From IMG/VR virus record IMGVR_UViG_3300029982_000021, positions 1-59,683 of that record: a DNA stretch of 59,683 nucleotides. One strand, written 5' to 3'. Of the stretch, positions 1 to 59,683 are shown in pieces; position 1 is the first letter of the stretch, and every line of letters begins with the position of its first letter. The notes below the pieces were generated by a model. It was not told the DNA's origin, did not search any database, and saw nothing but the letters and a program-made list of their open reading frames with translations. Source of the stretch: a virus. The position numbers were made by a program, and so were the translations under genes.

Positions 1-131
1 TAAATCTAACACACTGTAATGAAAAAAACCAATAAATAAATTTATTTACCTAAATAGGTGCTTATATATTGAGTATTTTAATAAAAAATGAAAAAGTAAA
101 AAAAAATATTTATATATAATAGATTTATATA

Positions 132-509
132 TTATATTTTTTGAAATCTATAATGATAATTATCTGATTTAGTATTTTTACCTGCGACATCTTTATATTT
201 TTCTTCATTTTCTTTGCCTTTATTATTAGCAGGACCTAAAATAGTTGCTTTATATTTACCTTTACTATTATTTATTATTTCCACTATTTTTTTATTCATA
301 TTATATGCAGTAGTTGAAATTGAATTATAATTTGGTTTACCAGTATCAATAGAAACATTCATATCTAACAACATAAATAATAATTTTGTTGTCATTCCTT
401 TTTCAGTTGAAAAATTTTCAATGTGTCTAACAACAACTTTCATTTTATCTTTACTATCATTTGAAATACCAGCTACTAATTGATCATTTTTATAAAGGTT
501 ATATGCCAT
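132..509 (-). CDS. Hypothetical protein, interrupted tagged ORF
   Basis: A 125-residue ORF from ATG at 509 that I do not recognise. The C-terminal third is rich in Lys, Asn and Glu (GPANNKGKENEEKYKDVAGK). The same reading frame stays open upstream to an ATG at 620 except for one TAA at 579-581. The upstream part begins MKTYIQFIKED, the phage's N-terminal tag, so the intended product was probably about 162 residues. As it stands, either the 125-residue product is made from the internal ATG, the stop is read through, or the gene is dead. It is the leftmost member of a minus-strand cluster of tagged proteins. Confidence 0.6.
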   Translation of the reverse strand: MAYNLYKNDQLVAGISNDSKDKMKVVVRHIENFSTEKGMTTKLLFMLLDMNVSIDTGKPNYNSISTTAYNMNKKIVEIINNSKGKYKATILGPANNKGKENEEKYKDVAGKNTKSDNYHYRFQKI

Positions 510-620
510 ATAACATTCAGAATAATCTGATTTTTTCCATTTTTCATATTTAATTTCATATTTATCATCAGATAATTTTTAATTATTATCTTCTTTTATA
601 AATTGTATATATGTCTTCAT
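510..620 (-). pseudogene. Tagged 5' end of the preceding ORF, cut by in-frame TAA
   Basis: Reading from the ATG at 620 gives MKTYIQFIKEDNN, then TAA (579-581), then KLSDDKYEIKYEKWKKSDYS and on without a shift into the ORF that starts at 509. The first ten residues match the N-terminus of the metalloprotease-like protein at 1313-2056 (MKTYIQFINEA), so this is a real gene start and not chance. A single substitution (for example GAA or AAA to TAA) would explain the break; a sequencing error cannot be excluded. Confidence 0.6.
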
Positions 621-630
621 TTTTTAAATA

Positions 631-882
631 TTATATGTTAAATTTATTTGTATCAGCTATTAACTCTAATTCTTTCTTATTCTCGCTCCAATATTTAATC
701 TCAGATGTTGAAAAAACTCTTCTATCAGTAATATAACTATTACCTATAAATTTAATATAATATGTAAAATTTCTATTGACTTCTTTTATTCTACCTATTA
801 CTGATGGCATATCATTTAAAATAACATAATCATCAATTTTTGGGTTTTGATTAACGATCTCATATTTTTTTAAGTATTTCAT
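631..882 (-). CDS. Tagged small protein, SH3-like family
   Basis: An 83-residue protein starting MKYLKKYE and ending DTNKFNI, so it carries both the N-terminal tag and the C-terminal KFN[I/L] signature. Between them is a short beta-rich core, KIDDYVILN then IGRIKEV then YYIKFI, which recurs in at least seven other proteins here (3875, 4739, 5041, 46829, 47146, 47473 and 50720). The DYVIL...GKI arrangement suggests a small SH3/KOW-like barrel, but that is inference. The function is unknown; by the tag I infer packaging into the head. The next gene on the minus strand starts within 42 bases upstream. Confidence 0.7.
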   Translation of the reverse strand: MKYLKKYEIVNQNPKIDDYVILNDMPSVIGRIKEVNRNFTYYIKFIGNSYITDRRVFSTSEIKYWSENKKELELIADTNKFNI

Positions 883-923
883 ATTTCATATTTTATTTTA
901 TAATATATCAAGAATAAAATTAA

Positions 924-1301
924 TTATTCTACTACTATTTTTTCGTAATCTGATAATTCTGAGAAATCTATTTTAGGTAAAATGAAATCTGATATAATAT
1001 ATGTTTTATTATCATTTAAGTCATTATCAATAATATAATCTATTGCTGCACGTAAATCAGAACCTCCAGCACCAAATTTAAATTTCAAATATAATAAATT
1101 ATGTATATTATTAATTACAGTAACATCATCAATTTTATCTGATACTTGTATAACATTAATATTACAACAGTAATCATCTATCATATCTATTTCAGTTATA
1201 GCTTTTTGTAATTGATCATCTGACATACTTGCAGAAGTATCAATAATAACATTAATTTCATTTTGTGCTGTAAAATTTTCGAATGTTTTTATTTTTTTCA
1301 T
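924..1301 (-). CDS. Tagged VWA-domain protein
   Basis: A 125-residue protein that begins with the tag MKKIKTFE and is otherwise a short von Willebrand factor A domain. The MIDAS motif DTSAS is at residues 21-25 and GAGGSD about 60 residues later supplies the second metal-binding loop. The fold resembles the C-terminal VWA domain of the protein at 15191-16777 (NEINVLLDTSGSM there, NEINVIIDTSASM here), so it is probably a stand-alone paralogue. VWA domains bind metal-dependent protein partners; the partner could be the MoxR ATPase at 19721 or a host protein. It lacks the C-terminal KFN signature. The next gene upstream starts 12 bases away. Confidence 0.7.
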   Translation of the reverse strand: MKKIKTFENFTAQNEINVIIDTSASMSDDQLQKAITEIDMIDDYCCNINVIQVSDKIDDVTVINNIHNLLYLKFKFGAGGSDLRAAIDYIIDNDLNDNKTYIISDFILPKIDFSELSDYEKIVVE

Positions 1302-1312
1302 CTTTATTATTT

Positions 1313-2056
1313 TTATAATGTTATATATTTATTTTTTATTTCACTTTTTTCACCTAATACGCAATTCAAATAATTTATAAAAATTTGTTCATATTTCATC
1401 AATTCGTCAGGATTATGTTCTACTTCATAATCTTTCATCATTAATCTAATTGTATTTTCTGGAGAATTTGATTTCAATAAAAATTTAATTTGATTTATAA
1501 ATGGTATATATTCGAACCAAACATTTGGATATCCATTATAACCGAAGCAATCTTTTGAGTCAAATACATTAGAATTAGCATCGACTTTAGTTCCAGTAAT
1601 AAATTCATTTTTTATTTTCGGTGAATCTTTATAATCTCTCCAAGATATAACATGACCAACTTCATGTATTATCCAACCTTCAACATCATTTTTCCATTGA
1701 GATTTTTCAAAAACTATTATATTAAGTTTTCTTAAAGATACACTATGACCAGTTTTACCAAAATTTTTTAGAACTCCATCTGGAATAATACCGACTATTA
1801 TATTTTCAGGTTCATAAAAAGTTAATTCTATATTTTCTATGCTTAATTTATCATATCCCATTTGAGAAAATGAATTAATTATATAATTTTTACATTTAAG
1901 TACAATGGTAGAATCTTCTAAAATTTTTTTACCTAATGTTTTACTTTCAGCAAACAATTGTTTATCTTCTCTATCATTAGATAGAAATAGTTCTACTTGA
2001 TTTTTAAAAAGATCTCCAATACTTGCTTCATTTATAAATTGAATATATGTCTTCAT
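1313..2056 (-). CDS. Tagged HExxH metalloprotease-like protein
   Basis: A 247-residue protein starting MKTYIQFINEA, very close to the MKTYQEFIAEA propeptide of T4 internal head proteins, with I-N-E matching the [IL]-x-E cleavage rule of the T4 prohead protease. Residues 128-138 read WIIHEVGHVIS, a zincin HExxH motif (His131, Glu132, His135). Glu182 in WFEYIPF is a possible third ligand. There is no signal peptide or membrane segment. I infer a zinc protease carried in the virion and released into the host, but substrate and activity are unknown. It sits upstream of the tagged VWA gene, 11 bases apart. Confidence 0.65.
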   Translation of the reverse strand: MKTYIQFINEASIGDLFKNQVELFLSNDREDKQLFAESKTLGKKILEDSTIVLKCKNYIINSFSQMGYDKLSIENIELTFYEPENIIVGIIPDGVLKNFGKTGHSVSLRKLNIIVFEKSQWKNDVEGWIIHEVGHVISWRDYKDSPKIKNEFITGTKVDANSNVFDSKDCFGYNGYPNVWFEYIPFINQIKFLLKSNSPENTIRLMMKDYEVEHNPDELMKYEQIFINYLNCVLGEKSEIKNKYITL

Positions 2057-2104
2057 ATTTTTAAACTTATTTTTTATTAGTATATATATTAAAATAAAAA
2101 TGAT

Positions 2105-2698
2105 ATGTTAGAAAAAATAAAAACATTAGATTATATATCAGTAAAAGAAACTGACAATTTAGAAAAAATATCTTTACTATATGTTAATGAAGATAATAAT
2201 GTATATACTAAGACAGTATCTGCAGGCACGTTTAAAATTGATGATTTAGAAAATATTCCTGAACTTATTGAAAAAATTTTTATAAATAAAATTAAAGATA
2301 TTAAAAGAAATTCAACAAATATTAATATTAATATTGATGAAATAGCGAATTATATTAATGATAATTTTAAAATATTAAAAGAATCAACTATCAAAATTGG
2401 ATATGATGATAAATTTATTATAATACCTAAAAAAATACATATCACAAAAAACAATAATGATTTAATAGATATTATAAATGAAAAAAATATTAATATACCT
2501 ATCATTATTTCTGAATATTTAAATGACGAAATCATATTTGGGTATAAAACTAATATTGATCAGCCAGGTATCATTGTAGCTACTAACGAAAATGCTTTAA
2601 ATGATAAAAATAATATTAAAATAGCATTAATTGATATAGGAATGTTTCCTGAAAAAGCATATTATATAATAAAAATAATTAAAAAACATGAAAATTAA
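2105..2698 (+). CDS. Hypothetical protein
   Basis: A 197-residue protein I do not recognise. It starts MLEKIKTLDYIS and is rich in Ile, Asn and Lys. The C-terminal part, GYKTNIDQPGIIVATNENAL followed by ALIDIGMFPEKAYYIIKII, looks like a folded alpha/beta domain. It is the first gene of a two-gene plus-strand pair and overlaps the next gene by 11 bases, so the two are probably translationally coupled. It diverges from the tagged metalloprotease-like gene across a 48-base AT-rich gap. Confidence 0.6.
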   Translation: MLEKIKTLDYISVKETDNLEKISLLYVNEDNNVYTKTVSAGTFKIDDLENIPELIEKIFINKIKDIKRNSTNININIDEIANYINDNFKILKESTIKIGYDDKFIIIPKKIHITKNNNDLIDIINEKNINIPIIISEYLNDEIIFGYKTNIDQPGIIVATNENALNDKNNIKIALIDIGMFPEKAYYIIKIIKKHEN

Positions 2699-3005
2699 AA
2701 TAACAGAAAAAACCGGTATTTTATCACAAAAACAATTAGAAGATGATATCATATCACACATTGATGAAAATGTTGATAATATAGAAACAAATGGAAATAT
2801 TGCTACTATTTTGTGTGATAGTAGTTTATATAAATTACCAAGTTTAAATAAAGATCAAAAAATATATACTGTTGGTTTATTTAATAATATTACACTAAAT
2901 GTTAATACTTATCAGAAATGGGACGATAATAAAATATATTTAAAAAAAGATAATGAAATAATATTAGAAATTGAGATTATTGATGAAAATAATTGGTTAA
3001 TATAA
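2688..3005 (+). CDS. Hypothetical protein
   Basis: A 105-residue protein, not recognised. Its start overlaps the end of the preceding gene by 11 bases, which suggests translational coupling. The sequence is mixed alpha/beta with a C-terminal strand-rich part (KIYLKKDNEIILEIEIIDENNWLI). No signal peptide, membrane segment or known motif is visible. Confidence 0.55.
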   Translation: MKIKITEKTGILSQKQLEDDIISHIDENVDNIETNGNIATILCDSSLYKLPSLNKDQKIYTVGLFNNITLNVNTYQKWDDNKIYLKKDNEIILEIEIIDENNWLI

Positions 3006-3058
3006 AATATCATAAAATATTAAAATTGGTGATAATGTTGTTTACATTAAAAAATAAA
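3002..3058 (+). pseudogene. Possible remnant of a tagged SH3-like gene
   Basis: Reading ATA AAA TAT CAT AAA ATA TTA from 3002 gives IKYHKILKIGDNVVYIKK and a stop at 3056-3058. The first residues look like a tag with a lost ATG, and KIGDNVVYI matches the KIGDYVVI core of the tagged SH3-like family. A further short ORF at 3060-3119 (MKLFYDSILEFIEG...) may be another scrap. The remainder up to 3175 holds nothing else I can identify. Confidence 0.25.
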
Positions 3059-3175
3059 TATGAAACTTTTTTATGATTCTATATTAGAATTCATAGAAGG
3101 AAACATATACAAAAATTAAAGATATTTATAATGTAAATTTAAAAAAAGATTACACCTATTAACTATGACATATTT

Positions 3176-3871
3176 TTAATAATCAATAGTAAGTAATTCT
3201 ATAGAATCAGGTGAAATATTATCATATGTATAAAATGCGTCAAATCCAGATACTTCAACGTTTTTTTCTGACCTAAGATACATTGGGTCATAATATAATT
3301 TTATATTTATTAATTTTTTATTAATTTTTAATATTATAAACCTATCGCCAGAATAATCTCCATATTTATCTTCTAGTAATCGCAAATAATGATTAGCTCC
3401 AGTTAAATTACTCATTAAATAAATTCTATCTGGATGTGATTCTATTTTATTATTTGATTTTGGAATTAATCCGTTTTTTAATATATTTTTAATATTTTTT
3501 TTATCAGTAACGTGATATAAATTATCTATATTATCTATATTTTCGATATCAAACTTTTTTATAAGTGTAAAATTAATATATGTATAAATATCAGATAAAA
3601 TATTATTATTTTCTGGTTGTTTATTAATTCTTTTTTTCTCATCATAACTATATGAAGATATTACATAACCACAAACTTTCAATATATTTAAAATATCAAG
3701 ATATGATTTTTTAATGAATTTTTTTGAAAATCTAGCATAAATACCTTGTGCGGATTGCCTTATATTACTATCATTTTCATTATATTTAACAAGTAAATTA
3801 TTTAATAATTTTATGATTATATTATAATCATAAGTTTTTATCAATCCTTCAAATTTTTTTAAATATTTCAT
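3176..3871 (-). CDS. Tagged ADP-ribosyltransferase-like protein
   Basis: A 231-residue protein with the tag MKYLKKFE. From residue 118 it has an ADP-ribosyltransferase-like pattern: LYHVTD (118-123) with the usual [LIY]-Y-H-x-T strand, ILKNGLIP (130-137), RIYLMSN with a following A..Y (149-162), FIILKIN (178-184) and a C-terminal strand FYTYDNISPDSIELL (213-227) of the kind that ends the NAD pocket in KptA/DarT-like folds. The first 110 residues are a helical domain of unknown role. T4 Alt is also a head-packaged ADP-ribosyltransferase with a cleaved N-terminal propeptide, so I infer an Alt-like effector injected to modify host proteins, RNA or DNA. It ends LTIDY, without the KFN signature. 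The gene 3 bases downstream, 3875-4216, lies upstream of it in transcription. Confidence 0.6.
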   Translation of the reverse strand: MKYLKKFEGLIKTYDYNIIIKLLNNLLVKYNENDSNIRQSAQGIYARFSKKFIKKSYLDILNILKVCGYVISSYSYDEKKRINKQPENNNILSDIYTYINFTLIKKFDIENIDNIDNLYHVTDKKNIKNILKNGLIPKSNNKIESHPDRIYLMSNLTGANHYLRLLEDKYGDYSGDRFIILKINKKLINIKLYYDPMYLRSEKNVEVSGFDAFYTYDNISPDSIELLTIDY

Positions 3872-3874
3872 TTT

Positions 3875-4216
3875 TTATAAATTAAATTTATCAGTATCTA
3901 ATTTCAATTTTAAGTCATCTATTGTTTTAGAAAAATATTTTATTTTTGACGGATGTAAAAATATAGAATTATCTTCTTCAAAATAATCTTTAATAATATC
4001 AGGTATATTTTCATATTTAACTCTAATATTATCAAGCACACGACTAATATTAATAATTTTACCTATATTACTATTCAAAAAATTTCTATATATATCAACA
4101 TTATTTTTAATCATAAAATTTGACAATTTACTAGAATCAATTATCACATAATCTCCTATTTTAATATCTATTAAAGAATTCCAATTGAAACTTTCAAATT
4201 TTTTTAAATATTTCAT
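3875..4216 (-). CDS. Tagged small protein, SH3-like family
   Basis: A 113-residue protein starting MKYLKKFESF and ending DTDKFNL. The core has KIGDYVIID, then a helical insert, then NIGKIINIS, VKYENIP and IKYFSKT, the fullest form of the family consensus seen at 4739 and 50720. The role is unknown; packaging in the head is inferred from the tag. It sits in a tight minus-strand run of tagged genes with spacings of 3 bases on both sides. Confidence 0.7.
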   Translation of the reverse strand: MKYLKKFESFNWNSLIDIKIGDYVIIDSSKLSNFMIKNNVDIYRNFLNSNIGKIINISRVLDNIRVKYENIPDIIKDYFEEDNSIFLHPSKIKYFSKTIDDLKLKLDTDKFNL

Positions 4217-4219
4217 TTT

Positions 4220-4735
4220 TTATATATTAAAATTTTTAGCTAAAAATATTTCAGGATATTGTTTATATAAGTAATTATATAATTTTACTAATTCATCAAT
4301 ATCATATTTTTTTATATCGTCAATAGATTTTATAATAATATTATCAAATTTTATAATACTCAATTTATTTAATATAATAGGAATAACACTATTCAATTCT
4401 GATATTTTATTTAATTTTAATGTTAATGAATCTATTATTTCATAATAATAATTTATAGTATTATCAACGTCTTTTTGTGAAGTTAATTCTTTTAATTCAA
4501 AAACAATATTACGATCGGTATCATCAATAAGAATATCAATAGGTAAATTTAAATTTTCTTCCCAATAAGGAGTTGCAAATATTGTAATATTATCAGAATC
4601 CCATTCAAATGTATTACTCATGTTATCAAAATAAAATTCAAATCTATTAATAATTTTTTTATCATTTTTAATTTTATCTTGAAGTATTTCGACATAATCT
4701 TCATGAACACTTTCATTAAATCTTTTCAATTTCAT
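4220..4735 (-). CDS. Tagged hypothetical protein
   Basis: A 171-residue protein beginning MKLKRFNESVHEDYV, a variant of the tag with Asn-Glu-Ser at the expected cut site, and ending LAKNFNI, a variant of the C-terminal signature. The middle, FDNMSNTFEWDSDNITIFATPYWEE then IDILIDDTDRNIVFELKEL, looks like an alpha/beta domain and is not like the SH3-like family. No known motif was found. It is part of the tagged cluster, 3 bases from each neighbour. Confidence 0.65.
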   Translation of the reverse strand: MKLKRFNESVHEDYVEILQDKIKNDKKIINRFEFYFDNMSNTFEWDSDNITIFATPYWEENLNLPIDILIDDTDRNIVFELKELTSQKDVDNTINYYYEIIDSLTLKLNKISELNSVIPIILNKLSIIKFDNIIIKSIDDIKKYDIDELVKLYNYLYKQYPEIFLAKNFNI

Positions 4736-4738
4736 ATT

Positions 4739-5044
4739 TTATATATTAAATTTTTGAGCTTTCAAATACGCTTCTACATTTTTTTTGTCACTAGAAAAAT
4801 ATTTAATAGTATTTGTATTAAGTATAGCATATTTATCATCATCAAAATGTTTTTTTAATTCTTCTGGAATATTAAAATACTCAACCCAAGCAAGATCTGT
4901 TATTCTACCGTAATTATTTAACTTACCAATATTATTATTTATAAAATCGTTAAATTTTTCATTCATTGATTCACAATAAACTACGACATAATCACCAAGA
5001 ATAGGCAAATTATTATATTTTTCATATATTTTTAAATACTTCAT
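4739..5044 (-). CDS. Tagged small protein, SH3-like family
   Basis: A 101-residue protein beginning MKYLKIYEKY and ending KAQKFNI. The core shows ILGDYVVVY, NNNIGKLNNY, VEYFNIPEEL and IKYFSSDKKNVEAYL, closely matching the family at 3875 and 50720. The N-terminus has Ile-Tyr-Glu, fitting an I-x-E cleavage site. It overlaps the upstream gene 5041-5400 by four bases (ATGA), which suggests translational coupling. Confidence 0.7.
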   Translation of the reverse strand: MKYLKIYEKYNNLPILGDYVVVYCESMNEKFNDFINNNIGKLNNYGRITDLAWVEYFNIPEELKKHFDDDKYAILNTNTIKYFSSDKKNVEAYLKAQKFNI

Positions 5045-5400
5045 ATATTAAATTTATTTACTACTTGCCTTAAATTATGTCTATCAATTAGTTCTTTTTT
5101 TGAATCTGACATATCAAAAATATCTGTAATATCTAATGTAATAGTTCTTCCTACACCGAACCAATCATTAAGAGTAAACGGTATATTATTATATTTAACA
5201 TCTATCTCTTGGATACCAGAATAACTAGTAGTTATATTAACAATTTCACATATTGTATTATTTAAATATTCGACAAGAGTATTTTTTTGATTATCAGATA
5301 AAGAATATCCAAAATCTTTAAATTTAACGTTTAATATTACATAATTTCCTATTTTGACATCAGATTCTTTAAATGCTTCATATATTTTTAAATGCTTCAT
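5041..5400 (-). CDS. Tagged small protein, SH3-like family
   Basis: A 119-residue protein beginning MKHLKIYEAF (I-Y-E then Ala, a good prohead-protease-like site) and ending QVVNKFNI. The core includes VKIGNYVILN, ICEIVNIT, VKYNNIPF and a terminal helix. It is the first gene of the 3176-5400 minus-strand run and overlaps the next by four bases. It diverges from the tagged gene at 5446 across a 45-base AT-rich gap that must hold both promoters. Confidence 0.7.
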   Translation of the reverse strand: MKHLKIYEAFKESDVKIGNYVILNVKFKDFGYSLSDNQKNTLVEYLNNTICEIVNITTSYSGIQEIDVKYNNIPFTLNDWFGVGRTITLDITDIFDMSDSKKELIDRHNLRQVVNKFNI

Positions 5401-5445
5401 AGCATTATATATAAAAAATAAATATTTAATTTAATATATAATATC

Positions 5446-5847
5446 ATGAAATATATAAAAACCTTTGAAGATTTACGCAACACAGAAATATCAATCATGA
5501 ATTTAATGAATGACTGCATAACATATAATATTGATTTTTTTGATTTAATTTCTGAAATGATATTAAATCATATGATAACATTTCAATGCTTTAAAATTTA
5601 TAAGTATGATTTTAATTATTTAACTATAAATAAAAGTATAACTGGGAGGTGTGAAGATATTAAATTAGTAGATGAACTATCAAGTACTTATGAATCTGAT
5701 ATATTAGTAAAAATGAATAATAAATGGTATGAGTTGACAGATCGGAAAATAAATAAAACTCAATCATTCACTTTATATAATCATAAAAAAGGCAAGTTAG
5801 AAACTGAATTAGAATTAGCAAAAAGCACTAAAAAATTTAACATATAA
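5446..5847 (+). CDS. Tagged hypothetical protein
   Basis: A 133-residue protein beginning MKYIKTFEDL and ending STKKFNI, so it carries both signatures. The internal domain (ISIMNLMNDCITYNIDFFDLISEMILNHM, then KNNKWYELTD-like strands) is not the SH3-like core and I do not recognise it. It is the only plus-strand tagged gene in the first cluster and ends at a strong bidirectional terminator hairpin. Confidence 0.65.
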   Translation: MKYIKTFEDLRNTEISIMNLMNDCITYNIDFFDLISEMILNHMITFQCFKIYKYDFNYLTINKSITGRCEDIKLVDELSSTYESDILVKMNNKWYELTDRKINKTQSFTLYNHKKGKLETELELAKSTKKFNI

Positions 5848-5880
5848 AAAAGAGAAATGATTTAATCATTTCTCTTTTTT
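5846..5880. terminator. Bidirectional intrinsic terminator
   Basis: AAAAAAGAGAAATGA, a short TTTAA loop, and TCATTTCTCTTTTTT form a long perfect hairpin with A and T tracts on both sides. It lies between the converging genes 5446-5847 and 5883-6068. Confidence 0.8.
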
Positions 5881-5882
5881 AT

Positions 5883-6068
5883 TCATTTCTCCTTTTTATT
5901 ATTTTTAATACATTCATCTAAAAAATCTCTAGCTTCTTGAATTTGATTCATAATATCATCTAAAGACTTTTGTTCTTCTTCAGATACTGGTTCTTGTAAA
6001 TTCTTACTCAATTCAGTCATATCTAAAAGTTGGTTTTTTAAATCATCCTTCTGTTTTTGTTCTATCAT
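5883..6068 (-). CDS. Small coiled-coil protein
   Basis: A 61-residue, highly charged, mostly helical protein (MIEQKQKDDLKNQLLDM... ending KNNKKEK) with heptad-like Leu/Ile spacing, so a short coiled coil is likely. No family is recognised. It lies between the endonuclease start side at 6096 and the terminator at 5880, so it is the last gene of that minus-strand unit. Confidence 0.5.
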   Translation of the reverse strand: MIEQKQKDDLKNQLLDMTELSKNLQEPVSEEEQKSLDDIMNQIQEARDFLDECIKNNKKEK

Positions 6069-6095
6069 AATTTTTTATTTATATATTATATATTT

Positions 6096-7850
6096 TCAAA
6101 TTTGTTTATCTTTCCATATAAATTTTAATTGTCCAGAATCATAAATTCTATAAATTTTTCTTTCTAACATAATCTCACTTTCAGTTTTTTCACTTGAATA
6201 TCCTTCTTTTATTAAAATAGATTTGCCAAAATTAAATCTATTTTTACGAATACCATCAATAACATAAGAATAATTAGATTGAGATTTATGTACTAATTCA
6301 AATCCTAAATTTTCATATATTTTATCATAACTCCAACTTCTATCAAAATATGCTATAATTTCCGTTGGTTCATAATTTATAACAAAATATTTGAATAATT
6401 TATCATATCCGCCAATAATATTAGTATTTAACTTATTACAAAATCTTAATAATTCATATGATTCAATATTATTTTCAAAATTCATTAAACTAATTAATTC
6501 ATTATTATGATATAATCCTATTTTAATTTGTGAATCTATAAATCCTTGAATATGATTTTTTTCTAAAAAATCTTTAATAACTTCACTATTAGTTATTTCT
6601 TTTATATCACAATCATTTACATCTATAATATTTGTTTTTATACTTAAAATATTTAAAATATTTGATTTTACTATATCATTTTTATACATCCAATCATCTT
6701 CCCATATATGAATTAATTTAATACCATTTTCGTCACATAATTCAGTCTTTTTTAAATGATAATCACTTGATTTGTGCTGTTCATCATGCCAATAAATACC
6801 ATTAAATTCAAATGCAATATTTATTTCTGGTAAATAAATATCTAATTCAAAAGGATAAATAATTTTTTTGCTATTAACTACTATTTCGTCTTTATAATGT
6901 TTTTGTATAAAATTTAATAATTCGAATTCACTCATTGAAGTTTGATTGAAATGTTCTGGAAAGCATTCAGTACATTTATAATTAGCAAATTGCTTTCTAG
7001 ATTTATATAATTCAAAACTAATTTTAAATGTATGATTTTTTCCAACATCACAATTCATCAAATATTCTCTTGTATCATAATCAACATCAATTATATTATT
7101 ATCTTGATTCAATATTTTATTATTTTTAATAGTATTTTTTCTTTTCTTTTGTGCTCTGTCTAATATCTCTTTATTTTCATAAGGATTAAATACTCCATAA
7201 TTTTTAAATAATGTTTCTTTAGATTTTTTATAAAAATCTTCATTTTGAAATGTATATTTTACTCCATAACGGGACATCATAGTATTAGTATAATTTTCTT
7301 TATAATTACTTTTTTTAAATGATTCGATTCTTCTTTTTACAATTTCTTCTGAATCGTTTAAATTATATACACCATAATTTTTAAATAATGTTTTTTTAGA
7401 TTTTTCTTGTATTTCAATATTTTGCATAGGACTATTACCGCCATATCTTTCCTGATTGGTTTTTATCATTTTTTCTTTAATATCATTATTCATTCCTGGT
7501 GCTTTAGTTCCATATTTTATATATGAATTATCTTCTTTTTGTTGTTTAATATTCGGATCTTTACTCGTACAACCTTTAGAGCAATGTTTATGATATCCTA
7601 TCGTTGAATTCTTAAACTTAACTATATTATTACAATTTGGATTTGAACAATATAAAATTTCTTTTAAATCATTAACATAATGATAAATTTTTTCTTTAAA
7701 AGGTAAATCTATCAATTTATCACTACTACAAAATTCTATAACATCTTTAAAAATTTCAGGATAATTATTTTTAATGTATTTCTCATTATACATTTTTCCT
7801 GATGTACCATTTTCTTTTTTTATTTTTTCTATATTTTCTTCTTTATTCAT
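6096..7850 (-). CDS. Homing-type endonuclease, Vsr/EDxHD-like
   Basis: A 584-residue free-standing endonuclease. An N-terminal zinc finger (CSNPNC...HCSKGC, residues 68-94) is followed by several copies of a DNA-binding module of the form LFKNYGVxNxxxxxE (about 115-235). The nuclease core has ELD (335-337), EFNGIYWH (348-355) and HIWEDDW (381-387), the pattern of Vsr-fold phage homing enzymes of the I-Bth0305I type. A C-terminal domain (about 410-584) containing RFCNKLNTNIIGGYDKLFKYF is shared by many phage enzymes of this kind. The gene sits just downstream of the sheath gene and its terminator. Its start codon abuts a 13-bp inverted repeat that could control translation. Confidence 0.8.
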   Translation of the reverse strand: MNKEENIEKIKKENGTSGKMYNEKYIKNNYPEIFKDVIEFCSSDKLIDLPFKEKIYHYVNDLKEILYCSNPNCNNIVKFKNSTIGYHKHCSKGCTSKDPNIKQQKEDNSYIKYGTKAPGMNNDIKEKMIKTNQERYGGNSPMQNIEIQEKSKKTLFKNYGVYNLNDSEEIVKRRIESFKKSNYKENYTNTMMSRYGVKYTFQNEDFYKKSKETLFKNYGVFNPYENKEILDRAQKKRKNTIKNNKILNQDNNIIDVDYDTREYLMNCDVGKNHTFKISFELYKSRKQFANYKCTECFPEHFNQTSMSEFELLNFIQKHYKDEIVVNSKKIIYPFELDIYLPEINIAFEFNGIYWHDEQHKSSDYHLKKTELCDENGIKLIHIWEDDWMYKNDIVKSNILNILSIKTNIIDVNDCDIKEITNSEVIKDFLEKNHIQGFIDSQIKIGLYHNNELISLMNFENNIESYELLRFCNKLNTNIIGGYDKLFKYFVINYEPTEIIAYFDRSWSYDKIYENLGFELVHKSQSNYSYVIDGIRKNRFNFGKSILIKEGYSSEKTESEIMLERKIYRIYDSGQLKFIWKDKQI

Positions 7851-7907
7851 AAACTTTATATATGTTTCTATTTCTCCTATATATAAATATTTTAATATAA
7901 AGTTTAT
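7849..7907 (-). promoter_or_regulatory. Leader hairpin touching the endonuclease start codon
   Basis: ATAAACTTTATAT (7849-7861) and ATATAAAGTTTAT (7895-7907) are a perfect 13-bp inverted repeat with a 33-base loop. On the mRNA the downstream arm runs into the ATG at 7850-7848, so two bases of the start codon are paired. The loop holds AGGAGA. This resembles the start-codon sequestration known for T4 homing endonuclease mRNAs; the regulation itself is inferred. Confidence 0.5.
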
Positions 7908-7944
7908 AAAAAAAGAGAAATAATTAAATTATTTCTCTTTTTTT
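7908..7944 (-). terminator. Intrinsic terminator after tail sheath gene
   Basis: AAAAAAAGAGAAATAATT, AA, ATTATTTCTCTTTTTTT: a symmetric hairpin with a U tract on the minus strand, 20 bases after the sheath stop codon. It means the endonuclease downstream probably needs its own promoter within 7851-7907. Confidence 0.75.
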
Positions 7945-7963
7945 CATTATTATTTATAATTAA

Positions 7964-10900
7964 TTAGCTACCAACTGATGAAAATCCCATAGATTGTATA
8001 TCACCTTTCTTCATTATTGTAATATTATTAACAATAATACCCATTCCTTTTATCAACTCTACATACGTGTCAATTACGCCCATCTGTAAATCTATAACAT
8101 AATCAGTATTATTACTTTCATCACAAACATTCCAAAAGTCATATAATGCGTTGTTATCCAACATATCTTTACAGATTTTATTAGCATTGTATTTGATTTC
8201 GGAACGAATTTCTGCAGTATTAAATTGCCATTGATATTTTAATAGCATATCGTACATTCTATTTTCAAGTTCAATAAGAACTTCTCTTGAATGTAAGAAG
8301 CTAAGAGATGAGTATGGAAATACTTGTGCTGATGCATCGTCATTAATACAATATCCATTATTTAATTTATATACAATAGGATTTGCATTCATGCCATGTA
8401 AATAATCAAGATCAGTATCATTAAAGTCCATTTCAGTTTTAGTTATAGTTTGAACTCTACCATTAGTAATACCAGCGCATATTGTCCAAGGCACCATACC
8501 TGCTGTATTAGATACAAACTTTTGCATATAAGTTGTTGCTGCGTAAGATGCAGGCGGAACCCATTTTGGTACACCATTATCATATATTCTTATATATGGG
8601 AAGAAATAACCAACACAACTTCTACCATCAACAGAAACATTATCTACAGCGTCTGTATAAGGTTGAGCAAATTGATAATAATAATCTGGATTTTTACTAT
8701 CATCTGCTCCAGCAGCAACATATTGAATATTTAAAGTATAATCGTCATTTATAAATGATGGATTAGTTGAATTTTTAAATATTTTAGCTGATGGCATACT
8801 TATAAATCCTAAGCAATTAAGTTTCAATCCACAAACATTAGCAAGTTGTTGTTTTGATCCATATCCGTCCATTGGAGTCAATCCTAATCCAAATGAATCT
8901 ACAAGATATCTCCATGATATTTTATTTTTATCTGCCAGAGCCTTTCCAAGATTTGTATCAATATCAATAATATCCAATATTGAATTTTGTCTAATATCAG
9001 TACCATCTGGTATAGATGCTACATTTACTGTAAAAGGCGATAATACCAATGCTTTATATTCATCAACATATTCATCAATTTCTGGATATGTAAATGTTTG
9101 TAATGATGTAGTACCACTTGGATTTAATGAATTATAATTATCAATTTTAATAGGAGAATCTGTATAAATATATTTATTATTAACATTTGTTGGATCATTT
9201 TTAATATTTATAATTCTAGTTATTTTTCTTGGAACAGATCCTTCTAAATATCCTTCTCCATTAGGTGCAGTCCAATATGATTCATCATAATAAGCGGTTA
9301 AAAAATTACCTATTGTTATTTCTGAATATCTATTTTTATCTATAGATATTTGTCTACAATCTGTAAGATCATCACCGTACCATTGATCGATTTGAACTGA
9401 TTGTTTCCAATTAGATCTATCGGAATATACTATTAAACTATAATTATAATAGTTAGAATTATCCCAATCTGTATGTGAAACACTATATGTTATTGGAGGA
9501 TTGATTGCAGATAAAAAATTGACAGTTAATATATTATTTTGATCAATAAACATATCCAAATATATCTTAGTTGTCAATCCACTATTATTATTAACATAAA
9601 AATAATCATCGTTATTAATATTACCATTATAATAATCTAAATAAAATTGAGAATATGTTGCTACAATACCATTAGTTCCTGATGATAAAACAGAATTTAT
9701 AGTTACCAATGTATTAGTATCAACAAAATTTTCATGTAACAAAAATTCATTGTCCACATAATATAATAAAAATGTATTACCTGAATGACATAAAGCAGGA
9801 GAATCACTATCAATATAAATTTTAATATTCGCATTTTGTAATGAAGTAGCCTCAGTTGCTAAAACTGAAACAACAGGATCTTTATCTCCACCAATAAAAT
9901 CACCACTTGTTTGATGAATAAAAACGCTCTTTGCAGTAATATTTTCATATATTTCATAAAAACATTGAGCTAATCTAAGATAATTATAATCATTATAAAT
10001 TCCTGTTTGACCAGATGTGCCATTAAATTGAATATTCATATAATTTTGTGTATCAAAACCATCAGTAATTACTGATTCATATCCTGTTGTAGTTCCAAGA
10101 GCAATATAACCATTAGTTCCTACAGATATAGAATTATATGTTAATGTTGCAGTTAATCCAGAATTTAATATATACACATATCCTAAAATTATAGTACTAT
10201 CTAAACTATATAAATAATCTGGTAAAATTGCTCCTGTATTAGAATTAGATTCTGTTCCTTTTAGCACGTTAATAGTATTATCATTAGTAAGATAAAGAAC
10301 ATCATATCTTGATCCATTTGGATATGAAACACCATCTGATGCATTAACAACAAATGTATTACCAGTAATAAGTACTCCATTTAATACATAATATGCGTTA
10401 GGATCAATAGTAAACGTTGTTAATAAAGTTGTTCCTGTTGTTCCTGTTAATGATGTTGTATTACAACTAACACCAAATATATTTCCATTCACATATGCAC
10501 CTGATCTAACATCTACATTATTTGACACAAAATCTTGATTATAACTATCATAATTATTAGTAATAACATTATTAGTTGAATCCAAATATGTTTGAGAATA
10601 TGATATTTGTTCATTAAGAATTGTATTATATGACATAAAATTAATACTACTAACATCTTCTCCAACAATTGTTCCACCTATAATATCCAAACTACTTACT
10701 CTAAAATCAGCTTCAAGTAATACATCTTCATTATATGTACAGAATAAACCAGTTTTATCTGTATCATTATTTATAATATTTTTAATGTACATATCTCTAT
10801 TATTCAAATCTTTAAAATATGGAATTAAAGAACAATCATAATTTGCAAGAACAGATACAGTACTTTCATTAAGAAATGAAGATACGTTATTTTTAATTAA

Positions 10901-11629
10901 TCCATTTTTATCAAAATACTTACCATATGTAGTATCATTAGATAATGTTTTATAATCTGACCAATCACCAGCTACTACAATGATAGTTACTAAATAATCT
11001 GAAATCCAATCTCTATAATCAAGATATGATGGTACTTTTGTTCTATCACCGTACCATGATTCTGCTGTAACATCGAAACCAGTTATAGATGATTTAAACA
11101 TAAATATACTAATATCTGTATATCCCATGTTTGTTATATGAAAAAGTCTATCAGTATCTTGAACACCATAATTATTTGCTTGTACAACATTTAAAAATGA
11201 ATCAGTATCTCTTTCCCAGAAAGCTTGTCTATTATAAAATGATTCATAAGCAGATCTTATAACATTACTATTTTGAGATTTTACACTTGCTGACACACCT
11301 ATTGATTGCCAGTCCACTTTATCTCTATTTGGATCTGTTGCTAAAAGATTTAACGCCCAAACAGGACCGCTTTTTAGCATTTGTTTAACTGTTTTATGAA
11401 AAAATGATCCCTTATTTTCTAATCTAGTATCATCATCTCCAAATATTGTACTAAAATCTGTAGGATTTGTAACATAAAGTGGAGTATTAAAAGGACCTTT
11501 TTTTGAAAAACCAGGAACTAAATTTATTAAAACATTTTGTACTGGAAGTTGAACAATACTCTGGTCAATTTCCTCAAAGAAAATACCTGGTCTTTTGTAT
11601 TTTCCGAAATCTGCGTCTTTTATTGGCAT
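7964..11629 (-). CDS. Contractile tail sheath protein (gp18-like)
   Basis: A 1221-residue protein. The N-terminus (MPIKDADFGKYKRPGIFFEEIDQSIV, then PVQNVLINLVPGFSKKGPFNTPLYV) is the typical start of T4 gp18-like sheath subunits. The C-terminus (YNANKICKDMLDNNALYDFWNVCDESNNT, then VELIKGMGIIVNNITI) is the conserved sheath C-domain. T4 gp18 is about 660 residues, so roughly 500 extra residues, rich in Thr, Asn, Tyr and Ser, lie in the middle (about 300-850) and probably form surface-exposed beta domains. The subunit polymerises around the tail tube and contracts at infection. It is the only tail gene on the minus strand here; the baseplate block is at 32.8-40 kb on plus. Confidence 0.9.
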   Translation of the reverse strand: MPIKDADFGKYKRPGIFFEEIDQSIVQLPVQNVLINLVPGFSKKGPFNTPLYVTNPTDFSTIFGDDDTRLENKGSFFHKTVKQMLKSGPVWALNLLATDPNRDKVDWQSIGVSASVKSQNSNVIRSAYESFYNRQAFWERDTDSFLNVVQANNYGVQDTDRLFHITNMGYTDISIFMFKSSITGFDVTAESWYGDRTKVPSYLDYRDWISDYLVTIIVVAGDWSDYKTLSNDTTYGKYFDKNGLIKNNVSSFLNESTVSVLANYDCSLIPYFKDLNNRDMYIKNIINNDTDKTGLFCTYNEDVLLEADFRVSSLDIIGGTIVGEDVSSINFMSYNTILNEQISYSQTYLDSTNNVITNNYDSYNQDFVSNNVDVRSGAYVNGNIFGVSCNTTSLTGTTGTTLLTTFTIDPNAYYVLNGVLITGNTFVVNASDGVSYPNGSRYDVLYLTNDNTINVLKGTESNSNTGAILPDYLYSLDSTIILGYVYILNSGLTATLTYNSISVGTNGYIALGTTTGYESVITDGFDTQNYMNIQFNGTSGQTGIYNDYNYLRLAQCFYEIYENITAKSVFIHQTSGDFIGGDKDPVVSVLATEATSLQNANIKIYIDSDSPALCHSGNTFLLYYVDNEFLLHENFVDTNTLVTINSVLSSGTNGIVATYSQFYLDYYNGNINNDDYFYVNNNSGLTTKIYLDMFIDQNNILTVNFLSAINPPITYSVSHTDWDNSNYYNYSLIVYSDRSNWKQSVQIDQWYGDDLTDCRQISIDKNRYSEITIGNFLTAYYDESYWTAPNGEGYLEGSVPRKITRIINIKNDPTNVNNKYIYTDSPIKIDNYNSLNPSGTTSLQTFTYPEIDEYVDEYKALVLSPFTVNVASIPDGTDIRQNSILDIIDIDTNLGKALADKNKISWRYLVDSFGLGLTPMDGYGSKQQLANVCGLKLNCLGFISMPSAKIFKNSTNPSFINDDYTLNIQYVAAGADDSKNPDYYYQFAQPYTDAVDNVSVDGRSCVGYFFPYIRIYDNGVPKWVPPASYAATTYMQKFVSNTAGMVPWTICAGITNGRVQTITKTEMDFNDTDLDYLHGMNANPIVYKLNNGYCINDDASAQVFPYSSLSFLHSREVLIELENRMYDMLLKYQWQFNTAEIRSEIKYNANKICKDMLDNNALYDFWNVCDESNNTDYVIDLQMGVIDTYVELIKGMGIIVNNITIMKKGDIQSMGFSSVGS

Positions 11630-11671
11630 AATTTAAAAATTATTTTTATGTATATATTAAATATTTTTATA

Positions 11672-11728
11672 AAAAAACTATTTGTTGATATTTACTTTTT
11701 ACGTACGATATATATTAAATAGTTTTTT
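11672..11728. other. Inverted repeat between divergent genes
   Basis: AAAAAACTATTT (11672-11683) and AAATAGTTTTTT (11717-11728) are a perfect 12-bp inverted repeat around a 33-base centre that contains CGTACG. It lies between the sheath start (minus) and the gene at 11856 (plus). It could be a hairpin in either 5' leader or a regulatory site; there is no gene upstream on either strand for it to terminate. Confidence 0.4.
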
Positions 11729-11855
11729 TGAAAAATAGCTAAAAAAGATGCAAAATAAAACATGATATTATTTTTTTTATCCAATTTTTTTATTACCTTT
11801 ATATAAACAAACAATAAAAAACATTTATGTTGTATAACAATAAGTTTAATGAAAT

Positions 11856-12329
11856 ATGAAAACATACACAGACAGAAAAATGAAATATACTTCAATTGAG
11901 CCAGATTCATATTTGGTAGGATATGACAAATATAACAAACCAATATTTACTGATGATATAATATTTAATACATGCTATTTTTTTGGAATAAAATTTGAAA
12001 AAATAATAAAAGGTTATCATAAAAGTGATAGTGAACTTAAACAAAGCATAAGAGTTACAGATGAAGAATTTATTAATTTTGCAAATTATTTCAATCCATT
12101 TAATTATTTGGAGAAAAATCGTATAATATACAAACCTATAATTGGAGATGCTGTTGAATTATTATCGCATAGATATAAGGGTACAATAATAAATGCAGAA
12201 GATATTATTTATGTTGATGTTCAATATAAAAATTTCATAGATAAACACCTACCAATTTACGAGCTTAGATTCGAAGAAAATATAAAAAGAACAAGAAGAA
12301 ATAAATTAAATAAAATAACAGAATCTTAG
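11856..12329 (+). CDS. Hypothetical protein
   Basis: A 157-residue protein, not recognised. It starts MKTYTDRKMKYTSIEPD; the second Met (11880) is an alternative start. It has IIGDAVELLSHRYKGTIINAEDIIYVDVQYKN, an SH3-like strand pattern loosely similar to the core of the tagged small proteins, but there is no tag and no KFN end. The C-terminus is basic (KRTRRNKLNK). It is followed by a 433-base stretch without genes. Confidence 0.6.
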   Translation: MKTYTDRKMKYTSIEPDSYLVGYDKYNKPIFTDDIIFNTCYFFGIKFEKIIKGYHKSDSELKQSIRVTDEEFINFANYFNPFNYLEKNRIIYKPIIGDAVELLSHRYKGTIINAEDIIYVDVQYKNFIDKHLPIYELRFEENIKRTRRNKLNKITES

Positions 12330-12613
12330 ATATAAATTACATGATGTTAAGTGAGCTAAAAACGTTGACTTTTAAAATGATGAAATATATAAATTTATAA
12401 AATAAGAAATGAGATAATTAACTAAATTAATATTAACAATTAAAAAATAAAAATAACAAAAACAGAAAATAAATTATAATAAATATCAATTATAGAAATA
12501 AAAAAATGATTATAATAAAAATAATCAATATAGGATAAACTTATATAAAATTCTAATGTTGAACGAATTAAAATTATCAGTACATAAATTATTGATGTAT
12601 CATAAAATGAATT

Positions 12614-12675
12614 AATTTCTCAACGATCATAACTATGCAACATAGTCCTACTCAAGTGGTAGGTATGATAGAATT
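12614..12675 (+). ncRNA. Candidate structured RNA, three-way junction
   Basis: The sequence folds into three perfect helices that abut with no unpaired junction bases: ATCATA (12626-12631) with TATGAT (12664-12669); ACTATG-CAA-CATAGT (12632-12646); and CCTAC-TCAAGTG-GTAGG (12647-12663). An outer extension AATTTCT/AGAATT (12614-12620 and 12670-12675) closes it with a CAACG bulge. One arm, CTCAAGTGGTAGG, resembles a tRNA D-arm, but no anticodon or T arm follows. It is either an aptamer-like leader of the sigma gene or a small RNA; no family is recognised. Confidence 0.4.
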
Positions 12676-12698
12676 ATATAATATCCAAAAATAGTTAA

Positions 12699-12733
12699 AA
12701 AATGTATTTTTTAAAAACAAACCAATACATTTT
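12699..12733 (+). promoter_or_regulatory. Leader hairpin before the sigma factor
   Basis: AAAATGTATT (12699-12708) pairs perfectly with AATACATTTT (12724-12733) across a 15-base loop, followed by TATATATA. It lies 29 bases before the sigma-factor ATG. Together with the structured element just upstream it makes a riboswitch-like or attenuator-like arrangement; this is inferred from position only. Confidence 0.35.
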
Positions 12734-12762
12734 ATATATATAACAACTCAAATATAAACTTT

Positions 12763-13383
12763 ATGACATCAACTAAAAATAATGAACTTGAAATACAGTT
12801 CGAAGCTCGCACAGGTATAAATTTTCAAGATTTTTATAAAAATCACAAACCTAAATTAATATGGTATATCACAAAATATACTAAAGATTCTGGAATAGCA
12901 GAAGATCATGTAGAAGATGCATTTATTCAAGCATTACTGAATATTGAAACATATAAAAGACCAGATGAAGGAGGAGCACAACTAAATACTTGGATTTATA
13001 AAATAGCAGAAAATATTGTCAAAAAAGTACACAAAGATAATGAAAGGTTACCAACAGATTCAATTGATAAAGATTTAGCAATAAATTTTAGTTTATCTAA
13101 TGTGATAGCATATGATGATAGCAAAAAACCAATAGAAGAATATAATATTTTTGTTAAAAAAGCATCTATCATAAAAGATGCTATATACAATTTACCAGAA
13201 AAAGATTCAAAATATAAAAAAGTTCTTATAATGAGAGAAATCGAAGGTATGCAATATAAAGAAATTTCAGATGAACTAAATATAAATCTATCTACTATAA
13301 AATCTCAAATTAAAAAAGGAAGAACAATAATTAGAAAAAAAGTAGAAAAAAAATTCAAAGATATAGATTATAATGAAGGTTAA
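12763..13383 (+). CDS. Sigma-70 family (ECF-like) RNA polymerase sigma factor
   Basis: A 206-residue sigma factor with region 2 at about residues 20-90 (FYKNHKPKLIWYITKYTKDSGIAEDHVEDAFIQALLNIETYK...LNTWIYKIAENIVKK) and region 4 at about 140-195 (LPEKDSKYKKVLIMREIEGMQYKEISDELNINLSTIKSQIKKGRTIIRKKV). It is the two-domain ECF architecture and probably directs host RNA polymerase to late phage promoters, the role of gp55 in T4. It has an unusually long, structured leader and overlaps the next gene by 11 bases. Confidence 0.85.
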   Translation: MTSTKNNELEIQFEARTGINFQDFYKNHKPKLIWYITKYTKDSGIAEDHVEDAFIQALLNIETYKRPDEGGAQLNTWIYKIAENIVKKVHKDNERLPTDSIDKDLAINFSLSNVIAYDDSKKPIEEYNIFVKKASIIKDAIYNLPEKDSKYKKVLIMREIEGMQYKEISDELNINLSTIKSQIKKGRTIIRKKVEKKFKDIDYNEG

Positions 13384-13657
13384 AAATGAAATAATTTCAT
13401 ATGAATCATCTTCAAAAATTGTAAAATTGTGGAGAAATAGATGGTATTTATATGCCATCTTTCTTCATATTAAAAATTTTATAAATTTGCAATTATGGAT
13501 AGACTATTTAATAAATAGCGGAATTTCAATAAATGTAGTAAATAATGGAATTTCTAATGATTCTGCTAAACTTAGAAAAAAATGGAGAGAAATAAAAACT
13601 CTCGTAGAAATAAATAAAATGTATAAATTTTCAACAAAAATAGAAAGAGACGATTAA
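13373..13657 (+). CDS. Hypothetical protein coupled to the sigma factor
   Basis: A 94-residue basic protein (KIVKLWRNRWYLYAIFLHIKNFINLQLWIDYLI...), not recognised. Its first codons overlap the end of the sigma gene by 11 bases, so the two are probably co-translated. A partner or regulator of the sigma factor is possible but only by position. It is followed by an AT-rich gap with the rhomboid promoter. Confidence 0.5.
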   Translation: MKVKNEIISYESSSKIVKLWRNRWYLYAIFLHIKNFINLQLWIDYLINSGISINVVNNGISNDSAKLRKKWREIKTLVEINKMYKFSTKIERDD

Positions 13658-13730
13658 TCTAATAATCAGATATTTAAATAATAACTAAAAAATATCTCAA
13701 ATTTATATTCATTTAATAAAAAAAATATAT

Positions 13731-13738
13731 TATCTTTG
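13731..13738 (+). promoter_or_regulatory. Bacteroidetes-type -7 promoter element
   Basis: TATCTTTG matches the Bacteroidetes housekeeping consensus TAnnTTTG, 25 bases before the rhomboid ATG at 13763. The same octamer is found at 14517, 19647 and, on minus, 56815. Confidence 0.55.
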
Positions 13739-13762
13739 TACCTCAATATAAAACTATTTTTT

Positions 13763-14494
13763 ATGAGCAATACTAATGGATATGATTTTTCATCTAAAAA
13801 GAAATCAATTAAAGAACTTCTTGATACTCCTGAATATAGAGAATATAAGAGTAAAAAACAAAAAATTCAAAAACGAAGAGAAACAACTTATAAATTCACA
13901 TCTATTGGAAATTCAACAGACGTCATAAAGTATTTAATCATCATAAATACTATAATATTTATAATTAGTTATTATTTCATACCATCTTTAATAGATAAAG
14001 GAGCTATTTATAATATATCCAGTCCAGATTTTCAGCCATATCAAATAATAACATCAATGTTTCTACATGGTAGTATTATACACTTACTTGGTAATATGCT
14101 TGCATTATGGTTTACTGGTAATTTTATAGATAAAACAATCAGTAGTAAAAAATTCTTAATATTATATTTCTTAAGTGGTATTTCTTCAAGTATATTATGC
14201 ATGTTTCTTAGTCCAGTTCCTGCAATTGGAGCATCAGGAGCAATTAGTGGAGCAATGATAGCACTTTTATTTTTAGCTCCAGAATCAAAAATTTTTTTGT
14301 TTTTTGCTATACCAATGAAAGTGAAGTTTTTTTTATATGGATTTGCAGCATTTTCATTAGTATTTGGATTACTATCTATGATAAATCCATCATTAGGATT
14401 TGGAATCGCACACTTTGGACATCTAGGAGGACTAATTGGAGGATATTTAATAATGCTATATTGGAAAAATAAAAAACAAATTCATACATATTAA
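13763..14494 (+). CDS. Rhomboid-family intramembrane serine protease
   Basis: A 243-residue membrane protease from ATG 13763; a longer frame opens at TTG 13736, but that codon lies inside the promoter octamer. A basic cytoplasmic N-terminus of about 55 residues precedes about six membrane segments. The family motifs are complete: HGSIIHLLGN (about 102-111), GASG with catalytic Ser158, and AHFGHLGG with the dyad His in the last segment. Rhomboids cut transmembrane helices of substrates within the inner membrane. A complete one on a phage is unusual; it could process a phage or host membrane protein, or act in lysis or superinfection exclusion. It is driven by a host-type promoter and flanked by other small membrane or secreted proteins. 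Confidence 0.9.
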   Translation: MSNTNGYDFSSKKKSIKELLDTPEYREYKSKKQKIQKRRETTYKFTSIGNSTDVIKYLIIINTIIFIISYYFIPSLIDKGAIYNISSPDFQPYQIITSMFLHGSIIHLLGNMLALWFTGNFIDKTISSKKFLILYFLSGISSSILCMFLSPVPAIGASGAISGAMIALLFLAPESKIFLFFAIPMKVKFFLYGFAAFSLVFGLLSMINPSLGFGIAHFGHLGGLIGGYLIMLYWKNKKQIHTY

Positions 14495-14516
14495 TAATTA
14501 TATCAAATAAATGTAG

Positions 14517-14524
14517 TATCTTTG
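14517..14524 (+). promoter_or_regulatory. Bacteroidetes-type -7 promoter element
   Basis: TATCTTTG within GTAGTATCTTTGTAGTG, 24 bases before the ATG at 14549. The context GTAGTATCTTTGTA is repeated almost exactly at 19643. Confidence 0.55.
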
Positions 14525-14548
14525 TAGTGTAATTATAAATAATATAAT

Positions 14549-14815
14549 ATGAAAACAAAATCAGGCTATGAAACTAACGGAGATTATATAAAATTCAAAA
14601 GTGGATTTACATCATGTTGGAATGTTGAAACTCAAAATGATATTCAACATTTTAAAAATGAATTAGATGCAGATATGCACATAATTATAAAAATAATAGG
14701 ATGTGAAAAAGGATATCTAACTTGTAAATATTATACAGAACAAATACAAGGTTGTCAAAATTGTAAAATAGGATATAATTCAAATTGCTCAAATATAAAA
14801 AACCATATACAATAA
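14549..14815 (+). CDS. Small Cys-rich hypothetical protein
   Basis: An 88-residue protein beginning MKTKSGYETNGDYIKFKSGFTSCWNVE. The C-terminal half has six Cys (GCEKGYLTCKYYTEQ, then QGCQNCKIGYNSNCSN), a likely small zinc-binding or disulfide-bonded fold. No family is recognised. It has its own TAnnTTTG promoter and is followed 17 bases later by the secreted/membrane protein at 14833. Confidence 0.55.
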   Translation: MKTKSGYETNGDYIKFKSGFTSCWNVETQNDIQHFKNELDADMHIIIKIIGCEKGYLTCKYYTEQIQGCQNCKIGYNSNCSNIKNHIQ

Positions 14816-14832
14816 TTATAAATAATATCATT

Positions 14833-15123
14833 ATGAAAAAAATATTTATTATTCTATTAATATTAATTCCTATGTTTACATATTCTAATGTATCAGCAAA
14901 AGAAAAAGAACTGGATCCAAAACAAGTAGTTAAAGATATCAATGATAACAAAAAAATCATGGACGACACATTTGTAATAGGAAAAAAAGGAGTTTCAATT
15001 ATAACTACTGAAATTCGTGTATATGGATTAAAAGAAACAATAAAAGCAAATTCAAATATATTTGTACCTGTATTTATATTTATTGTTTTTTTCTTACTTT
15101 ATCTAAAAAATAAAGAAAAATAA
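14833..15123 (+). CDS. Small secreted or membrane-anchored protein
   Basis: A 96-residue protein with an N-terminal signal peptide or membrane segment (MKKIFIILLILIPMFTYSNVSA, likely cut after VSA), a short extracytoplasmic part of about 50 residues and a C-terminal membrane helix (FVPVFIFIVFFLLYL) with a basic tail. The open frame extends upstream, but the ATG at 14833 gives a textbook signal sequence. It could be a holin/spanin-like or exclusion protein; there is no direct evidence for either. Confidence 0.6.
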   Translation: MKKIFIILLILIPMFTYSNVSAKEKELDPKQVVKDINDNKKIMDDTFVIGKKGVSIITTEIRVYGLKETIKANSNIFVPVFIFIVFFLLYLKNKEK

Positions 15124-15146
15124 TAGGTGATTAGAAAAAATTGTAG

Positions 15147-15154
15147 TACTTTTA
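15147..15154 (+). promoter_or_regulatory. Imperfect Bacteroidetes-type promoter element
   Basis: TACTTTTA in the context TTGTAGTACTTTTACATA, similar to the matches at 14517 and 19647 but with A in the last position. It lies 37 bases before the ATG at 15191. Confidence 0.35.
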
Positions 15155-15190
15155 CATATAAATAATAAACAAATAATTAAATAAATAAAT

Positions 15191-16777
15191 ATGATAGATT
15201 TTTATAAATACGTAATTCCAGATCAAATGCACGAAAAGCTTACTGAAGCAGTAGTGGCTATGATGGCAACTGGCAATTTACCATACTATGGTGAATTCGC
15301 TTTGTTTATTAATTTTTTCGAAAGTAAAAACAATCCTTATATTCCTACAGCAGGAGTTAATGTTACTTCCGCTGGTATGAACTTTTATTGGGATAGAAAA
15401 TTTATAGACTCTCTACCACAACCTGAAATAAATTTTCTGCTAATACACGAAGAATTCCATATTCTTTTTTCACATATTAAAAGAAGCGTAGGATATAATC
15501 AAAAAGATGCTAATATCGTTCAAGATATGATTATCAACCAAATCATATATGACGAAATTATGAAAAAACAAGGTCTTGGTATAGGAGCTAAACCTTTTAT
15601 TGATATTCCAAAAGATGAATTGAAAAATAATAGTGCTCTTATGGTTCCTAAAGATTATAAAGGAGAACAAATATTTGAAGACTTATACGAATGGTTTGTC
15701 AATAAAAAAAGAGAATGGCAAGAAAAAAATAAGGAAAGCATTAAAAAAATGCAAGGTCAAAGTAATAAATGTTCTAAATGTGGATCACCTATGAACCAAC
15801 CAGGAGAAGAACATCAAGATGATGAAGGTAAAGAAAAAGGACAAGGTAAAGGTCAAGAAGGCGATGGTGAAGGTCAAGGAGGTGATGGTGAAGGTCAAGG
15901 AGGTGATGGTGAAGGTCAAGGAGGTGATGGTGAAGGTCAAAGCAATAGCAATAAATGTCCAAATTGTGGGCATGAACACAAAAATAATCAATCTCGTCAA
16001 GGAAAAACTGATACATCTGGAAAAGATAGATATGGCAAATATGGCAAAAATGATGCAGAATGCTATTCTCTTGAAACTATTTTTGAAGGTGAAGAACGTC
16101 AAGAACAAAATACACTTGATGTACATTTAGGAGATGATATACCTCAAGAACTAAAAAGAGAAATAGTTGAAGGAGTTATGTCAAGATTGAAAAATCGTGG
16201 ACTTGAATCAGGAGATGTTGATGCTATTCTTAATAAACTTAGAAAAACAAAAAAAGATTACCTGAAAGAAATTAAAAGAGCGATGAGCAGTCATGTTTTT
16301 GGTTCAAAAAAAGAAAAAACCATAGTACGTCCTAATAGAAAAGGTATACAAGGATTAAAAGGTCATAAAAAATTCAAAAATGAAATTAATGTTCTTCTTG
16401 ATACCAGTGGATCAATGAACGGTGAATTTGAAAAAGTTCTTTCCTATATCTTTCAGAATGACATCGAAATTAATTTAATACAGTGCGATGCGCAGATTCA
16501 AAAGGTTTTACATATCAAAAATAAGAAAGAAATTGAAAAAATGAAAATTTCCGGACTTGGTGGTACCACACTTATGCCGGGGTTGGACTTTATTTCAGAT
16601 CCTAAAAATAGAATTTCAGGATTTAACAATGTCATATTAACAGATGGATACACAGATTCTTTGGATTTTAAAAATATTAAATCAAGAACATTAATATTAT
16701 CGACTGCAGAAAAATGTCCTATTACATTTGATAATGGAAAAGTAAAACAAATTGTTAATGTTGGTAAACAAGATTAA
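15191..16777 (+). CDS. VWA-like metallopeptidase-type protein (MoxR partner)
   Basis: A 528-residue protein of the DUF2201 type. The N-domain has FLLIHEEFHILFSHIKR with a zincin HEEFH at residues 86-90. A flexible middle part holds a Gly-rich 7-residue repeat (GDGEGQG, about four copies) between two CxxC zinc knuckles (CSKCGSPM and CPNCGHEH). The C-domain is a VWA domain with MIDAS DTSGSM (about 402-407) and GGTT. Such proteins work with MoxR AAA ATPases as chaperone or metal-insertion pairs, and a MoxR ATPase is encoded at 19721. A stand-alone VWA paralogue with a head-targeting-like tag is at 924. It ends at a strong bidirectional terminator. Confidence 0.8.
   Translation: MIDFYKYVIPDQMHEKLTEAVVAMMATGNLPYYGEFALFINFFESKNNPYIPTAGVNVTSAGMNFYWDRKFIDSLPQPEINFLLIHEEFHILFSHIKRSVGYNQKDANIVQDMIINQIIYDEIMKKQGLGIGAKPFIDIPKDELKNNSALMVPKDYKGEQIFEDLYEWFVNKKREWQEKNKESIKKMQGQSNKCSKCGSPMNQPGEEHQDDEGKEKGQGKGQEGDGEGQGGDGEGQGGDGEGQGGDGEGQSNSNKCPNCGHEHKNNQSRQGKTDTSGKDRYGKYGKNDAECYSLETIFEGEERQEQNTLDVHLGDDIPQELKREIVEGVMSRLKNRGLESGDVDAILNKLRKTKKDYLKEIKRAMSSHVFGSKKEKTIVRPNRKGIQGLKGHKKFKNEINVLLDTSGSMNGEFEKVLSYIFQNDIEINLIQCDAQIQKVLHIKNKKEIEKMKISGLGGTTLMPGLDFISDPKNRISGFNNVILTDGYTDSLDFKNIKSRTLILSTAEKCPITFDNGKVKQIVNVGKQD
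15861..15940 (+). repeat. 21-bp tandem repeat encoding GDGEGQG
   Basis: About four near-identical copies of a GGTGATGGTGAAGGTCAAGGA unit inside the VWA protein gene. They encode a glycine/acidic linker between two zinc knuckles and are far more G-rich than the rest of the window. Confidence 0.85.
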
Positions 16778-16792
16778 TAATAATTTTTAAAT

Positions 16793-16827
16793 AAAAAAAA
16801 GAGAGTTATTTTAACTCTCTTTTTTTA
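16793..16827. terminator. Bidirectional intrinsic terminator
   Basis: AAAAAAAAGAGAGTTA, TTT, TAACTCTCTTTTTTT between the converging genes 15191-16777 and 16811-17845. It overlaps the last codons of the endonuclease gene. Confidence 0.8.
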
Positions 16828-17845
16828 TTATATCACTTATTATTATCAATTTCATTTTAATTAATAATTTTATATCATAAATTTTATCTTTTTTCTTAGA
16901 ATTTATTGATCTTTTTGTTATGCACAAATTATTAATATCTCCTATTATTTTAGGATCTATATTATTTTTAAATCCAAAATATTTTGGTATCTTATGATCA
17001 ACTGATGGGTATAATGAACAACCTGAGTCATAACTTAAATTATTTTTTATATATTCATTATCGTAATAATCAAAACCATTCCATTTATAAAACAATTCTT
17101 TTAAAAATATTCTAGTATAGTTATTCACTTTTCTTTTATATAAATAGAAATCTGTTCTATTATCATCTACATTATTTTTTAAATGAGTTTCTTGTCTTTT
17201 TAAAATAAATTCTGGAACTGAACCATTGTGTAGATATCCATATTTATTACTACAAGTTTTTTCACTTTTTTGTTTATATTCTTCTGTTTTAGTAAAACTA
17301 TCTACTCCATATTTTAATATACAAGTTTTTCTCCTTTTATCTACAATTTTATTTTTATTATCATCATCTTGATATATCATTATATGACTATTTTTTATTT
17401 TATTTTTAATTTCATCATTTTCAGATGCATTTTTAAAACCATATTTTTCTAAACAAGTTTGTTCTTTTTTATTTTTTATATTAATATTTTTTAATGGAAT
17501 TGAACTTCCATATTTATCAATCATAGTTTTATTTCTTTTCTCACAATTAGAATAATTTTCATCTCCATATTTTTCTTTATTAGTTATTTTAATTTTTTCA
17601 AATTTACATTTCTTACAAACATAAAAATTATTTTTAGATAAACATATACTATAATCATGATATTTTATATTAGTTATTTCATTACAGTTTTCACACTTAC
17701 AATTAACTCTAACATTAGATGATGTTGTTAAATCTTCAACTTTAACTAACAATTCACATTTACATTTAGCATCATATCCTTTATCTATATAATGTTTAAT
17801 ACTGTGATTATTAGGTTTTACTATAACTTCTTTATCAATAATCAT
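16811..17845 (-). CDS. HNH-type homing endonuclease
   Basis: A 344-residue free-standing endonuclease. The N-terminal zinc-ribbon-like Cys pairs (CKC, CKCENC, CKKC) are followed by four or five copies of the CLEKYGxxNxxxxxE DNA-binding module also seen at 6096 and 21468. The C-terminal core SVDHKIPKYFGFKNN...INNLCITKRSINSKKKD (281-319) is an HNH-like nuclease with D283-H284, N306 and N315. Its start overlaps the small ribbon-helix-helix gene by 11 bases, so the two form one cassette inserted between the VWA gene and the MoxR operon. Confidence 0.75.
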   Translation of the reverse strand: MIIDKEVIVKPNNHSIKHYIDKGYDAKCKCELLVKVEDLTTSSNVRVNCKCENCNEITNIKYHDYSICLSKNNFYVCKKCKFEKIKITNKEKYGDENYSNCEKRNKTMIDKYGSSIPLKNINIKNKKEQTCLEKYGFKNASENDEIKNKIKNSHIMIYQDDDNKNKIVDKRRKTCILKYGVDSFTKTEEYKQKSEKTCSNKYGYLHNGSVPEFILKRQETHLKNNVDDNRTDFYLYKRKVNNYTRIFLKELFYKWNGFDYYDNEYIKNNLSYDSGCSLYPSVDHKIPKYFGFKNNIDPKIIGDINNLCITKRSINSKKKDKIYDIKLLIKMKLIIISDIIKKES

Positions 17846-17996
17846 TATTATTTTGTTTTATTTTTTCGAATTCTTTTTTGATTATTTTTTCAACCCAATC
17901 ATTTAATTTTAATGAATTTTCAGTTGCATATTTTTTTAATTCTGTATGCAATTTTTCATCAATTTTCATATTTTTTAGTTTTTTCATATTTTTCAT
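17835..17996 (-). CDS. Small ribbon-helix-helix-like protein
   Basis: A 53-residue ORF starting MKNMKKLKNMKIDEKLHTELKK. The stretch KIDEKLHTELKKYATENSLKLNDWVEKIIKKEFEK has the strand-helix-helix pattern of Arc/CopG-type DNA-binding proteins. Its stop overlaps the ATG of the HNH endonuclease by 11 bases. I infer a repressor or accessory DNA-binding protein of the endonuclease cassette. Confidence 0.6.
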   Translation of the reverse strand: MKNMKKLKNMKIDEKLHTELKKYATENSLKLNDWVEKIIKKEFEKIKQNNNDY

Positions 17997-18022
17997 ATTT
18001 TATATATAAATAATATATAATC

Positions 18023-18048
18023 AAAAAAGATAAAAGTTTATCTTTTTT
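18023..18048. other. Terminator-like hairpin between divergent genes
   Basis: AAAAAAGATAAA-AG-TTTATCTTTTTT is a perfect 12-bp hairpin with T tracts, but it lies upstream of both flanking genes (17835-17996 on minus, 18121 on plus), where no transcript should need ending. It may insulate the divergent promoters, or mark the boundary of the inserted endonuclease cassette. Confidence 0.45.
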
Positions 18049-18093
18049 TTAAAAAATAGTTTGATTTTACTATGGTATATCAGATTTTTTTAT

Positions 18094-18101
18094 TACTTTT
18101 G
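18094..18101 (+). promoter_or_regulatory. Bacteroidetes-type -7 promoter element
   Basis: TACTTTTG fits TAnnTTTG and is followed by TAGTAC, 20 bases before the ATG at 18121. It would drive the small membrane-protein pair and the gene at 18484. Confidence 0.5.
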
Positions 18102-18120
18102 TAGTACAAAAAACATAAAC

Positions 18121-18300
18121 ATGATTTATATACTGATATATTTAATTTTAGCTATAATATGGGCTATTTATTGTTTACACAGAACGTATAAAATGGGTAA
18201 TTTGGGTAAGAAATTTAGCAATTTAATTCGTACATTTTTAATGAATTTGATAATATTTCCTTATTCTGTTTATTACTCTATAAAAAACAAAAAATTTTAA
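18121..18300 (+). CDS. Small membrane protein
   Basis: A 59-residue protein from ATG 18121 with an N-terminal hydrophobic helix (MIYILIYLILAIIWAIYCL), a basic loop and a second hydrophobic stretch (FLMNLIIFPYSVYYS). An upstream in-frame start is possible but lies before the promoter. No family is recognised. It is the first of three close plus-strand genes. Confidence 0.5.
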   Translation: MIYILIYLILAIIWAIYCLHRTYKMGNLGKKFSNLIRTFLMNLIIFPYSVYYSIKNKKF

Positions 18301-18302
18301 AC

Positions 18303-18482
18303 ATGAAAGCATTAAAAAAATACTCATATAGATTATATGAAAGCGTATTATGGTTTATTATATTAATAGTATTTTTTATATCAGCTATATTCACAACTAT
18401 TCCATATATTATATCAGGAAAAGATTATATTGAATATATTAGCAAAATATATACAAAATTATTATTTAAAAACAAAAAATAA
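18303..18482 (+). CDS. Small membrane protein with tag-like N-terminus
   Basis: A 59-residue ORF two bases after the previous gene. It begins MKALKKYSYRLYESV, which loosely resembles the tag of the head-protein-like family, and has one clear membrane helix (VLWFIILIVFFISAIF) and a basic C-terminus. It ends two bases before the next start. Confidence 0.5.
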   Translation: MKALKKYSYRLYESVLWFIILIVFFISAIFTTIPYIISGKDYIEYISKIYTKLLFKNKK

Positions 18483-18483
18483 A

Positions 18484-19488
18484 ATGGGCAAAAAACAAGA
18501 TTTATTATCATTATTTACGCAAGATGTAGAATATAATTATCATATTATATCTACGATTGAGCCAAGTGGTAGTCTCATTTACTTAATTAAAAATGGGTTA
18601 GAATTAAATACAGATTCATTAGAATTTTCTCCATTGAAAATAGTTGAGGAATTAATTGAGCAATGTTCAATTAAAATTGAAAAATTTGCACCTGCTATTT
18701 ATTTCACAGAAGAAACTGATGTTAATTTATTATCTAGTAAATTAAATAATAAATTGATTAAAAATATTGAGTTTTCTAATTTTATTGAAAGTATAAAAGA
18801 TGAGTATAGAATATTAGAAGTAAAAGATTCTCTTTTATATAAGAAAGATCCTGAAGCTTATGAAGAAGCTAAAAAGAAGGAACATATAGATCATCAGAAA
18901 GAATTATGGGATAAATATGCTAAGCAAATAGAGAATGATGTTAAGGATAGAAAAGATGCATTATTAGCATATGATAATGACTTAATTAAACTTTTAAAAG
19001 AGTATTTTGAAAGTATAATTGAATATGAAAAACAAGATTTTTCATTTGAGGTAGAATTACAAAAAATAATAGGAAATTTAATTAATCCTGAGACATGGAT
19101 AAAAATTAATGATAAACCTTATGTTTGTATAATTAAAGTATTATCCTTGGAGAAAGATAGAATTAATGTATATCTAACAGATAATAATGATTATTCATAT
19201 ACTGCAACTTTAATATTTAAAGATACTATAATTGATACTGAAAATATCGTAAAAATTGAATATGGCGATACTATACCAGATATTATACAAGATTATGATG
19301 TATTATCAATATTATATGATGTTGATTTAAAATCTGTAAAAGATTGGGAATTTAAAAATGAAACAGAACGGTTTGAATATATCATTGACTATTTGGTTCC
19401 TATTTTCAAAAAAATAAAAGATGATAAAGCTCAAGAATATTTAAAAACATTAACTGATGAAGAAAATGAAGAAAATGTAAATGAATAA
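18484..19488 (+). CDS. Hypothetical protein, acidic, coiled-coil region
   Basis: A 334-residue protein from ATG 18484 (MGKKQDLLSLFTQDVEYN). The middle (LYKKDPEAYEEAKKKEHIDHQKELWDKYAKQIENDVKDRKDALL) is charged and helical; the C-terminal half is mixed with an acidic end (DEENEENVNE). It is not recognised. The frame continues beyond the TAA at 19486-19488 for another 38 sense codons, so the natural protein may be about 373 residues. It lies between the membrane-protein pair and the MoxR gene. Confidence 0.65.
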   Translation: MGKKQDLLSLFTQDVEYNYHIISTIEPSGSLIYLIKNGLELNTDSLEFSPLKIVEELIEQCSIKIEKFAPAIYFTEETDVNLLSSKLNNKLIKNIEFSNFIESIKDEYRILEVKDSLLYKKDPEAYEEAKKKEHIDHQKELWDKYAKQIENDVKDRKDALLAYDNDLIKLLKEYFESIIEYEKQDFSFEVELQKIIGNLINPETWIKINDKPYVCIIKVLSLEKDRINVYLTDNNDYSYTATLIFKDTIIDTENIVKIEYGDTIPDIIQDYDVLSILYDVDLKSVKDWEFKNETERFEYIIDYLVPIFKKIKDDKAQEYLKTLTDEENEENVNE

Positions 19489-19605
19489 TTAAAAAATTCT
19501 ATTGATACATTTTATGATAAAAATTCAGAAGATGATAAAAACTTAATTAATAATACAATAGAAAAAAATAAAAATAAAAATGAAGAATATGATGATATTC
19601 TTTAA
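19489..19605 (+). pseudogene. In-frame extension beyond TAA
   Basis: The reading frame of the preceding gene continues after TAA with LKNSIDTFYDKNSEDDKNLI and ends EEYDDIL at a TAA at 19603-19605. The composition (acidic, Lys/Asn-rich) is like the end of the preceding gene. It is one of three places in the window where coding sense continues past an in-frame TAA. Confidence 0.4.
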
Positions 19606-19646
19606 TAATAAGTACAAAAATATTTTTTTATATCAGAAATAAGTAG

Positions 19647-19654
19647 TATCTTTG
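19647..19654 (+). promoter_or_regulatory. Bacteroidetes-type -7 promoter element
   Basis: TATCTTTG within GTAGTATCTTTGTAATG, 66 bases before the MoxR ATG; a leader of about 55 bases of pure A/T follows. Confidence 0.55.
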
Positions 19655-19720
19655 TAATGTATTAAAAACAAAACATCAATTAAATAATAAATATTAAATT
19701 AAAATTAAATTGAATTAATT

Positions 19721-20998
19721 ATGACAGAAAAAAACATGGGTAAAGGTGTAACACTGACTCCAGCTAACAGATTTCCAGAAGGGTATGAATCTCTATCAGA
19801 AAGAGAGAAAAGGTATTTTAAAATTATGAATTCCAAAAGTGGAGTTCTTTTTATAACATCTCCTCCTGGTTATGCCAAGTCTGCAATTATGAGATCAATT
19901 GCGAATAAAGTAGGATTTCAATATTTTGATATCAGGTTATCAATGATTGATGAAACAGATGTAGGGTTATACCCATCATTGGATGAAGAAATGGTAGATG
20001 GTAAAATGCAACGAATGTTAGCTCACGTTGCACCTAAATGGGCATATGAAGCTAATAAACGTCCGACCATTATTCACTTTGAAGAATTAAATCGTTCTAC
20101 TCTTGCAGTAAGGAATGCTGCTCTTCAAATATTACTTGAAAGAGAAATTGGTTCATTTTTCGCTTTTAATTCAAATGTATTTATGTGTTCTTCTGGTAAC
20201 CTTGGAGAAGAAGATGGTACAGATGTAGAAGAATTTGATCAAGCTCTTAATAATCGTTTAATTCATATTGAACATACTTTACCATTTACAGAATGGGCTG
20301 ATCAATATGCAAATAAAAATGTAGCTCCAATAATTGTTCAATTTTTGAAAAATCAAACTGAACATTATTATAAAAAACCTGATCAAAGGAACATCACAAA
20401 TAAAACGAATAAAGCATATGCTACACCTCGTTCTTGGACTTTTTTAAGTGATTATATTTTTGAAAATTTTGGAGGATTTGTTGAAAAAACTGATGTTTCT
20501 GGAAATTCTATAAAAGATGAAAAAGGTAACTCAATAATGGTCAAAAAATTCCCATCTATTCGTACTTGGATAAATGACATTAAAGAAATTGGTCATGGTT
20601 ATGTTGGTGCATCAAATGTACAATTCATTAGATATTGTGAAGATACTCTTAAAATAACTCTTGATGATGTTCTTAATCGTTTTGATGATATTATTGATGA
20701 CATCAAAAACTTCAATCGTGATAAAAAATCTGAACTTCTTGCAAACATGAAAGAACGTAGTGTTTCAGTATTGAAATCTAAAGAAGTTGAAAATCTTATC
20801 AAATTTCTTGGAACCATTTCAGATGATGAAGTTGTAGGTTATTTACTTCATGTTCTTGATACAGAATATACTTTATCTGAAGACTCTAAAACAAATAAAG
20901 CTGCACAAAAATTCTTAGCAGATAAGAGGTTTAATAAATTTAGAGAATCTATCTTCAAACATGTTGATGATAGTGATGATAGTGATGATAAAAAATAA
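19721..20998 (+). CDS. MoxR-family AAA+ ATPase
   Basis: A 425-residue AAA+ ATPase. Walker A is PPGYAKSA (48-55, Lys53), Walker B IIHFEELN (117-124), sensor 1 MCSSGN (155-160), and ALNNRL (175-180) supplies the second-region Arg. The N-terminal half is the ATPase; the C-terminal half is helical and ends in an acidic tail (DDSDDSDDKK). MoxR ATPases act with VWA proteins in remodelling or metal insertion, and the VWA protein at 15191 is the evident partner. A terminator hairpin follows. Confidence 0.85.
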   Translation: MTEKNMGKGVTLTPANRFPEGYESLSEREKRYFKIMNSKSGVLFITSPPGYAKSAIMRSIANKVGFQYFDIRLSMIDETDVGLYPSLDEEMVDGKMQRMLAHVAPKWAYEANKRPTIIHFEELNRSTLAVRNAALQILLEREIGSFFAFNSNVFMCSSGNLGEEDGTDVEEFDQALNNRLIHIEHTLPFTEWADQYANKNVAPIIVQFLKNQTEHYYKKPDQRNITNKTNKAYATPRSWTFLSDYIFENFGGFVEKTDVSGNSIKDEKGNSIMVKKFPSIRTWINDIKEIGHGYVGASNVQFIRYCEDTLKITLDDVLNRFDDIIDDIKNFNRDKKSELLANMKERSVSVLKSKEVENLIKFLGTISDDEVVGYLLHVLDTEYTLSEDSKTNKAAQKFLADKRFNKFRESIFKHVDDSDDSDDKK

Positions 20999-21010
20999 TT
21001 AATAATTAAT

Positions 21011-21043
21011 AAAAAAAGTCACTCAAATTGAGTGACTTTTTTT
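21011..21043 (+). terminator. Intrinsic terminator after MoxR gene
   Basis: AAAAAAAGTCACTC, AAATT, GAGTGACTTTTTTT just after the MoxR stop codon. Confidence 0.8.
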
Positions 21044-21061
21044 ATTTAAAAAGTAAAATTT

Positions 21062-21289
21062 ATGAAAAATGATAGAGTATGTGATTCTAATTGCAATAAC
21101 TGTCCATTATTGACTGAACCTAATTCAAGAATGTTAACTAAAATATTCAATCAACTATACGATGAACTTGGATAAAAAGTGTTTAGAATTGTGGAAAGTA
21201 ATTGTCCAAATTTAACTTGTTGTTATGATTGTCACATAGATGATTTTTGTCATTTAGAAGGTTGTAAGTTAATTGATAATGAAGAATAA
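21062..21289 (+). pseudogene. Cys-rich small protein gene split by TAA
   Basis: From ATG 21062 the frame reads MKNDRVCDSNCNNCPLLTEP and on to LYDELG, then TAA (21173-21175), then KVFRIVESNCPNLTCCYDCH..FCHLEGCKLIDNEE and TAA at 21287. The Cys spacing on both sides (CDSNCNNC; CPNLTCCYDCH; CHLEGC) shows one original zinc-binding protein of about 74 residues. It may be read through, produced as two halves, or inactive. Terminators lie on both sides (21011 and 21304). Confidence 0.55.
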
Positions 21290-21303
21290 AAAATTCACAA
21301 AAT

Positions 21304-21334
21304 AAAAAACTACTAATTAAATTAGTAGTTTTTT
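21304..21334. terminator. Bidirectional intrinsic terminator
   Basis: AAAAAACTACTAATT, A, AATTAGTAGTTTTTT between the converging Cys-rich ORF and the minus-strand endonuclease unit. Confidence 0.75.
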
Positions 21335-21464
21335 ATTTGAATAATCTTATGAACGGATCTTTATGAAAATCATAACTTTCATTATAAGAAATACTCATTC
21401 TTAATTTCTTTGTTATTTGAAAATGATACTTATAAATCCTCAAATTAAATATTAAATTACTCAT
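21333..21464 (-). CDS. Small hypothetical protein
   Basis: A 43-residue ORF (MSNLIFNLRIYKYHFQITKK ... ending DPFIRLFK) three bases after the endonuclease stop and ending at the terminator. It is too short to recognise; spacing and codon pattern make it plausible as the last gene of the unit. Confidence 0.35.
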   Translation of the reverse strand: MSNLIFNLRIYKYHFQITKKLRMSISYNESYDFHKDPFIRLFK

Positions 21465-21467
21465 ATT

Positions 21468-22499
21468 TTAAAATAATTTTTTGAAATACTTATTAAACTC
21501 AGAATAATTTTTATCTAAAATTAATAAATAATATTTACCTGCTCTTTTAACAGATTTTCTTTTTATATCAATAACTTCTTCTCCTCCTTGTTTCTCTAAT
21601 ATATAAGATGATTTAATCTCAATCTCCATATCATCAATACAAAAATCAGTAATTGTCCTTAATCCATATGAATAATCTTCTTCTAAAAACTTATATGTAT
21701 GTCCATTTTCAACTTTATTAAGTATTTGATACTTATCACATAAATCTAAAAAGTCTTCTTCATATGAACTCTGATAACACAAATCAGTATCTTTATATCT
21801 CTTAATGTTATAACAATTTCTAAAATCCAAATCAAAATTTGAATTATTTTCTATCATTCTCTTACTTGCACTCTCCCTATTCTTCATCATTTTAGAAGGA
21901 TGATCTACTTCATATCTTTCAAGCATAGTTGTTTTATTTTTATCATAAAATAATTTAGTACTAAAAAAAGATACTGTACCATATCTTTCTAAACAAGTTT
22001 TTTTAATTTTATTTAAAATTTCATTTTTTTCATTTTCATTTTTTTCATTTTTAGATTTTGATATTTTTTCTTTAACTTCATCTAAAAATGATACATTATC
22101 TACTCCATATCTTTCTTTAACAGTTTGTTTAACTTTCTCTTGATTCCATTGACAAGGAAAACAACTTGGTGAGCAATAAATATTTGGTATTCCTCTATGC
22201 CATTTTACATCTTCTCCACAATTTACACATTTAGGTATACCATATTTTTTTATATAACCTTCCTTTAAAGATTTATATTTTTTATGTTCACTACTTTTAG
22301 TCAAAAATGTACCTCTATAAAAAGGTGCATCATCATCACAATAACCACATTGACATTTTGGAGTTATACCATCTAATTCATATTTAATAATATAATCTTT
22401 TAAAGATATATTGTGTTCTTCCATTAAATGAATTGTAAATTTTCCAGTAGTATAAGGAAAAGTTAATCCACATATTTCACATTTTTTATATTTTACCAT
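21468..22499 (-). CDS. Homing-type endonuclease, PD-(D/E)XK-like
   Basis: A 343-residue protein with an N-terminal finger (CEICGLTFPYTTGKFTIHLMEEH, C7-C10-H24-H29), more Cys pairs (CQCGYC, CVNC, CSPSC), then copies of the ERYGVxxxxxxxE DNA-binding module (about 128-200). The C-domain has SSYEEDFLDLCDKY (244-257) and ITDFCIDDMEIEIKSSY (283-299), with Asp285, Glu294 and Lys296 as a PD-(D/E)XK active site. It lies directly downstream of the RNR gene. The ATG is buried in a nested hairpin of the mRNA. Confidence 0.75.
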   Translation of the reverse strand: MVKYKKCEICGLTFPYTTGKFTIHLMEEHNISLKDYIIKYELDGITPKCQCGYCDDDAPFYRGTFLTKSSEHKKYKSLKEGYIKKYGIPKCVNCGEDVKWHRGIPNIYCSPSCFPCQWNQEKVKQTVKERYGVDNVSFLDEVKEKISKSKNEKNENEKNEILNKIKKTCLERYGTVSFFSTKLFYDKNKTTMLERYEVDHPSKMMKNRESASKRMIENNSNFDLDFRNCYNIKRYKDTDLCYQSSYEEDFLDLCDKYQILNKVENGHTYKFLEEDYSYGLRTITDFCIDDMEIEIKSSYILEKQGGEEVIDIKRKSVKRAGKYYLLILDKNYSEFNKYFKKLF

Positions 22500-22547
22500 A
22501 ATCTATATATTAAATTATGGTAGTCATAACCGTGAAATATGTGGATT
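22465..22547 (-). promoter_or_regulatory. Nested hairpin that buries the endonuclease start codon
   Basis: AATCCACATATTTCAC (22465-22480) and GTGAAATATGTGGATT (22532-22547) are a perfect 16-bp inverted repeat. Inside it TACCATAAT (22494-22502) and ATTATGGTA (22514-22522) form a second perfect 9-bp stem around an 11-base loop. The start codon (22497-22499) is inside the inner stem. Messages carrying the whole leader should hide the start; a message starting inside would not. T4 I-TevI uses such a device. Confidence 0.65.
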
Positions 22548-22569
22548 TATTTTAAATTAATTGTATTAA

Positions 22570-25128
22570 CTAGTCACAGCGCGAATATCCACATTTTCTG
22601 CATGTCCGACATCCATTCTCATAAACCAAGTCATCTCCAGTTGCTCCGCAATTTGGACATTTTTCTCCAACCACAGCAGAATTTATATATTTCTTAATAA
22701 TTCGTTTCACTCCACTTTTCCATGTACCAAAAGCTGCATTGTCTGTCATTTGTAAAGTATCGATAAGGTGAATAACACTTGGTAAGTGAATTCTATGTCT
22801 TAAGAAAGCTGATAATAATTTACTTGTATTCCATAGTTCTCTATTAAAAGCTCTATTTAATCCTTCCATAGTCACATTATATCCATCTTTATCTTTATAA
22901 ACAAAGTCATATCTACTCTTACCTTCTTCACCATTTTTTGGTTCAGTTTTAAATCTAACAATTTCTCCTTTTTCTACACTAACAGGAATAAGAAATGATT
23001 CAGCCAAACCAGTAAATAATTCATAAGGATATTTTTCACCTTTATCATCTACATTCAATCCTAAAAATCCAATCCATTTCTCACCTTTATTTGTAAATCT
23101 AACAACATCGCATTCAAGTTTTTTTGGACGTTTTTTTGCATTATTTTCACCTGATTCTAATACAACATTTTGAGTAGTACCTTCATTTGACATGATAACT
23201 CCTTCTCTAGATCCATCACGATAAACAGTGATTCCTTTACATCCACTTTTCCATCCTGTTTCATAAACTTTTGAAACAAGTTCTTCTGTTACATTATTTG
23301 GTAAATTTACTGTTACTGAAATAGAATGATCAATAAATTTTTGAATACTACCTTGCATTTTTACTTTTTCTACCCAATTAACATCATTAGCAGTTGCTTT
23401 ATAATATGGTGATTTTTCAATAATTGGATTTAAATCTACATCTTTCATTAATTTAACTTCATCTACATTATATCCATTTATTTCCAACCATACTTCAAAT
23501 TTCTTATGAAATACGTAATATTCTTCCCATTTTTGTCCTTCTGCATCTATGAAGTCTACTCTACCATTTTTATCACTTGGATTTATCTTCCTTCTTCTCT
23601 TATATGATACTTTATATGCAGGTTCAACACCTGATGTAGTTTGAGATAAAATGCTTACACTACCAGTAGGCGCAATCGTCAACAATGCTATATTTCTTCT
23701 ACCATATTCTTTCATCATAGTATCTAATTCAGGATCAATATCTTTCAATCTCTGAACAAATGGATTATTTATCTCATTATTATAATTATAAACAGAAAAT
23801 GCTCCTCTTTCTTTTGCCATAATAGCAGATGATTTATAAGCATATACAGCTAAATTTTTATGAACTTCTGTTGAAAAATCAGTTGCTTCTGTTGTTCCAT
23901 AAGTCATACCAAGAGCAGCTAACATATCACCTTCAGCAGTCACACCTAATCCTGTTCTACGCCCTTTAATAGTCATATTTTTTATTTTGACCCATGTTTC
24001 TTTTTCAACCATTTTTGTATTCTCGTTTTCTGGATCAGATTCAATTTTTTCTAGAATTTTATCTATTTTTTCAGATTCCAAATCAACAATATCATCCATA
24101 AATCTTTCAGCATAAATTGTATGTTCTTTAAATAATTTCCAATCGAAATATGCATCTTTAGTAAAAGGATTTATAACATAACTATAAAGATTTATTGCTA
24201 ATAATCTACAAGAATCATATGGGCATAATGGCAACTCTCCACAAGGGTTTGTTGATACAGTTTTATATCCATATTCTTGATAGCAATCTGCGACAGATTC
24301 TCTCATTACAGTATCCCAAAATAATATACCAGGTTCTGCTGATTTCCATGCATTATGTATAATTTTTTTCCAAAGTTTATTTGCATCTATTTGTTTTGTA
24401 ATTAATGGAGTTTCAGAATCAATTGGATATAATTGAGTAAACATTCCAGAATTCATAGCTGCTTCCATAAATTCATCCGTTAATTTTATTGATATATTCG
24501 CTCCTGTTACTTTTCCTTGCTCTAATTTAGCATCAATAAATGATTCAGAATCAGGATGAAGAACAGAACAAGATAACATCAACGCACCCCTTCTTCCTCC
24601 TTGAGCAACTTCATTTGTTGAATTTGAATATCTACTCATAAAAGGAACTAAACCTGTTGAAGTTAATGCAGAATTTTTAACAGGCATTCCTGCTGGCCTA
24701 ATATGTGAAAGATCATGTCCAACTCCTCCACGCCTTTTCATTAATTGAATTTGTTCTTCATCTACTTGCATAATTGATCCATAAGAATCAGAAGGATTAC
24801 CAATAACAAAACAATTTGATATGGACACTACTTGATTATCATTACCTATCCCTGACATTGGAGAGCCCTGAGGTATAATATATTTAAAATCTTTTATCAA
24901 ATCAAATATAAAATCTTCTGATAACGGATTTTCATATTTTAATTCAATTCTATATATTTCTTTAGCTAATCTTCTATGCATATCATCAGGAGTCAACTCA
25001 TAATAAACTGTTTCATTATCTACCGTTTCTTTTAATGCATACTTATTAACCCAAACATCAGCAGCTAATGTATCTCCTTTGAAATATTTTAATGCTGCAT
25101 CAAACGCTTCTTCTCTTTTAAAACTCAT
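22570..25128 (-). CDS. nrdJ: Ribonucleotide reductase, class II (adenosylcobalamin-dependent)
   Basis: An 852-residue reductase. VSISNCFV (Cys106), RRGGVGHDLSHIRP, NPCGELPLC (294-302) and APTGSVSILSQTTSG are the catalytic barrel motifs. The C-terminal tail CPNCGATGDDLVYENGCRTCRKCGYSRCD is the zinc/redox cysteine tail typical of NrdJ, and no NrdB-like small subunit is in view. It makes deoxynucleotides from ribonucleotides using vitamin B12 as radical source, independent of oxygen, so the host must supply or make cobalamin. It lies downstream of the helicase/UvsX genes on the same strand, with endonuclease genes on both sides. No cobalamin riboswitch is visible in the short upstream gap. Confidence 0.9.
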   Translation of the reverse strand: MSFKREEAFDAALKYFKGDTLAADVWVNKYALKETVDNETVYYELTPDDMHRRLAKEIYRIELKYENPLSEDFIFDLIKDFKYIIPQGSPMSGIGNDNQVVSISNCFVIGNPSDSYGSIMQVDEEQIQLMKRRGGVGHDLSHIRPAGMPVKNSALTSTGLVPFMSRYSNSTNEVAQGGRRGALMLSCSVLHPDSESFIDAKLEQGKVTGANISIKLTDEFMEAAMNSGMFTQLYPIDSETPLITKQIDANKLWKKIIHNAWKSAEPGILFWDTVMRESVADCYQEYGYKTVSTNPCGELPLCPYDSCRLLAINLYSYVINPFTKDAYFDWKLFKEHTIYAERFMDDIVDLESEKIDKILEKIESDPENENTKMVEKETWVKIKNMTIKGRRTGLGVTAEGDMLAALGMTYGTTEATDFSTEVHKNLAVYAYKSSAIMAKERGAFSVYNYNNEINNPFVQRLKDIDPELDTMMKEYGRRNIALLTIAPTGSVSILSQTTSGVEPAYKVSYKRRRKINPSDKNGRVDFIDAEGQKWEEYYVFHKKFEVWLEINGYNVDEVKLMKDVDLNPIIEKSPYYKATANDVNWVEKVKMQGSIQKFIDHSISVTVNLPNNVTEELVSKVYETGWKSGCKGITVYRDGSREGVIMSNEGTTQNVVLESGENNAKKRPKKLECDVVRFTNKGEKWIGFLGLNVDDKGEKYPYELFTGLAESFLIPVSVEKGEIVRFKTEPKNGEEGKSRYDFVYKDKDGYNVTMEGLNRAFNRELWNTSKLLSAFLRHRIHLPSVIHLIDTLQMTDNAAFGTWKSGVKRIIKKYINSAVVGEKCPNCGATGDDLVYENGCRTCRKCGYSRCD

Positions 25129-25142
25129 TCTATTCTATTTTA

Positions 25143-25205
25143 TTTTATAATTATTAATCTACTATATTAGTAGATATTTTTATATTAGTTTTTGATATTT
25201 TTATA
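25143..25205. repeat. Short hairpin and direct repeat upstream of the RNR gene
   Basis: ATCTACTATATTAGTAGAT is a small hairpin, followed by two direct copies of GATATTTTTATATTA. It lies between the endonuclease stop and the RNR start; it may hold the RNR promoter, but I see no recognised motif. Confidence 0.3.
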
Positions 25206-26075
25206 TTATTTAAATTTGGCATTTAATCTACCAAGTATATTATCTTTATATGATATTCTATATAAATCAATATTATTATTTAAACAAAAAATATTTTTAA
25301 TTTCATCATTTTCTTTAGTATATTCAAGATTACCCCAATTAAGAACTTCTATAAAATGCTGAGCACCATCGAATTCTATACATAAATTATAATCAGGTAA
25401 ATAAAAATCAAAAGATAATAATCTTTTATTCATACAACCTTCAAATTTTTTTTGTCTTTCAAAAATAATATCATGCTCTATTAGATAACTTTCTACCGCT
25501 CTTTCTCCTTTACTTTCATCACATAAAGGACAACCATTTCCTCTTAAATGATTATTTAATATTTGTTCAAATTCTCCATGTAAAGGACATATTATTTTTA
25601 TTATATCCTTTGTTCTATTAAAAATAGACAATGAATAATCATATTTATTATTATGAACTTTATTTAATTTATTTAAAATCGTTTTTTTATCTTTTTTATA
25701 ATTTGGTGCACATTTTTGACAACCTTTACCTGCTAAATGATTAATCACTTGTTGTTCAAATTCACCATGAATTTTACATATTATAGTAGAATTATTATAC
25801 ATACCAATATATTTAAATTTAGAATAATCATATCTATCTCCATGTATTTTAGTACATCTATTTAATACAACTTTTTCATCTAATAATTTACCACATTTTT
25901 TACAACCATATCTCTTATGATTAAGAGGTTCTTGTTCAAATATTCCATGTATTGGACAAATAATTTTTATTTTAGTATGAGCATTAATATATAAAACTAA
26001 ACTATAATCATAATAATAATTATGTATTATTGAAACTTCTTTTATATAATCATCTACATTTTTTACTTTGCTCAT
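25206..26075 (-). CDS. Homing-type endonuclease with CxxHG zinc modules
   Basis: A 289-residue protein with three repeats of a zinc-binding module IICPxHGxFEQxxxNHxxGxGCxxC (about 38-62, 99-123, 161-186). A Vsr-like nuclease core follows: FERQKKFEGC, FDFYLPDYNLCIEFDGAQHF (222-241) with Asp223 and Glu234, then YRISYKD. It is a paralogue of the gene at 26801. Its ATG overlaps the stop of the acidic protein gene 26072-26779 by four bases, so it rides on that transcript. Confidence 0.75.
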   Translation of the reverse strand: MSKVKNVDDYIKEVSIIHNYYYDYSLVLYINAHTKIKIICPIHGIFEQEPLNHKRYGCKKCGKLLDEKVVLNRCTKIHGDRYDYSKFKYIGMYNNSTIICKIHGEFEQQVINHLAGKGCQKCAPNYKKDKKTILNKLNKVHNNKYDYSLSIFNRTKDIIKIICPLHGEFEQILNNHLRGNGCPLCDESKGERAVESYLIEHDIIFERQKKFEGCMNKRLLSFDFYLPDYNLCIEFDGAQHFIEVLNWGNLEYTKENDEIKNIFCLNNNIDLYRISYKDNILGRLNAKFK

Positions 26076-26779
26076 ATAAAATTTATATTGTTTAAATTTG
26101 TTAAATGACCACGCTGTTTTAATTCTACTATTATACGTGTTGCATATTCTTTATCTAATAATTTAAACATATTGAAGATGTTGTCTGTGAAATAATAAGA
26201 AAGTTCTACAAATATTTCAGATTTACTATATTCTTTTCCAATATTATTTAATAACATTCTATAATAATCGTTAAATGCTTGCTTATTTGGTTTTCTTCTA
26301 TTTGAAGAAAAATCCAAATCTGTTTTCTCACTTAATAAATCATAAATATCTCTTTGCAAATTTAATCTATCTACGTAATCTTCATAATGTTTACTTTCAA
26401 ATTCATACGATGATCCAGCTTCTATCGGCAATCCATCATTTAAATTAAAATCTTCTTGTTGATTAATATTATAATCATATTCTTGCTGATCTACATTATC
26501 TTCAACTTTACCTTTAAATATTGTATCTCTAGATAATGCATGTTTACCTTCAATTTTATGATTATTTGTATTGAATTTAACCATTATATCTATTTCATTA
26601 TCTTCATCATCTTCATCATCTTCATCAATAGATTCATCAGATACTAATGCATCTTCTTCAGACGAGTCATCTAAATTTTCATCTAATAGATTCAAATCTT
26701 CTTCTAAATCTTCTTCCAAATCTAAATCGTTATCCAAATCTTCATTCAAATCGTCATTTATTTCTTCATCATTTTTCAT
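26072..26779 (-). CDS. Acidic hypothetical protein of the replication block
   Basis: A 235-residue protein. The first 65 residues are almost all Asp, Glu, Leu and Ser (EEINDDLNEDLDNDLDLEED and more), probably disordered. The C-terminal 110 residues form a helical domain (YVDRLNLQRDIYDLLSEKTDL, then KQAFNDYYRMLLNNIGKEYSK). It is not recognised. Its place between helicase and RNR, flanked by endonucleases, suggests a replication-associated role by position only; DNA-mimic-like acidity is another possibility. Confidence 0.6.
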   Translation of the reverse strand: MKNDEEINDDLNEDLDNDLDLEEDLEEDLNLLDENLDDSSEEDALVSDESIDEDDEDDEDNEIDIMVKFNTNNHKIEGKHALSRDTIFKGKVEDNVDQQEYDYNINQQEDFNLNDGLPIEAGSSYEFESKHYEDYVDRLNLQRDIYDLLSEKTDLDFSSNRRKPNKQAFNDYYRMLLNNIGKEYSKSEIFVELSYYFTDNIFNMFKLLDKEYATRIIVELKQRGHLTNLNNINFI

Positions 26780-26800
26780 TTATTAATTATTAATTGATTT

Positions 26801-27679
26801 TTATTTGAGAAATTCTAATTTCTCAATGATATTCTCATCATATTTTATTCTTATTAATCTTATATTATTATTTAAGCAAAATTCATTTTTAATATTATCA
26901 TTTTTATTTGTTTTAATTAAATTATCTTCTCCATATATTGGACTATAATGCTGTATACCATCATATTCTATACATATATTATAATCTATTAGATAAAAAT
27001 CAAAAGGTAATTTTTTATTATTTTTACATTTTTCAAATTTTTTTTGTCTTTCGTGTTTAATAAATTTATCAATTAATATATTTTCAATTTCAATCTCACC
27101 TTTAGATTCACTACACAGCGGGCAGCCATTAGCTTGATGTATATGATTGTTCAATCTTTGATTAAATTTACCATGTTTTTTGCAATAAATAGTTAAAATA
27201 GTTTCATTCATTCTTTTATCTAACTCAAAATCATCATACTTATATTTAAAATTATGTATATTATTAGCTTTTTCTAATATTTCTTTTTTAGTATAAACAT
27301 TATTTGCACATTTTGGACATCCATGGCCATTTAAATGTAGTTTAGTATTTTGTGAAAAATATCCATGTCTATCACAATAAATAATAATATCGCTACTATA
27401 ATTAATAAAAATAGTTTTATCATATTTATATTTAAAATTATGAATAATATTAACTTTTTCTATATAATTAATTGTAGTAAAATGATTATTTCCACATTCC
27501 GAGCATCCATGTCCATCCAAATGAGATTTAGCATTTTGAATAAATTCTCCATGTTTAGGACATACAATTTTCACATAACAATCATTATTTATATAATTAG
27601 TATTTGGATAACTATAAAAATTATTATGAATTATATTTGATCTTTCTATAAATATATCATTAGTTAATCTTTTTCCCAT
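26801..27679 (-). CDS. Homing-type endonuclease with CxxHG zinc modules
   Basis: A 292-residue paralogue of 25206-26075 with three copies of the CPKHGEFxQNxxxHxxGHGCxxC module and a Vsr-like core: HERQKKFEKCKNNKKLPFDFYLIDYNICIEYDGIQHY (Asp and Glu in FDFYL..EYDG). It starts six bases after the end of the helicase C-terminal gene, so it is translated from the helicase message. Confidence 0.75.
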   Translation of the reverse strand: MGKRLTNDIFIERSNIIHNNFYSYPNTNYINNDCYVKIVCPKHGEFIQNAKSHLDGHGCSECGNNHFTTINYIEKVNIIHNFKYKYDKTIFINYSSDIIIYCDRHGYFSQNTKLHLNGHGCPKCANNVYTKKEILEKANNIHNFKYKYDDFELDKRMNETILTIYCKKHGKFNQRLNNHIHQANGCPLCSESKGEIEIENILIDKFIKHERQKKFEKCKNNKKLPFDFYLIDYNICIEYDGIQHYSPIYGEDNLIKTNKNDNIKNEFCLNNNIRLIRIKYDENIIEKLEFLK

Positions 27680-27685
27680 TTTTTA

Positions 27686-28780
27686 TTATTTAACTCCTAC
27701 TAAAACATCATTCTCCATAGTTAAAAAATTTGTATTAAAATCAAATCTAACTTGTTCTTCATGATGTTCACCATCTCTTAACTTTAATATTTTTAATCTA
27801 TAACTATTATTTCTTTTCATTTCGGGATTTCTTATGATCCCCCAGACTGAATCAGATGTATCTGCTATCGCTTTACTTTCAGGAATAGCATTAAGTGTAA
27901 TATCAGAAGCACCCCAAACGCTCTTATCGGTTTGAGTTGCAGTTATAACTGCACATTCATACTTATCTGCTACACGTCTTAATCCTTCAGCTAAATGTTT
28001 ACCTTTTAGGTAAAGCATATTAGTAATATCATAGCCTTTTTCAATTGACATAATATTTATATAATCTACGATTACCATTCCAACTTTAATTCTTTTAACT
28101 TCTTCGAATTTTTTAATATAATTATCAATATCAGTAACAGTACAATCACTGGTATTATATTTTTTAACAAATATTTTACCTGGTTGAGCATCGAATAAAT
28201 TACCAACAGTTGATTGTGATTTAAGATTATTTAATTTTTGTTTCATGAAAACTGGATCTTTTGATTTTTCATCATACTCATCAGATTTAATTTTAAGTCT
28301 CATAGAACCTAATCTCTTCATTACTTTTCTTGTAGCCATCTCTAATGTAATAAGTAATACATTAGTACCAGCGTTTGCTGCATTAGTAGCTATATTATGT
28401 AACCACATTGAATTGTGGGATAAAATTCCATCTGAATAAAATCTATGATTATCATCAGATAATGATAAATCATACATATTAGATGATTTTTCTGTTTCAT
28501 AAACTTCTGTCACATCACTTATACCATTTTTTGTTATTATTTTATCTCCAATTTTCAAATATTTAACAAAAACTTCATTGAAATTTTCATCAAAAACAAT
28601 ATGAGTATCTGCGCATATCAAACTAAAATCATCCGATGTTTTTAATACCCACTCAACATATTCTATAGTCTTACCAATTTCTTTAATATCAGACCAACCA
28701 TTATCAGTTTCAATTTCCCAATCTTCTACATCAAATGTTTCTACAAATTTTTTATATATATTATCACTTATCATATTCAA
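27686..28780 (-). CDS. gp41/DnaB-like helicase, C-terminal part, with C-intein
   Basis: A 364-residue protein in two parts. Residues 1-123 are the C-terminal fragment of a split intein: ADTHIV (57-62) is the block B TxxH, KIGDKIIT (76-83) a Hint strand, and NMYDLSLSDDNHRFYSDGILSHN (101-123) ends with the splice His-Asn. Residues 124-364 are the RecA-like motor of a replicative helicase starting SMWLHNIATNAANAG, with LITLEMA and Walker B GMVIVDYINIMS. After splicing, Ser124 joins the N-terminal half and completes the P-loop GETNVGKS. The first codons overlap the 91-residue ORF upstream by 17 bases. Confidence 0.85.
   Translation of the reverse strand: MNMISDNIYKKFVETFDVEDWEIETDNGWSDIKEIGKTIEYVEWVLKTSDDFSLICADTHIVFDENFNEVFVKYLKIGDKIITKNGISDVTEVYETEKSSNMYDLSLSDDNHRFYSDGILSHNSMWLHNIATNAANAGTNVLLITLEMATRKVMKRLGSMRLKIKSDEYDEKSKDPVFMKQKLNNLKSQSTVGNLFDAQPGKIFVKKYNTSDCTVTDIDNYIKKFEEVKRIKVGMVIVDYINIMSIEKGYDITNMLYLKGKHLAEGLRRVADKYECAVITATQTDKSVWGASDITLNAIPESKAIADTSDSVWGIIRNPEMKRNNSYRLKILKLRDGEHHEEQVRFDFNTNFLTMENDVLVGVK
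28412..28780 (-). mobile_element. C-terminal fragment of split mini-intein
   Basis: 123 residues including blocks B, F and G and ending HN before Ser. Because block B is on this half, the N-fragment is very short (34 residues), the atypical split seen in AceL-TerL-like inteins. The two fragments together are only 157 residues and contain no endonuclease domain. Confidence 0.8.
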
Positions 28781-29039
28781 CTTCTTCCTTTTGTTTAAAT
28801 TCTATATCATCATTATCATATAAAATATTATAAAACACTTCAATTATTTTATCAGTTAATATTAAATTACCAATATATGTATCTCCAACAATTGATTGTT
28901 CTCCATCATATATTTCAAAATTATCAAATTGTTCTATTTTATCAGATAAATATTTTGATATATGTATTTCATCATATTCACCTACATTTTCTTCTATAAA
29001 TTCTATTATATACTTTTCAAAATCACTCATATTAATCAT
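28764..29039 (-). CDS. Hypothetical protein in the fractured-gene gap
   Basis: A 91-residue acidic protein (MINMSDFEKYIIEFIEENVGEYDEIHI... ending EVEYDK) with no recognised motif. It lies between the endonuclease and the helicase C-half, overlapping the first by 8 bases and the second by 17. An alternative start is the fourth Met-codon position (MSDFEKY). It may belong to the inserted cassette. Confidence 0.5.
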   Translation of the reverse strand: MINMSDFEKYIIEFIEENVGEYDEIHISKYLSDKIEQFDNFEIYDGEQSIVGDTYIGNLILTDKIIEVFYNILYDNDDIEFKQKEEVEYDK

Positions 29040-29292
29040 TTTTTATAAAATCTATACATTGCTGTACAACTTTTTGTTTATTATTATTGTAATCATATTC
29101 CCAAATTATTAATGCTTTATAACCAAGTTTTTCAATTGAATCTATTTTAATTTTATCATAATTCCATATATCTTTTGCAAACATTTGTTTACTTTTATTA
29201 AAAAAATCTTCTTTATAAATTAAAGGATTGCAATGCCAATAATCACCATTAAATTCTATAACCTTTTTTTTTACAAACAAAATCATATGCAA
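29032..29292 (-). CDS. Endonuclease C-terminal part, out of frame
   Basis: An 86-residue frame whose useful part, VIEFNGDYWHCNPLIYKEDFFNKSKQM...YKALIIWEYDYNNNKQKV, is the catalytic C-terminus of the Vsr/EDxHD-like endonuclease at 29249. The two frames meet at a run of nine A's on the minus strand (29264-29272): with eight A's one reads DFVCKKKVIEFNGDYWH without a break. So this is a frameshifted gene, a slippage product or an assembly/sequencing error. Confidence 0.65.
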   Translation of the reverse strand: MHMILFVKKKVIEFNGDYWHCNPLIYKEDFFNKSKQMFAKDIWNYDKIKIDSIEKLGYKALIIWEYDYNNNKQKVVQQCIDFIKND

Positions 29293-30145
29293 ATGTTTTA
29301 CCTATATCTTTAATATATCTATAAAATTGATTATCACCAAAATAAAATTTATCAAAATTTTTAGAAACTTCAGAAAATAATTCTATTTCACTATTAGAAT
29401 ATGGTTCTTTTCTAAATTTTACGAAAAGTCCATCTTTATACATAATTTCAATTTTTTCACTCCAATTTTTTTGTCTTTCAGTCCAAATATTCAATCCTTC
29501 AGATTTACCATATTTTTGAATACATTTTTCAATTGTAAATGTTTTCTGTCTCTCTTTTATTTTATATTCTGATTCTTCTTGTGAATATCCTTTTTTTAAC
29601 CAATATCCTATTTGAGTAGTATTAACATCTTGATATAATTCTGGATTTTCTCTACGTTTTTTCCATGTTTTAGTATGAATATCATCAAAAGATTTTTTGA
29701 CTTCTATTTCAGAATCTTCTTGTGAATATCCTTTTTTTAGCCAATATTCAACGCATTGTCTGGATTTTTCTTTAAAAAAATTTTCGTTTTTTTCAAAACT
29801 TTTTTGTAATCCATTTTTAGTTTTTATACTATTATCTTTAATTCTACTATTTAATAATTTGATTGAATCTATTTCAGATAAATTATATTTATACATTAAA
29901 AATTCATATGTAGCTGTTGCTCTAGTTTTACCTAAACATATTTTAGAATTACATATTCTATGATATCCATTTGTAATATTTTTAAAAATTGCTTCTTCTC
30001 CGCAGAAATAACAAATACCTTCATTTTCATCTTTTAAATATTCATCATAATATTCTTTTTTAATTATTTCGTTATGATATTTCGTTAAATGAATAGACAA
30101 ACCTTTAGTAGTATCAAATTCTTTTCCGCATATTTCACATTTCAT
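29249..30145 (-). CDS. Endonuclease N-terminal part in the helicase fracture
   Basis: A 298-residue protein with a C2H2-like finger at the start (CEICGKEFDTTKGLSIHLTKYH), more zinc ligands (CYFCGEE...CNSKICLG) and repeated helical modules with W(L/K)KKGYSQEDSEIEVKK. It ends prematurely (CKKKGYRI) at the A9 run where the catalytic part continues in another frame. It lies exactly between the two helicase halves, the arrangement known from fractured genes with split inteins and a free-standing Vsr-like homing enzyme. Confidence 0.7.
   Translation of the reverse strand: MKCEICGKEFDTTKGLSIHLTKYHNEIIKKEYYDEYLKDENEGICYFCGEEAIFKNITNGYHRICNSKICLGKTRATATYEFLMYKYNLSEIDSIKLLNSRIKDNSIKTKNGLQKSFEKNENFFKEKSRQCVEYWLKKGYSQEDSEIEVKKSFDDIHTKTWKKRRENPELYQDVNTTQIGYWLKKGYSQEESEYKIKERQKTFTIEKCIQKYGKSEGLNIWTERQKNWSEKIEIMYKDGLFVKFRKEPYSNSEIELFSEVSKNFDKFYFGDNQFYRYIKDIGKTFAYDFVCKKKGYRI
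29264..29272 (-). other. A9 homopolymer at the endonuclease frameshift
   Basis: Nine T's on plus (nine A's on the coding strand). Losing one A restores a single endonuclease frame from 30145 to 29032. Confidence 0.75.
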
Positions 30146-30147
30146 TT

Positions 30148-30867
30148 TTATATTTTATTTTTAATTGAATCATAAAAATCCCCTATACTAATTTCTTCTA
30201 TTTTTCCTGTTTTTTTATTTCTAATTTTTATAAATGTCTGATAATGAGAGCATTTACCAACATTAGTTTCCCCCATAATAACATTTAACGTTGATTTACT
30301 CCATCCTCCTCCTAAAATATTATCTATACATGGCCATCCTGAAGGTATACAATTTTTAGAAATCATTTGTTTATGAGATTCAGGGTCATCAAAATCAGAT
30401 CCTAAATCGTTATCATCATCATCAACTAAAAGTACGTTACCAAACATACCTTTCATTTTTTGGGCAATTTCGAGAGCATTATCATAATTTACATCTTCTA
30501 TACCTCGGACCATATCAATACTTTTTAGTACATCGCCTTTTAATTGGTTTTGAATTTTCCAACCTTTGAACATTGGTAATAACCATTCAGGGCTAAACTC
30601 GCTATTATCAGATTGAAGAAGCATTTTTATTACTTTATCATTTACTTTATTATCTGAATCAGCCAATTTAACCATTGAATAGATTTGCTTAATGCTTGGT
30701 ACTGTATGACTATCGCTTTTAATATATTCTTCTCTTATTACAGTATAAATGAATTGAATATCCGAATTTCTAAAGAAAAAAGGATCTACTTTTGAAAATT
30801 GATCAGGATTGTCCAAAATGTGAACGAAATAATGTCGTTCCATATTTGTGTTTGTTGTATCTGCCAT
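30148..30867 (-). CDS. gp41/DnaB-like helicase, N-terminal part, with N-intein
   Basis: A 239-residue protein. Residues 1-205 are the helicase N-terminal domain and the start of the motor, ending IPSGWPCIDNILGGGWSKS then LNVIMGETNVGK, the first seven residues of a Walker A motif. Cys206 begins the intein N-fragment (CSHYQTFIKIRNKKTGKIEE ... SIKNKI, 206-239). Splicing in trans with the product of 27686-28780 would give a helicase of 446 residues, close to T4 gp41 (475). The gene follows UvsX on the same strand. Confidence 0.85.
   Translation of the reverse strand: MADTTNTNMERHYFVHILDNPDQFSKVDPFFFRNSDIQFIYTVIREEYIKSDSHTVPSIKQIYSMVKLADSDNKVNDKVIKMLLQSDNSEFSPEWLLPMFKGWKIQNQLKGDVLKSIDMVRGIEDVNYDNALEIAQKMKGMFGNVLLVDDDDNDLGSDFDDPESHKQMISKNCIPSGWPCIDNILGGGWSKSTLNVIMGETNVGKCSHYQTFIKIRNKKTGKIEEISIGDFYDSIKNKI
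30151..30252 (-). mobile_element. N-terminal fragment of split mini-intein
   Basis: 34 residues starting at Cys206, directly after GETNVGK. It contains block A only (FIKIRNKKTGKIEEISIGDFYD). Its stop is followed within two bases by the endonuclease start at 30145. Confidence 0.8.
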
Positions 30868-30933
30868 ATAAAGTACTATATTAAATTTTTATTATTGTTT
30901 ATTTATTATCTATTTTTTAATTATTATTTATAT

Positions 30934-32178
30934 TTAAGTAAATAATGTATCATCTGAATCAATATCGAATTCTTCGGAAGTTAGCATATCTTTATCTTCT
31001 AATTCGTTCAATCTTTCATCAATTTCATCTAATTCTTTCATACATTCTTCATATGATGGATATTTAAAATAATCATAAATTATTGGGTCCATTTTTTCTA
31101 ATACTTCTTGCGTAAATACTTTTCTATTAAATAATTGAGCAGTAGCGACTGCTTTATCTAAATGTTTAACATACCATCTATTAGATGATTGATAAGTTAT
31201 TTCTCCTGTTTCTTTATTTACAACTGGTTTAACTTTTGCAATTCCAATTTTATCAAAATTTTCAGGTGTACAAAACAGATCTAAACCTTTAAATGGATTA
31301 ATACCTTTTGTATGATCAATTTCGAATTTAACTTTCTTAGGTTTAGCTAATCTATTTTTACCTGCTTTTGCAGTAATAATAGAACCAGAGCGTCCAAGAT
31401 CCATTTCATCTTCTTCTCCAGTTTTCAATTTTGCATCACTTAAAAATACTATACTACTAGCTGCATAATACAAGCCTTCTCCACCTGACATGATAGTTTG
31501 AGGAAACATATCTTGAGTTAAATAAATATGATTCGTTGCTACAAGAGGTATTGACAAATATCCTAAGTCATTTGTTATAAGTCTAACAAGAGATTTTATT
31601 TGTTTTGCACGTGTCATATCTTGTTTAATATCTAATTTAAGAGTATCAGCCTTTTCTTTTTCTGATGATAGCATACCAATTGAATCTAAAAAGAAAATTG
31701 TTTTAGAAACATCCATACCTTTTTCTTTTAATTTTGTCATATCATCTAGCATAGAAGTCATAAACATTTTAATTTTTTCTACTATATTAGTTCTAATTAA
31801 CATAAATTTATTAGAATCTGATGTATCAATTCCATACATATCAAAATCTGATTTTTCAATAGAAAATTCAGTATCAATCCATATAATATTATATCCTAAT
31901 TTTTGAGCATTTCTAGCTATGTTTAGAGAAAGAAACGATTTACCTGTTTGTTTTGGCCCAGCCAACAGTGTTATTCTATTATTAGATATACCTCCATGTA
32001 AAATACTTTTAGATAATAACGCATCTAAAATATACACTCCAGTTGAAATAAAACTTTTTTCTTTTTCAAAATCTTCAATTGAAATAATTTCTTTTTTTGA
32101 CATAGTATCAATCAATCCAGAAATATTCGAAAAATCAAAACTATTTTTTTGTGAAGTTTGTGTGGTTTTTTTTGCCAT
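30934..32178 (-). CDS. uvsX: RecA/UvsX-like recombinase
   Basis: A 414-residue recombinase. Walker A is GPKQTGKS (74-81), NIIWIDTEFSIE is the strand after the P-loop helix, TIFFLDSIGML is Walker B, and IPLVATNHIYLTQ lies near loop L2. It has a long acidic C-terminus (EEFDIDSDDTLF), as in T4 UvsX, which modulates DNA binding. It forms filaments on single-stranded DNA and performs strand exchange in recombination-dependent replication with the helicase encoded just downstream. There is no intein in this gene. Confidence 0.85.
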   Translation of the reverse strand: MAKKTTQTSQKNSFDFSNISGLIDTMSKKEIISIEDFEKEKSFISTGVYILDALLSKSILHGGISNNRITLLAGPKQTGKSFLSLNIARNAQKLGYNIIWIDTEFSIEKSDFDMYGIDTSDSNKFMLIRTNIVEKIKMFMTSMLDDMTKLKEKGMDVSKTIFFLDSIGMLSSEKEKADTLKLDIKQDMTRAKQIKSLVRLITNDLGYLSIPLVATNHIYLTQDMFPQTIMSGGEGLYYAASSIVFLSDAKLKTGEEDEMDLGRSGSIITAKAGKNRLAKPKKVKFEIDHTKGINPFKGLDLFCTPENFDKIGIAKVKPVVNKETGEITYQSSNRWYVKHLDKAVATAQLFNRKVFTQEVLEKMDPIIYDYFKYPSYEECMKELDEIDERLNELEDKDMLTSEEFDIDSDDTLFT

Positions 32179-32355
32179 TTTTGATTTTTATTTTTTTTAT
32201 TGTAACAATCATATTGTAATAAAAAATACATGAAAAGTTTTTTATAAATTAATTTTCATAAATACCATTGTTATAGTTGCATATCTTTTATATTAAGTTA
32301 TGTATTATTTTTAGATAAAAAAACAATAAAAGTTTTAAATATAATAAAATATTAT

Positions 32356-32395
32356 TTTTGAATTGAACCCTATTGAAAATATATATAATTCAAAA
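32356..32395 (+). promoter_or_regulatory. Inverted repeat in the divergent UvsX leader region
   Basis: TTTTGAATT (32356-32364) and AATTCAAAA (32387-32395), a perfect 9-bp inverted repeat 17 bases before the ATG at 32413. The 234-base gap 32179-32412 otherwise holds only AT-rich sequence and must contain the promoters of UvsX and 32413. Confidence 0.3.
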
Positions 32396-32412
32396 TTAAT
32401 ATTATAAGATTT

Positions 32413-32814
32413 ATGGAATTCTACATAGTGTTCGTTAAAAATAGAAAAAAACTTGATAAGTATATTAAAATTAATAAAATTCGTAATAAAACGATAATAG
32501 ACATCAAACAGCAATTAGAAGATCATGGCTTAGAAGATGTTAATGAATGGAAAGAATATTTCAATCTTATAATTTATACAAAGATATCTCAAACTATAAG
32601 AAAAAGTAAAGATGTATATTATATTCCAAATTTATATAAAATAAACACATTAGAAATAGATGATATATTTCAAATCAAAGAAAATTTAATAGGAAAAATT
32701 AATTTCAACTTACTTTTTTTTTATGAAGATTTTAAAGATAATCAGAAATTATTTGATGATTTATTATCAAGTATATCGTTATTTGACTCTATTCAAATAA
32801 TTAGGGATTATTAA
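32413..32814 (+). CDS. Hypothetical protein
   Basis: A 133-residue protein (MEFYIVFVKNRKKLDKYIKI...), not recognised. It has KSKDVYYIPNLYKINTLEIDDIF and LIGKINFNLLFFYEDFKD, strand-helix alternation of an alpha/beta fold, but no clear P-loop. It is placed between UvsX (divergent) and the baseplate block, 48 bases before it. Confidence 0.55.
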   Translation: MEFYIVFVKNRKKLDKYIKINKIRNKTIIDIKQQLEDHGLEDVNEWKEYFNLIIYTKISQTIRKSKDVYYIPNLYKINTLEIDDIFQIKENLIGKINFNLLFFYEDFKDNQKLFDDLLSSISLFDSIQIIRDY

Positions 32815-32862
32815 TAATCCACAGAAGATTTTTTTATATATACAAAAAAATATATAAATAAA

Positions 32863-34899
32863 ATGGCACATTATTCCGAGATGGATTTTCTATTTTCTGA
32901 TGATTATACTACAACGCAATTAAATAATACAAGTGTTGGAAATACTCGTAGTATTTTTAATTCTAAGTATACAGTATATAAAAAAAATGTTCAAGGTAGT
33001 ATAGTAGCAGGTACAGCAAATATAAAAAATTACATACAAGAAAATATATATAATAATGAGGTAAATAGTAGCAATCCTTATATTAAAATATTAAAAGATC
33101 CGACATTTACTAATACTGCAGGCACTCCAGGTGCTGGATTAAGGTTAAAACCATCAGATTTTGCATATTTGAGAGAATTAGGAGTATATCCTATAAATAG
33201 AATGGCTATTCTTAGAAGATTTCCAGAAGGAGTTTTTGTACCTGAAAATTTAGGACTTATGAACGTAGAGCCAATATCAACTATTGTAGGTTGGATTAAA
33301 CCAGATGATAATTTTGGTACTATAAATTTTAATGAGTCTTGGGACGTTACGAATAAAAGATTTGATGAAAAAATTGCTGAAATTGTCCACAGTGTAACAA
33401 AAATTGATGTAGCTAATCTTATTCCTATTCCAAGTTTTGCACAAGGTATGTTATTTGAAATATATAAAAGAATGGGTATAACAACATCAAATACTGCGAA
33501 TGATGAATCAGATGATCCAACAACAAATATATGGGGACTTAATAATATACCAGTAGGAAATCCTAACGTATTAAAGGAAGCTCCTTATAGAAATGCAGAA
33601 GTTCAAAATATAAGATCCTCATTTGAATTTGAACTTATATCTACTTATGAACAAAAATTGATAGGAGATGTGGATCCAGGTTCTGCATTACTAGATATAA
33701 TAGATAATATTTATGCAATGGGTACATCAAATATGGCATTTTACTGGAGTGACTCATCACAAATTATACAAGAAGCAAAAGGGGCTGTAGCTAAAAGGGG
33801 TAATAATATAAATGAGTGGTGGAATCTTGTAAAAACAATTACTGAAAAATTTTGGAATACTTTAAAAACATTATTTACAGAAACATTATCAGGATTGACT
33901 GCTAATGCAGATTATTTATCAACTTTTGCTCAAACAGATAAAGCTACACAATCAGCAAATGCAGCAGCAACAAGATCAAATCAAGCAAACATTAATGCTT
34001 ATACAAATAAAATAGCGGTATTAAAACATAATTTAAATTTTTATGCTAAAGGATCTCCTAATGCAAATAGTGATGAATATAAAACAACTCAAAAAAGCAT
34101 AGCATATAATCAATCATTACTTGATAAAGCCAATGAGAAAGGAAAAACTGATTCATTATCAGCAGCAAAAAATAGTGCAACTGCAGCATTAAACGCAGCA
34201 GCAGCAAACGGCGCATCAGCATTAACAACAGTTGTAAAATCAGCATTAGGCGTAATACAAACAATATTAACAAGTACAGTAGCAATACATAGATTTGAAC
34301 TTAGAGGATCAATAGAATTGATGACTGGAGGACAAGATAGTGCTGCTCCTTGGCATTTAACGATAGGAAATCCATATTCTCCTTGGATAAATACAAGTCA
34401 TATAATAGTAAAAACATGCACATTAGAAACAAGTAATGAAATGGGTTTCAATGATATGCCACAAAAATTAACAGCAAAATTCACGTGTGGACTTTCTAGA
34501 TCATTAGGTAAACAAGAGTTAATGAGAATGTTTAATAATACATATAAAAGAGAATACACAAAAGTTCCAACAACACCAATACAATATAATGGTGAAACAG
34601 TATCAGCAAACGCAGATACAGAGGCAACTGATGTTGTTTTACCAAATGTTACTATTACTGCGAAATATATTAAAGTACCTGGCAAAGCAGCATTTGATGA
34701 TCAAGGTTCAATTGAAAATTATTTATTTAATCAAACTGGAGGTAAAAACGCACAAGGACAAAATGTTGGTACATATTATACTTTTCAGCAAAGAAAAGTC
34801 TTAGCAGAACAATCAGGAATAGAAAACTATACTGGTACTGCTGAGCAAAATACTGCATGGCTAAATTCACTAAAAAATTCAAATAATATACAACAATGA
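32863..34899 (+). CDS. Virion structural protein, probable baseplate/tail
   Basis: A 678-residue protein. The N-terminal 330 residues are a folded domain (RLKPSDFAYLRELGVYPINRMAILRRFPEGVFVPENLG, then NVEPISTIVGWIKPDDNF). Residues about 360-450 are Ala/Asn/Ser/Lys-rich and helical. The C-domain (WHLTIGNPYSPWINTSHIIVKTC, then MGFNDMPQKLTAKFTCGLSRSLGKQELMRMF) resembles a tail-tube or baseplate beta fold. It heads a five-gene run of baseplate-type genes and overlaps the next by four bases. I do not assign a T4 equivalent. Confidence 0.65.
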   Translation: MAHYSEMDFLFSDDYTTTQLNNTSVGNTRSIFNSKYTVYKKNVQGSIVAGTANIKNYIQENIYNNEVNSSNPYIKILKDPTFTNTAGTPGAGLRLKPSDFAYLRELGVYPINRMAILRRFPEGVFVPENLGLMNVEPISTIVGWIKPDDNFGTINFNESWDVTNKRFDEKIAEIVHSVTKIDVANLIPIPSFAQGMLFEIYKRMGITTSNTANDESDDPTTNIWGLNNIPVGNPNVLKEAPYRNAEVQNIRSSFEFELISTYEQKLIGDVDPGSALLDIIDNIYAMGTSNMAFYWSDSSQIIQEAKGAVAKRGNNINEWWNLVKTITEKFWNTLKTLFTETLSGLTANADYLSTFAQTDKATQSANAAATRSNQANINAYTNKIAVLKHNLNFYAKGSPNANSDEYKTTQKSIAYNQSLLDKANEKGKTDSLSAAKNSATAALNAAAANGASALTTVVKSALGVIQTILTSTVAIHRFELRGSIELMTGGQDSAAPWHLTIGNPYSPWINTSHIIVKTCTLETSNEMGFNDMPQKLTAKFTCGLSRSLGKQELMRMFNNTYKREYTKVPTTPIQYNGETVSANADTEATDVVLPNVTITAKYIKVPGKAAFDDQGSIENYLFNQTGGKNAQGQNVGTYYTFQQRKVLAEQSGIENYTGTAEQNTAWLNSLKNSNNIQQ

Positions 34900-35381
34900 A
34901 AATACTATCATTTGACGACAATGGAAACAATTTAATTAAAAGAGATCCTAATCAAAATAATCTTTTTGATATATTTCAAAAAAATATAGTTAATACATTA
35001 ACTATATCTAAAAGAATATATATAGTTCCACGTGAATATGAAATGAGATTAGATGCAATATCTAATTATATATATGGATCATCTGATTATGTTGAAGAAT
35101 TAATGATATTAAATGACTTAATAAATCCGTATTCTGTTAAAGAAGGTCAATATATTTATTATTGTCAGTATTCTGATTTATCTAAATTATATGTAACTGA
35201 TGATATACCTACACAACAAGATAAAGCTCGTCAGGCATTAATAAATTCTATTCAAACAAATAGAAATAAAAAGAATTTATCTAATAATGAAAATTTACCA
35301 CTTACTATTAAGCCAACTACATTAAATCAAATTAGTGTAACTAATGACAACAAAATAAAAATAATAAATTCTTTTGAATAA
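34896..35381 (+). CDS. Baseplate wedge protein with LysM-like domain (gp53-like)
   Basis: A 161-residue protein. Residues about 40-105 (IYIVPREYEMRLDAISNYIYGSSDYVEELMILNDLINPYSVKEGQYIYY) are a LysM-like module: an initial contact strand, a helix with IYGSSDYVEELMILNDL, and the exit turn at VKEGQYI. T4 gp53 and other baseplate proteins contain such a module, which binds neighbouring wedge subunits rather than glycan. It overlaps the previous gene by four bases. Confidence 0.65.
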   Translation: MKILSFDDNGNNLIKRDPNQNNLFDIFQKNIVNTLTISKRIYIVPREYEMRLDAISNYIYGSSDYVEELMILNDLINPYSVKEGQYIYYCQYSDLSKLYVTDDIPTQQDKARQALINSIQTNRNKKNLSNNENLPLTIKPTTLNQISVTNDNKIKIINSFE

Positions 35382-35395
35382 AATAACATTTAAAT

Positions 35396-36859
35396 ATGAT
35401 ACAAGTTACAGATAAAGCTAAAATTAAAACAATAGAATTGAATTTTCAATTATATGATAAAGATGCTACCGATGTTTTTATACAGTCACTTGATTATGTA
35501 CCTCTTGTATTTATTAGCAAATTATATGACACTAGTAATCCTCCTCTTAATGGAACTACAGTTGATTCAAAAGATATAATATCTCTAAAATTATATAATA
35601 ATAGATTTTTACCTGAGGTAGAATTATTTTGTACAGATTCATTAGGTGTATTATTTACTGATTTTTATCCTTTTGATCATGATACAATTATAAGTGTTTT
35701 TGTTAAAGTTAGTTCCACTACAATCATGCCAATAAGAATGGATTTTAGATTAACTGAATTCCAAACTATAAAATCTGATCCTAAAGTAGGAGCATTACAA
35801 TTTTTAATAAAAGGAATATTAGACGTAGACGATTTACATGATTCTAATTATGAATCAATAAATGCAACAAGTTTTCAAGCAATAAAACAATTGGCACTTA
35901 GAATGAATTTAGGATTTGCATCAAATATTCAAGATAGTTCAGATTCTATGAAATGGATAAATCCAAGTGATGAAAATCACATATTCATTAAAGATATAAC
36001 TAAATATTCATATGTATCGGATCAATCATTTGTTTGGACATTTATTGATTTTTATTATAATTTAAATTATGTAGATGTTCAAGCGGAACTAAATAGTATA
36101 ATAAAAGATGAATCTCATATTCAAGCAAATACCCAATTAGAAAAAGTTGCAAATGAGATTCCTGTATTATTATATTTAAGTAATAATGATGGACTAAAAG
36201 GAAGTAATCAATATTTTAGTAAATATAATATTATAAATCAATCATTTAGTATAAATTTAGAATTAGCTTATCAAACATTATGTACCTGGTATACAAAAAA
36301 TGAAAATACTGTAACAAAAAAAGAAATAATAGATTTAGAAACAGATGAAAATAAAGTAGGAAGTCAATTAAAAATATTAAAAGATAAACAATCTAAAATA
36401 TTTAATGATAACGTTAATGATGAATATTTTATTGGTAAAATGGATAATCAGAATGTACATGAAAATTATAATTATGCAAAACTTTCTAATGAATATAATT
36501 TAGTTTCTATGGAAAAAATGAAATTAATTCTTACATTAGACGTATTAAATTTATCTATAAAAAGATTTCAAAATATCAAAGTTGAAATATTTAATCCAAA
36601 TGATTTATTTTCAAGTAATGCGAACACTAAAAAACCATTAAATAATGTAAATACTAAATTATCTGGATATTGGTTTGTTACTGGTATAAATTATATATTT
36701 GAATATAACGAAGGAGTAAAGCAAGAAATTATTCTAATGAGAAGAGATTTAAATGTAGACTATGGTAATGGAAATAATGAGCAACATGATTTTTCTGCAT
36801 TAGCAGGATCAAATAATGCTGGTGGAACAACTATTAGCACAGGAATAAAAACAACATAA
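35396..36859 (+). CDS. Probable baseplate hub protein (gp27/gpD-like)
   Basis: A 487-residue protein with an N-terminal beta domain (KIKTIELNFQLYDKDATDVFI, then IISLKLYNNRFLPEVELFCTDSLG), a second domain with QAIKQLALRMNLGFASNIQDS and SFVWTFIDFYYNLNYVDVQAEL, the layout of gp27/gpD-like hub proteins, and a C-terminal beta domain (SGYWFVTGINYIFEYNEGVKQEIILMRRDL). It would form the trimer under the gp5-like spike encoded two genes downstream. Confidence 0.6.
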   Translation: MIQVTDKAKIKTIELNFQLYDKDATDVFIQSLDYVPLVFISKLYDTSNPPLNGTTVDSKDIISLKLYNNRFLPEVELFCTDSLGVLFTDFYPFDHDTIISVFVKVSSTTIMPIRMDFRLTEFQTIKSDPKVGALQFLIKGILDVDDLHDSNYESINATSFQAIKQLALRMNLGFASNIQDSSDSMKWINPSDENHIFIKDITKYSYVSDQSFVWTFIDFYYNLNYVDVQAELNSIIKDESHIQANTQLEKVANEIPVLLYLSNNDGLKGSNQYFSKYNIINQSFSINLELAYQTLCTWYTKNENTVTKKEIIDLETDENKVGSQLKILKDKQSKIFNDNVNDEYFIGKMDNQNVHENYNYAKLSNEYNLVSMEKMKLILTLDVLNLSIKRFQNIKVEIFNPNDLFSSNANTKKPLNNVNTKLSGYWFVTGINYIFEYNEGVKQEIILMRRDLNVDYGNGNNEQHDFSALAGSNNAGGTTISTGIKTT

Positions 36860-36866
36860 ATAAATT

Positions 36867-38324
36867 ATGAGTATAATTGGATTAGCAGCTAGTGAAGTAT
36901 TAAATAATATTAATGATATAAGTAAAAATAGTGCAAAATATATTAAAGGATATTCTGATCAATCAGCATTAGGTCAATTAGCGAATAGTACATTGGGTAG
37001 TTCATTAGGATTAACTCAAAATCAAACTGACGCATATGATCCTAATCATATGTCTGATGCCAAACCAGAAGAATTTTGGTATAATTCTGATGGAACTACT
37101 AACAGTTTTGGTAGAGATGTACAATCATTAGCGGATAATGATACTAGCATATTTAAAAGAGCATTAAAAGGTACTGATATTGATTATTATTATGAAGATC
37201 CTTTTATTCCATCTTTTGAACTTTTTTTTGATCAAAATTCTCCATTATTTGTAACCAGTCAGACAACTAATAATAGCTTTCAATATTTTATAACTAATTA
37301 TAATATTATAAACTCTGCAGATTATACAAATAGAGTTGGTATTTGGAACGAATTTAGAAACACTTTTTTTAAAATATTTGAAACTACTTTATATAGCAAT
37401 TCAAATAGAGGGATATCAGATAAATCATATTATGCAACAAAAATTGAGGGATTAGGAAATTTAAATCATAAAATGATAAAATATGGTGAAGATAAAATTA
37501 CGATAACATTAAATGAAGATATATCAATGATAGGTTGGTATTTAGCTGAATTATACAATACTATGATTTATAGTTATAAAAATAAAAGATATATGTTTCC
37601 AGAAAATGTTTTAAGATTTAATATGAAAATACAAATTAATGATATGAGAAATTTTACTATACCACAAAATAACTCAACATCATCTAATAATACATCTATT
37701 GATACAAGCAATATTAGCAATAATGTTAAAAATTCTGTATCAAGTAAATCAACAATAATATATACTTTAAATGATTGTAATTTTAATTTTCTTGAAAGTA
37801 AAAATTATGGAGATGATATTACAATAGGGGGTTACGGAACAAGTTCATCAAATATTCCATCGACTCTATCATTTGATATTTATTATAAATCTGTAGAAAG
37901 ATCAAGTAGTTTTCCATTAATTAAAGAAAGTTATATAATCCAACCTTATGAAGATAATATTATAACAAGTGCATCAGATGCTACAGATTATTTTAATATT
38001 ACGCAACAGACTAAAAATAATAGTTCTTCTACAAGTAAAGGTTTTATGAATAGTTTAATGACTAAAGCACAATCTACTATTAGCACAGTTGGATCAAATT
38101 ATATATCAAGTCTTGAAACATCATTAAGAGAAACTAGAGGATCAGCGGTCAATGGCTTATTAAATCAATTTACAAATTCAACTAATATAAATAAAATTGA
38201 GCCAGATAATGTTTATAGTTCTGATTTTAATAATAGAACTAGTGTTAAAAATCTTGGAAAAGAATTAGCATCTGGATTAATAAATGATTTTGTTGATGAA
38301 ACAAAATCTGCTTTAAATTTTTAA
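36867..38324 (+). CDS. Virion structural protein, probable baseplate
   Basis: A 485-residue protein, not recognised by motif. It includes DIDYYYEDPFIPSFELFFDQNSPLF, TNRVGIWNEFRNTFFKIF, GLGNLNHKMIKYGEDKITITLNEDISMIGWYLAELYNTMIY and FNFLESKNYGDDITIGGYGTSSSNIPSTLSFDIYYKSV, typical of a tail or baseplate beta protein. Its position between the hub and the gp5-like protein supports a structural role. Confidence 0.6.
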   Translation: MSIIGLAASEVLNNINDISKNSAKYIKGYSDQSALGQLANSTLGSSLGLTQNQTDAYDPNHMSDAKPEEFWYNSDGTTNSFGRDVQSLADNDTSIFKRALKGTDIDYYYEDPFIPSFELFFDQNSPLFVTSQTTNNSFQYFITNYNIINSADYTNRVGIWNEFRNTFFKIFETTLYSNSNRGISDKSYYATKIEGLGNLNHKMIKYGEDKITITLNEDISMIGWYLAELYNTMIYSYKNKRYMFPENVLRFNMKIQINDMRNFTIPQNNSTSSNNTSIDTSNISNNVKNSVSSKSTIIYTLNDCNFNFLESKNYGDDITIGGYGTSSSNIPSTLSFDIYYKSVERSSSFPLIKESYIIQPYEDNIITSASDATDYFNITQQTKNNSSSTSKGFMNSLMTKAQSTISTVGSNYISSLETSLRETRGSAVNGLLNQFTNSTNINKIEPDNVYSSDFNNRTSVKNLGKELASGLINDFVDETKSALNF

Positions 38325-38343
38325 ATAAAATAAAATAAAATAA

Positions 38344-40188
38344 ATGGAATTATTAAGGGATTTTTACGTTGGAGTAGTAGAAGAAAATATAGATTCTACC
38401 AAAAAAGGTAGAATAAAAGTAAGAGTACAAACATTATATCATAGTATATCTGTTGATGATATTCCATGGGCGTATCCATTCGGAAGTTTAAGTGGAAAAG
38501 AATTTTCAGTTCCAGCGGTTGGTAAACTAGTTAATATATTATTTTTATCTGATGATTTATATTCACCTTATTATATATATTCAGAAAATTATAATATCAA
38601 TCTTCAAACAAGATTAACTGGATTGAGCGATGATGAATATACAAGATTCACTGCACTATTATACGATGATAGAACTCAAATATATTCTGATGATACATCA
38701 TTATCTCTTGATTACTACTATAATAAAATATCAATTGAAAGAGATGCAATAAATATTGAACTTAAAGATAACACAAGAACTTTAAATTTAGGTTCAAAAG
38801 AAGCAGGACAAGAAGCAGTGTTAGGTACCAGATTTTTCAATTGGATGGATACATTTATAAACGAATTTAGAAATCCATTATCCATGTTTGATAGCTCAAT
38901 GGGTCCTATTCTTAAAACAAAACTCGATGCAATATGTGATGAATATACATCATTAAGAGAAAATTTCGTATCAAGAAATGTTAAAATTGTTGATAATAAT
39001 GCAGTTATTAGCGCAGAAAGACCATGTGACACTAATAGCAATATAAATGATGTTGATTTAGTATTACCAAAAGACTCAGATTATACTAATTTATTAAATC
39101 GTGTAAATGCATTAAATTCCGCTGGTTGTGAAGAATTAAAAGCCACTAACGTGACAGATTATGTACCAACAAGTTCTGAGATGACTCTTCCATTATTAGG
39201 TGTTAGAATATCTTGTAGATTTGGGCCTAGACAACTAAAAGGAGAAGGAATAACATTTCATGCAGGTATAGACATAGCAGCACCAATAGGTACTATGATA
39301 TTTAGTCCATTTGATGGAACTGTAGAATCTGCATCATTTGATAGTCAATATGGTGGTGGTAATACAATTAAAATAAAGCATACTAATGGTTTCACAACTG
39401 GATATTGTCATTTAAGTAAATTTTTAGTTAATGTAAATGATACTGTGAAACGAGGTAATCCAATAGGATTAGTTGGAAATACAGGAGGTCACACAACTGG
39501 TCCGCATTTACATTTTGCTGTAATAACTCCAGCTAATAAAAAAATTGATCCTGAATTATATTTCACATGGCCCACAAGAACAGGAGATGTACAAAAAGGT
39601 ACTAATACAGGGTCAGGTCAATATAAAGGAAGTTCATATACAGCACCGACATCAAATACTCCATGTGATGTAAATAATAATGTATCATTGGAAGATATAT
39701 ATGGTTCACCTATTGTTGTTGGAGATTCTGCTAGTTCAGCATTAGCAAAAAAATCAGCAGATACATATTTAGGTAGAATTATGAGTGCAGTTGAATGGAA
39801 TATGTTAATAAAAGCAGTATATGCAGAAGCATCTCATAACACAGAAGAAAGAGCATGGTGTATGGCAGTAATGTTAAATAGATCTAGATCCAAAGGAAGT
39901 AATAATAGTGTATATGAAACATTAACAGCAAAAAGTCAATTTCAATCAGTTACTGGTACAAATGCAAATGGACACAGACCGAGTAAAAATTTCATAGATG
40001 GCCCCAATGCAAAAAATCAAACTAGTATATTCCAAGCCGCAATTTATATATTACCAAAAGTTCCAAAAAATATAATAAAATTCACTGCTGCATCAGCAAA
40101 AGCTTATGGAGCAGGAACTAATATTGGATATAGAAATAAATTACTTGCTAGTGGTGGAATAACAATTGGAGGTACAGTATTTGCATAA
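38344..40188 (+). CDS. gp5-like baseplate hub with M23 and SleB cell-wall hydrolase domains
   Basis: A 614-residue protein of three parts. The N-domain (MELLRDFYVGVVEENIDSTKKGRIKVRVQ...IPWAYPFG, 1-75) is the OB fold of gp5/VgrG spike proteins. Residues 283-405 are an M23 (LytM) endopeptidase with His306, Asp310 (HAGID) and HLH at 388-390 as zinc ligands. Residues 480-614 are a SleB-type cell-wall hydrolase with catalytic Glu494 in LIKAVYAEASHNTEERAW. T4 gp5 has one lysozyme domain; here a peptidase and a second hydrolase replace it, so both peptide and glycan bonds could be opened during tail penetration. Confidence 0.85.
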   Translation: MELLRDFYVGVVEENIDSTKKGRIKVRVQTLYHSISVDDIPWAYPFGSLSGKEFSVPAVGKLVNILFLSDDLYSPYYIYSENYNINLQTRLTGLSDDEYTRFTALLYDDRTQIYSDDTSLSLDYYYNKISIERDAINIELKDNTRTLNLGSKEAGQEAVLGTRFFNWMDTFINEFRNPLSMFDSSMGPILKTKLDAICDEYTSLRENFVSRNVKIVDNNAVISAERPCDTNSNINDVDLVLPKDSDYTNLLNRVNALNSAGCEELKATNVTDYVPTSSEMTLPLLGVRISCRFGPRQLKGEGITFHAGIDIAAPIGTMIFSPFDGTVESASFDSQYGGGNTIKIKHTNGFTTGYCHLSKFLVNVNDTVKRGNPIGLVGNTGGHTTGPHLHFAVITPANKKIDPELYFTWPTRTGDVQKGTNTGSGQYKGSSYTAPTSNTPCDVNNNVSLEDIYGSPIVVGDSASSALAKKSADTYLGRIMSAVEWNMLIKAVYAEASHNTEERAWCMAVMLNRSRSKGSNNSVYETLTAKSQFQSVTGTNANGHRPSKNFIDGPNAKNQTSIFQAAIYILPKVPKNIIKFTAASAKAYGAGTNIGYRNKLLASGGITIGGTVFA

Positions 40189-40213
40189 TTATAATAAAAC
40201 TTTTTTTATAAAT

Positions 40214-40243
40214 ATTTATATAAACTCATAAATGAATATTTAT
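40214..40243 (+). promoter_or_regulatory. Possible late-type promoter elements
   Basis: The leader before the heptose kinase contains TATAAATATTTATA and, 22 bases later, ATTTATAAATG. TATAAATA is the T4 late-promoter box, but in DNA this AT-rich chance matches are common. Confidence 0.2.
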
Positions 40244-40245
40244 AA

Positions 40246-41229
40246 ATGAAGTTATTTAAAAATAAAAAAATATTAATCATAGGTGACATCATGCTTGATT
40301 CTTATTTTTTTGGAAATGTAGAAAGAATTTCTCCTGAAGCACCTGTTCCAATTGTAGATATAATAAACAAAGAAAATAAATTAGGTGGTGCCGCAAATGT
40401 AGCATCTAATATAAAAAATCTTGGAGGTACTCCTATATTATGTTCAGTAATCGGAAAAGACCAAAATGGCGAAATATTATTATCTTTATTAAAAGAACAA
40501 GATATTTTAATTAATTATATTTACCAATCAAAAAATAGAATTACAACAAACAAAACAAGAATAATTGGAAATAATCATCAAATATTAAGAATTGATGAAG
40601 AAATAAAAGAAGATTTAAAAGAAGATTCTGATAAATTTATATCATTAGTAATATCTGCAATAGCATCAGAAAAAGTAGATTGTATTTTATTTCAAGATTA
40701 TGATAAAGGAGTTTTAAATAAAAACATTATAAATATTATAATAGAAAAAGCGAATTTATTAAACACTTCTATATTAGTTGATCCTAAGAAAAAAAATTTC
40801 AACTACTACAAAAATATAGAATTATTCAAACCAAATTTTAAAGAATTTAAAGAAAGTATAAATTTAAATATATCAGACAAAAATGAACTACTTAAAAAAG
40901 GTTCTATAATATTACATAACAGAGGAATCAATATTATATTTATTACATTATCAGAAAATGGAATTTTCATTTCTTATAAAAAAGAAAAGAAAATAATTAG
41001 TAAAATAGTTCCTACCACATCAAGAAATATTGTCGATCCGTCTGGCTGCGGAGATAGCGTAATTTCAGTTGTATCTATGTTAATAAATGATATAGATATA
41101 GAAGAAATTACAAAAATCTCAAACTTAGCAGGAGGAATAGCATGTGAAAAAGTTGGAGTAGTATCAATTGATAAAAATAGATTATTAAAAGAATATTATA
41201 ATGATAAACATACAAACTATACAAAATGA
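40246..41229 (+). CDS. hldE: PfkB-family kinase, RfaE/HldE heptose kinase-like
   Basis: A 327-residue sugar kinase. GDIMLDSYFFGNVERISPEAPVPIV (13-37) and GGAANVASNIKNLG (47-60) are diagnostic of the kinase domain of RfaE/HldE, which phosphorylates D-glycero-D-manno-heptose 7-phosphate for LPS core synthesis. The anion hole/base motif is DPSGCGD (264-270, catalytic Asp270). Only the kinase domain is present, no nucleotidyltransferase. A phage copy may alter host LPS or make a heptose-derived compound. Two TATAAATA sequences occur in the 57-base leader. Confidence 0.85.
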   Translation: MKLFKNKKILIIGDIMLDSYFFGNVERISPEAPVPIVDIINKENKLGGAANVASNIKNLGGTPILCSVIGKDQNGEILLSLLKEQDILINYIYQSKNRITTNKTRIIGNNHQILRIDEEIKEDLKEDSDKFISLVISAIASEKVDCILFQDYDKGVLNKNIINIIIEKANLLNTSILVDPKKKNFNYYKNIELFKPNFKEFKESINLNISDKNELLKKGSIILHNRGINIIFITLSENGIFISYKKEKKIISKIVPTTSRNIVDPSGCGDSVISVVSMLINDIDIEEITKISNLAGGIACEKVGVVSIDKNRLLKEYYNDKHTNYTK

Positions 41230-41530
41230 TATTTATAATTTATTAGATGATTTAATTATATATGAAAATAATAAAATTTCAAGAGATTTTATTAAATATC
41301 AATTTTATACATTTTTAAATAATCATAAATATAATAATATAAATAAAATTAAAGTTACATGTGATAACTCAAATAATATTTTTGATATAGATAAGTTCAT
41401 ATATATTGATTTATATATTTATATGCCAGATAATTCTTGTTCAACGATAATGAGTTTTGTAATTAAAATCGATGGAATTACGAAATTGAGAAAATTAAGA
41501 AAAAATAAATTAACAGAAATATATAAATGA
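41201..41530 (+). CDS. Hypothetical protein
   Basis: A 109-residue protein, not recognised. Its ATG lies 29 bases inside the end of the kinase gene and it overlaps the next gene by four bases. It is the first of four small, tightly overlapping genes (41201-42522) that look like one translational unit. Confidence 0.5.
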   Translation: MINIQTIQNDIYNLLDDLIIYENNKISRDFIKYQFYTFLNNHKYNNINKIKVTCDNSNNIFDIDKFIYIDLYIYMPDNSCSTIMSFVIKIDGITKLRKLRKNKLTEIYK

Positions 41531-41724
41531 AAATAACAGATATAGATAATATAGCATATAAACTATATTCAATTGATGCTAAAAAAAGACTTATAAATAA
41601 AAATATCGATCTAAGAATAGAATTGTTTATAATATATAAAAACATTTTTATAGATTATTATAAAAATGCAAATATAATTTTAAGAAAAGAAAAAATAAAT
41701 GAAATAAATGAAAAATTATTATGA
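41527..41724 (+). CDS. Small hypothetical protein
   Basis: A 65-residue helical, basic protein (MKITDIDNIAYKLYSIDAKKRL...). It overlaps both neighbours, by four bases (upstream) and 17 bases (downstream). No motif was found. Confidence 0.5.
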   Translation: MKITDIDNIAYKLYSIDAKKRLINKNIDLRIELFIIYKNIFIDYYKNANIILRKEKINEINEKLL

Positions 41725-42001
41725 AGATGATAACTTTGAATATGAAGAAGATAAATCTGAATATGATGCTGAAAATAATCCAATTGAAGATATCATTGAT
41801 AAATTAAACTTTTGTAGAATAGACTATTATAAACTTTATAAAAAAGATTATAAAACTGCAGCTGTACGATTAAGACAAAATTTGGAATATATAATACAAA
41901 CAGCAAAACAGTTAAAAAGAGACGCCCTATCTCACAGAAAAGAAATTGAAGAAAGACATAGAATATCAATAGAAGAAGCAAAAAATGAAGGAATATTATA
42001 A
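41708..42001 (+). CDS. Small hypothetical protein, acidic N-terminus
   Basis: A 97-residue protein. An acidic Tyr-rich start (MKNYYEDDNFEYEEDKSEYD) is followed by a basic helical part (AAVRLRQNLEYIIQTAKQLKRDALSHRKEIEERHRIS), likely a coiled coil. Its stop overlaps the next ATG by one base. Confidence 0.5.
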   Translation: MKNYYEDDNFEYEEDKSEYDAENNPIEDIIDKLNFCRIDYYKLYKKDYKTAAVRLRQNLEYIIQTAKQLKRDALSHRKEIEERHRISIEEAKNEGIL

Positions 42002-42522
42002 TGAAAAATGAATGGTTAAAAATTAAAATTATAAGAGATATAAAAAACATAAAAAGATATCAAAAAATAACTGGAATGCTGTTTTATAAACTAAATTATG
42101 AATATATTATAACCTCAAAATTTTCTAAAGAATATAAAAATCTAATTGAATTATTAATCAATGATTTATTTAATAAAAATATAATTATATCACGAACATA
42201 TTTAAATACTATTGATTTTAACTTATTTGTAGAAATTTCAAAATTGAATAACGTAAATATTATAAATCAGCCAGCATTTATATATTATGCAATAGAAAAT
42301 AACATGGTTATTACACATCAAGGTAGTGTTATATGTTTTGAAGGAGATGTATTAAATTACATAAAACATTCAAATAATATTTTTTATTTATATCAAATAA
42401 AACCAGATTATGCCAGATTTAAAGAAATTAAAGATAATAAATACTGTAAAATGAATAGAAAAAATAAATTAGAAAAAATAATTAATAATCAAAATGAAGG
42501 AATATTATTTAATCTAATGTAG
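42001..42522 (+). CDS. Hypothetical protein
   Basis: A 173-residue basic protein (MKNEWLKIKIIRDIKNIKRYQKITG...), not recognised. It is the last gene of the four-gene run and overlaps the convergent cyclotransferase-like gene by 14 bases at its 3' end. Confidence 0.5.
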   Translation: MKNEWLKIKIIRDIKNIKRYQKITGMLFYKLNYEYIITSKFSKEYKNLIELLINDLFNKNIIISRTYLNTIDFNLFVEISKLNNVNIINQPAFIYYAIENNMVITHQGSVICFEGDVLNYIKHSNNIFYLYQIKPDYARFKEIKDNKYCKMNRKNKLEKIINNQNEGILFNLM

Positions 42523-42970
42523 TTGTTTTTGAAAGATTTTCATAATAATCAGAACTAAATATATCTTTACCTTCTAAAATATATTTCATATAATTCTTAT
42601 CAGGTAATATATTTTTTCTAATCATAGATGAATTAGCAATATAAACAATAGCCTTAACTTTTTCTCCATCACAAAAAACTTCAATTTCTTCTCTTATATA
42701 ATGCTTCGGATGTCCTTCAAACTTATCAATCATTTTAATATCAGAATCTTCAATCTCATATAATGCGCCTTCTACTATATCACTAAGTGATGGTACAACA
42801 TTTGCAAATCCCAAATAACAATTCTTCTTAGATACTTTATTAAAAACTAATTTATAATTTTCTAAAATTGCAAATTTTCTAGAAAAAAAATTTACATTCC
42901 TTTCATTTTTCATTCTATACTCCGAAATATTCGAACCATAAGCAAAGTATTTTATCATTTTTAATGTCAT
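42509..42970 (-). CDS. Gamma-glutamylcyclotransferase-like (AIG2/GGCT) protein
   Basis: A 153-residue protein of the GGCT/AIG2 fold. The signature YFAYGSN (8-14) forms the glutamate-binding loop, EGALYEIEDSDIKMIDKFEGHPKHYIREEIEV carries the catalytic Glu85 position, and VKAIVYIAN is the following strand. Such enzymes release 5-oxoproline from gamma-glutamyl amines or peptides. T4-like phages carry related proteins of unclear role. The second Met (MIKYFAYGSN) may be the true start. Confidence 0.75.
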   Translation of the reverse strand: MTLKMIKYFAYGSNISEYRMKNERNVNFFSRKFAILENYKLVFNKVSKKNCYLGFANVVPSLSDIVEGALYEIEDSDIKMIDKFEGHPKHYIREEIEVFCDGEKVKAIVYIANSSMIRKNILPDKNYMKYILEGKDIFSSDYYENLSKTTTLD

Positions 42971-43055
42971 TTTTTATTATATATTAAAAAATATAAGTTC
43001 ATTGAATAAACAATATAATTTTTTTATTATATAAAAAATAAAACAATTAGATATT

Positions 43056-43487
43056 ATGATTACAATAATGAATAACATTGACTTCGAAATTACAAACATT
43101 ACTATGACAAATAATTCAATTCCAATATCTTATGGAGGACAACTCACACCGTATTCAAATATTCATGATACTAGTATAGAAATGACTGCAATAACTCATA
43201 TTAGCAATATAGAATTATTAAAAGATTGGCTTCAAAAAAGTCAAAATGGTGGATGCTCTTCATCATATAAAATTGATACTTTTTACAATGGAATGATATT
43301 GAACGGTGTAATTCTTAGTAGTTTTGATTATAATTTTAGAAGTAATTATATAAATTCCACATTTTTAGTTGATTATACTTATTATGATGATGAACTTATG
43401 ATGAAACTTAAGAGACAACAAGAAATAAAGGAAAGAAAAAATAAGTTAATTAAATTAGATAAAATTTGTAAAGAAGATAATAACTAA
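43056..43487 (+). CDS. Hypothetical protein, possibly structural
   Basis: A 143-residue protein. It has a beta-rich first half (DFEITNITMTNNSIPISYGGQLTPYSN, then NGMILNGVILSSFDYNFRSNYINSTFLVDYTYYDD) and a charged helical tail. It looks like a small virion component but no family is recognised. It is followed 41 bases later by the gp47-like gene. Confidence 0.5.
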   Translation: MITIMNNIDFEITNITMTNNSIPISYGGQLTPYSNIHDTSIEMTAITHISNIELLKDWLQKSQNGGCSSSYKIDTFYNGMILNGVILSSFDYNFRSNYINSTFLVDYTYYDDELMMKLKRQQEIKERKNKLIKLDKICKEDNN

Positions 43488-43528
43488 AATAATTAAAAAA
43501 TTATAAGAAAAAGAAAATTTATAGAATA

Positions 43529-44506
43529 ATGTCAAAAATATTCATAATTAGCAACACGAATTTTAATATATCAAAAAACTTATCTACAAAAGATTGGCTT
43601 AAAAATATGGAAATATATTATAAAAACGAATTTATTCCATATCTTATAAAAAATGTAAACCCAAATGATATACTAATTCATCTAGGCAACTTTTTAATCA
43701 AATCAAGAAATATTGATTTGTCTGTATTAAATTTTATTCAAAAATTATTTGAAAAAATATCAAAAATACTACCTGTTTATATTATTGAAGGAGAAAATGA
43801 TAAACTATCACTTAATATACTCAAAAATTTCAATAATATAGAAATAATTAAAGAACCAACTCAAATAAAATTATTAGTTGAGCAAATATTTACTATACTT
43901 CCATATAACACAAAAATTGAAGATATCGATAAATTTGATTCTGAAGTATGCTTCTTCAATTTTGATTATTTAAATTCTCCAAAAAAAGATATTATTATAA
44001 ATAAATTAAAAAAATTTAAAAAATGCTACAATGGTTATTATGATAAAAATGGAGTAATAAAAAATATCAAAAATTTAGGAGCACCATATAATACAGAAAG
44101 TGATGAAACAAAAGGATTTATTGTACTAGATGTTTATAATGATAAAGACAAATTCATAATAAATAAAATAAGTCCAAATTTTAAAAAAATATCAATAAAC
44201 TCAGAATCAGACATAAATATAGATAAAGAAATTTTTAAAAATAATTATATAAGTCTTAATATTAACAAATCTCTATTAATTGATAATAAACTTAAAATTG
44301 ATATGTTAATATCAGAAAATGATATTGTAAATATCACATATTCTGATGATGAAATAATAAAAAATAAAGAAGAAATTTTAGAATTAAATGAAAATTCATT
44401 ATCTTTAAATGAAATGATTGTAGATTATATAAATAAATCAGACTCAATAAACAAAAATAAAGTAATAGAGGAATTTAAAAATATAATTGAATTAAACAAA
44501 AAATAA
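43529..44506 (+). CDS. gp47/Mre11-like phosphoesterase, active site degenerate
   Basis: A 325-residue protein laid out like T4 gp47/SbcD: a first strand IFIISNTNF where DxH is expected (residues 8-12 SNTNF), NDILIHLGNF (46-55) where GD is expected, and VYIIEGEND (83-91) where GNHD/E is expected. The metal ligands are mostly Asn. The fold is probably that of a calcineurin-like phosphoesterase, but catalysis looks lost or altered. In T4, gp47 works with gp46 in end resection for recombination. It ends at a good terminator. Confidence 0.5.
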   Translation: MSKIFIISNTNFNISKNLSTKDWLKNMEIYYKNEFIPYLIKNVNPNDILIHLGNFLIKSRNIDLSVLNFIQKLFEKISKILPVYIIEGENDKLSLNILKNFNNIEIIKEPTQIKLLVEQIFTILPYNTKIEDIDKFDSEVCFFNFDYLNSPKKDIIINKLKKFKKCYNGYYDKNGVIKNIKNLGAPYNTESDETKGFIVLDVYNDKDKFIINKISPNFKKISINSESDINIDKEIFKNNYISLNINKSLLIDNKLKIDMLISENDIVNITYSDDEIIKNKEEILELNENSLSLNEMIVDYINKSDSINKNKVIEEFKNIIELNKK

Positions 44507-44508
44507 AT

Positions 44509-44539
44509 AAAAAACCTATCATATATGATAGGTTTTTTT
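44509..44539 (+). terminator. Intrinsic terminator
   Basis: AAAAAACCTATCATATATGATAGGTTTTTTT right after the gp47-like gene. Confidence 0.85.
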
Positions 44540-44597
44540 GTAACACAATTTTAATATCATCATAAACACTTCATATTAAACAACTTATCATAAAAAG

Positions 44598-44663
44598 TAT
44601 GTTATATAACATAAAAATGATAAACTTCATAATTTTTTATTTATATATATGTTATATAACATA
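44598..44663 (+). promoter_or_regulatory. Twin palindromic operators
   Basis: TATGTTATATAACATA, a perfect 16-bp palindrome, occurs at 44598-44613 and again at 44648-44663, exactly 50 bp apart, so both faces line up within about five helical turns. They precede the secreted protein gene at 44711. I infer binding sites for a dimeric repressor or activator. Confidence 0.55.
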
Positions 44664-44710
44664 TTTTTAGTGTATATTGCACTAAAATATCAAAAAAAAA
44701 ATTAAAAATT

Positions 44711-45142
44711 ATGAAAAAAATTATTTTATTTTTATTATTAGGAACATTAAGTTTAAGTTGTTTAAACGCAAATGATGTAAAAACTTATAATCTAATATAT
44801 AAACAAATTCAAACAACAAGAACTATATTTCCAGATCTGTTGTTACAAAATAGCAAATGGATCAAAACAGATTCTGTAAATGTTATTTTTGATTTTATAA
44901 AAAATAATAAAATTATTGTTAATGATAACAATTATAAAAGTATATATAAAATAAAATCAAAAAAATTAGTTAAATATGATAATGCAGATCAATACATAAT
45001 TGAAGTTATTGATTCAAAAAACAACAAACACAATATAGAGTTATTGTATTATAATACAAATATTGCATTATTTACTATAGTAAATGATAGTAACATTGAG
45101 AGATATTTACTAAATAGTAACAGCATAAAATTAAAAAAGTAA
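44711..45142 (+). CDS. Secreted protein or lipoprotein
   Basis: A 143-residue protein with an N-terminal signal sequence MKKIILFLLLGTLSLSCLNA. The Cys17 after SLS could be lipidated (a relaxed Bacteroidetes-type lipobox), or signal peptidase I may cut after LNA. The mature part is a small beta-rich domain (IKTDSVNVIFDFIKNNKIIVNDNNYKSIYKI). A surface-exclusion or periplasmic function is possible. Its upstream region carries twin palindromes, and a terminator overlaps its stop codon. Confidence 0.6.
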   Translation: MKKIILFLLLGTLSLSCLNANDVKTYNLIYKQIQTTRTIFPDLLLQNSKWIKTDSVNVIFDFIKNNKIIVNDNNYKSIYKIKSKKLVKYDNADQYIIEVIDSKNNKHNIELLYYNTNIALFTIVNDSNIERYLLNSNSIKLKK

Positions 45143-45164
45143 TTTCTAATTGAAATTACCTTTT
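45133..45164 (+). terminator. Intrinsic terminator
   Basis: AAAAAAGTAATTTC, TAATT, GAAATTACCTTTT; the stop codon of the secreted protein lies within the left arm. Confidence 0.65.
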
Positions 45165-45240
45165 ATTATATTTGTATAATTTATATTATAGTTTTCAATT
45201 TAAATAAAATATATAATTTTATTTAAACTATTTAAATATA

Positions 45241-45426
45241 TTATACATGTATTCTTGATAATATAGCTAGTAATCCGAATACTTTAAGTAACCAAACTAC
45301 TAAAACTATAATTACTACTATGTTGAGTACTTTTTTAATAGTTGCGTTCATAGGAATATATGAATTAACAAGCCATAATAAAATACCAACAACAACTAAA
45401 ACTAATAAAACTGTTAAAATTGACAT
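45241..45426 (-). CDS. Small membrane protein, Thivi_2564-like
   Basis: A 61-residue protein with two membrane helices (ILTVLLVLVVVGILLWLVNSYIPM and VLNIVVIIVLVVWLLKVFGLLA) joined by a short loop NATIKK. LLWLVNSYIPM...IKKVLNIVVIIV matches a small membrane family common in bacteria (Thivi_2564). On a phage a holin-like or membrane-modifying role is conceivable. Confidence 0.7.
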   Translation of the reverse strand: MSILTVLLVLVVVGILLWLVNSYIPMNATIKKVLNIVVIIVLVVWLLKVFGLLAILSRIHV

Positions 45427-45429
45427 AAT

Positions 45430-45603
45430 TTACTTTATCGTATATATAGAATCAAAATATAGATAAATAGTCATAAAAAATGATATCAATTTGATATCAT
45501 TTTTTTTATGACTATATATTTTATCTCTTAATTTTTCACATTCCAAATAATTTTCAGTATTCAAATTATCAAATACTTCTTTCGTCATGTTATTATATTT
45601 CAT
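45430..45603 (-). CDS. Small ORF coupled to the AAA ATPase
   Basis: A 57-residue ORF (MKYNNMTKEVFDNLNTENYL...) whose ATG overlaps the stop of the AAA ATPase gene (ATGA). The first 35 residues look like a real charged protein; the rest runs through a terminator hairpin, so it may be only partly functional or an accident. Confidence 0.35.
   Translation of the reverse strand: MKYNNMTKEVFDNLNTENYLECEKLRDKIYSHKKNDIKLISFFMTIYLYFDSIYTIK
45467..45515 (-). terminator. Long terminator hairpin after AAA ATPase unit
   Basis: ATAGTCATAAAAAATGATATCAA and TTGATATCATTTTTTTTATGACTAT are near-perfect arms. It ends the minus-strand ATPase transcript and separates it from the small membrane gene. Confidence 0.7.
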
Positions 45604-46790
45604 TTAAATCCTATTTTCTTTATTTCAGTATCTATATCTATCAATTGTTTACTTCCATCAATTTCTTCATAAATTTCAGCGAGTGTAGATGATTCAGAAT
45701 ATATCTTATTCAATCCAATATATTCAGATAATTTAGTAGCTTGTTTAGCTGTTAATTTTTTAAATTTACAATCCACCATAAGTCTGCCTTTTCTTAATAA
45801 TGCTTTATCTATTATTTTTTTATCTACATTAAATGTTGCTATAATTTGCATATCCATATGATCATTTAGCAATCCATCACTAATATTTAATATATTACTA
45901 ACAGCTTGATTTCTTTCTTCTTGTGGAGATGTTAATATTGATTCTGCATCTTCCAATAATAAAATAGAATTTTTAAATTTAGAAATAAATGAAATTAAAA
46001 CAGGACTTGCGATATCCATCATCAAATATGATGGTACATAAATTATAGTTTTTTCTTCTGCTAAATCGGAAATAAGTTTACGAAGATATACAGTTTTTCC
46101 TGTACCTTCTTCGCCATGGAATAAAAATAAACCATGTTTATTATTTTTAATTTTATCTAATATATCTTTATGCTTTGATACAAAAGAATCTCCATAATTC
46201 AAATCTATTTGAATATCATAATCTTTAATATTAGCTGCTTGTAATTCATAACCCATTGAATTAGATGATATAATAAAAAAAGTTTTACTTATTGGTTGGG
46301 TAAATACAATTTTTCTAAGTTCATCAGACATATCATTTATATATTTTACTGCATCAGAATCATAGTATACCAATAGATCTGAAACTTTATTTTTTTGAGA
46401 TTCTATCGTTTCATATATTTTATCATCTATAACTTTTTCCTCATCATAAAATTGAAACATAATTTTATATGGTTTTTCAATTTTAATTATATATTTAAAT
46501 ATTTTCTCTACTCTATTTTTAGTATCTGAATGAACATCACAGAAAAACGTAATATTTTCACTCTTTATTTTAAATTTATCATTTATATATTTCCAAAAAT
46601 CATCAGAATATATTTGATCACTTAAAAAAAGTCTATTAACTATTTTACCAAATTCAGCAATTGCATAAACATCTTCTCGTCTATCTAATGCTTGATCAGT
46701 AAATAAATATGGGGGTAATTTATTTGATGCTAATTTTTCATTCATATCACTCATCATATATAATATTTTATTTTTAATAATGTATAACAT
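45600..46790 (-). CDS. AAA+ ATPase
   Basis: A 396-residue protein with an N-terminal domain of about 200 residues (a phage-type alpha/beta region with NITFFCDVHSDTKN and FQFYDEEKVIDDKIYETI) and a C-terminal AAA+ module: Walker A GEEGTGKT (226-233), Walker B ILLLEDAE (276-283), sensor 1 IIATFN (316-321) and LLRKGR (331-336) with the Arg finger. It is close in layout to BCS1/ClpX-like remodelling ATPases seen in T4-like jumbo phages. The Met at residue 12 (46757) is an alternative start. It is divergent from the tagged cluster at 46829. Confidence 0.8.
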   Translation of the reverse strand: MLYIIKNKILYMMSDMNEKLASNKLPPYLFTDQALDRREDVYAIAEFGKIVNRLFLSDQIYSDDFWKYINDKFKIKSENITFFCDVHSDTKNRVEKIFKYIIKIEKPYKIMFQFYDEEKVIDDKIYETIESQKNKVSDLLVYYDSDAVKYINDMSDELRKIVFTQPISKTFFIISSNSMGYELQAANIKDYDIQIDLNYGDSFVSKHKDILDKIKNNKHGLFLFHGEEGTGKTVYLRKLISDLAEEKTIIYVPSYLMMDIASPVLISFISKFKNSILLLEDAESILTSPQEERNQAVSNILNISDGLLNDHMDMQIIATFNVDKKIIDKALLRKGRLMVDCKFKKLTAKQATKLSEYIGLNKIYSESSTLAEIYEEIDGSKQLIDIDTEIKKIGFK

Positions 46791-46828
46791 ATTTTTTTAT
46801 TAGTTTATTTTTTAATATATAGATTAAT

Positions 46829-47128
46829 ATGAAATACTTAAAAACATTTGAAATAAAAAAAGAAAAATATAATATTAATGATTATATTCTAATTAAAGAT
46901 TATTATATTAATTTTTGGAAATCAAAAAAACTAGGCATTTTTAAAACAGGTAAAATTATAGATTTTGATTATGAACATGGAAATACACTATACTACACAA
47001 TTTCTGTTATTCAAGATAATAATATGAATGTTATTTACTCAGATGCCGCAATAATAAAAAGAAAATCAACAAAAAAAGAAATATTAGAATTTGATACAAT
47101 AAAAGATACATTAAAATTTAATTTATGA
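46829..47128 (+). CDS. Tagged small protein, SH3-like family
   Basis: A 99-residue protein beginning MKYLKTFEIKKEKYNINDYILIKDYY and ending KDTLKFNL. With 47473 it is a close paralogue pair (both have NDYILIK.YYI.FWKSK and GKIID). It starts the second tagged cluster (46829-49444), seven genes on plus. It overlaps the next open frame slightly. Confidence 0.7.
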   Translation: MKYLKTFEIKKEKYNINDYILIKDYYINFWKSKKLGIFKTGKIIDFDYEHGNTLYYTISVIQDNNMNVIYSDAAIIKRKSTKKEILEFDTIKDTLKFNL

Positions 47129-47145
47129 TAAAAAATTATACTAAT

Positions 47146-47421
47146 ATGAAATACATCAAAACATTTGAAAATGCAAATACAAATATAAAAGTAGGCGACT
47201 ATGCTGTGCTAAAAAATGATATTAATCCTCATTCAAATTTTAAACATTTTTTAGATAAACCTTGTGAAGTTATATCATATAATTTTTCAGAACCTGGATA
47301 TAATATATGTTTAAAATGTAATAATGATAAAATATGGTGGAAAATATCACAAATAGAATATCATTCCAAAAATAAAGAAGATGTTGAAGCATTTTTAGCT
47401 TCAAGAAAATATAACATATAA
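47146..47421 (+). CDS. Tagged small protein, SH3-like family
   Basis: A 91-residue protein from the ATG at 47146 (MKYIKTFENANTN), chosen because it places the tag at the N-terminus; the frame is open from 47125. The core is IKVGDYAVLK, CEVISYNF, WWKISQIEYHSKNKEDVEAFL and the end SRKYNI, a Tyr variant of the C-terminal signature. A terminator-like hairpin follows. Confidence 0.65.
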   Translation: MKYIKTFENANTNIKVGDYAVLKNDINPHSNFKHFLDKPCEVISYNFSEPGYNICLKCNNDKIWWKISQIEYHSKNKEDVEAFLASRKYNI

Positions 47422-47432
47422 CATATAACTTA

Positions 47433-47449
47433 TGACAACGTTGTTGTCA
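47433..47449 (+). terminator. Terminator-like hairpin in the tagged cluster
   Basis: TGACAAC-GTT-GTTGTCA followed by AATAAAAAATTT. The T tract is on the minus side, so it may act only as a weak structure between two tagged genes. Confidence 0.35.
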
Positions 47450-47472
47450 ATAAAAAATTTAAATAATTTTTA

Positions 47473-47772
47473 ATGAAATATATTAAAACATTTGAAGACA
47501 ATAAAAATATAGATTATAATGTTGATGATTATATTCTAATTAAAAAATATTATATTGATTTTTGGAAATCAAAGTGGGCAATAGAAAAACAAGATGTTTT
47601 TAAATTTGCTAAAATTATTGGAAATTATGAAATTAGGTATGCGATTGAAGTAATATCAAATAATACAATAAAAAAATTTTATTTACCTGATAAATATTTT
47701 GAAAGAAAATTAAATGAAGAAGAAATAGAAGAATTTGAAATTAAAAAAGCATCGCTAAAATTTAATTTATAA
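47473..47772 (+). CDS. Tagged small protein, SH3-like family
   Basis: A 99-residue protein beginning MKYIKTFEDNKN and ending KASLKFNL, a paralogue of 46829 (YNVDDYILIKKYYIDFWKSK). The duplication must be old because the middle parts differ. It is five bases before the next gene. Confidence 0.7.
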   Translation: MKYIKTFEDNKNIDYNVDDYILIKKYYIDFWKSKWAIEKQDVFKFAKIIGNYEIRYAIEVISNNTIKKFYLPDKYFERKLNEEEIEEFEIKKASLKFNL

Positions 47773-47777
47773 AAAAC

Positions 47778-48359
47778 ATGATAACAAAATACTTACAATA
47801 CATAAAAGAATCAATAACAACTGATGTTGATGGATTATTAAACAGCATAAATGACACTAAAGTAGACTTCTTTAAAATTGGTTTATCTAATGATGATTAT
47901 CTAAATAAAACTATAGAATTTTTATATGATGATAGTGATTTTAATAATCAATTATTTAAACAAAATCTTAAAAAAGGAGAAATTCTTTCTACAATGGAAA
48001 TTGAAAATTTTTTAAGAAAAGATATTGATATGAAATTCTTCTTTCTTTATAGTAGAAATGAAACTGTTCTAGATAATCCTAATTTTTTAATTTTACAATA
48101 TTATAAAGATGATAAATGGCATCCTATTGAAATATATTCAATTAACAGTAAAGTTGAAGATTTTTATAAAAAACTAACAGCAAAAACTATAAAATTAACT
48201 TTTGATAATATTATATACATTTATCAAACATCAAATTCTGGCAATAACTGGATATTAAAAGAAACAGAAAAGAAAACATCTAAATTCAAAGAAAATATTA
48301 GTACAGATGAAATAAAATCTTTAATAAAAGACGGCTCAAAATTAAAAATTGTAGATTAA
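47778..48359 (+). CDS. Tagged hypothetical protein
   Basis: A 193-residue protein beginning MITKYLQYIKESITTDVDG, a longer tag form with I-K-E then Ser as the probable cleavage site. The body is alpha/beta (FLILQYYKDDKWHPIEIYS, then IKLTFDNIIYIYQTSNSGNNWILKE) and not recognised. It lacks the C-terminal KFN signature. The stop overlaps the next start by one base. Confidence 0.6.
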   Translation: MITKYLQYIKESITTDVDGLLNSINDTKVDFFKIGLSNDDYLNKTIEFLYDDSDFNNQLFKQNLKKGEILSTMEIENFLRKDIDMKFFFLYSRNETVLDNPNFLILQYYKDDKWHPIEIYSINSKVEDFYKKLTAKTIKLTFDNIIYIYQTSNSGNNWILKETEKKTSKFKENISTDEIKSLIKDGSKLKIVD

Positions 48360-48727
48360 TGAAATATTTAAAAACATTTGAAAAATTAAATAATCCAAAA
48401 AAATATCTTCTTTGTTTACTCAACAAAGAAGATAGATGGAATAGAAATTTTTATAATAAAGGAGAAGAACCAGTATATGTAATATTCAAAGTTTTACATA
48501 TGTATTCTAATATTAATAATGATAATCTATATGACATAGAATTAAAAATATTATACGAATATCAAGACGAACACAATTATAGTGATCGTAGAATGGGAAA
48601 GATTAACAACAAGGAATATTACCGTTTTAAAAACTTAAATGATAAAATAGTATATCAAGCTAATACATCAAAAGATGTTTTTGATGAACTATCATTAATT
48701 ATACAAACAAACAAATTTAATCTATAA
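48359..48727 (+). CDS. Tagged small protein, paralogue A
   Basis: A 122-residue protein beginning MKYLKTFEKL and ending QTNKFNL. The body (KKYLLCLLNKEDRWNRNFYN.GEEPVYVIFKVL...YEYQDEHNYSDRR) is clearly related to the next gene, so the pair is a tandem duplication. It is a different core from the SH3-like family. Confidence 0.7.
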   Translation: MKYLKTFEKLNNPKKYLLCLLNKEDRWNRNFYNKGEEPVYVIFKVLHMYSNINNDNLYDIELKILYEYQDEHNYSDRRMGKINNKEYYRFKNLNDKIVYQANTSKDVFDELSLIIQTNKFNL

Positions 48728-48728
48728 C

Positions 48729-49094
48729 ATGAAATATTTAAAAACATTTGAAAGGTTAAATACAGATTTAAAAAAATATATTCTATGTAAACTTAGTTAT
48801 AGTGATAGATGGGATAGAAATTATCACAACGAGGGTGAAGAGCCAGTATATGTAATATATAAAATTTTACCTAATGATAGTGGTATAAATAATTATGAAA
48901 AAGAAAAATTAAAAATAGTTTATGAATATCAAAATGAGCACAATTTTAGTGATCGTAGATGTGAAAGAAAGAATAATATAGAATACATATATACTGAAAA
49001 ATTAAATGATATGATAATTTATCAATCTAATAATTCAAAAGATATTATAGATAAACTTTCATTAATAATAAAAACAGAAAAATTTAATTTATAA
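48729..49094 (+). CDS. Tagged small protein, paralogue B
   Basis: A 121-residue protein beginning MKYLKTFERL and ending KTEKFNL. It shares DRW.RN...GEEPVYVI.K.L and YEYQ.EHN.SDRR with the gene before it. The N- and C-terminal peptides are the best conserved parts. One base separates the two genes. Confidence 0.7.
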   Translation: MKYLKTFERLNTDLKKYILCKLSYSDRWDRNYHNEGEEPVYVIYKILPNDSGINNYEKEKLKIVYEYQNEHNFSDRRCERKNNIEYIYTEKLNDMIIYQSNNSKDIIDKLSLIIKTEKFNL

Positions 49095-49096
49095 AA

Positions 49097-49444
49097 ATGA
49101 AACATTTAAAAATATTTGAAACATTTGATGAAGAATATAATATTGACACAAATAAAATATATATTTATCATACTATTCGATATATAACAATTGGTAAAAT
49201 TAAGCCGTATAAACACAGAAATATTGAGCCAAAAACAATATTTTATTTATATGACATTTTTGATAACGGTTATGATGGTACATCAAAAACATCTGATAAA
49301 TATGGAACAGAAATAGATTTTAATAAAACATTGAAATATATTAAAACTCTAACAGAAAAAGATTTATTCTTCACAAGAGAAGCTACACCAGAAGAATCAG
49401 AAAAATATTATTTGTCATTATCTGCAAATAAATTCAACTTATGA
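49097..49444 (+). CDS. Tagged hypothetical protein
   Basis: A 115-residue protein beginning MKHLKIFETF (I-F-E then Thr) and ending SANKFNL. The body (TNKIYIYHTIRYITIGKIKPYKHRNIEPKTIFYLYDIFD) is strand-rich and not recognised. Its end overlaps the convergent methylase gene by six bases. Confidence 0.65.
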   Translation: MKHLKIFETFDEEYNIDTNKIYIYHTIRYITIGKIKPYKHRNIEPKTIFYLYDIFDNGYDGTSKTSDKYGTEIDFNKTLKYIKTLTEKDLFFTREATPEESEKYYLSLSANKFNL

Positions 49445-49966
49445 TTTTATTTCAAAACATTGTCCAAAGTCAGAAAATAATAAATGAAATTTTCCATAAT
49501 TCTCTCCAAAATATATAAAACAGCAAGCCATTGGAGCACCTTTTTTATCTTCAACTCCTTCACTCCAAAATTTTAATCTTGTATCTTTTAAAAAACACAA
49601 TCCTTTTGCTTTTTTGAAAATTAAATCTTTAAAATGCTTAGTATTAGTTGCAACTGGAATTAAATATAAAATTTCACTTTTATAATTCTCATTCGCATCA
49701 ACCCCTTTTTCAATCCAATTATATAATGATGTTTTATTTTCAACAATTCTACCAAATGGCGGATTTACAAATATTGTATTATAATTCCAATCTTCTTTTA
49801 ATCCATCAGTTGGCAAAATATACTTAATCTTAGCATCTATTATACTATTTTTATTACTACAAGGATCTAATATTATATCACCTAACATTTTATTAATCAA
49901 TTCTACAAATTTAGGTGGTGTATTCCAATCTTTTTTACTTGATATACTATTTCTTCCTGCAGTCAT
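49439..49966 (-). CDS. Phage DNA N6-adenine methyltransferase (Dam type)
   Basis: A 175-residue enzyme of the short phage Dam family. It has SKKDWNTPPKFVELINKMLG at the start, the AdoMet-binding LDPCSNKN (34-41) and the catalytic FVNPPFGR (66-73), followed by VPVATNTKHF-like and PMACCFIYFG strands. It transfers a methyl group to adenine N6 in the phage DNA, probably protecting it from restriction. Confidence 0.8.
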   Translation of the reverse strand: MTAGRNSISSKKDWNTPPKFVELINKMLGDIILDPCSNKNSIIDAKIKYILPTDGLKEDWNYNTIFVNPPFGRIVENKTSLYNWIEKGVDANENYKSEILYLIPVATNTKHFKDLIFKKAKGLCFLKDTRLKFWSEGVEDKKGAPMACCFIYFGENYGKFHLLFSDFGQCFEIKS

Positions 49967-50016
49967 TAATTTGATTATTATTTTTTAATATATATAGAAA
50001 AAATAACGTTACAAAA

Positions 50017-50709
50017 ATGATTGTCTATAAAAAAATATTCGAATATTTAGATAATAAAGAAAAGAATGAAAATTATAAATTAATTGATTATACTAAATTA
50101 TCAGATAATTTAACTAATGATCAAATTAAAGATATCTGTAAAGAAGCAGAAGATAATAATTTTTATGCAATATCAGTATTACCCGAATTTGTAGCAACAG
50201 TTTATTCATTTGTTAAAAATGAAATTAAAGTATCTGCATTAGTTGATTTTCCAAAAGGTACATCAATTACTAAATACAAACTTGATCAAATTGATAAATC
50301 AATTGTAAATGGAGCTGATGAAATTGACGTCGTACTCAACTATCAATTAATTAAAAGTGATGATAAAACGGAAGAAATAGAAACAGAAATTAGAAAATTA
50401 ACTGAATATTGTCATAAAGAAGGTTCTATCATAAAATTAACAATTGAAATAGGCGCACTTAATTATCAAGAAATTGAAAAAATTTGTAGAATATGCATTG
50501 AAAATAATGTAGATTATATATCAACATCAACTGGTAAACTACCAAATGATGACTCATTTGAAAAGAAAATTGAAAAAGTTAAATTTATGAGAAAAATTCT
50601 ACCTGAATATGTTAAAATTAAATTCACGGGGGGAGTACGAGTTAATGAACAAATTAAAGAAATTAAGCAATACGTAGATCGAATAGGCACATCAACTATA
50701 ATTAATTAA
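50017..50709 (+). CDS. Deoxyribose-phosphate aldolase-like (DeoC), active-site Lys missing
   Basis: A 230-residue TIM-barrel protein of the DeoC family: LIDYTKLSDNLT (22-33), VSALVDFPKG, NGADEIDVVLNY (98-109, Asp104), IKLTIEIGAL, NNVDYISTSTGK (163-174), VKIKFTGGVR (199-208, Lys202) and IGTSTIIN. The Schiff-base Lys of the motif FIKTSTGK is Ser169 here, while the other two catalytic residues are kept. It is therefore either inactive or uses another Lys. DeoC normally splits deoxyribose 5-phosphate in nucleoside salvage. The N-terminus (MIVYKKIFEYL) is longer than usual. Confidence 0.75.
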   Translation: MIVYKKIFEYLDNKEKNENYKLIDYTKLSDNLTNDQIKDICKEAEDNNFYAISVLPEFVATVYSFVKNEIKVSALVDFPKGTSITKYKLDQIDKSIVNGADEIDVVLNYQLIKSDDKTEEIETEIRKLTEYCHKEGSIIKLTIEIGALNYQEIEKICRICIENNVDYISTSTGKLPNDDSFEKKIEKVKFMRKILPEYVKIKFTGGVRVNEQIKEIKQYVDRIGTSTIIN

Positions 50710-50719
50710 ATAATAATTC

Positions 50720-51055
50720 ATGAAATATTTAAAATACTTTGAAAATAATCAAAATAAATATAAAATTGGAGATTTTGTTATAGGTAACGTTAATTGGACA
50801 GAAACGAATAACGAATACACAATTAACGATGTAAATAATTATTTAAATAATAATGCCGGAAAAATAATAGATATGGAAATAGACGGAAATGAAAATGATT
50901 TTATTTATCTAAGATATATAAATTTACCAATGCCTATGTTTGAATTTTGTGAAGATATAATATGTTTTGATATTAATAAAATACTAAGATATGCAACTCC
51001 AAAGGAAATAGAAAAATTTAAAATGAAAGAAAATGCAGAAAAATTCAATTTATAA
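50720..51055 (+). CDS. Tagged small protein, SH3-like family
   Basis: A 111-residue protein beginning MKYLKYFENNQ and ending ENAEKFNL, with YKIGDFVIGN, NNAGKIIDM, LRYINLPM and ILRYATPKEIEKF. It is close to 3875 and 4739 of the first cluster. It lies 10 bases after the DeoC-like gene and ends at a terminator. Confidence 0.7.
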   Translation: MKYLKYFENNQNKYKIGDFVIGNVNWTETNNEYTINDVNNYLNNNAGKIIDMEIDGNENDFIYLRYINLPMPMFEFCEDIICFDINKILRYATPKEIEKFKMKENAEKFNL

Positions 51056-51087
51056 AAAAAGTGATTATCAATTGATAATCACTTTTT
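51054..51087 (+). terminator. Intrinsic terminator (left copy)
   Basis: AAAAAAAGTGATTATCAATTGATAATCACTTTTT. The right half and 3' flank are repeated exactly downstream of the GIY-YIG gene at 53047. Confidence 0.85.
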
Positions 51088-51147
51088 ATTTATTCATATT
51101 TAAATATAAAACCTTAATTTATTTATATATAAATTAAAAGATAATAT

Positions 51148-52992
51148 ATGAATTTACTAAATAAAGATAAATATAATATTCAAGAATTACAGGAAGAAGC
51201 AAATAAATATAAAACCAGGAATGAATTCAGAAAAAAAAGCATAGTATATTACAATTATTCTAAGAATAAAAAATTATTAAACGAATTATTTAAAAATCAT
51301 GATAACGAAGGATACTCTATAAATAAGCATAATCATTGGATAGAAGAAACATTACAAGAAGAATCAAACAAATATCAAACTAGAACAGAATTTAAAAAAG
51401 AAAACAACTTAGCATATTGTGCAGCTAAAAGATTAAAAATATTAGATACTTTATTTAAAAAACATTTAAACAACGGATATTCTAATGATAGAGTTAGAGA
51501 TGGTCATTGGACAAAAGAAACATTACAAAAAGAAGCAAATAAATATCAAACTAGAAATGAATTTAAAACAAAAAATAATAGTGCTTATATAATATCATTC
51601 AGGAATAACATAATAGATGAATTATTTAAAAATCATATAAATAATGGTTATTTAGATAAAAAAGAATGGAAAGAAAATAGTTATGTTATATATGTTTATG
51701 AATTATTAGAATTTAATAAAGCTTATGTTGGGTTAACTAATGATATAGATAGAAGGGACAAAGAACACGTATTCAATGAAACCGAACTATTAAACAAATT
51801 TTGCAAGGAAAATAATATGCCTTATCCAAAATATAAAATATTAGAAGAAAAATTAAAATCAACTGACGCAAAAAAACAAGAAGAATATTGGATAAATTAT
51901 TATAAAAATAATAATTGGTTTATGTTTAATATAGCTAAATCTGGATCATTAGGTGGGTATACTACAAAATGGACAAAAAAAGCATTACAAAAAGAAGCAG
52001 ATAAATATGAATATAGAATAGATTTTTATAAAAATAATACACATGCATATTCCGCCGCTGCTAGAAAGAAATTATTAGATGAATTATTTAAAAATCATAA
52101 AAACAATGGATATTCTAATAATCATGTTAAATACGGATATTGGAATGAAGAAAAAATTCAAGAAGAAGCTAATAAATACGAAACAAGAAGTGAATTTAGA
52201 GAACATAACGGTTCTGCATATATGACAGCAACAAAATTAAAAATATTAAATGATATATTTAAAAATCATTTAAATAATGGATATTCCAAAGATAAAAAAA
52301 TAAATGGTTATTGGACTGAAGATAAATTACAAGAAGAAGCTAATAAATATACATCTATAATAGATTTTTATAAAAATAATACAAATGCATATTCCGCCGC
52401 TGTTAGAAATAAATTATTAGATGAATTATTTAAAAACCATAAAAACAATGGATATTCCAAAGATAAAAAAATAAATGGTTATTGGACTGAAGATAAATTA
52501 AAAGAAGAAGCTAATAAATATAAAACAAGGCTTGAATTCAAAAATGAAGATTTTCAAGCATATTCTGCATCAAAAAATAAAAAAATGCTTGATAAACTAT
52601 TTGAAAATCATTTAAATAAAGGATATTCTAAAGATAGAAATATAAATGGATATTGGACAGAAAATAGATTACAAGAAGAAGCTAATAAATATAAAACAAT
52701 AAATGAATTTAGTATTAAAAATAAAAAAGCTTGGGAATCTGCTCGTAGTAAAAATATACTATATAAATTATTTGATGATCACAAAAATAAAGGGCATTTA
52801 GAAAATAGAGTTAAATATGGATATTGGACTGAAGATAAATTACAAGAAGAAGCTAATAAATATAAAAATAGAAATGATTTTGTTAAAAATAACATAAATG
52901 CATATTCAGCAGCAAAAAAGAAGAAGATAATAAATAAATTATTTAAAAATCATTTAAATAATGGATATATACAAAAAATAAAAAAAAATTAA
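51148..52992 (+). CDS. GIY-YIG homing endonuclease with nine tandem repeat modules
   Basis: A 614-residue protein. A GIY-YIG nuclease domain at about 178-275 (YVIYVYE..EFNKAYVGLTNDIDRRDKEH, KKQEEYWINYY, NIAKSGSLGG) has the expected Tyr, Arg203, His207 and Glu246 region. It is embedded in nine copies of a roughly 57-residue module, YWTEDKLQEEANKYKTRxEF...AYSAA...LLDELFKNHxNNGYS, three before and six after the nuclease. I infer that the modules bind DNA in series. The gene is flanked by two copies of the same terminator, suggesting a mobile cassette. Confidence 0.75.
   Translation: MNLLNKDKYNIQELQEEANKYKTRNEFRKKSIVYYNYSKNKKLLNELFKNHDNEGYSINKHNHWIEETLQEESNKYQTRTEFKKENNLAYCAAKRLKILDTLFKKHLNNGYSNDRVRDGHWTKETLQKEANKYQTRNEFKTKNNSAYIISFRNNIIDELFKNHINNGYLDKKEWKENSYVIYVYELLEFNKAYVGLTNDIDRRDKEHVFNETELLNKFCKENNMPYPKYKILEEKLKSTDAKKQEEYWINYYKNNNWFMFNIAKSGSLGGYTTKWTKKALQKEADKYEYRIDFYKNNTHAYSAAARKKLLDELFKNHKNNGYSNNHVKYGYWNEEKIQEEANKYETRSEFREHNGSAYMTATKLKILNDIFKNHLNNGYSKDKKINGYWTEDKLQEEANKYTSIIDFYKNNTNAYSAAVRNKLLDELFKNHKNNGYSKDKKINGYWTEDKLKEEANKYKTRLEFKNEDFQAYSASKNKKMLDKLFENHLNKGYSKDRNINGYWTENRLQEEANKYKTINEFSIKNKKAWESARSKNILYKLFDDHKNKGHLENRVKYGYWTEDKLQEEANKYKNRNDFVKNNINAYSAAKKKKIINKLFKNHLNNGYIQKIKKN
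51178..52980 (+). repeat. Nine approx. 57-residue tandem protein modules
   Basis: Modules start near residues 11, 63, 120, then after the nuclease at about 274 and at roughly 57-residue steps to the end. Copies 5, 6 and 7 share long identical stretches (NNGYSKDKKINGYWTEDKL), so the array has expanded recently. Confidence 0.8.
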
Positions 52993-52996
52993 TAAC

Positions 52997-53062
52997 AAAA
53001 AGTGATTATCAAATTATCAAGTAAACTGAGCAAAATACTTAACAATTTGATAATCACTTTTT
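52997..53062. terminator. Bidirectional terminator (right copy, large loop)
   Basis: AAAAAGTGATTATCAAATT (52997-53015) and AATTTGATAATCACTTTTT (53044-53062), a perfect 19-bp stem with a 28-base loop between the converging GIY-YIG and endolysin genes. Confidence 0.75.
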
Positions 53063-53064
53063 AT

Positions 53065-53670
53065 TTATTTCAAAAGGTTATAATATTTATTAAACAAATT
53101 TATTCTATCATCTAATCCGTTATAGGCACCATTAATTTTTAATGTTAATTTTTTTATTGTAATTAAATCACAACCAAGATCACATATACTCCACAGATTG
53201 TTAGTTTGAAAGAAAAATGCTGCACTCATTAAAGGATATTTAGTAGCAACTAATCCTGGATTTGTTAATAAATCTTCACCTATAAATTTACCAAAGGCTA
53301 CATAATTTACCTTACCTGTCAATTCTATATATCCGCGTCCACAATATTTATATCCGTCTCCAGATGCTTCATCACCATTACCCATTCTATTGGCATATGC
53401 TCTATCTGCAATTTTTTCTGGATTATGTGCATATGACTCATTTAATGTACCAGGAAAATGTGTAGGAAAAGTTGCTTTTAATGCCGCAGCAGAATAATTT
53501 AAATTTTCTTTAACTGCGGTAAAGTTTTCACTCTCATGTGCGCACTGAGATAAAAAATGGCATAATCTAAGAACTGTTGTTATATTGAATTTTGTAGCAG
53601 TTTCAGGTATTTGTGATAATACATTATCTGGAATATATCCTTTTAATTTATTTATTATATTTTGTTCCAT
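53065..53670 (-). CDS. GH19 chitinase-like endolysin
   Basis: A 201-residue GH19 domain without signal peptide. SQCAHESENFTAVKENLNYSAAAL (41-64) carries the catalytic Glu46 and the family's second acidic position; YKYCGRGYIELTGKVNYVAFG (107-127) is the substrate-loop signature. In phages such enzymes cut the glycan chain of peptidoglycan at lysis; a holin would be needed. It diverges from the gene at 53756. Confidence 0.85.
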   Translation of the reverse strand: MEQNIINKLKGYIPDNVLSQIPETATKFNITTVLRLCHFLSQCAHESENFTAVKENLNYSAAALKATFPTHFPGTLNESYAHNPEKIADRAYANRMGNGDEASGDGYKYCGRGYIELTGKVNYVAFGKFIGEDLLTNPGLVATKYPLMSAAFFFQTNNLWSICDLGCDLITIKKLTLKINGAYNGLDDRINLFNKYYNLLK

Positions 53671-53733
53671 TATTTTATATATTATTTTTTATATATAATG
53701 TATATATAATTTTTTTATTACATAAAATAGTTG

Positions 53734-53741
53734 TATATTTG
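53734..53741 (+). promoter_or_regulatory. Bacteroidetes-type -7 promoter element
   Basis: TATATTTG fits TAnnTTTG, 14 bases before the ATG at 53756. Confidence 0.45.
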
Positions 53742-53755
53742 CAAAAAATAAAAAT

Positions 53756-54067
53756 ATGGAAATTCAAAAATTTAATGAGAATGATAATTTAAAAAATCTT
53801 ATAAAAGATGTAAATGATCCTATTGAGCATTCTAAGATAGACAATAATTTTGATAAATTTGAAATAATAAAAAACGAATTAATATCAAAATTAAATACTG
53901 AAAAATTAGTTGGAAACACACTTGCAGATTTAGGAAATTTTATCGGACAAACAATATATCAATATATGGATGATGATAATTTTTCTGAAGAAGATTTCAT
54001 AGGCGGATTTGAACATGGAGTAGATTCAATGAAAGAACCATCAAAATCAAAATGGCATAATTTTTAA
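53756..54067 (+). CDS. Hypothetical protein, tag-like start
   Basis: A 103-residue acidic protein beginning MEIQKFNENDNLKN, which resembles the tag variant MKLKRFNES. It contains LADLGNFIGQTIYQYMDDDNFSEEDFIGGFEHGVDSMK, a small helical domain. The function is unknown. It is the first of three plus-strand genes ending with the Nudix hydrolase. Confidence 0.55.
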   Translation: MEIQKFNENDNLKNLIKDVNDPIEHSKIDNNFDKFEIIKNELISKLNTEKLVGNTLADLGNFIGQTIYQYMDDDNFSEEDFIGGFEHGVDSMKEPSKSKWHNF

Positions 54068-54086
54068 AAAATAAATACAGGCAAAT

Positions 54087-54338
54087 ATGAAACATGTAAA
54101 AAAATTTGAAGGCTCATTATTCAAAAAATACGTTTATAAATATGATAATTACTATTTATATATGGATGATGTTATTGGAGAAATGCTTGTATTAGATATA
54201 GAAGATGCTAGAACATTTTCAGAAAAAAATATAAAATATTTTGATGTTGATAAAATTGTCAATAATTTAGATATGGTACTAAATCAGGAAGATGAAGAAA
54301 TAAAAATCACTCATCCTTTCGAAAAAATAGAAATATAA
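54087..54338 (+). CDS. Tagged small protein
   Basis: An 83-residue protein beginning MKHVKKFEGSL. The middle YKYDNYYLYMDDVIGEMLVLDIEDARTFSEKNIKYF is strand-rich and ends with an IKYF motif like the SH3-like family, but there is no KFN C-terminus (it ends FEKIEI). Confidence 0.6.
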   Translation: MKHVKKFEGSLFKKYVYKYDNYYLYMDDVIGEMLVLDIEDARTFSEKNIKYFDVDKIVNNLDMVLNQEDEEIKITHPFEKIEI

Positions 54339-54341
54339 TTA

Positions 54342-54992
54342 ATGATAACAAATTTTAAAAAATTTAATATGAATGAATCTTTATCAAATTTCGATTTGAG
54401 TAAATTAGTAACTATTATATCAATAAATAAAGATTCCGAAGGAAACTGGATTTATAAAACAGATGATAGAAAAGAATTTATTTTACAAAAAGAGCAAGTA
54501 GGAAAATTAACATTAATTGATGATAAGTTTGCAAATTTTGTGAACTCTGGACATCCAATAACTAAATATTTTGAAACAATTGATGATAATATAATAACAT
54601 ATGTTGCAAATTTTGCAGTAGATGCAGTGGCTTTAAGAGAGGGTAGAGTTTATCTAATAGAAAGACAAGATGGTAGAGGTTGGGCTTTACCAGGAGGCTT
54701 TATTGATGCAGGAGAAACACCTGAACAAGCAGTTCTCAGAGAACTAACGGAAGAAACAAAGGCAAAAAGTGACGATATAAAAGGAATAGAACCATTAGAT
54801 ATGATAAGAACCACGGATCCAAGGGAAATAAATTTCTTCACATTTCCTTTTGTCATTCATATAAAAAATACATCCGAATTATCATTTGATGATGATGCTA
54901 AAAATGGAAAATGGATGTTATTAAATAGAGCATCAAAATCACAATTAGCATTTTCTCACCACAACGAAATTCTTAAAAAAGTATCATTCTAA
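54342..54992 (+). CDS. Nudix hydrolase with tag-like N-terminus
   Basis: A 216-residue protein. The Nudix box GGFIDAGETPEQAVLRELTEET (118-139) has the required G-x5-E-x7-REL-x-EE pattern and follows LIERQDGRGWALPGG. About 85 residues precede it, starting MITNFKKFNMNESLSN, which resembles the long tag form with N-E-S. Substrates could be a nucleotide sugar, NAD derivative or capped RNA; the sequence does not decide. If the tag is real, this enzyme would enter the host with the DNA. Confidence 0.8.
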   Translation: MITNFKKFNMNESLSNFDLSKLVTIISINKDSEGNWIYKTDDRKEFILQKEQVGKLTLIDDKFANFVNSGHPITKYFETIDDNIITYVANFAVDAVALREGRVYLIERQDGRGWALPGGFIDAGETPEQAVLRELTEETKAKSDDIKGIEPLDMIRTTDPREINFFTFPFVIHIKNTSELSFDDDAKNGKWMLLNRASKSQLAFSHHNEILKKVSF

Positions 54993-54996
54993 AAAC

Positions 54997-55026
54997 AAAA
55001 AAGCTGAAATTAAATTTCAGCTTTTT
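54997..55026. terminator. Bidirectional intrinsic terminator
   Basis: AAAAAAGCTGAAATTAAATTTCAGCTTTTT between the converging Nudix gene and the gene ending at 55025. Confidence 0.8.
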
Positions 55027-55507
55027 ATAAATTAAATTTTAAACTATCTTTATATAAATTAAAATATTTTATATTTATAGTAGAAATGAGTTTATCTACA
55101 TCATTCTGCTTAATAATAGTCGAAAAACTATAATACTTACCATAATCTTCTTTTGCTGACATTAGATGTCTTAGAAATGATAATTCAAGCAACCATTTAT
55201 TTTTATGATACTCTATTACAGATTTACCCCAATGAAAATCTATTTTAATATCAACATTATCATTTATTGTAAAAAGAATATAAAAAATAACATCTGATTC
55301 TGAAGTAGGAAATTCATATCTATTAATAGTTATCATATGTTCATAATCTGGAGGAGAATTAGTAACATAGTATAAATTATCATCAATATTCTTTAAAAAT
55401 TCAACGATTTTATCTGATATTTTGATTACTTTATAATGAGTATCAAGGTGTGACAAAAATTCATCTGTATAAATTACATGTTCATTATATTTTCTCAGCA
55501 TAATCAA
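55025..55507 (-). CDS. Tagged hypothetical protein
   Basis: A 160-residue protein beginning MIMLRKYNEHVIY (a Y-N-E tag variant) and ending KDSLKFNL. The body (TINDNVDIKIDFHWGKSVIEYHKNKWLLELSFLRHLM...YYSFSTIIKQNDVDKLISTINIKYF) resembles the next gene's, so the two are distant paralogues. They overlap by four bases. Confidence 0.6.
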   Translation of the reverse strand: MIMLRKYNEHVIYTDEFLSHLDTHYKVIKISDKIVEFLKNIDDNLYYVTNSPPDYEHMITINRYEFPTSESDVIFYILFTINDNVDIKIDFHWGKSVIEYHKNKWLLELSFLRHLMSAKEDYGKYYSFSTIIKQNDVDKLISTINIKYFNLYKDSLKFNL

Positions 55508-55983
55508 ATATTAAATTTTTTAATATCATTTGAAAAATCATAATCTTTAATGGATAACTCTTTAATTAAATATGGAATAGAATCTATATCAAATGAATTA
55601 GAAAATAAATAATATTGTCCACTATAATCAAATGGAGAAATTATTTTTTTAATAAACAATAAAAATTTTTCACATTTTATCATATCTGTTATATTACTAC
55701 CATTTTCAATTGCTATTTGAATATAAGGACCATATTCATCAAATTTGCTATCTTTAGTATCAAATGTAATATGAAAAATGTTACTTAATGTGATATCATC
55801 TTTATAAAAATTTATATAATATTCATTCTCTGATTTCCACCATGAATTATGTTTAATTTTAATATCAATATTTTCTTCTTTGATAATATGATTAAATAAT
55901 AGTAAAATAGATTTTGCTAATTTCTCAATATATTTTCTTGAAGATATTCTTGAATTATATTTATCATATTTATCTATCATCAC
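55504..55983 (-). CDS. Hypothetical protein with C-terminal KFNI
   Basis: A 159-residue protein ending SNDIKKFNI. The start MMIDKYDKYNSRISSRKYIEKL is only weakly tag-like. The body shares the pattern (IKHNSWW..E..I.F...FDYSGQYYLFSNSFDIDSIPYLIKELSIKDY) with 55025. It overlaps both neighbours by four bases. Confidence 0.55.
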   Translation of the reverse strand: MMIDKYDKYNSRISSRKYIEKLAKSILLLFNHIIKEENIDIKIKHNSWWKSENEYYINFYKDDITLSNIFHITFDTKDSKFDEYGPYIQIAIENGSNITDMIKCEKFLLFIKKIISPFDYSGQYYLFSNSFDIDSIPYLIKELSIKDYDFSNDIKKFNI

Positions 55984-56777
55984 AATTTATTTATTTTATC
56001 TTTAATTTTTTTAATTGATATTTCGGAAGATTTTATTCTATCTTGTTTCCAATAAATATGTTGTTTTTTCCAATTATCAATAAGGTAATCTACATATTCT
56101 TGATGTTCTTTATTCCAACTTTCTTTAGTATTATTTTGTTTAGAATGAGATTCATTATCTAATGTTTCCCAAGTTAACAACATAAGTCTACCATATGATT
56201 CATCTAGCAATAAATTAAAAATATCTTTATCTGATAATTTAATTGATTCTGATATTTCTTTTTCAGCAGATGAAATGATATTTTTATAATACTCAATTTC
56301 TTTTTGAAGTTTTTCAGTTTTATTTAATTTCTTAATTTTTTCTGCATAAATATTTGTCAACTCAGAATTATTAGTTTGAGGTAAAGTAGTTTTAGTAATA
56401 TATCTATAATGAGATTTTTGAATATTATATCCACCTGCTATTATAACTTCAGTAGAAAATGGATAAAATACTTCATCTCTTTGTATTTCTGCATAAATTT
56501 CAAGATTTCCTTTATTAGAATATCTTGTTCTCAAATCAATAAGTTTATCAGATGACTTTGTATATTTTTCAATAGATTTCACCATATCAAATATCAAATA
56601 CAATAATGTATTTTCCTTTTGAAATTCTGTAAAATATCTACCTGTTTCATCGAAATTGCTTTCTTCATATTTAGTCAGCAAATCTTCTAACGTTGGCTCA
56701 ATTATAGTAAGAATTTTATCAATTAGTTCATTCTTATACTTTATATCCAAAAAACCTTTATAATTTAGAATACTCAT
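55980..56777 (-). CDS. Hypothetical protein, helical
   Basis: A 265-residue protein (MSILNYKGFLDIKYKNELIDKIL...), not recognised. An N-terminal alpha/beta part is followed by a long charged helical part (YAEKIKKLNKTEKLQKEIEYYKNIISSAEKEISESIKL). It is the first gene of a three-gene minus-strand operon with two KFN[I/L]-ending proteins and has a host-type promoter. Confidence 0.6.
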   Translation of the reverse strand: MSILNYKGFLDIKYKNELIDKILTIIEPTLEDLLTKYEESNFDETGRYFTEFQKENTLLYLIFDMVKSIEKYTKSSDKLIDLRTRYSNKGNLEIYAEIQRDEVFYPFSTEVIIAGGYNIQKSHYRYITKTTLPQTNNSELTNIYAEKIKKLNKTEKLQKEIEYYKNIISSAEKEISESIKLSDKDIFNLLLDESYGRLMLLTWETLDNESHSKQNNTKESWNKEHQEYVDYLIDNWKKQHIYWKQDRIKSSEISIKKIKDKINKL

Positions 56778-56814
56778 AATTATATTTTTTAATTATTAAT
56801 TTATAATTTATATA

Positions 56815-56822
56815 CAAAGATA
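56815..56822 (-). promoter_or_regulatory. Bacteroidetes-type -7 promoter element
   Basis: CAAAGATA on plus is TATCTTTG on minus, 38 bases before the ATG at 56777. Confidence 0.5.
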
Positions 56823-56870
56823 ACACATTATAATATAACTATGAAAAATAATCTCATAGTTTAAATTTTT

Positions 56871-58130
56871 TTAATTATTACTGTTAATATATAACGAATC
56901 TACTTTTTCTATTTTATTAGTTGGAGTAAAACCATCTTTATTATCATATAATTCTTCATTATCCAATGTATTATTAACTATTATATTATCATATAATATT
57001 TCATTTTTAAGTGAATTATTTATTTTTATACTATCATCATATAATGATTCTGATGTTAATGTGTTATTGACCTTAGTATTTTCATCATATAATTGTTCGT
57101 TCTTTAATGTATTATTTTTTATTGTATTTTCATCATACAATTGTTCACTCTTCAAAGTATTATTTATTTTTATACTATCATCATATAATTGTTCGTTCTT
57201 TAATGTATTATTAACTTTAATATTTTCATCATATAATGATTCTGATGTTAAAGTATTATTCTTTTTTGTATTCTCATCATATAATGATTCTGATGTTAAA
57301 GTATTATTTTTTATTACATTTTCATCATATAATGATTCTGATGTTAATGTGTTATTGGCCTTAGTATTTTCATCATATAATGATTCTGATGTTAATGTGT
57401 TATTTTTTATTGTATTTTCATCATATAATTGTTCGTTATTTAATGTATTATTAGCTTTAATATTTTCATCATACAATGATTCTGATGTTAATGTGTTATT
57501 GACCTTAGTATTTTCATCATATAATGATTCTGATGTTAATGTGTTATTGACCTTAGTATTTTCATCATATAATGATTCTGATGTTAAAGTATTATTTTTT
57601 ATTACATTTTCATCATATAATGATTCTGATGTTAATGTGTTATTAACCTTAGTATTTTCATCATATAATGATTCTGATGTTAATGTATTATTGACCTTAG
57701 TATTTTCATCATACAATTCTTCATTAGTTAATACATTATTCTTTTTTGTATTTTCATCATACAATTGTTCATTAGTCAATGTATTATTCACGACATTATT
57801 AGTAAATAATTGTTCATTATTAGGAGTTTTATTCACTACATTATTAGTAAATAATTGTTCATTATTAGGAGTTTTATTTCTTAATGTGACATTTTCAATC
57901 CAAGTTCCTGTTACATTATCATTTACTCCATATTCATACATAGATTTTGGCGGAGTTTTAGTTCTCGCTGTAACTTTTTCAGCATCTCCTGTAACATCTT
58001 CCAATACTACTCTTCGAATAATTTTTGGTAATGATGGCTGAGTATATACGGTTTCGTTATTGGGAGTTAATCCTAAAAGACCATGATTATTAACCACAAT
58101 ATTATCAATAACATAATTTTTATTACTCAT
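56871..58130 (-). CDS. Repeat protein with about twenty 16-residue units
   Basis: A 419-residue protein. After an N-terminal part of about 84 residues (DNIVVNNHGLLGLTPNNETVYTQP...) come two 15-residue units NKTPNNEQLFTNNVV and about eighteen 16-residue units of the form NNTLTSESLYDENTKV, with fixed N-N-x-L, E-x-L-Y-D and a variable tail. There are no Cys or aromatic residues besides the Tyr. It is likely an elongated virion or surface protein, such as a fibre or decoration, but this is inference. It follows two other minus-strand genes in an overlapping operon. Confidence 0.7.
   Translation of the reverse strand: MSNKNYVIDNIVVNNHGLLGLTPNNETVYTQPSLPKIIRRVVLEDVTGDAEKVTARTKTPPKSMYEYGVNDNVTGTWIENVTLRNKTPNNEQLFTNNVVNKTPNNEQLFTNNVVNNTLTNEQLYDENTKKNNVLTNEELYDENTKVNNTLTSESLYDENTKVNNTLTSESLYDENVIKNNTLTSESLYDENTKVNNTLTSESLYDENTKVNNTLTSESLYDENIKANNTLNNEQLYDENTIKNNTLTSESLYDENTKANNTLTSESLYDENVIKNNTLTSESLYDENTKKNNTLTSESLYDENIKVNNTLKNEQLYDDSIKINNTLKSEQLYDENTIKNNTLKNEQLYDENTKVNNTLTSESLYDDSIKINNSLKNEILYDNIIVNNTLDNEELYDNKDGFTPTNKIEKVDSLYINSNN
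56930..57878 (-). repeat. 48-bp coding tandem repeat array
   Basis: About twenty copies of a 48-bp (45-bp in the first two) unit encoding NNTLxxExLYDExxxx. Several neighbouring copies are nearly identical in DNA, which means recent expansion and likely length variation. Confidence 0.85.
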
Positions 58131-58575
58131 TTCCTTCTAATTTTCTTTTCTTTATCATTTCTTCAATATATTGATCAGTAGGCAATTTAATATTTGGATC
58201 TGATTTTTTAATAGGTTTATCAATATTATCTTTAATTCCTTCTTTTTCATTTATCTCTTTAACAATAGATGCTAAATAATTTTCTGGCGACATTTTCATA
58301 TCATCTTTAGTATAAAGCATACTATAAATAGTTTCTTCATTAAATATATAAAATTCAGTTGATGATAAATTAAAATCTTGATAAAAAATTAATTTTCCTA
58401 TTGAACCATATGTTAAAATTTGTGTTCCTGTCATATTAAAATATTTAATCATGAACGGATCTTTTAGCATTACGGTTTCTTGTTTCAAATCAATAAAATT
58501 AGAACCTAGATCCATTTTAAATATTGAAATTTTTCTAAATATATTTAACATTGATGTATTTGCGACTATTATCAT
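58123..58575 (-). CDS. Hypothetical protein, possibly structural
   Basis: A 150-residue protein (MIIVANTSMLNIFRKISIFKMDLGSNFIDLKQETVML...) with a beta-rich first half and a charged helical tail ending KKRKLEGNE. It overlaps the repeat-protein gene by eight bases and the upstream gene by four, so it is one operon. Confidence 0.55.
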   Translation of the reverse strand: MIIVANTSMLNIFRKISIFKMDLGSNFIDLKQETVMLKDPFMIKYFNMTGTQILTYGSIGKLIFYQDFNLSSTEFYIFNEETIYSMLYTKDDMKMSPENYLASIVKEINEKEGIKDNIDKPIKKSDPNIKLPTDQYIEEMIKKRKLEGNE

Positions 58576-59129
58576 TGTGTATGAATATTATCTTTTAAAT
58601 CATTTTGATCTATTCCTTTATCATCTGATTTATCTTTTAATTGACCTATTTTATCAATAATAAAATCTTCTTTTATATCTTCAACATTGACTTCTTCTAC
58701 TAATTCACCTTTTTCTTTCATATCATCATCAAATTGATGAATTTTCAATAATACTTTATTTATTTCAAGTGATTTACCTTCAACTGGAGTTTCTATTGGT
58801 GCAGTACCATCTCCTTGTGATTGAGAGTTATCTGTACCTTTCATTTCATCAAGTCTAACCATAAATATAACTCTATATCTAAAAATAGAATTTTCTTCAT
58901 CTTCATCTTTTTTATTTTTAGTTTCTTCTATAGGCTCAGAAAAATTAAAAATTAAAAATTTCTCCATTGGATTTGAATTAGATATATCAATTTGTCCATC
59001 TAATGCACAACCTTGAGCAGCCAATGAGCCTTCAGTAAACCATCTTTCAATTTGAGATTTTAATTCTTTAAAAAATACTGAAATTTTATAATCAGCAGAT
59101 TCTACATATTCTTCAAATAGTTTCTTCAT
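58572..59129 (-). CDS. Hypothetical protein, possibly structural
   Basis: A 185-residue acidic protein starting MKKLFEEYVESADYKISVFFKELKSQIERWFTEG. A beta-rich core (MEKFLIFNFSEP, FRYRVIFMVRLDE) and an acidic, disordered-looking C-terminus (KEDFIIDKIGQLKDKSDDKG) follow. It is the first gene of the three-gene operon that ends with the repeat protein. The start is faintly tag-like. Confidence 0.55.
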   Translation of the reverse strand: MKKLFEEYVESADYKISVFFKELKSQIERWFTEGSLAAQGCALDGQIDISNSNPMEKFLIFNFSEPIEETKNKKDEDEENSIFRYRVIFMVRLDEMKGTDNSQSQGDGTAPIETPVEGKSLEINKVLLKIHQFDDDMKEKGELVEEVNVEDIKEDFIIDKIGQLKDKSDDKGIDQNDLKDNIHTQ

Positions 59130-59207
59130 TTATATTAATTATTTTAAAGTATATATAAAAATAACTTCACAGAAAATTATAAAATAAAAATTAATATATA
59201 AATAAGT

Positions 59208-59420
59208 ATGAAATATATAAAAATATTTGAAAATTCTAAAGAAGAAGGTAAATTTTGGAAAATAAATACAGATGAACCATATTTTGAAATCTCATTAAAT
59301 AAACTTAAATTTGATGATTTTTTAAAGCAACAAATATATGATATGAATAATGGTTATATAAAAAATAGTGGATGGATTTTTATTTACGTTATAGATACAA
59401 AAACTTCATGGATGGGGTAG
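59208..59420 (+). CDS. Tagged small protein
   Basis: A 70-residue protein beginning MKYIKIFENSKEEGKF (I-F-E then Asn) and ending TKTSWMG at TAG followed directly by TAA. It has no KFN end, so it may be a truncated member or a separate short one. Confidence 0.6.
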   Translation: MKYIKIFENSKEEGKFWKINTDEPYFEISLNKLKFDDFLKQQIYDMNNGYIKNSGWIFIYVIDTKTSWMG

Positions 59421-59527
59421 TAACAGTTAGATAAATTCTTATTTATATTTGCTTATTATTATTCAAAATTAACTAAAATTGACTTTATTTTATTTATATA
59501 TAGTTTATAAAAAAAATAAATAAATAA

Positions 59528-59683
59528 ATGTTAAATTTGAATGAAGCATCTGAATATTTAAAAGTATCAAAATCAACACTAAGACGGTGGGAGAGCAATG
59601 GAATTATAACTTCAATAAGAACTAATGGTAATCATAGGAGATATGATATAATTGAATTGAATAGATGTATAAACACTAAAATT
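59528..59683 (+). CDS. IS607-like serine recombinase or MerR-type HTH protein, partial
   Basis: The frame starts MLNLNEASEYLKVSKSTLRRWESNG and goes on to IITSIRTNGNHRRYDIIELNRCIN; it runs off the window edge after 52 codons. The pattern (LNLxEAxEYLxVSxxTLRRWExxGxIxxIRTxGxHRRY) is the MerR-like N-terminal domain of IS607-family TnpA serine recombinases, though a stand-alone regulator cannot be excluded. Confidence 0.65.
   Translation, partial: MLNLNEASEYLKVSKSTLRRWESNGIITSIRTNGNHRRYDIIELNRCINTKI

Follow-up and report, generated by a model that had tools for sequence, protein, structure and literature searches.

Endonuclease gene and its neighborhood

The window (the whole stretch of viral DNA analyzed here, 59,683 nt of the IMG/VR record IMGVR_UViG_3300029982_000021, from a large, uncultured, tailed phage) carries on its minus strand a gene for a class II-type ribonucleotide reductase (RNR; 22570–25128; Pfam PF02867, E 9.5e-87; phrog_84, E 2.2e-106), the presumed source of read-through transcripts, and 70 nt downstream of it on the same strand a gene at 21468–22499. 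The product of the latter scored 50.9 bits against DUF7487 (PF24308), above the curated cut-off of 27, and matched phrog_3339 ('homing endonuclease') at E 2.6e-13; solved structures (PDB) gave no sequence match. Zinc-knuckle cysteines are common to six homologues, in all of which E247, D285 and E294-x-K296 are invariant. The predicted C-terminal domain runs in the order helix (245–256), strands (281–296), helix (307–319) and strand (323–328), which is that of PD-(D/E)XK nucleases, and has the D...(D/E)-x-K signature. In a structural comparison of the predicted catalytic domain, I-Bth0305I ranked first (Foldseek probability 0.99, E 0.06), with TnsA a close second. Because the overall quality of the structure model is moderate (pLDDT 74, pTM 0.35), the PD-(D/E)XK assignment rests on the motif and the local fold. 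Overall, the gene at 21468–22499 is that of a DUF7487 homing endonuclease with a modeled PD-(D/E)XK-type catalytic domain and predicted cleavage activity; the preliminary description of this DNA had named it a PD-(D/E)XK endonuclease, which the DUF7487 and phrog_3339 matches, the invariant motif and the predicted fold bear out.

The distribution of the endonuclease gene resembles that of a mobile element: among relatives it is present, absent or decayed at one site. Close phages with an RNR 89–91% identical have no endonuclease gene at the site downstream of RNR, in two others (L016 and L013) a decayed remnant is left there, and in L023 the site is occupied by an orthologue of 63% identity. 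A pattern search among genome contigs found no relative, and no near relative was found among annotated phages. The last codons of RNR (window 22570–22620) differ in both amino acids and codons from those of the endonuclease-free relatives and include TCG CGC in a genome of 23% GC, which could reflect either co-conversion or escape or protection from cleavage. In the endonuclease-free L006 and L008 (5556–5690 in each), a short stem-loop follows RNR, which resembles the outer hairpin arms described below in place and partly in sequence; they may be what is left after endonuclease loss, as with the remnants in L016 and L013, or, alternatively, an older element.

An endonuclease also follows RNR in the 484-kb phage L049 (LR756508.1; 69–4041), where a homologous zinc-finger region is fused to a GIY-YIG-like N-terminus; inspection by eye revealed no hairpin at this gene. 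The 3′ end of the class II RNR gene may be a recurrent endonuclease target. In L023 (2887–5934) the RNR open reading frame (ORF) has intein-like insertions besides the endonuclease downstream. Elsewhere in the window (26801–30867), a DnaB-like helicase appears to be in pieces, between or beside which lie intein-like sequence and ORFs for endonucleases (29249–30145 and 29032–29292, and 26801–27679 after it).

Nested stems over the start codon

Two nested stems can form in a minus-strand transcript that runs from RNR into the endonuclease gene. The 5′ arm of the outer stem (22532–22547, extending to 22553) is non-coding, and its 3′ arm (22465–22480, extending to 22459) codes for the first zinc knuckle; the two are complementary at 16 of 16 positions and, when extended, at 91% over 22 nt. 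Nested within it, an inner stem pairs 22494–22502 with 22514–22522 (9/9) and can be extended to 12 nt at 92% (22494–22505 with 22511–22522), the start codon (ATG, 22499–22497) lying inside its 3′ arm. The perfect 16- and 9-bp inverted repeats around and including the ATG, which had been noted earlier, are thereby confirmed, and the 136-nt hairpin region of the minus strand has a minimum free energy of −38.1 kcal/mol (z = −7.3), with none of 200 shuffled sequences equally stable.

Perfect inverted repeats of at least 16 bp within 120 nt number eight in the window and zero in 30 shuffles of it, several of the eight being compact A/T-rich terminator-like hairpins between or after genes. Long A/T-rich hairpins flanked on each side by A and T tracts follow genes at 5844–5882, 7908–7944, 21008–21046, 21300–21338, 51056–51087 and 52997–53062, and are likely bidirectional terminators. 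When the start regions of 74 genes of the window were ranked by structure, the endonuclease gene came first (z = −6.8), followed by the gene at 6096–7850 (z = −5.4), the start codons of both being nearly fully paired in these folds. Moreover, the structure burying the start at 21468–22499 was the strongest among 675 gene starts of the phage group. No Shine-Dalgarno-like sequence precedes the ATG of the endonuclease gene; it is the start codon and the codons downstream that are paired instead.

The AUG is predicted to be unpaired with a probability of 0.001 in read-through RNA vs. 0.91 in an RNA starting at the AUG. The earlier expectation that read-through RNA from the RNR side would fold over the start thus agrees with prediction, and the stems are kept by compensatory change (see below); fold prediction and covariation both point to a stable hairpin over the translation initiation region of upstream transcripts.

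Promoter-like box in the loop

The loop contains a promoter-like box, TTAATATATA (22504–22513, minus strand), 4 nt before the ATG. Across 608 gene starts, boxes of the form TTWATATATA occur approximately 143 times in the 90 nt upstream, compared to 12 expected (12-fold enrichment), mainly at 4–8 and 13–29 nt from the ATG and with no clear −35 element accompanying them. In two phages (G012 and G013) no box was found upstream of genes. Within the window, the box precedes the tail sheath gene (7964–11629), the gene heading the tail/baseplate cluster (32863), a sigma factor gene (12763–13383) and both endonuclease genes with a start hairpin, and is absent upstream of RNR, RecA, the DnaB parts and MoxR. 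Since it stands before sheath, tail and sigma genes and not before RNR, RecA and DnaB, TTWATATATA is probably a late promoter, and by its sequence and genome-wide placement the box in the loop is a candidate late promoter inside the hairpin.

Late promoters of phage T4 have a single element at about −13 to −6 and no −35. By analogy, transcription would be expected to start some 5–7 nt after the box, and as the box ends at 22504, the 5′ end of the gene's own transcript would fall at about 22499–22497, beside the AUG. The 4-nt spacer would thus place the start within 1–2 nt of the AUG, so that neither 5′ arm can be included, and the own transcript is predicted to be leaderless or nearly so; with T4-like spacing it could even start 1 nt inside the AUG. 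In the preliminary description, a transcript beginning in the loop was to escape the fold by starting between 22503 and 22531. The escape itself fits the promoter-like box in the loop and the predicted unpaired AUG; the start is rather to be placed at the AUG.

A candidate reader of the box is the phage sigma factor encoded on the plus strand at 12763–13383 (Sigma70_r2 and r4 above cut-off; phrog_1740, E 2e-23), although the link between the two is itself an inferred one. A TTTATATATA box lies 22 nt upstream of the ATG of this sigma-70-type gene, whose product is a candidate late sigma factor, possibly self-amplifying. Apart from these genes, many short proteins encoded at 631–5847, 46829–51055 and 54087–59420 begin with MKYLKxFE or similar and end with KFN(I/L), with unrelated middles; many of the genes have a TTWATATATA box just 4–7 nt before the ATG, and the shared ends of their products may be tags for processing or sorting.

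Proposed dependence of translation on transcript origin

The arrangement is best read, with a probability of roughly two in three, as a switch in which translation of the homing endonuclease depends on the origin of its transcript. RNA reading through from RNR would carry the 5′ arm, which would base-pair with the codons of the first zinc knuckle, and the nested inner stem would cover the start codon, leaving ribosomes unable to initiate. The late-type TTWATATATA box in the loop would start transcripts at or beside the AUG, and such RNA, being devoid of the 5′ arms, would be free for translation. With translation limited to the loop-initiated RNA, production of the enzyme would be confined to the time when the box promoter is active, probably late. 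Genes in this clade of large phages are mostly without evident Shine-Dalgarno sequences, and the predicted leaderless transcripts would offer a clean test of translation gating without Shine-Dalgarno in phages.

Conservation of the fold among relatives

In L023/L103, 21 bp pair perfectly, and the remnant in L016 keeps the fold (−39.5 kcal/mol). In two homologues at another locus (L107 and L109), the same zinc-knuckle codons pair with sequence upstream, in a less stable fold, and sequestration is predicted to be incomplete, with the AUG unpaired at 0.79 and 0.24, respectively. As to homologues following RNR in distant phages, L106 has a weak short stem only, and in L104 an unrelated hairpin buries the ATG, with a AATATATA box in its loop.

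Covariation was evaluated on a small sample, an alignment of both arms from five phages (48 columns) with the arm registers set by hand, in which 91.8% of the cells pair and 13 cells are compensatory. Both sides have changed at 7 of its 17 pairs, one synonymous codon position being among these. The covariation score was 0.482 vs. 0.181 in shuffles, none of 500 shuffles reaching 0.482, and shifting the partner arm by 1–3 columns abolished the signal. The pair 22467–22545 occurs in three Watson-Crick forms (U-A, A-U and C-G) at a synonymous site: its coding side falls on the third position of a glycine codon (GGA in the window, GGT in L103, GGG in L016) and is free to vary, and its non-coding side tracks the coding side as RNA pairing predicts. 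G-U pairs occur within the stem in L016 and L109. Through these compensatory changes, the relatives support a conserved RNA fold.

The same data bear on the two main rivals, both less well supported than the switch. It is unlikely, though conceivable, that the inverted repeat acts as an operator at the DNA level, a dyad around the promoter-like box to which the endonuclease or another protein binds, repressing its own transcription. The box does sit between symmetrical arms, and I-TevI is known to bind an operator over its own late promoter (PMC2988022), but the arms are 16–21 bp long and about 50 nt apart. Moreover, a protein site would be expected to conserve sequence and not pairing, whereas the arm sequence diverges among the phages with pairing kept, G-U included, and synonymous changes in the coding arm are matched by the non-coding one. 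Operator and RNA-hairpin roles could also coexist.

A somewhat weaker candidate is that the hairpin belongs to the 3′ end of RNR, as a terminator or mRNA-stabilizing stem, its overlap with the endonuclease start being secondary. This would fit the short stem-loops found soon after RNR in L006 and L008, close relatives without the endonuclease, although these may be the scars of its loss. It is hard to reconcile with a 3′ arm lying within conserved zinc-knuckle codons and with L107 and L109, whose genes are not beside RNR and pair the same codons. As for termination, no terminator-like site was found on the minus strand between RNR and the endonuclease gene, on which ground the terminator reading was rejected.

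Same layout at other gene starts

The second homing endonuclease gene of the window (6096–7850, minus strand; phrog_3339, E 3.1e-109), whose start region ranked second in structure, has the same layout as the first: a 13-bp inverted repeat with the 5′ arm at 7895–7907, the 3′ arm at 7849–7861 overlapping the ATG (7850–7848), and a TTTATATATA box at 7878–7887 in the loop. A scan of 608 gene starts in six related contigs, blind to function, used a rule set after part of the data had already been seen: a perfect stem of at least 13 bp, a 3′ arm covering the ATG or at most 12 nt from it, and [AT]ATATATA in the loop. Eleven starts matched, compared to 0.9 expected under a null preserving the box and the dinucleotide composition; for stems of at least 15 bp, the figures were 7 and 0.0.

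Endonucleases of three or four folds account for 8 of the 11 starts (Fisher p = 4.6e-8 with 43 endonuclease genes counted; p = 8e-6 if there are 80). Three of the eight are DUF7487 endonucleases (21468–22499, its orthologue and 6096–7850), three are of the LAGLIDADG type (L085:2552, L084:574 and L075:10036), one is a GIY-YIG T5orf172 endonuclease (L089:11391) and one is weakly Vsr-like (L086:444); the case of L084:574 is weak, its stem being of low complexity and stopping 12 nt short of the ATG. The upstream neighbors of these endonuclease genes, where seen, lie on the same strand at a distance of 51–113 nt. The preliminary description had suggested that a solution similar to that of T4 I-TevI may have arisen in a different endonuclease class. 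The PD-(D/E)XK enzyme indeed has the layout, but it is not confined to this class and extends to LAGLIDADG enzymes.

The hairpin is not a general feature of endonuclease genes, an idea rejected because 35 of the 43 counted lack the layout. In L093, an orthologue of the second endonuclease, and in the related GIY-YIG genes L073 and L081, the hairpin is absent or weakly paired. A second contig set of 949 further gene starts gave no new endonuclease with a stem of at least 13 bp; a SegE-like GIY-YIG gene in this set (L157:9383) has a 12-bp stem over the ATG, the loop of which contains a box.

Two of the three non-endonuclease starts are one divergent pair with a shared repeat (L087). Divergent genes with similar first codons (L087:3997–4948; window 5041–5847) produce inverted repeats over both starts with boxes between them, and such pairs are a source of false hairpin matches. 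A functionless repeat, arisen by chance or mutation in a genome of 23% GC or as a by-product of inverted gene duplication, is nevertheless very improbable at the endonuclease start: head-to-head genes with similar starts (L087 and the MKYLK-type genes) do create start-spanning repeats, and A/T-rich stems of 12–14 bp occur at other genes, but the endonuclease gene has no inverted duplicate at the locus, the arms are not of low complexity, the null falls far short of the matches counted above, and compensatory change maintains the pairing.

More broadly, unrelated homing endonucleases of this large-phage clade (PD-(D/E)XK, LAGLIDADG, GIY-YIG and perhaps Vsr-like) may have convergently gained a late promoter box within a start hairpin, such that only late mRNA with a short leader or none is translated; we find this broader proposal evenly balanced between acceptance and doubt. 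If true, timing an endonuclease by the origin of its transcript would be a repeatedly evolved solution, reached in a separate phage clade and by enzymes of other folds.

Comparison with known systems

The enzyme's best structural match, the Vsr-like phage homing endonuclease I-Bth0305I, reached a TM-score of 0.62 normalized to the target, with an E-value of just 0.06 and 17% identity; its N-terminal architecture differs, the enzyme described here having zinc knuckles. In a text search with most subscription papers outside its reach, no publication evidently reported the arrangement for PD-(D/E)XK or LAGLIDADG phage endonucleases.

In phage T4, a hairpin that covers the ribosome binding site and encloses a late or middle promoter is found at the genes for I-TevI, I-TevII, I-TevIII and segB, and in Aeromonas phage Aeh1 the start region of mobE, a free-standing HNH homing endonuclease gene inserted within the class I RNR gene nrdA, is likewise hidden by a hairpin (PMC2988022). 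The earlier comparison with I-TevI was therefore apt, the logic being shared by all five (PMC2988022). As in the T4 systems, the gene at 21468–22499 encodes a homing endonuclease (by DUF7487 and phrog_3339), the long upstream RNA folds by prediction and hides the translation start, and a candidate promoter within the hairpin would give RNA too short to fold. The T4 enzymes are GIY-YIG or HNH endonucleases of T-even phages with a hidden Shine-Dalgarno sequence; sequestration of the latter does not apply here, where the start and first codons of a PD-(D/E)XK enzyme are hidden. Further differences are the phage clade, the lack of an evident Shine-Dalgarno sequence, the TTWATATATA box and an own mRNA predicted to be leaderless.

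With Aeh1 mobE, the gene shares a place in an RNR transcription unit and a hairpin-hidden start, but mobE encodes an HNH enzyme within class I nrdA, while the DUF7487/PD-(D/E)XK gene lies after a class II-type RNR gene, beyond its stop codon. Unlike in both T4 and Aeh1, the coding sequence here serves as the 3′ arm. Overall, the logic is already known for the GIY-YIG and HNH endonucleases of T-even phages, and what differs here is the enzyme fold, the phage clade, the promoter sequence and the coding 3′ arm.
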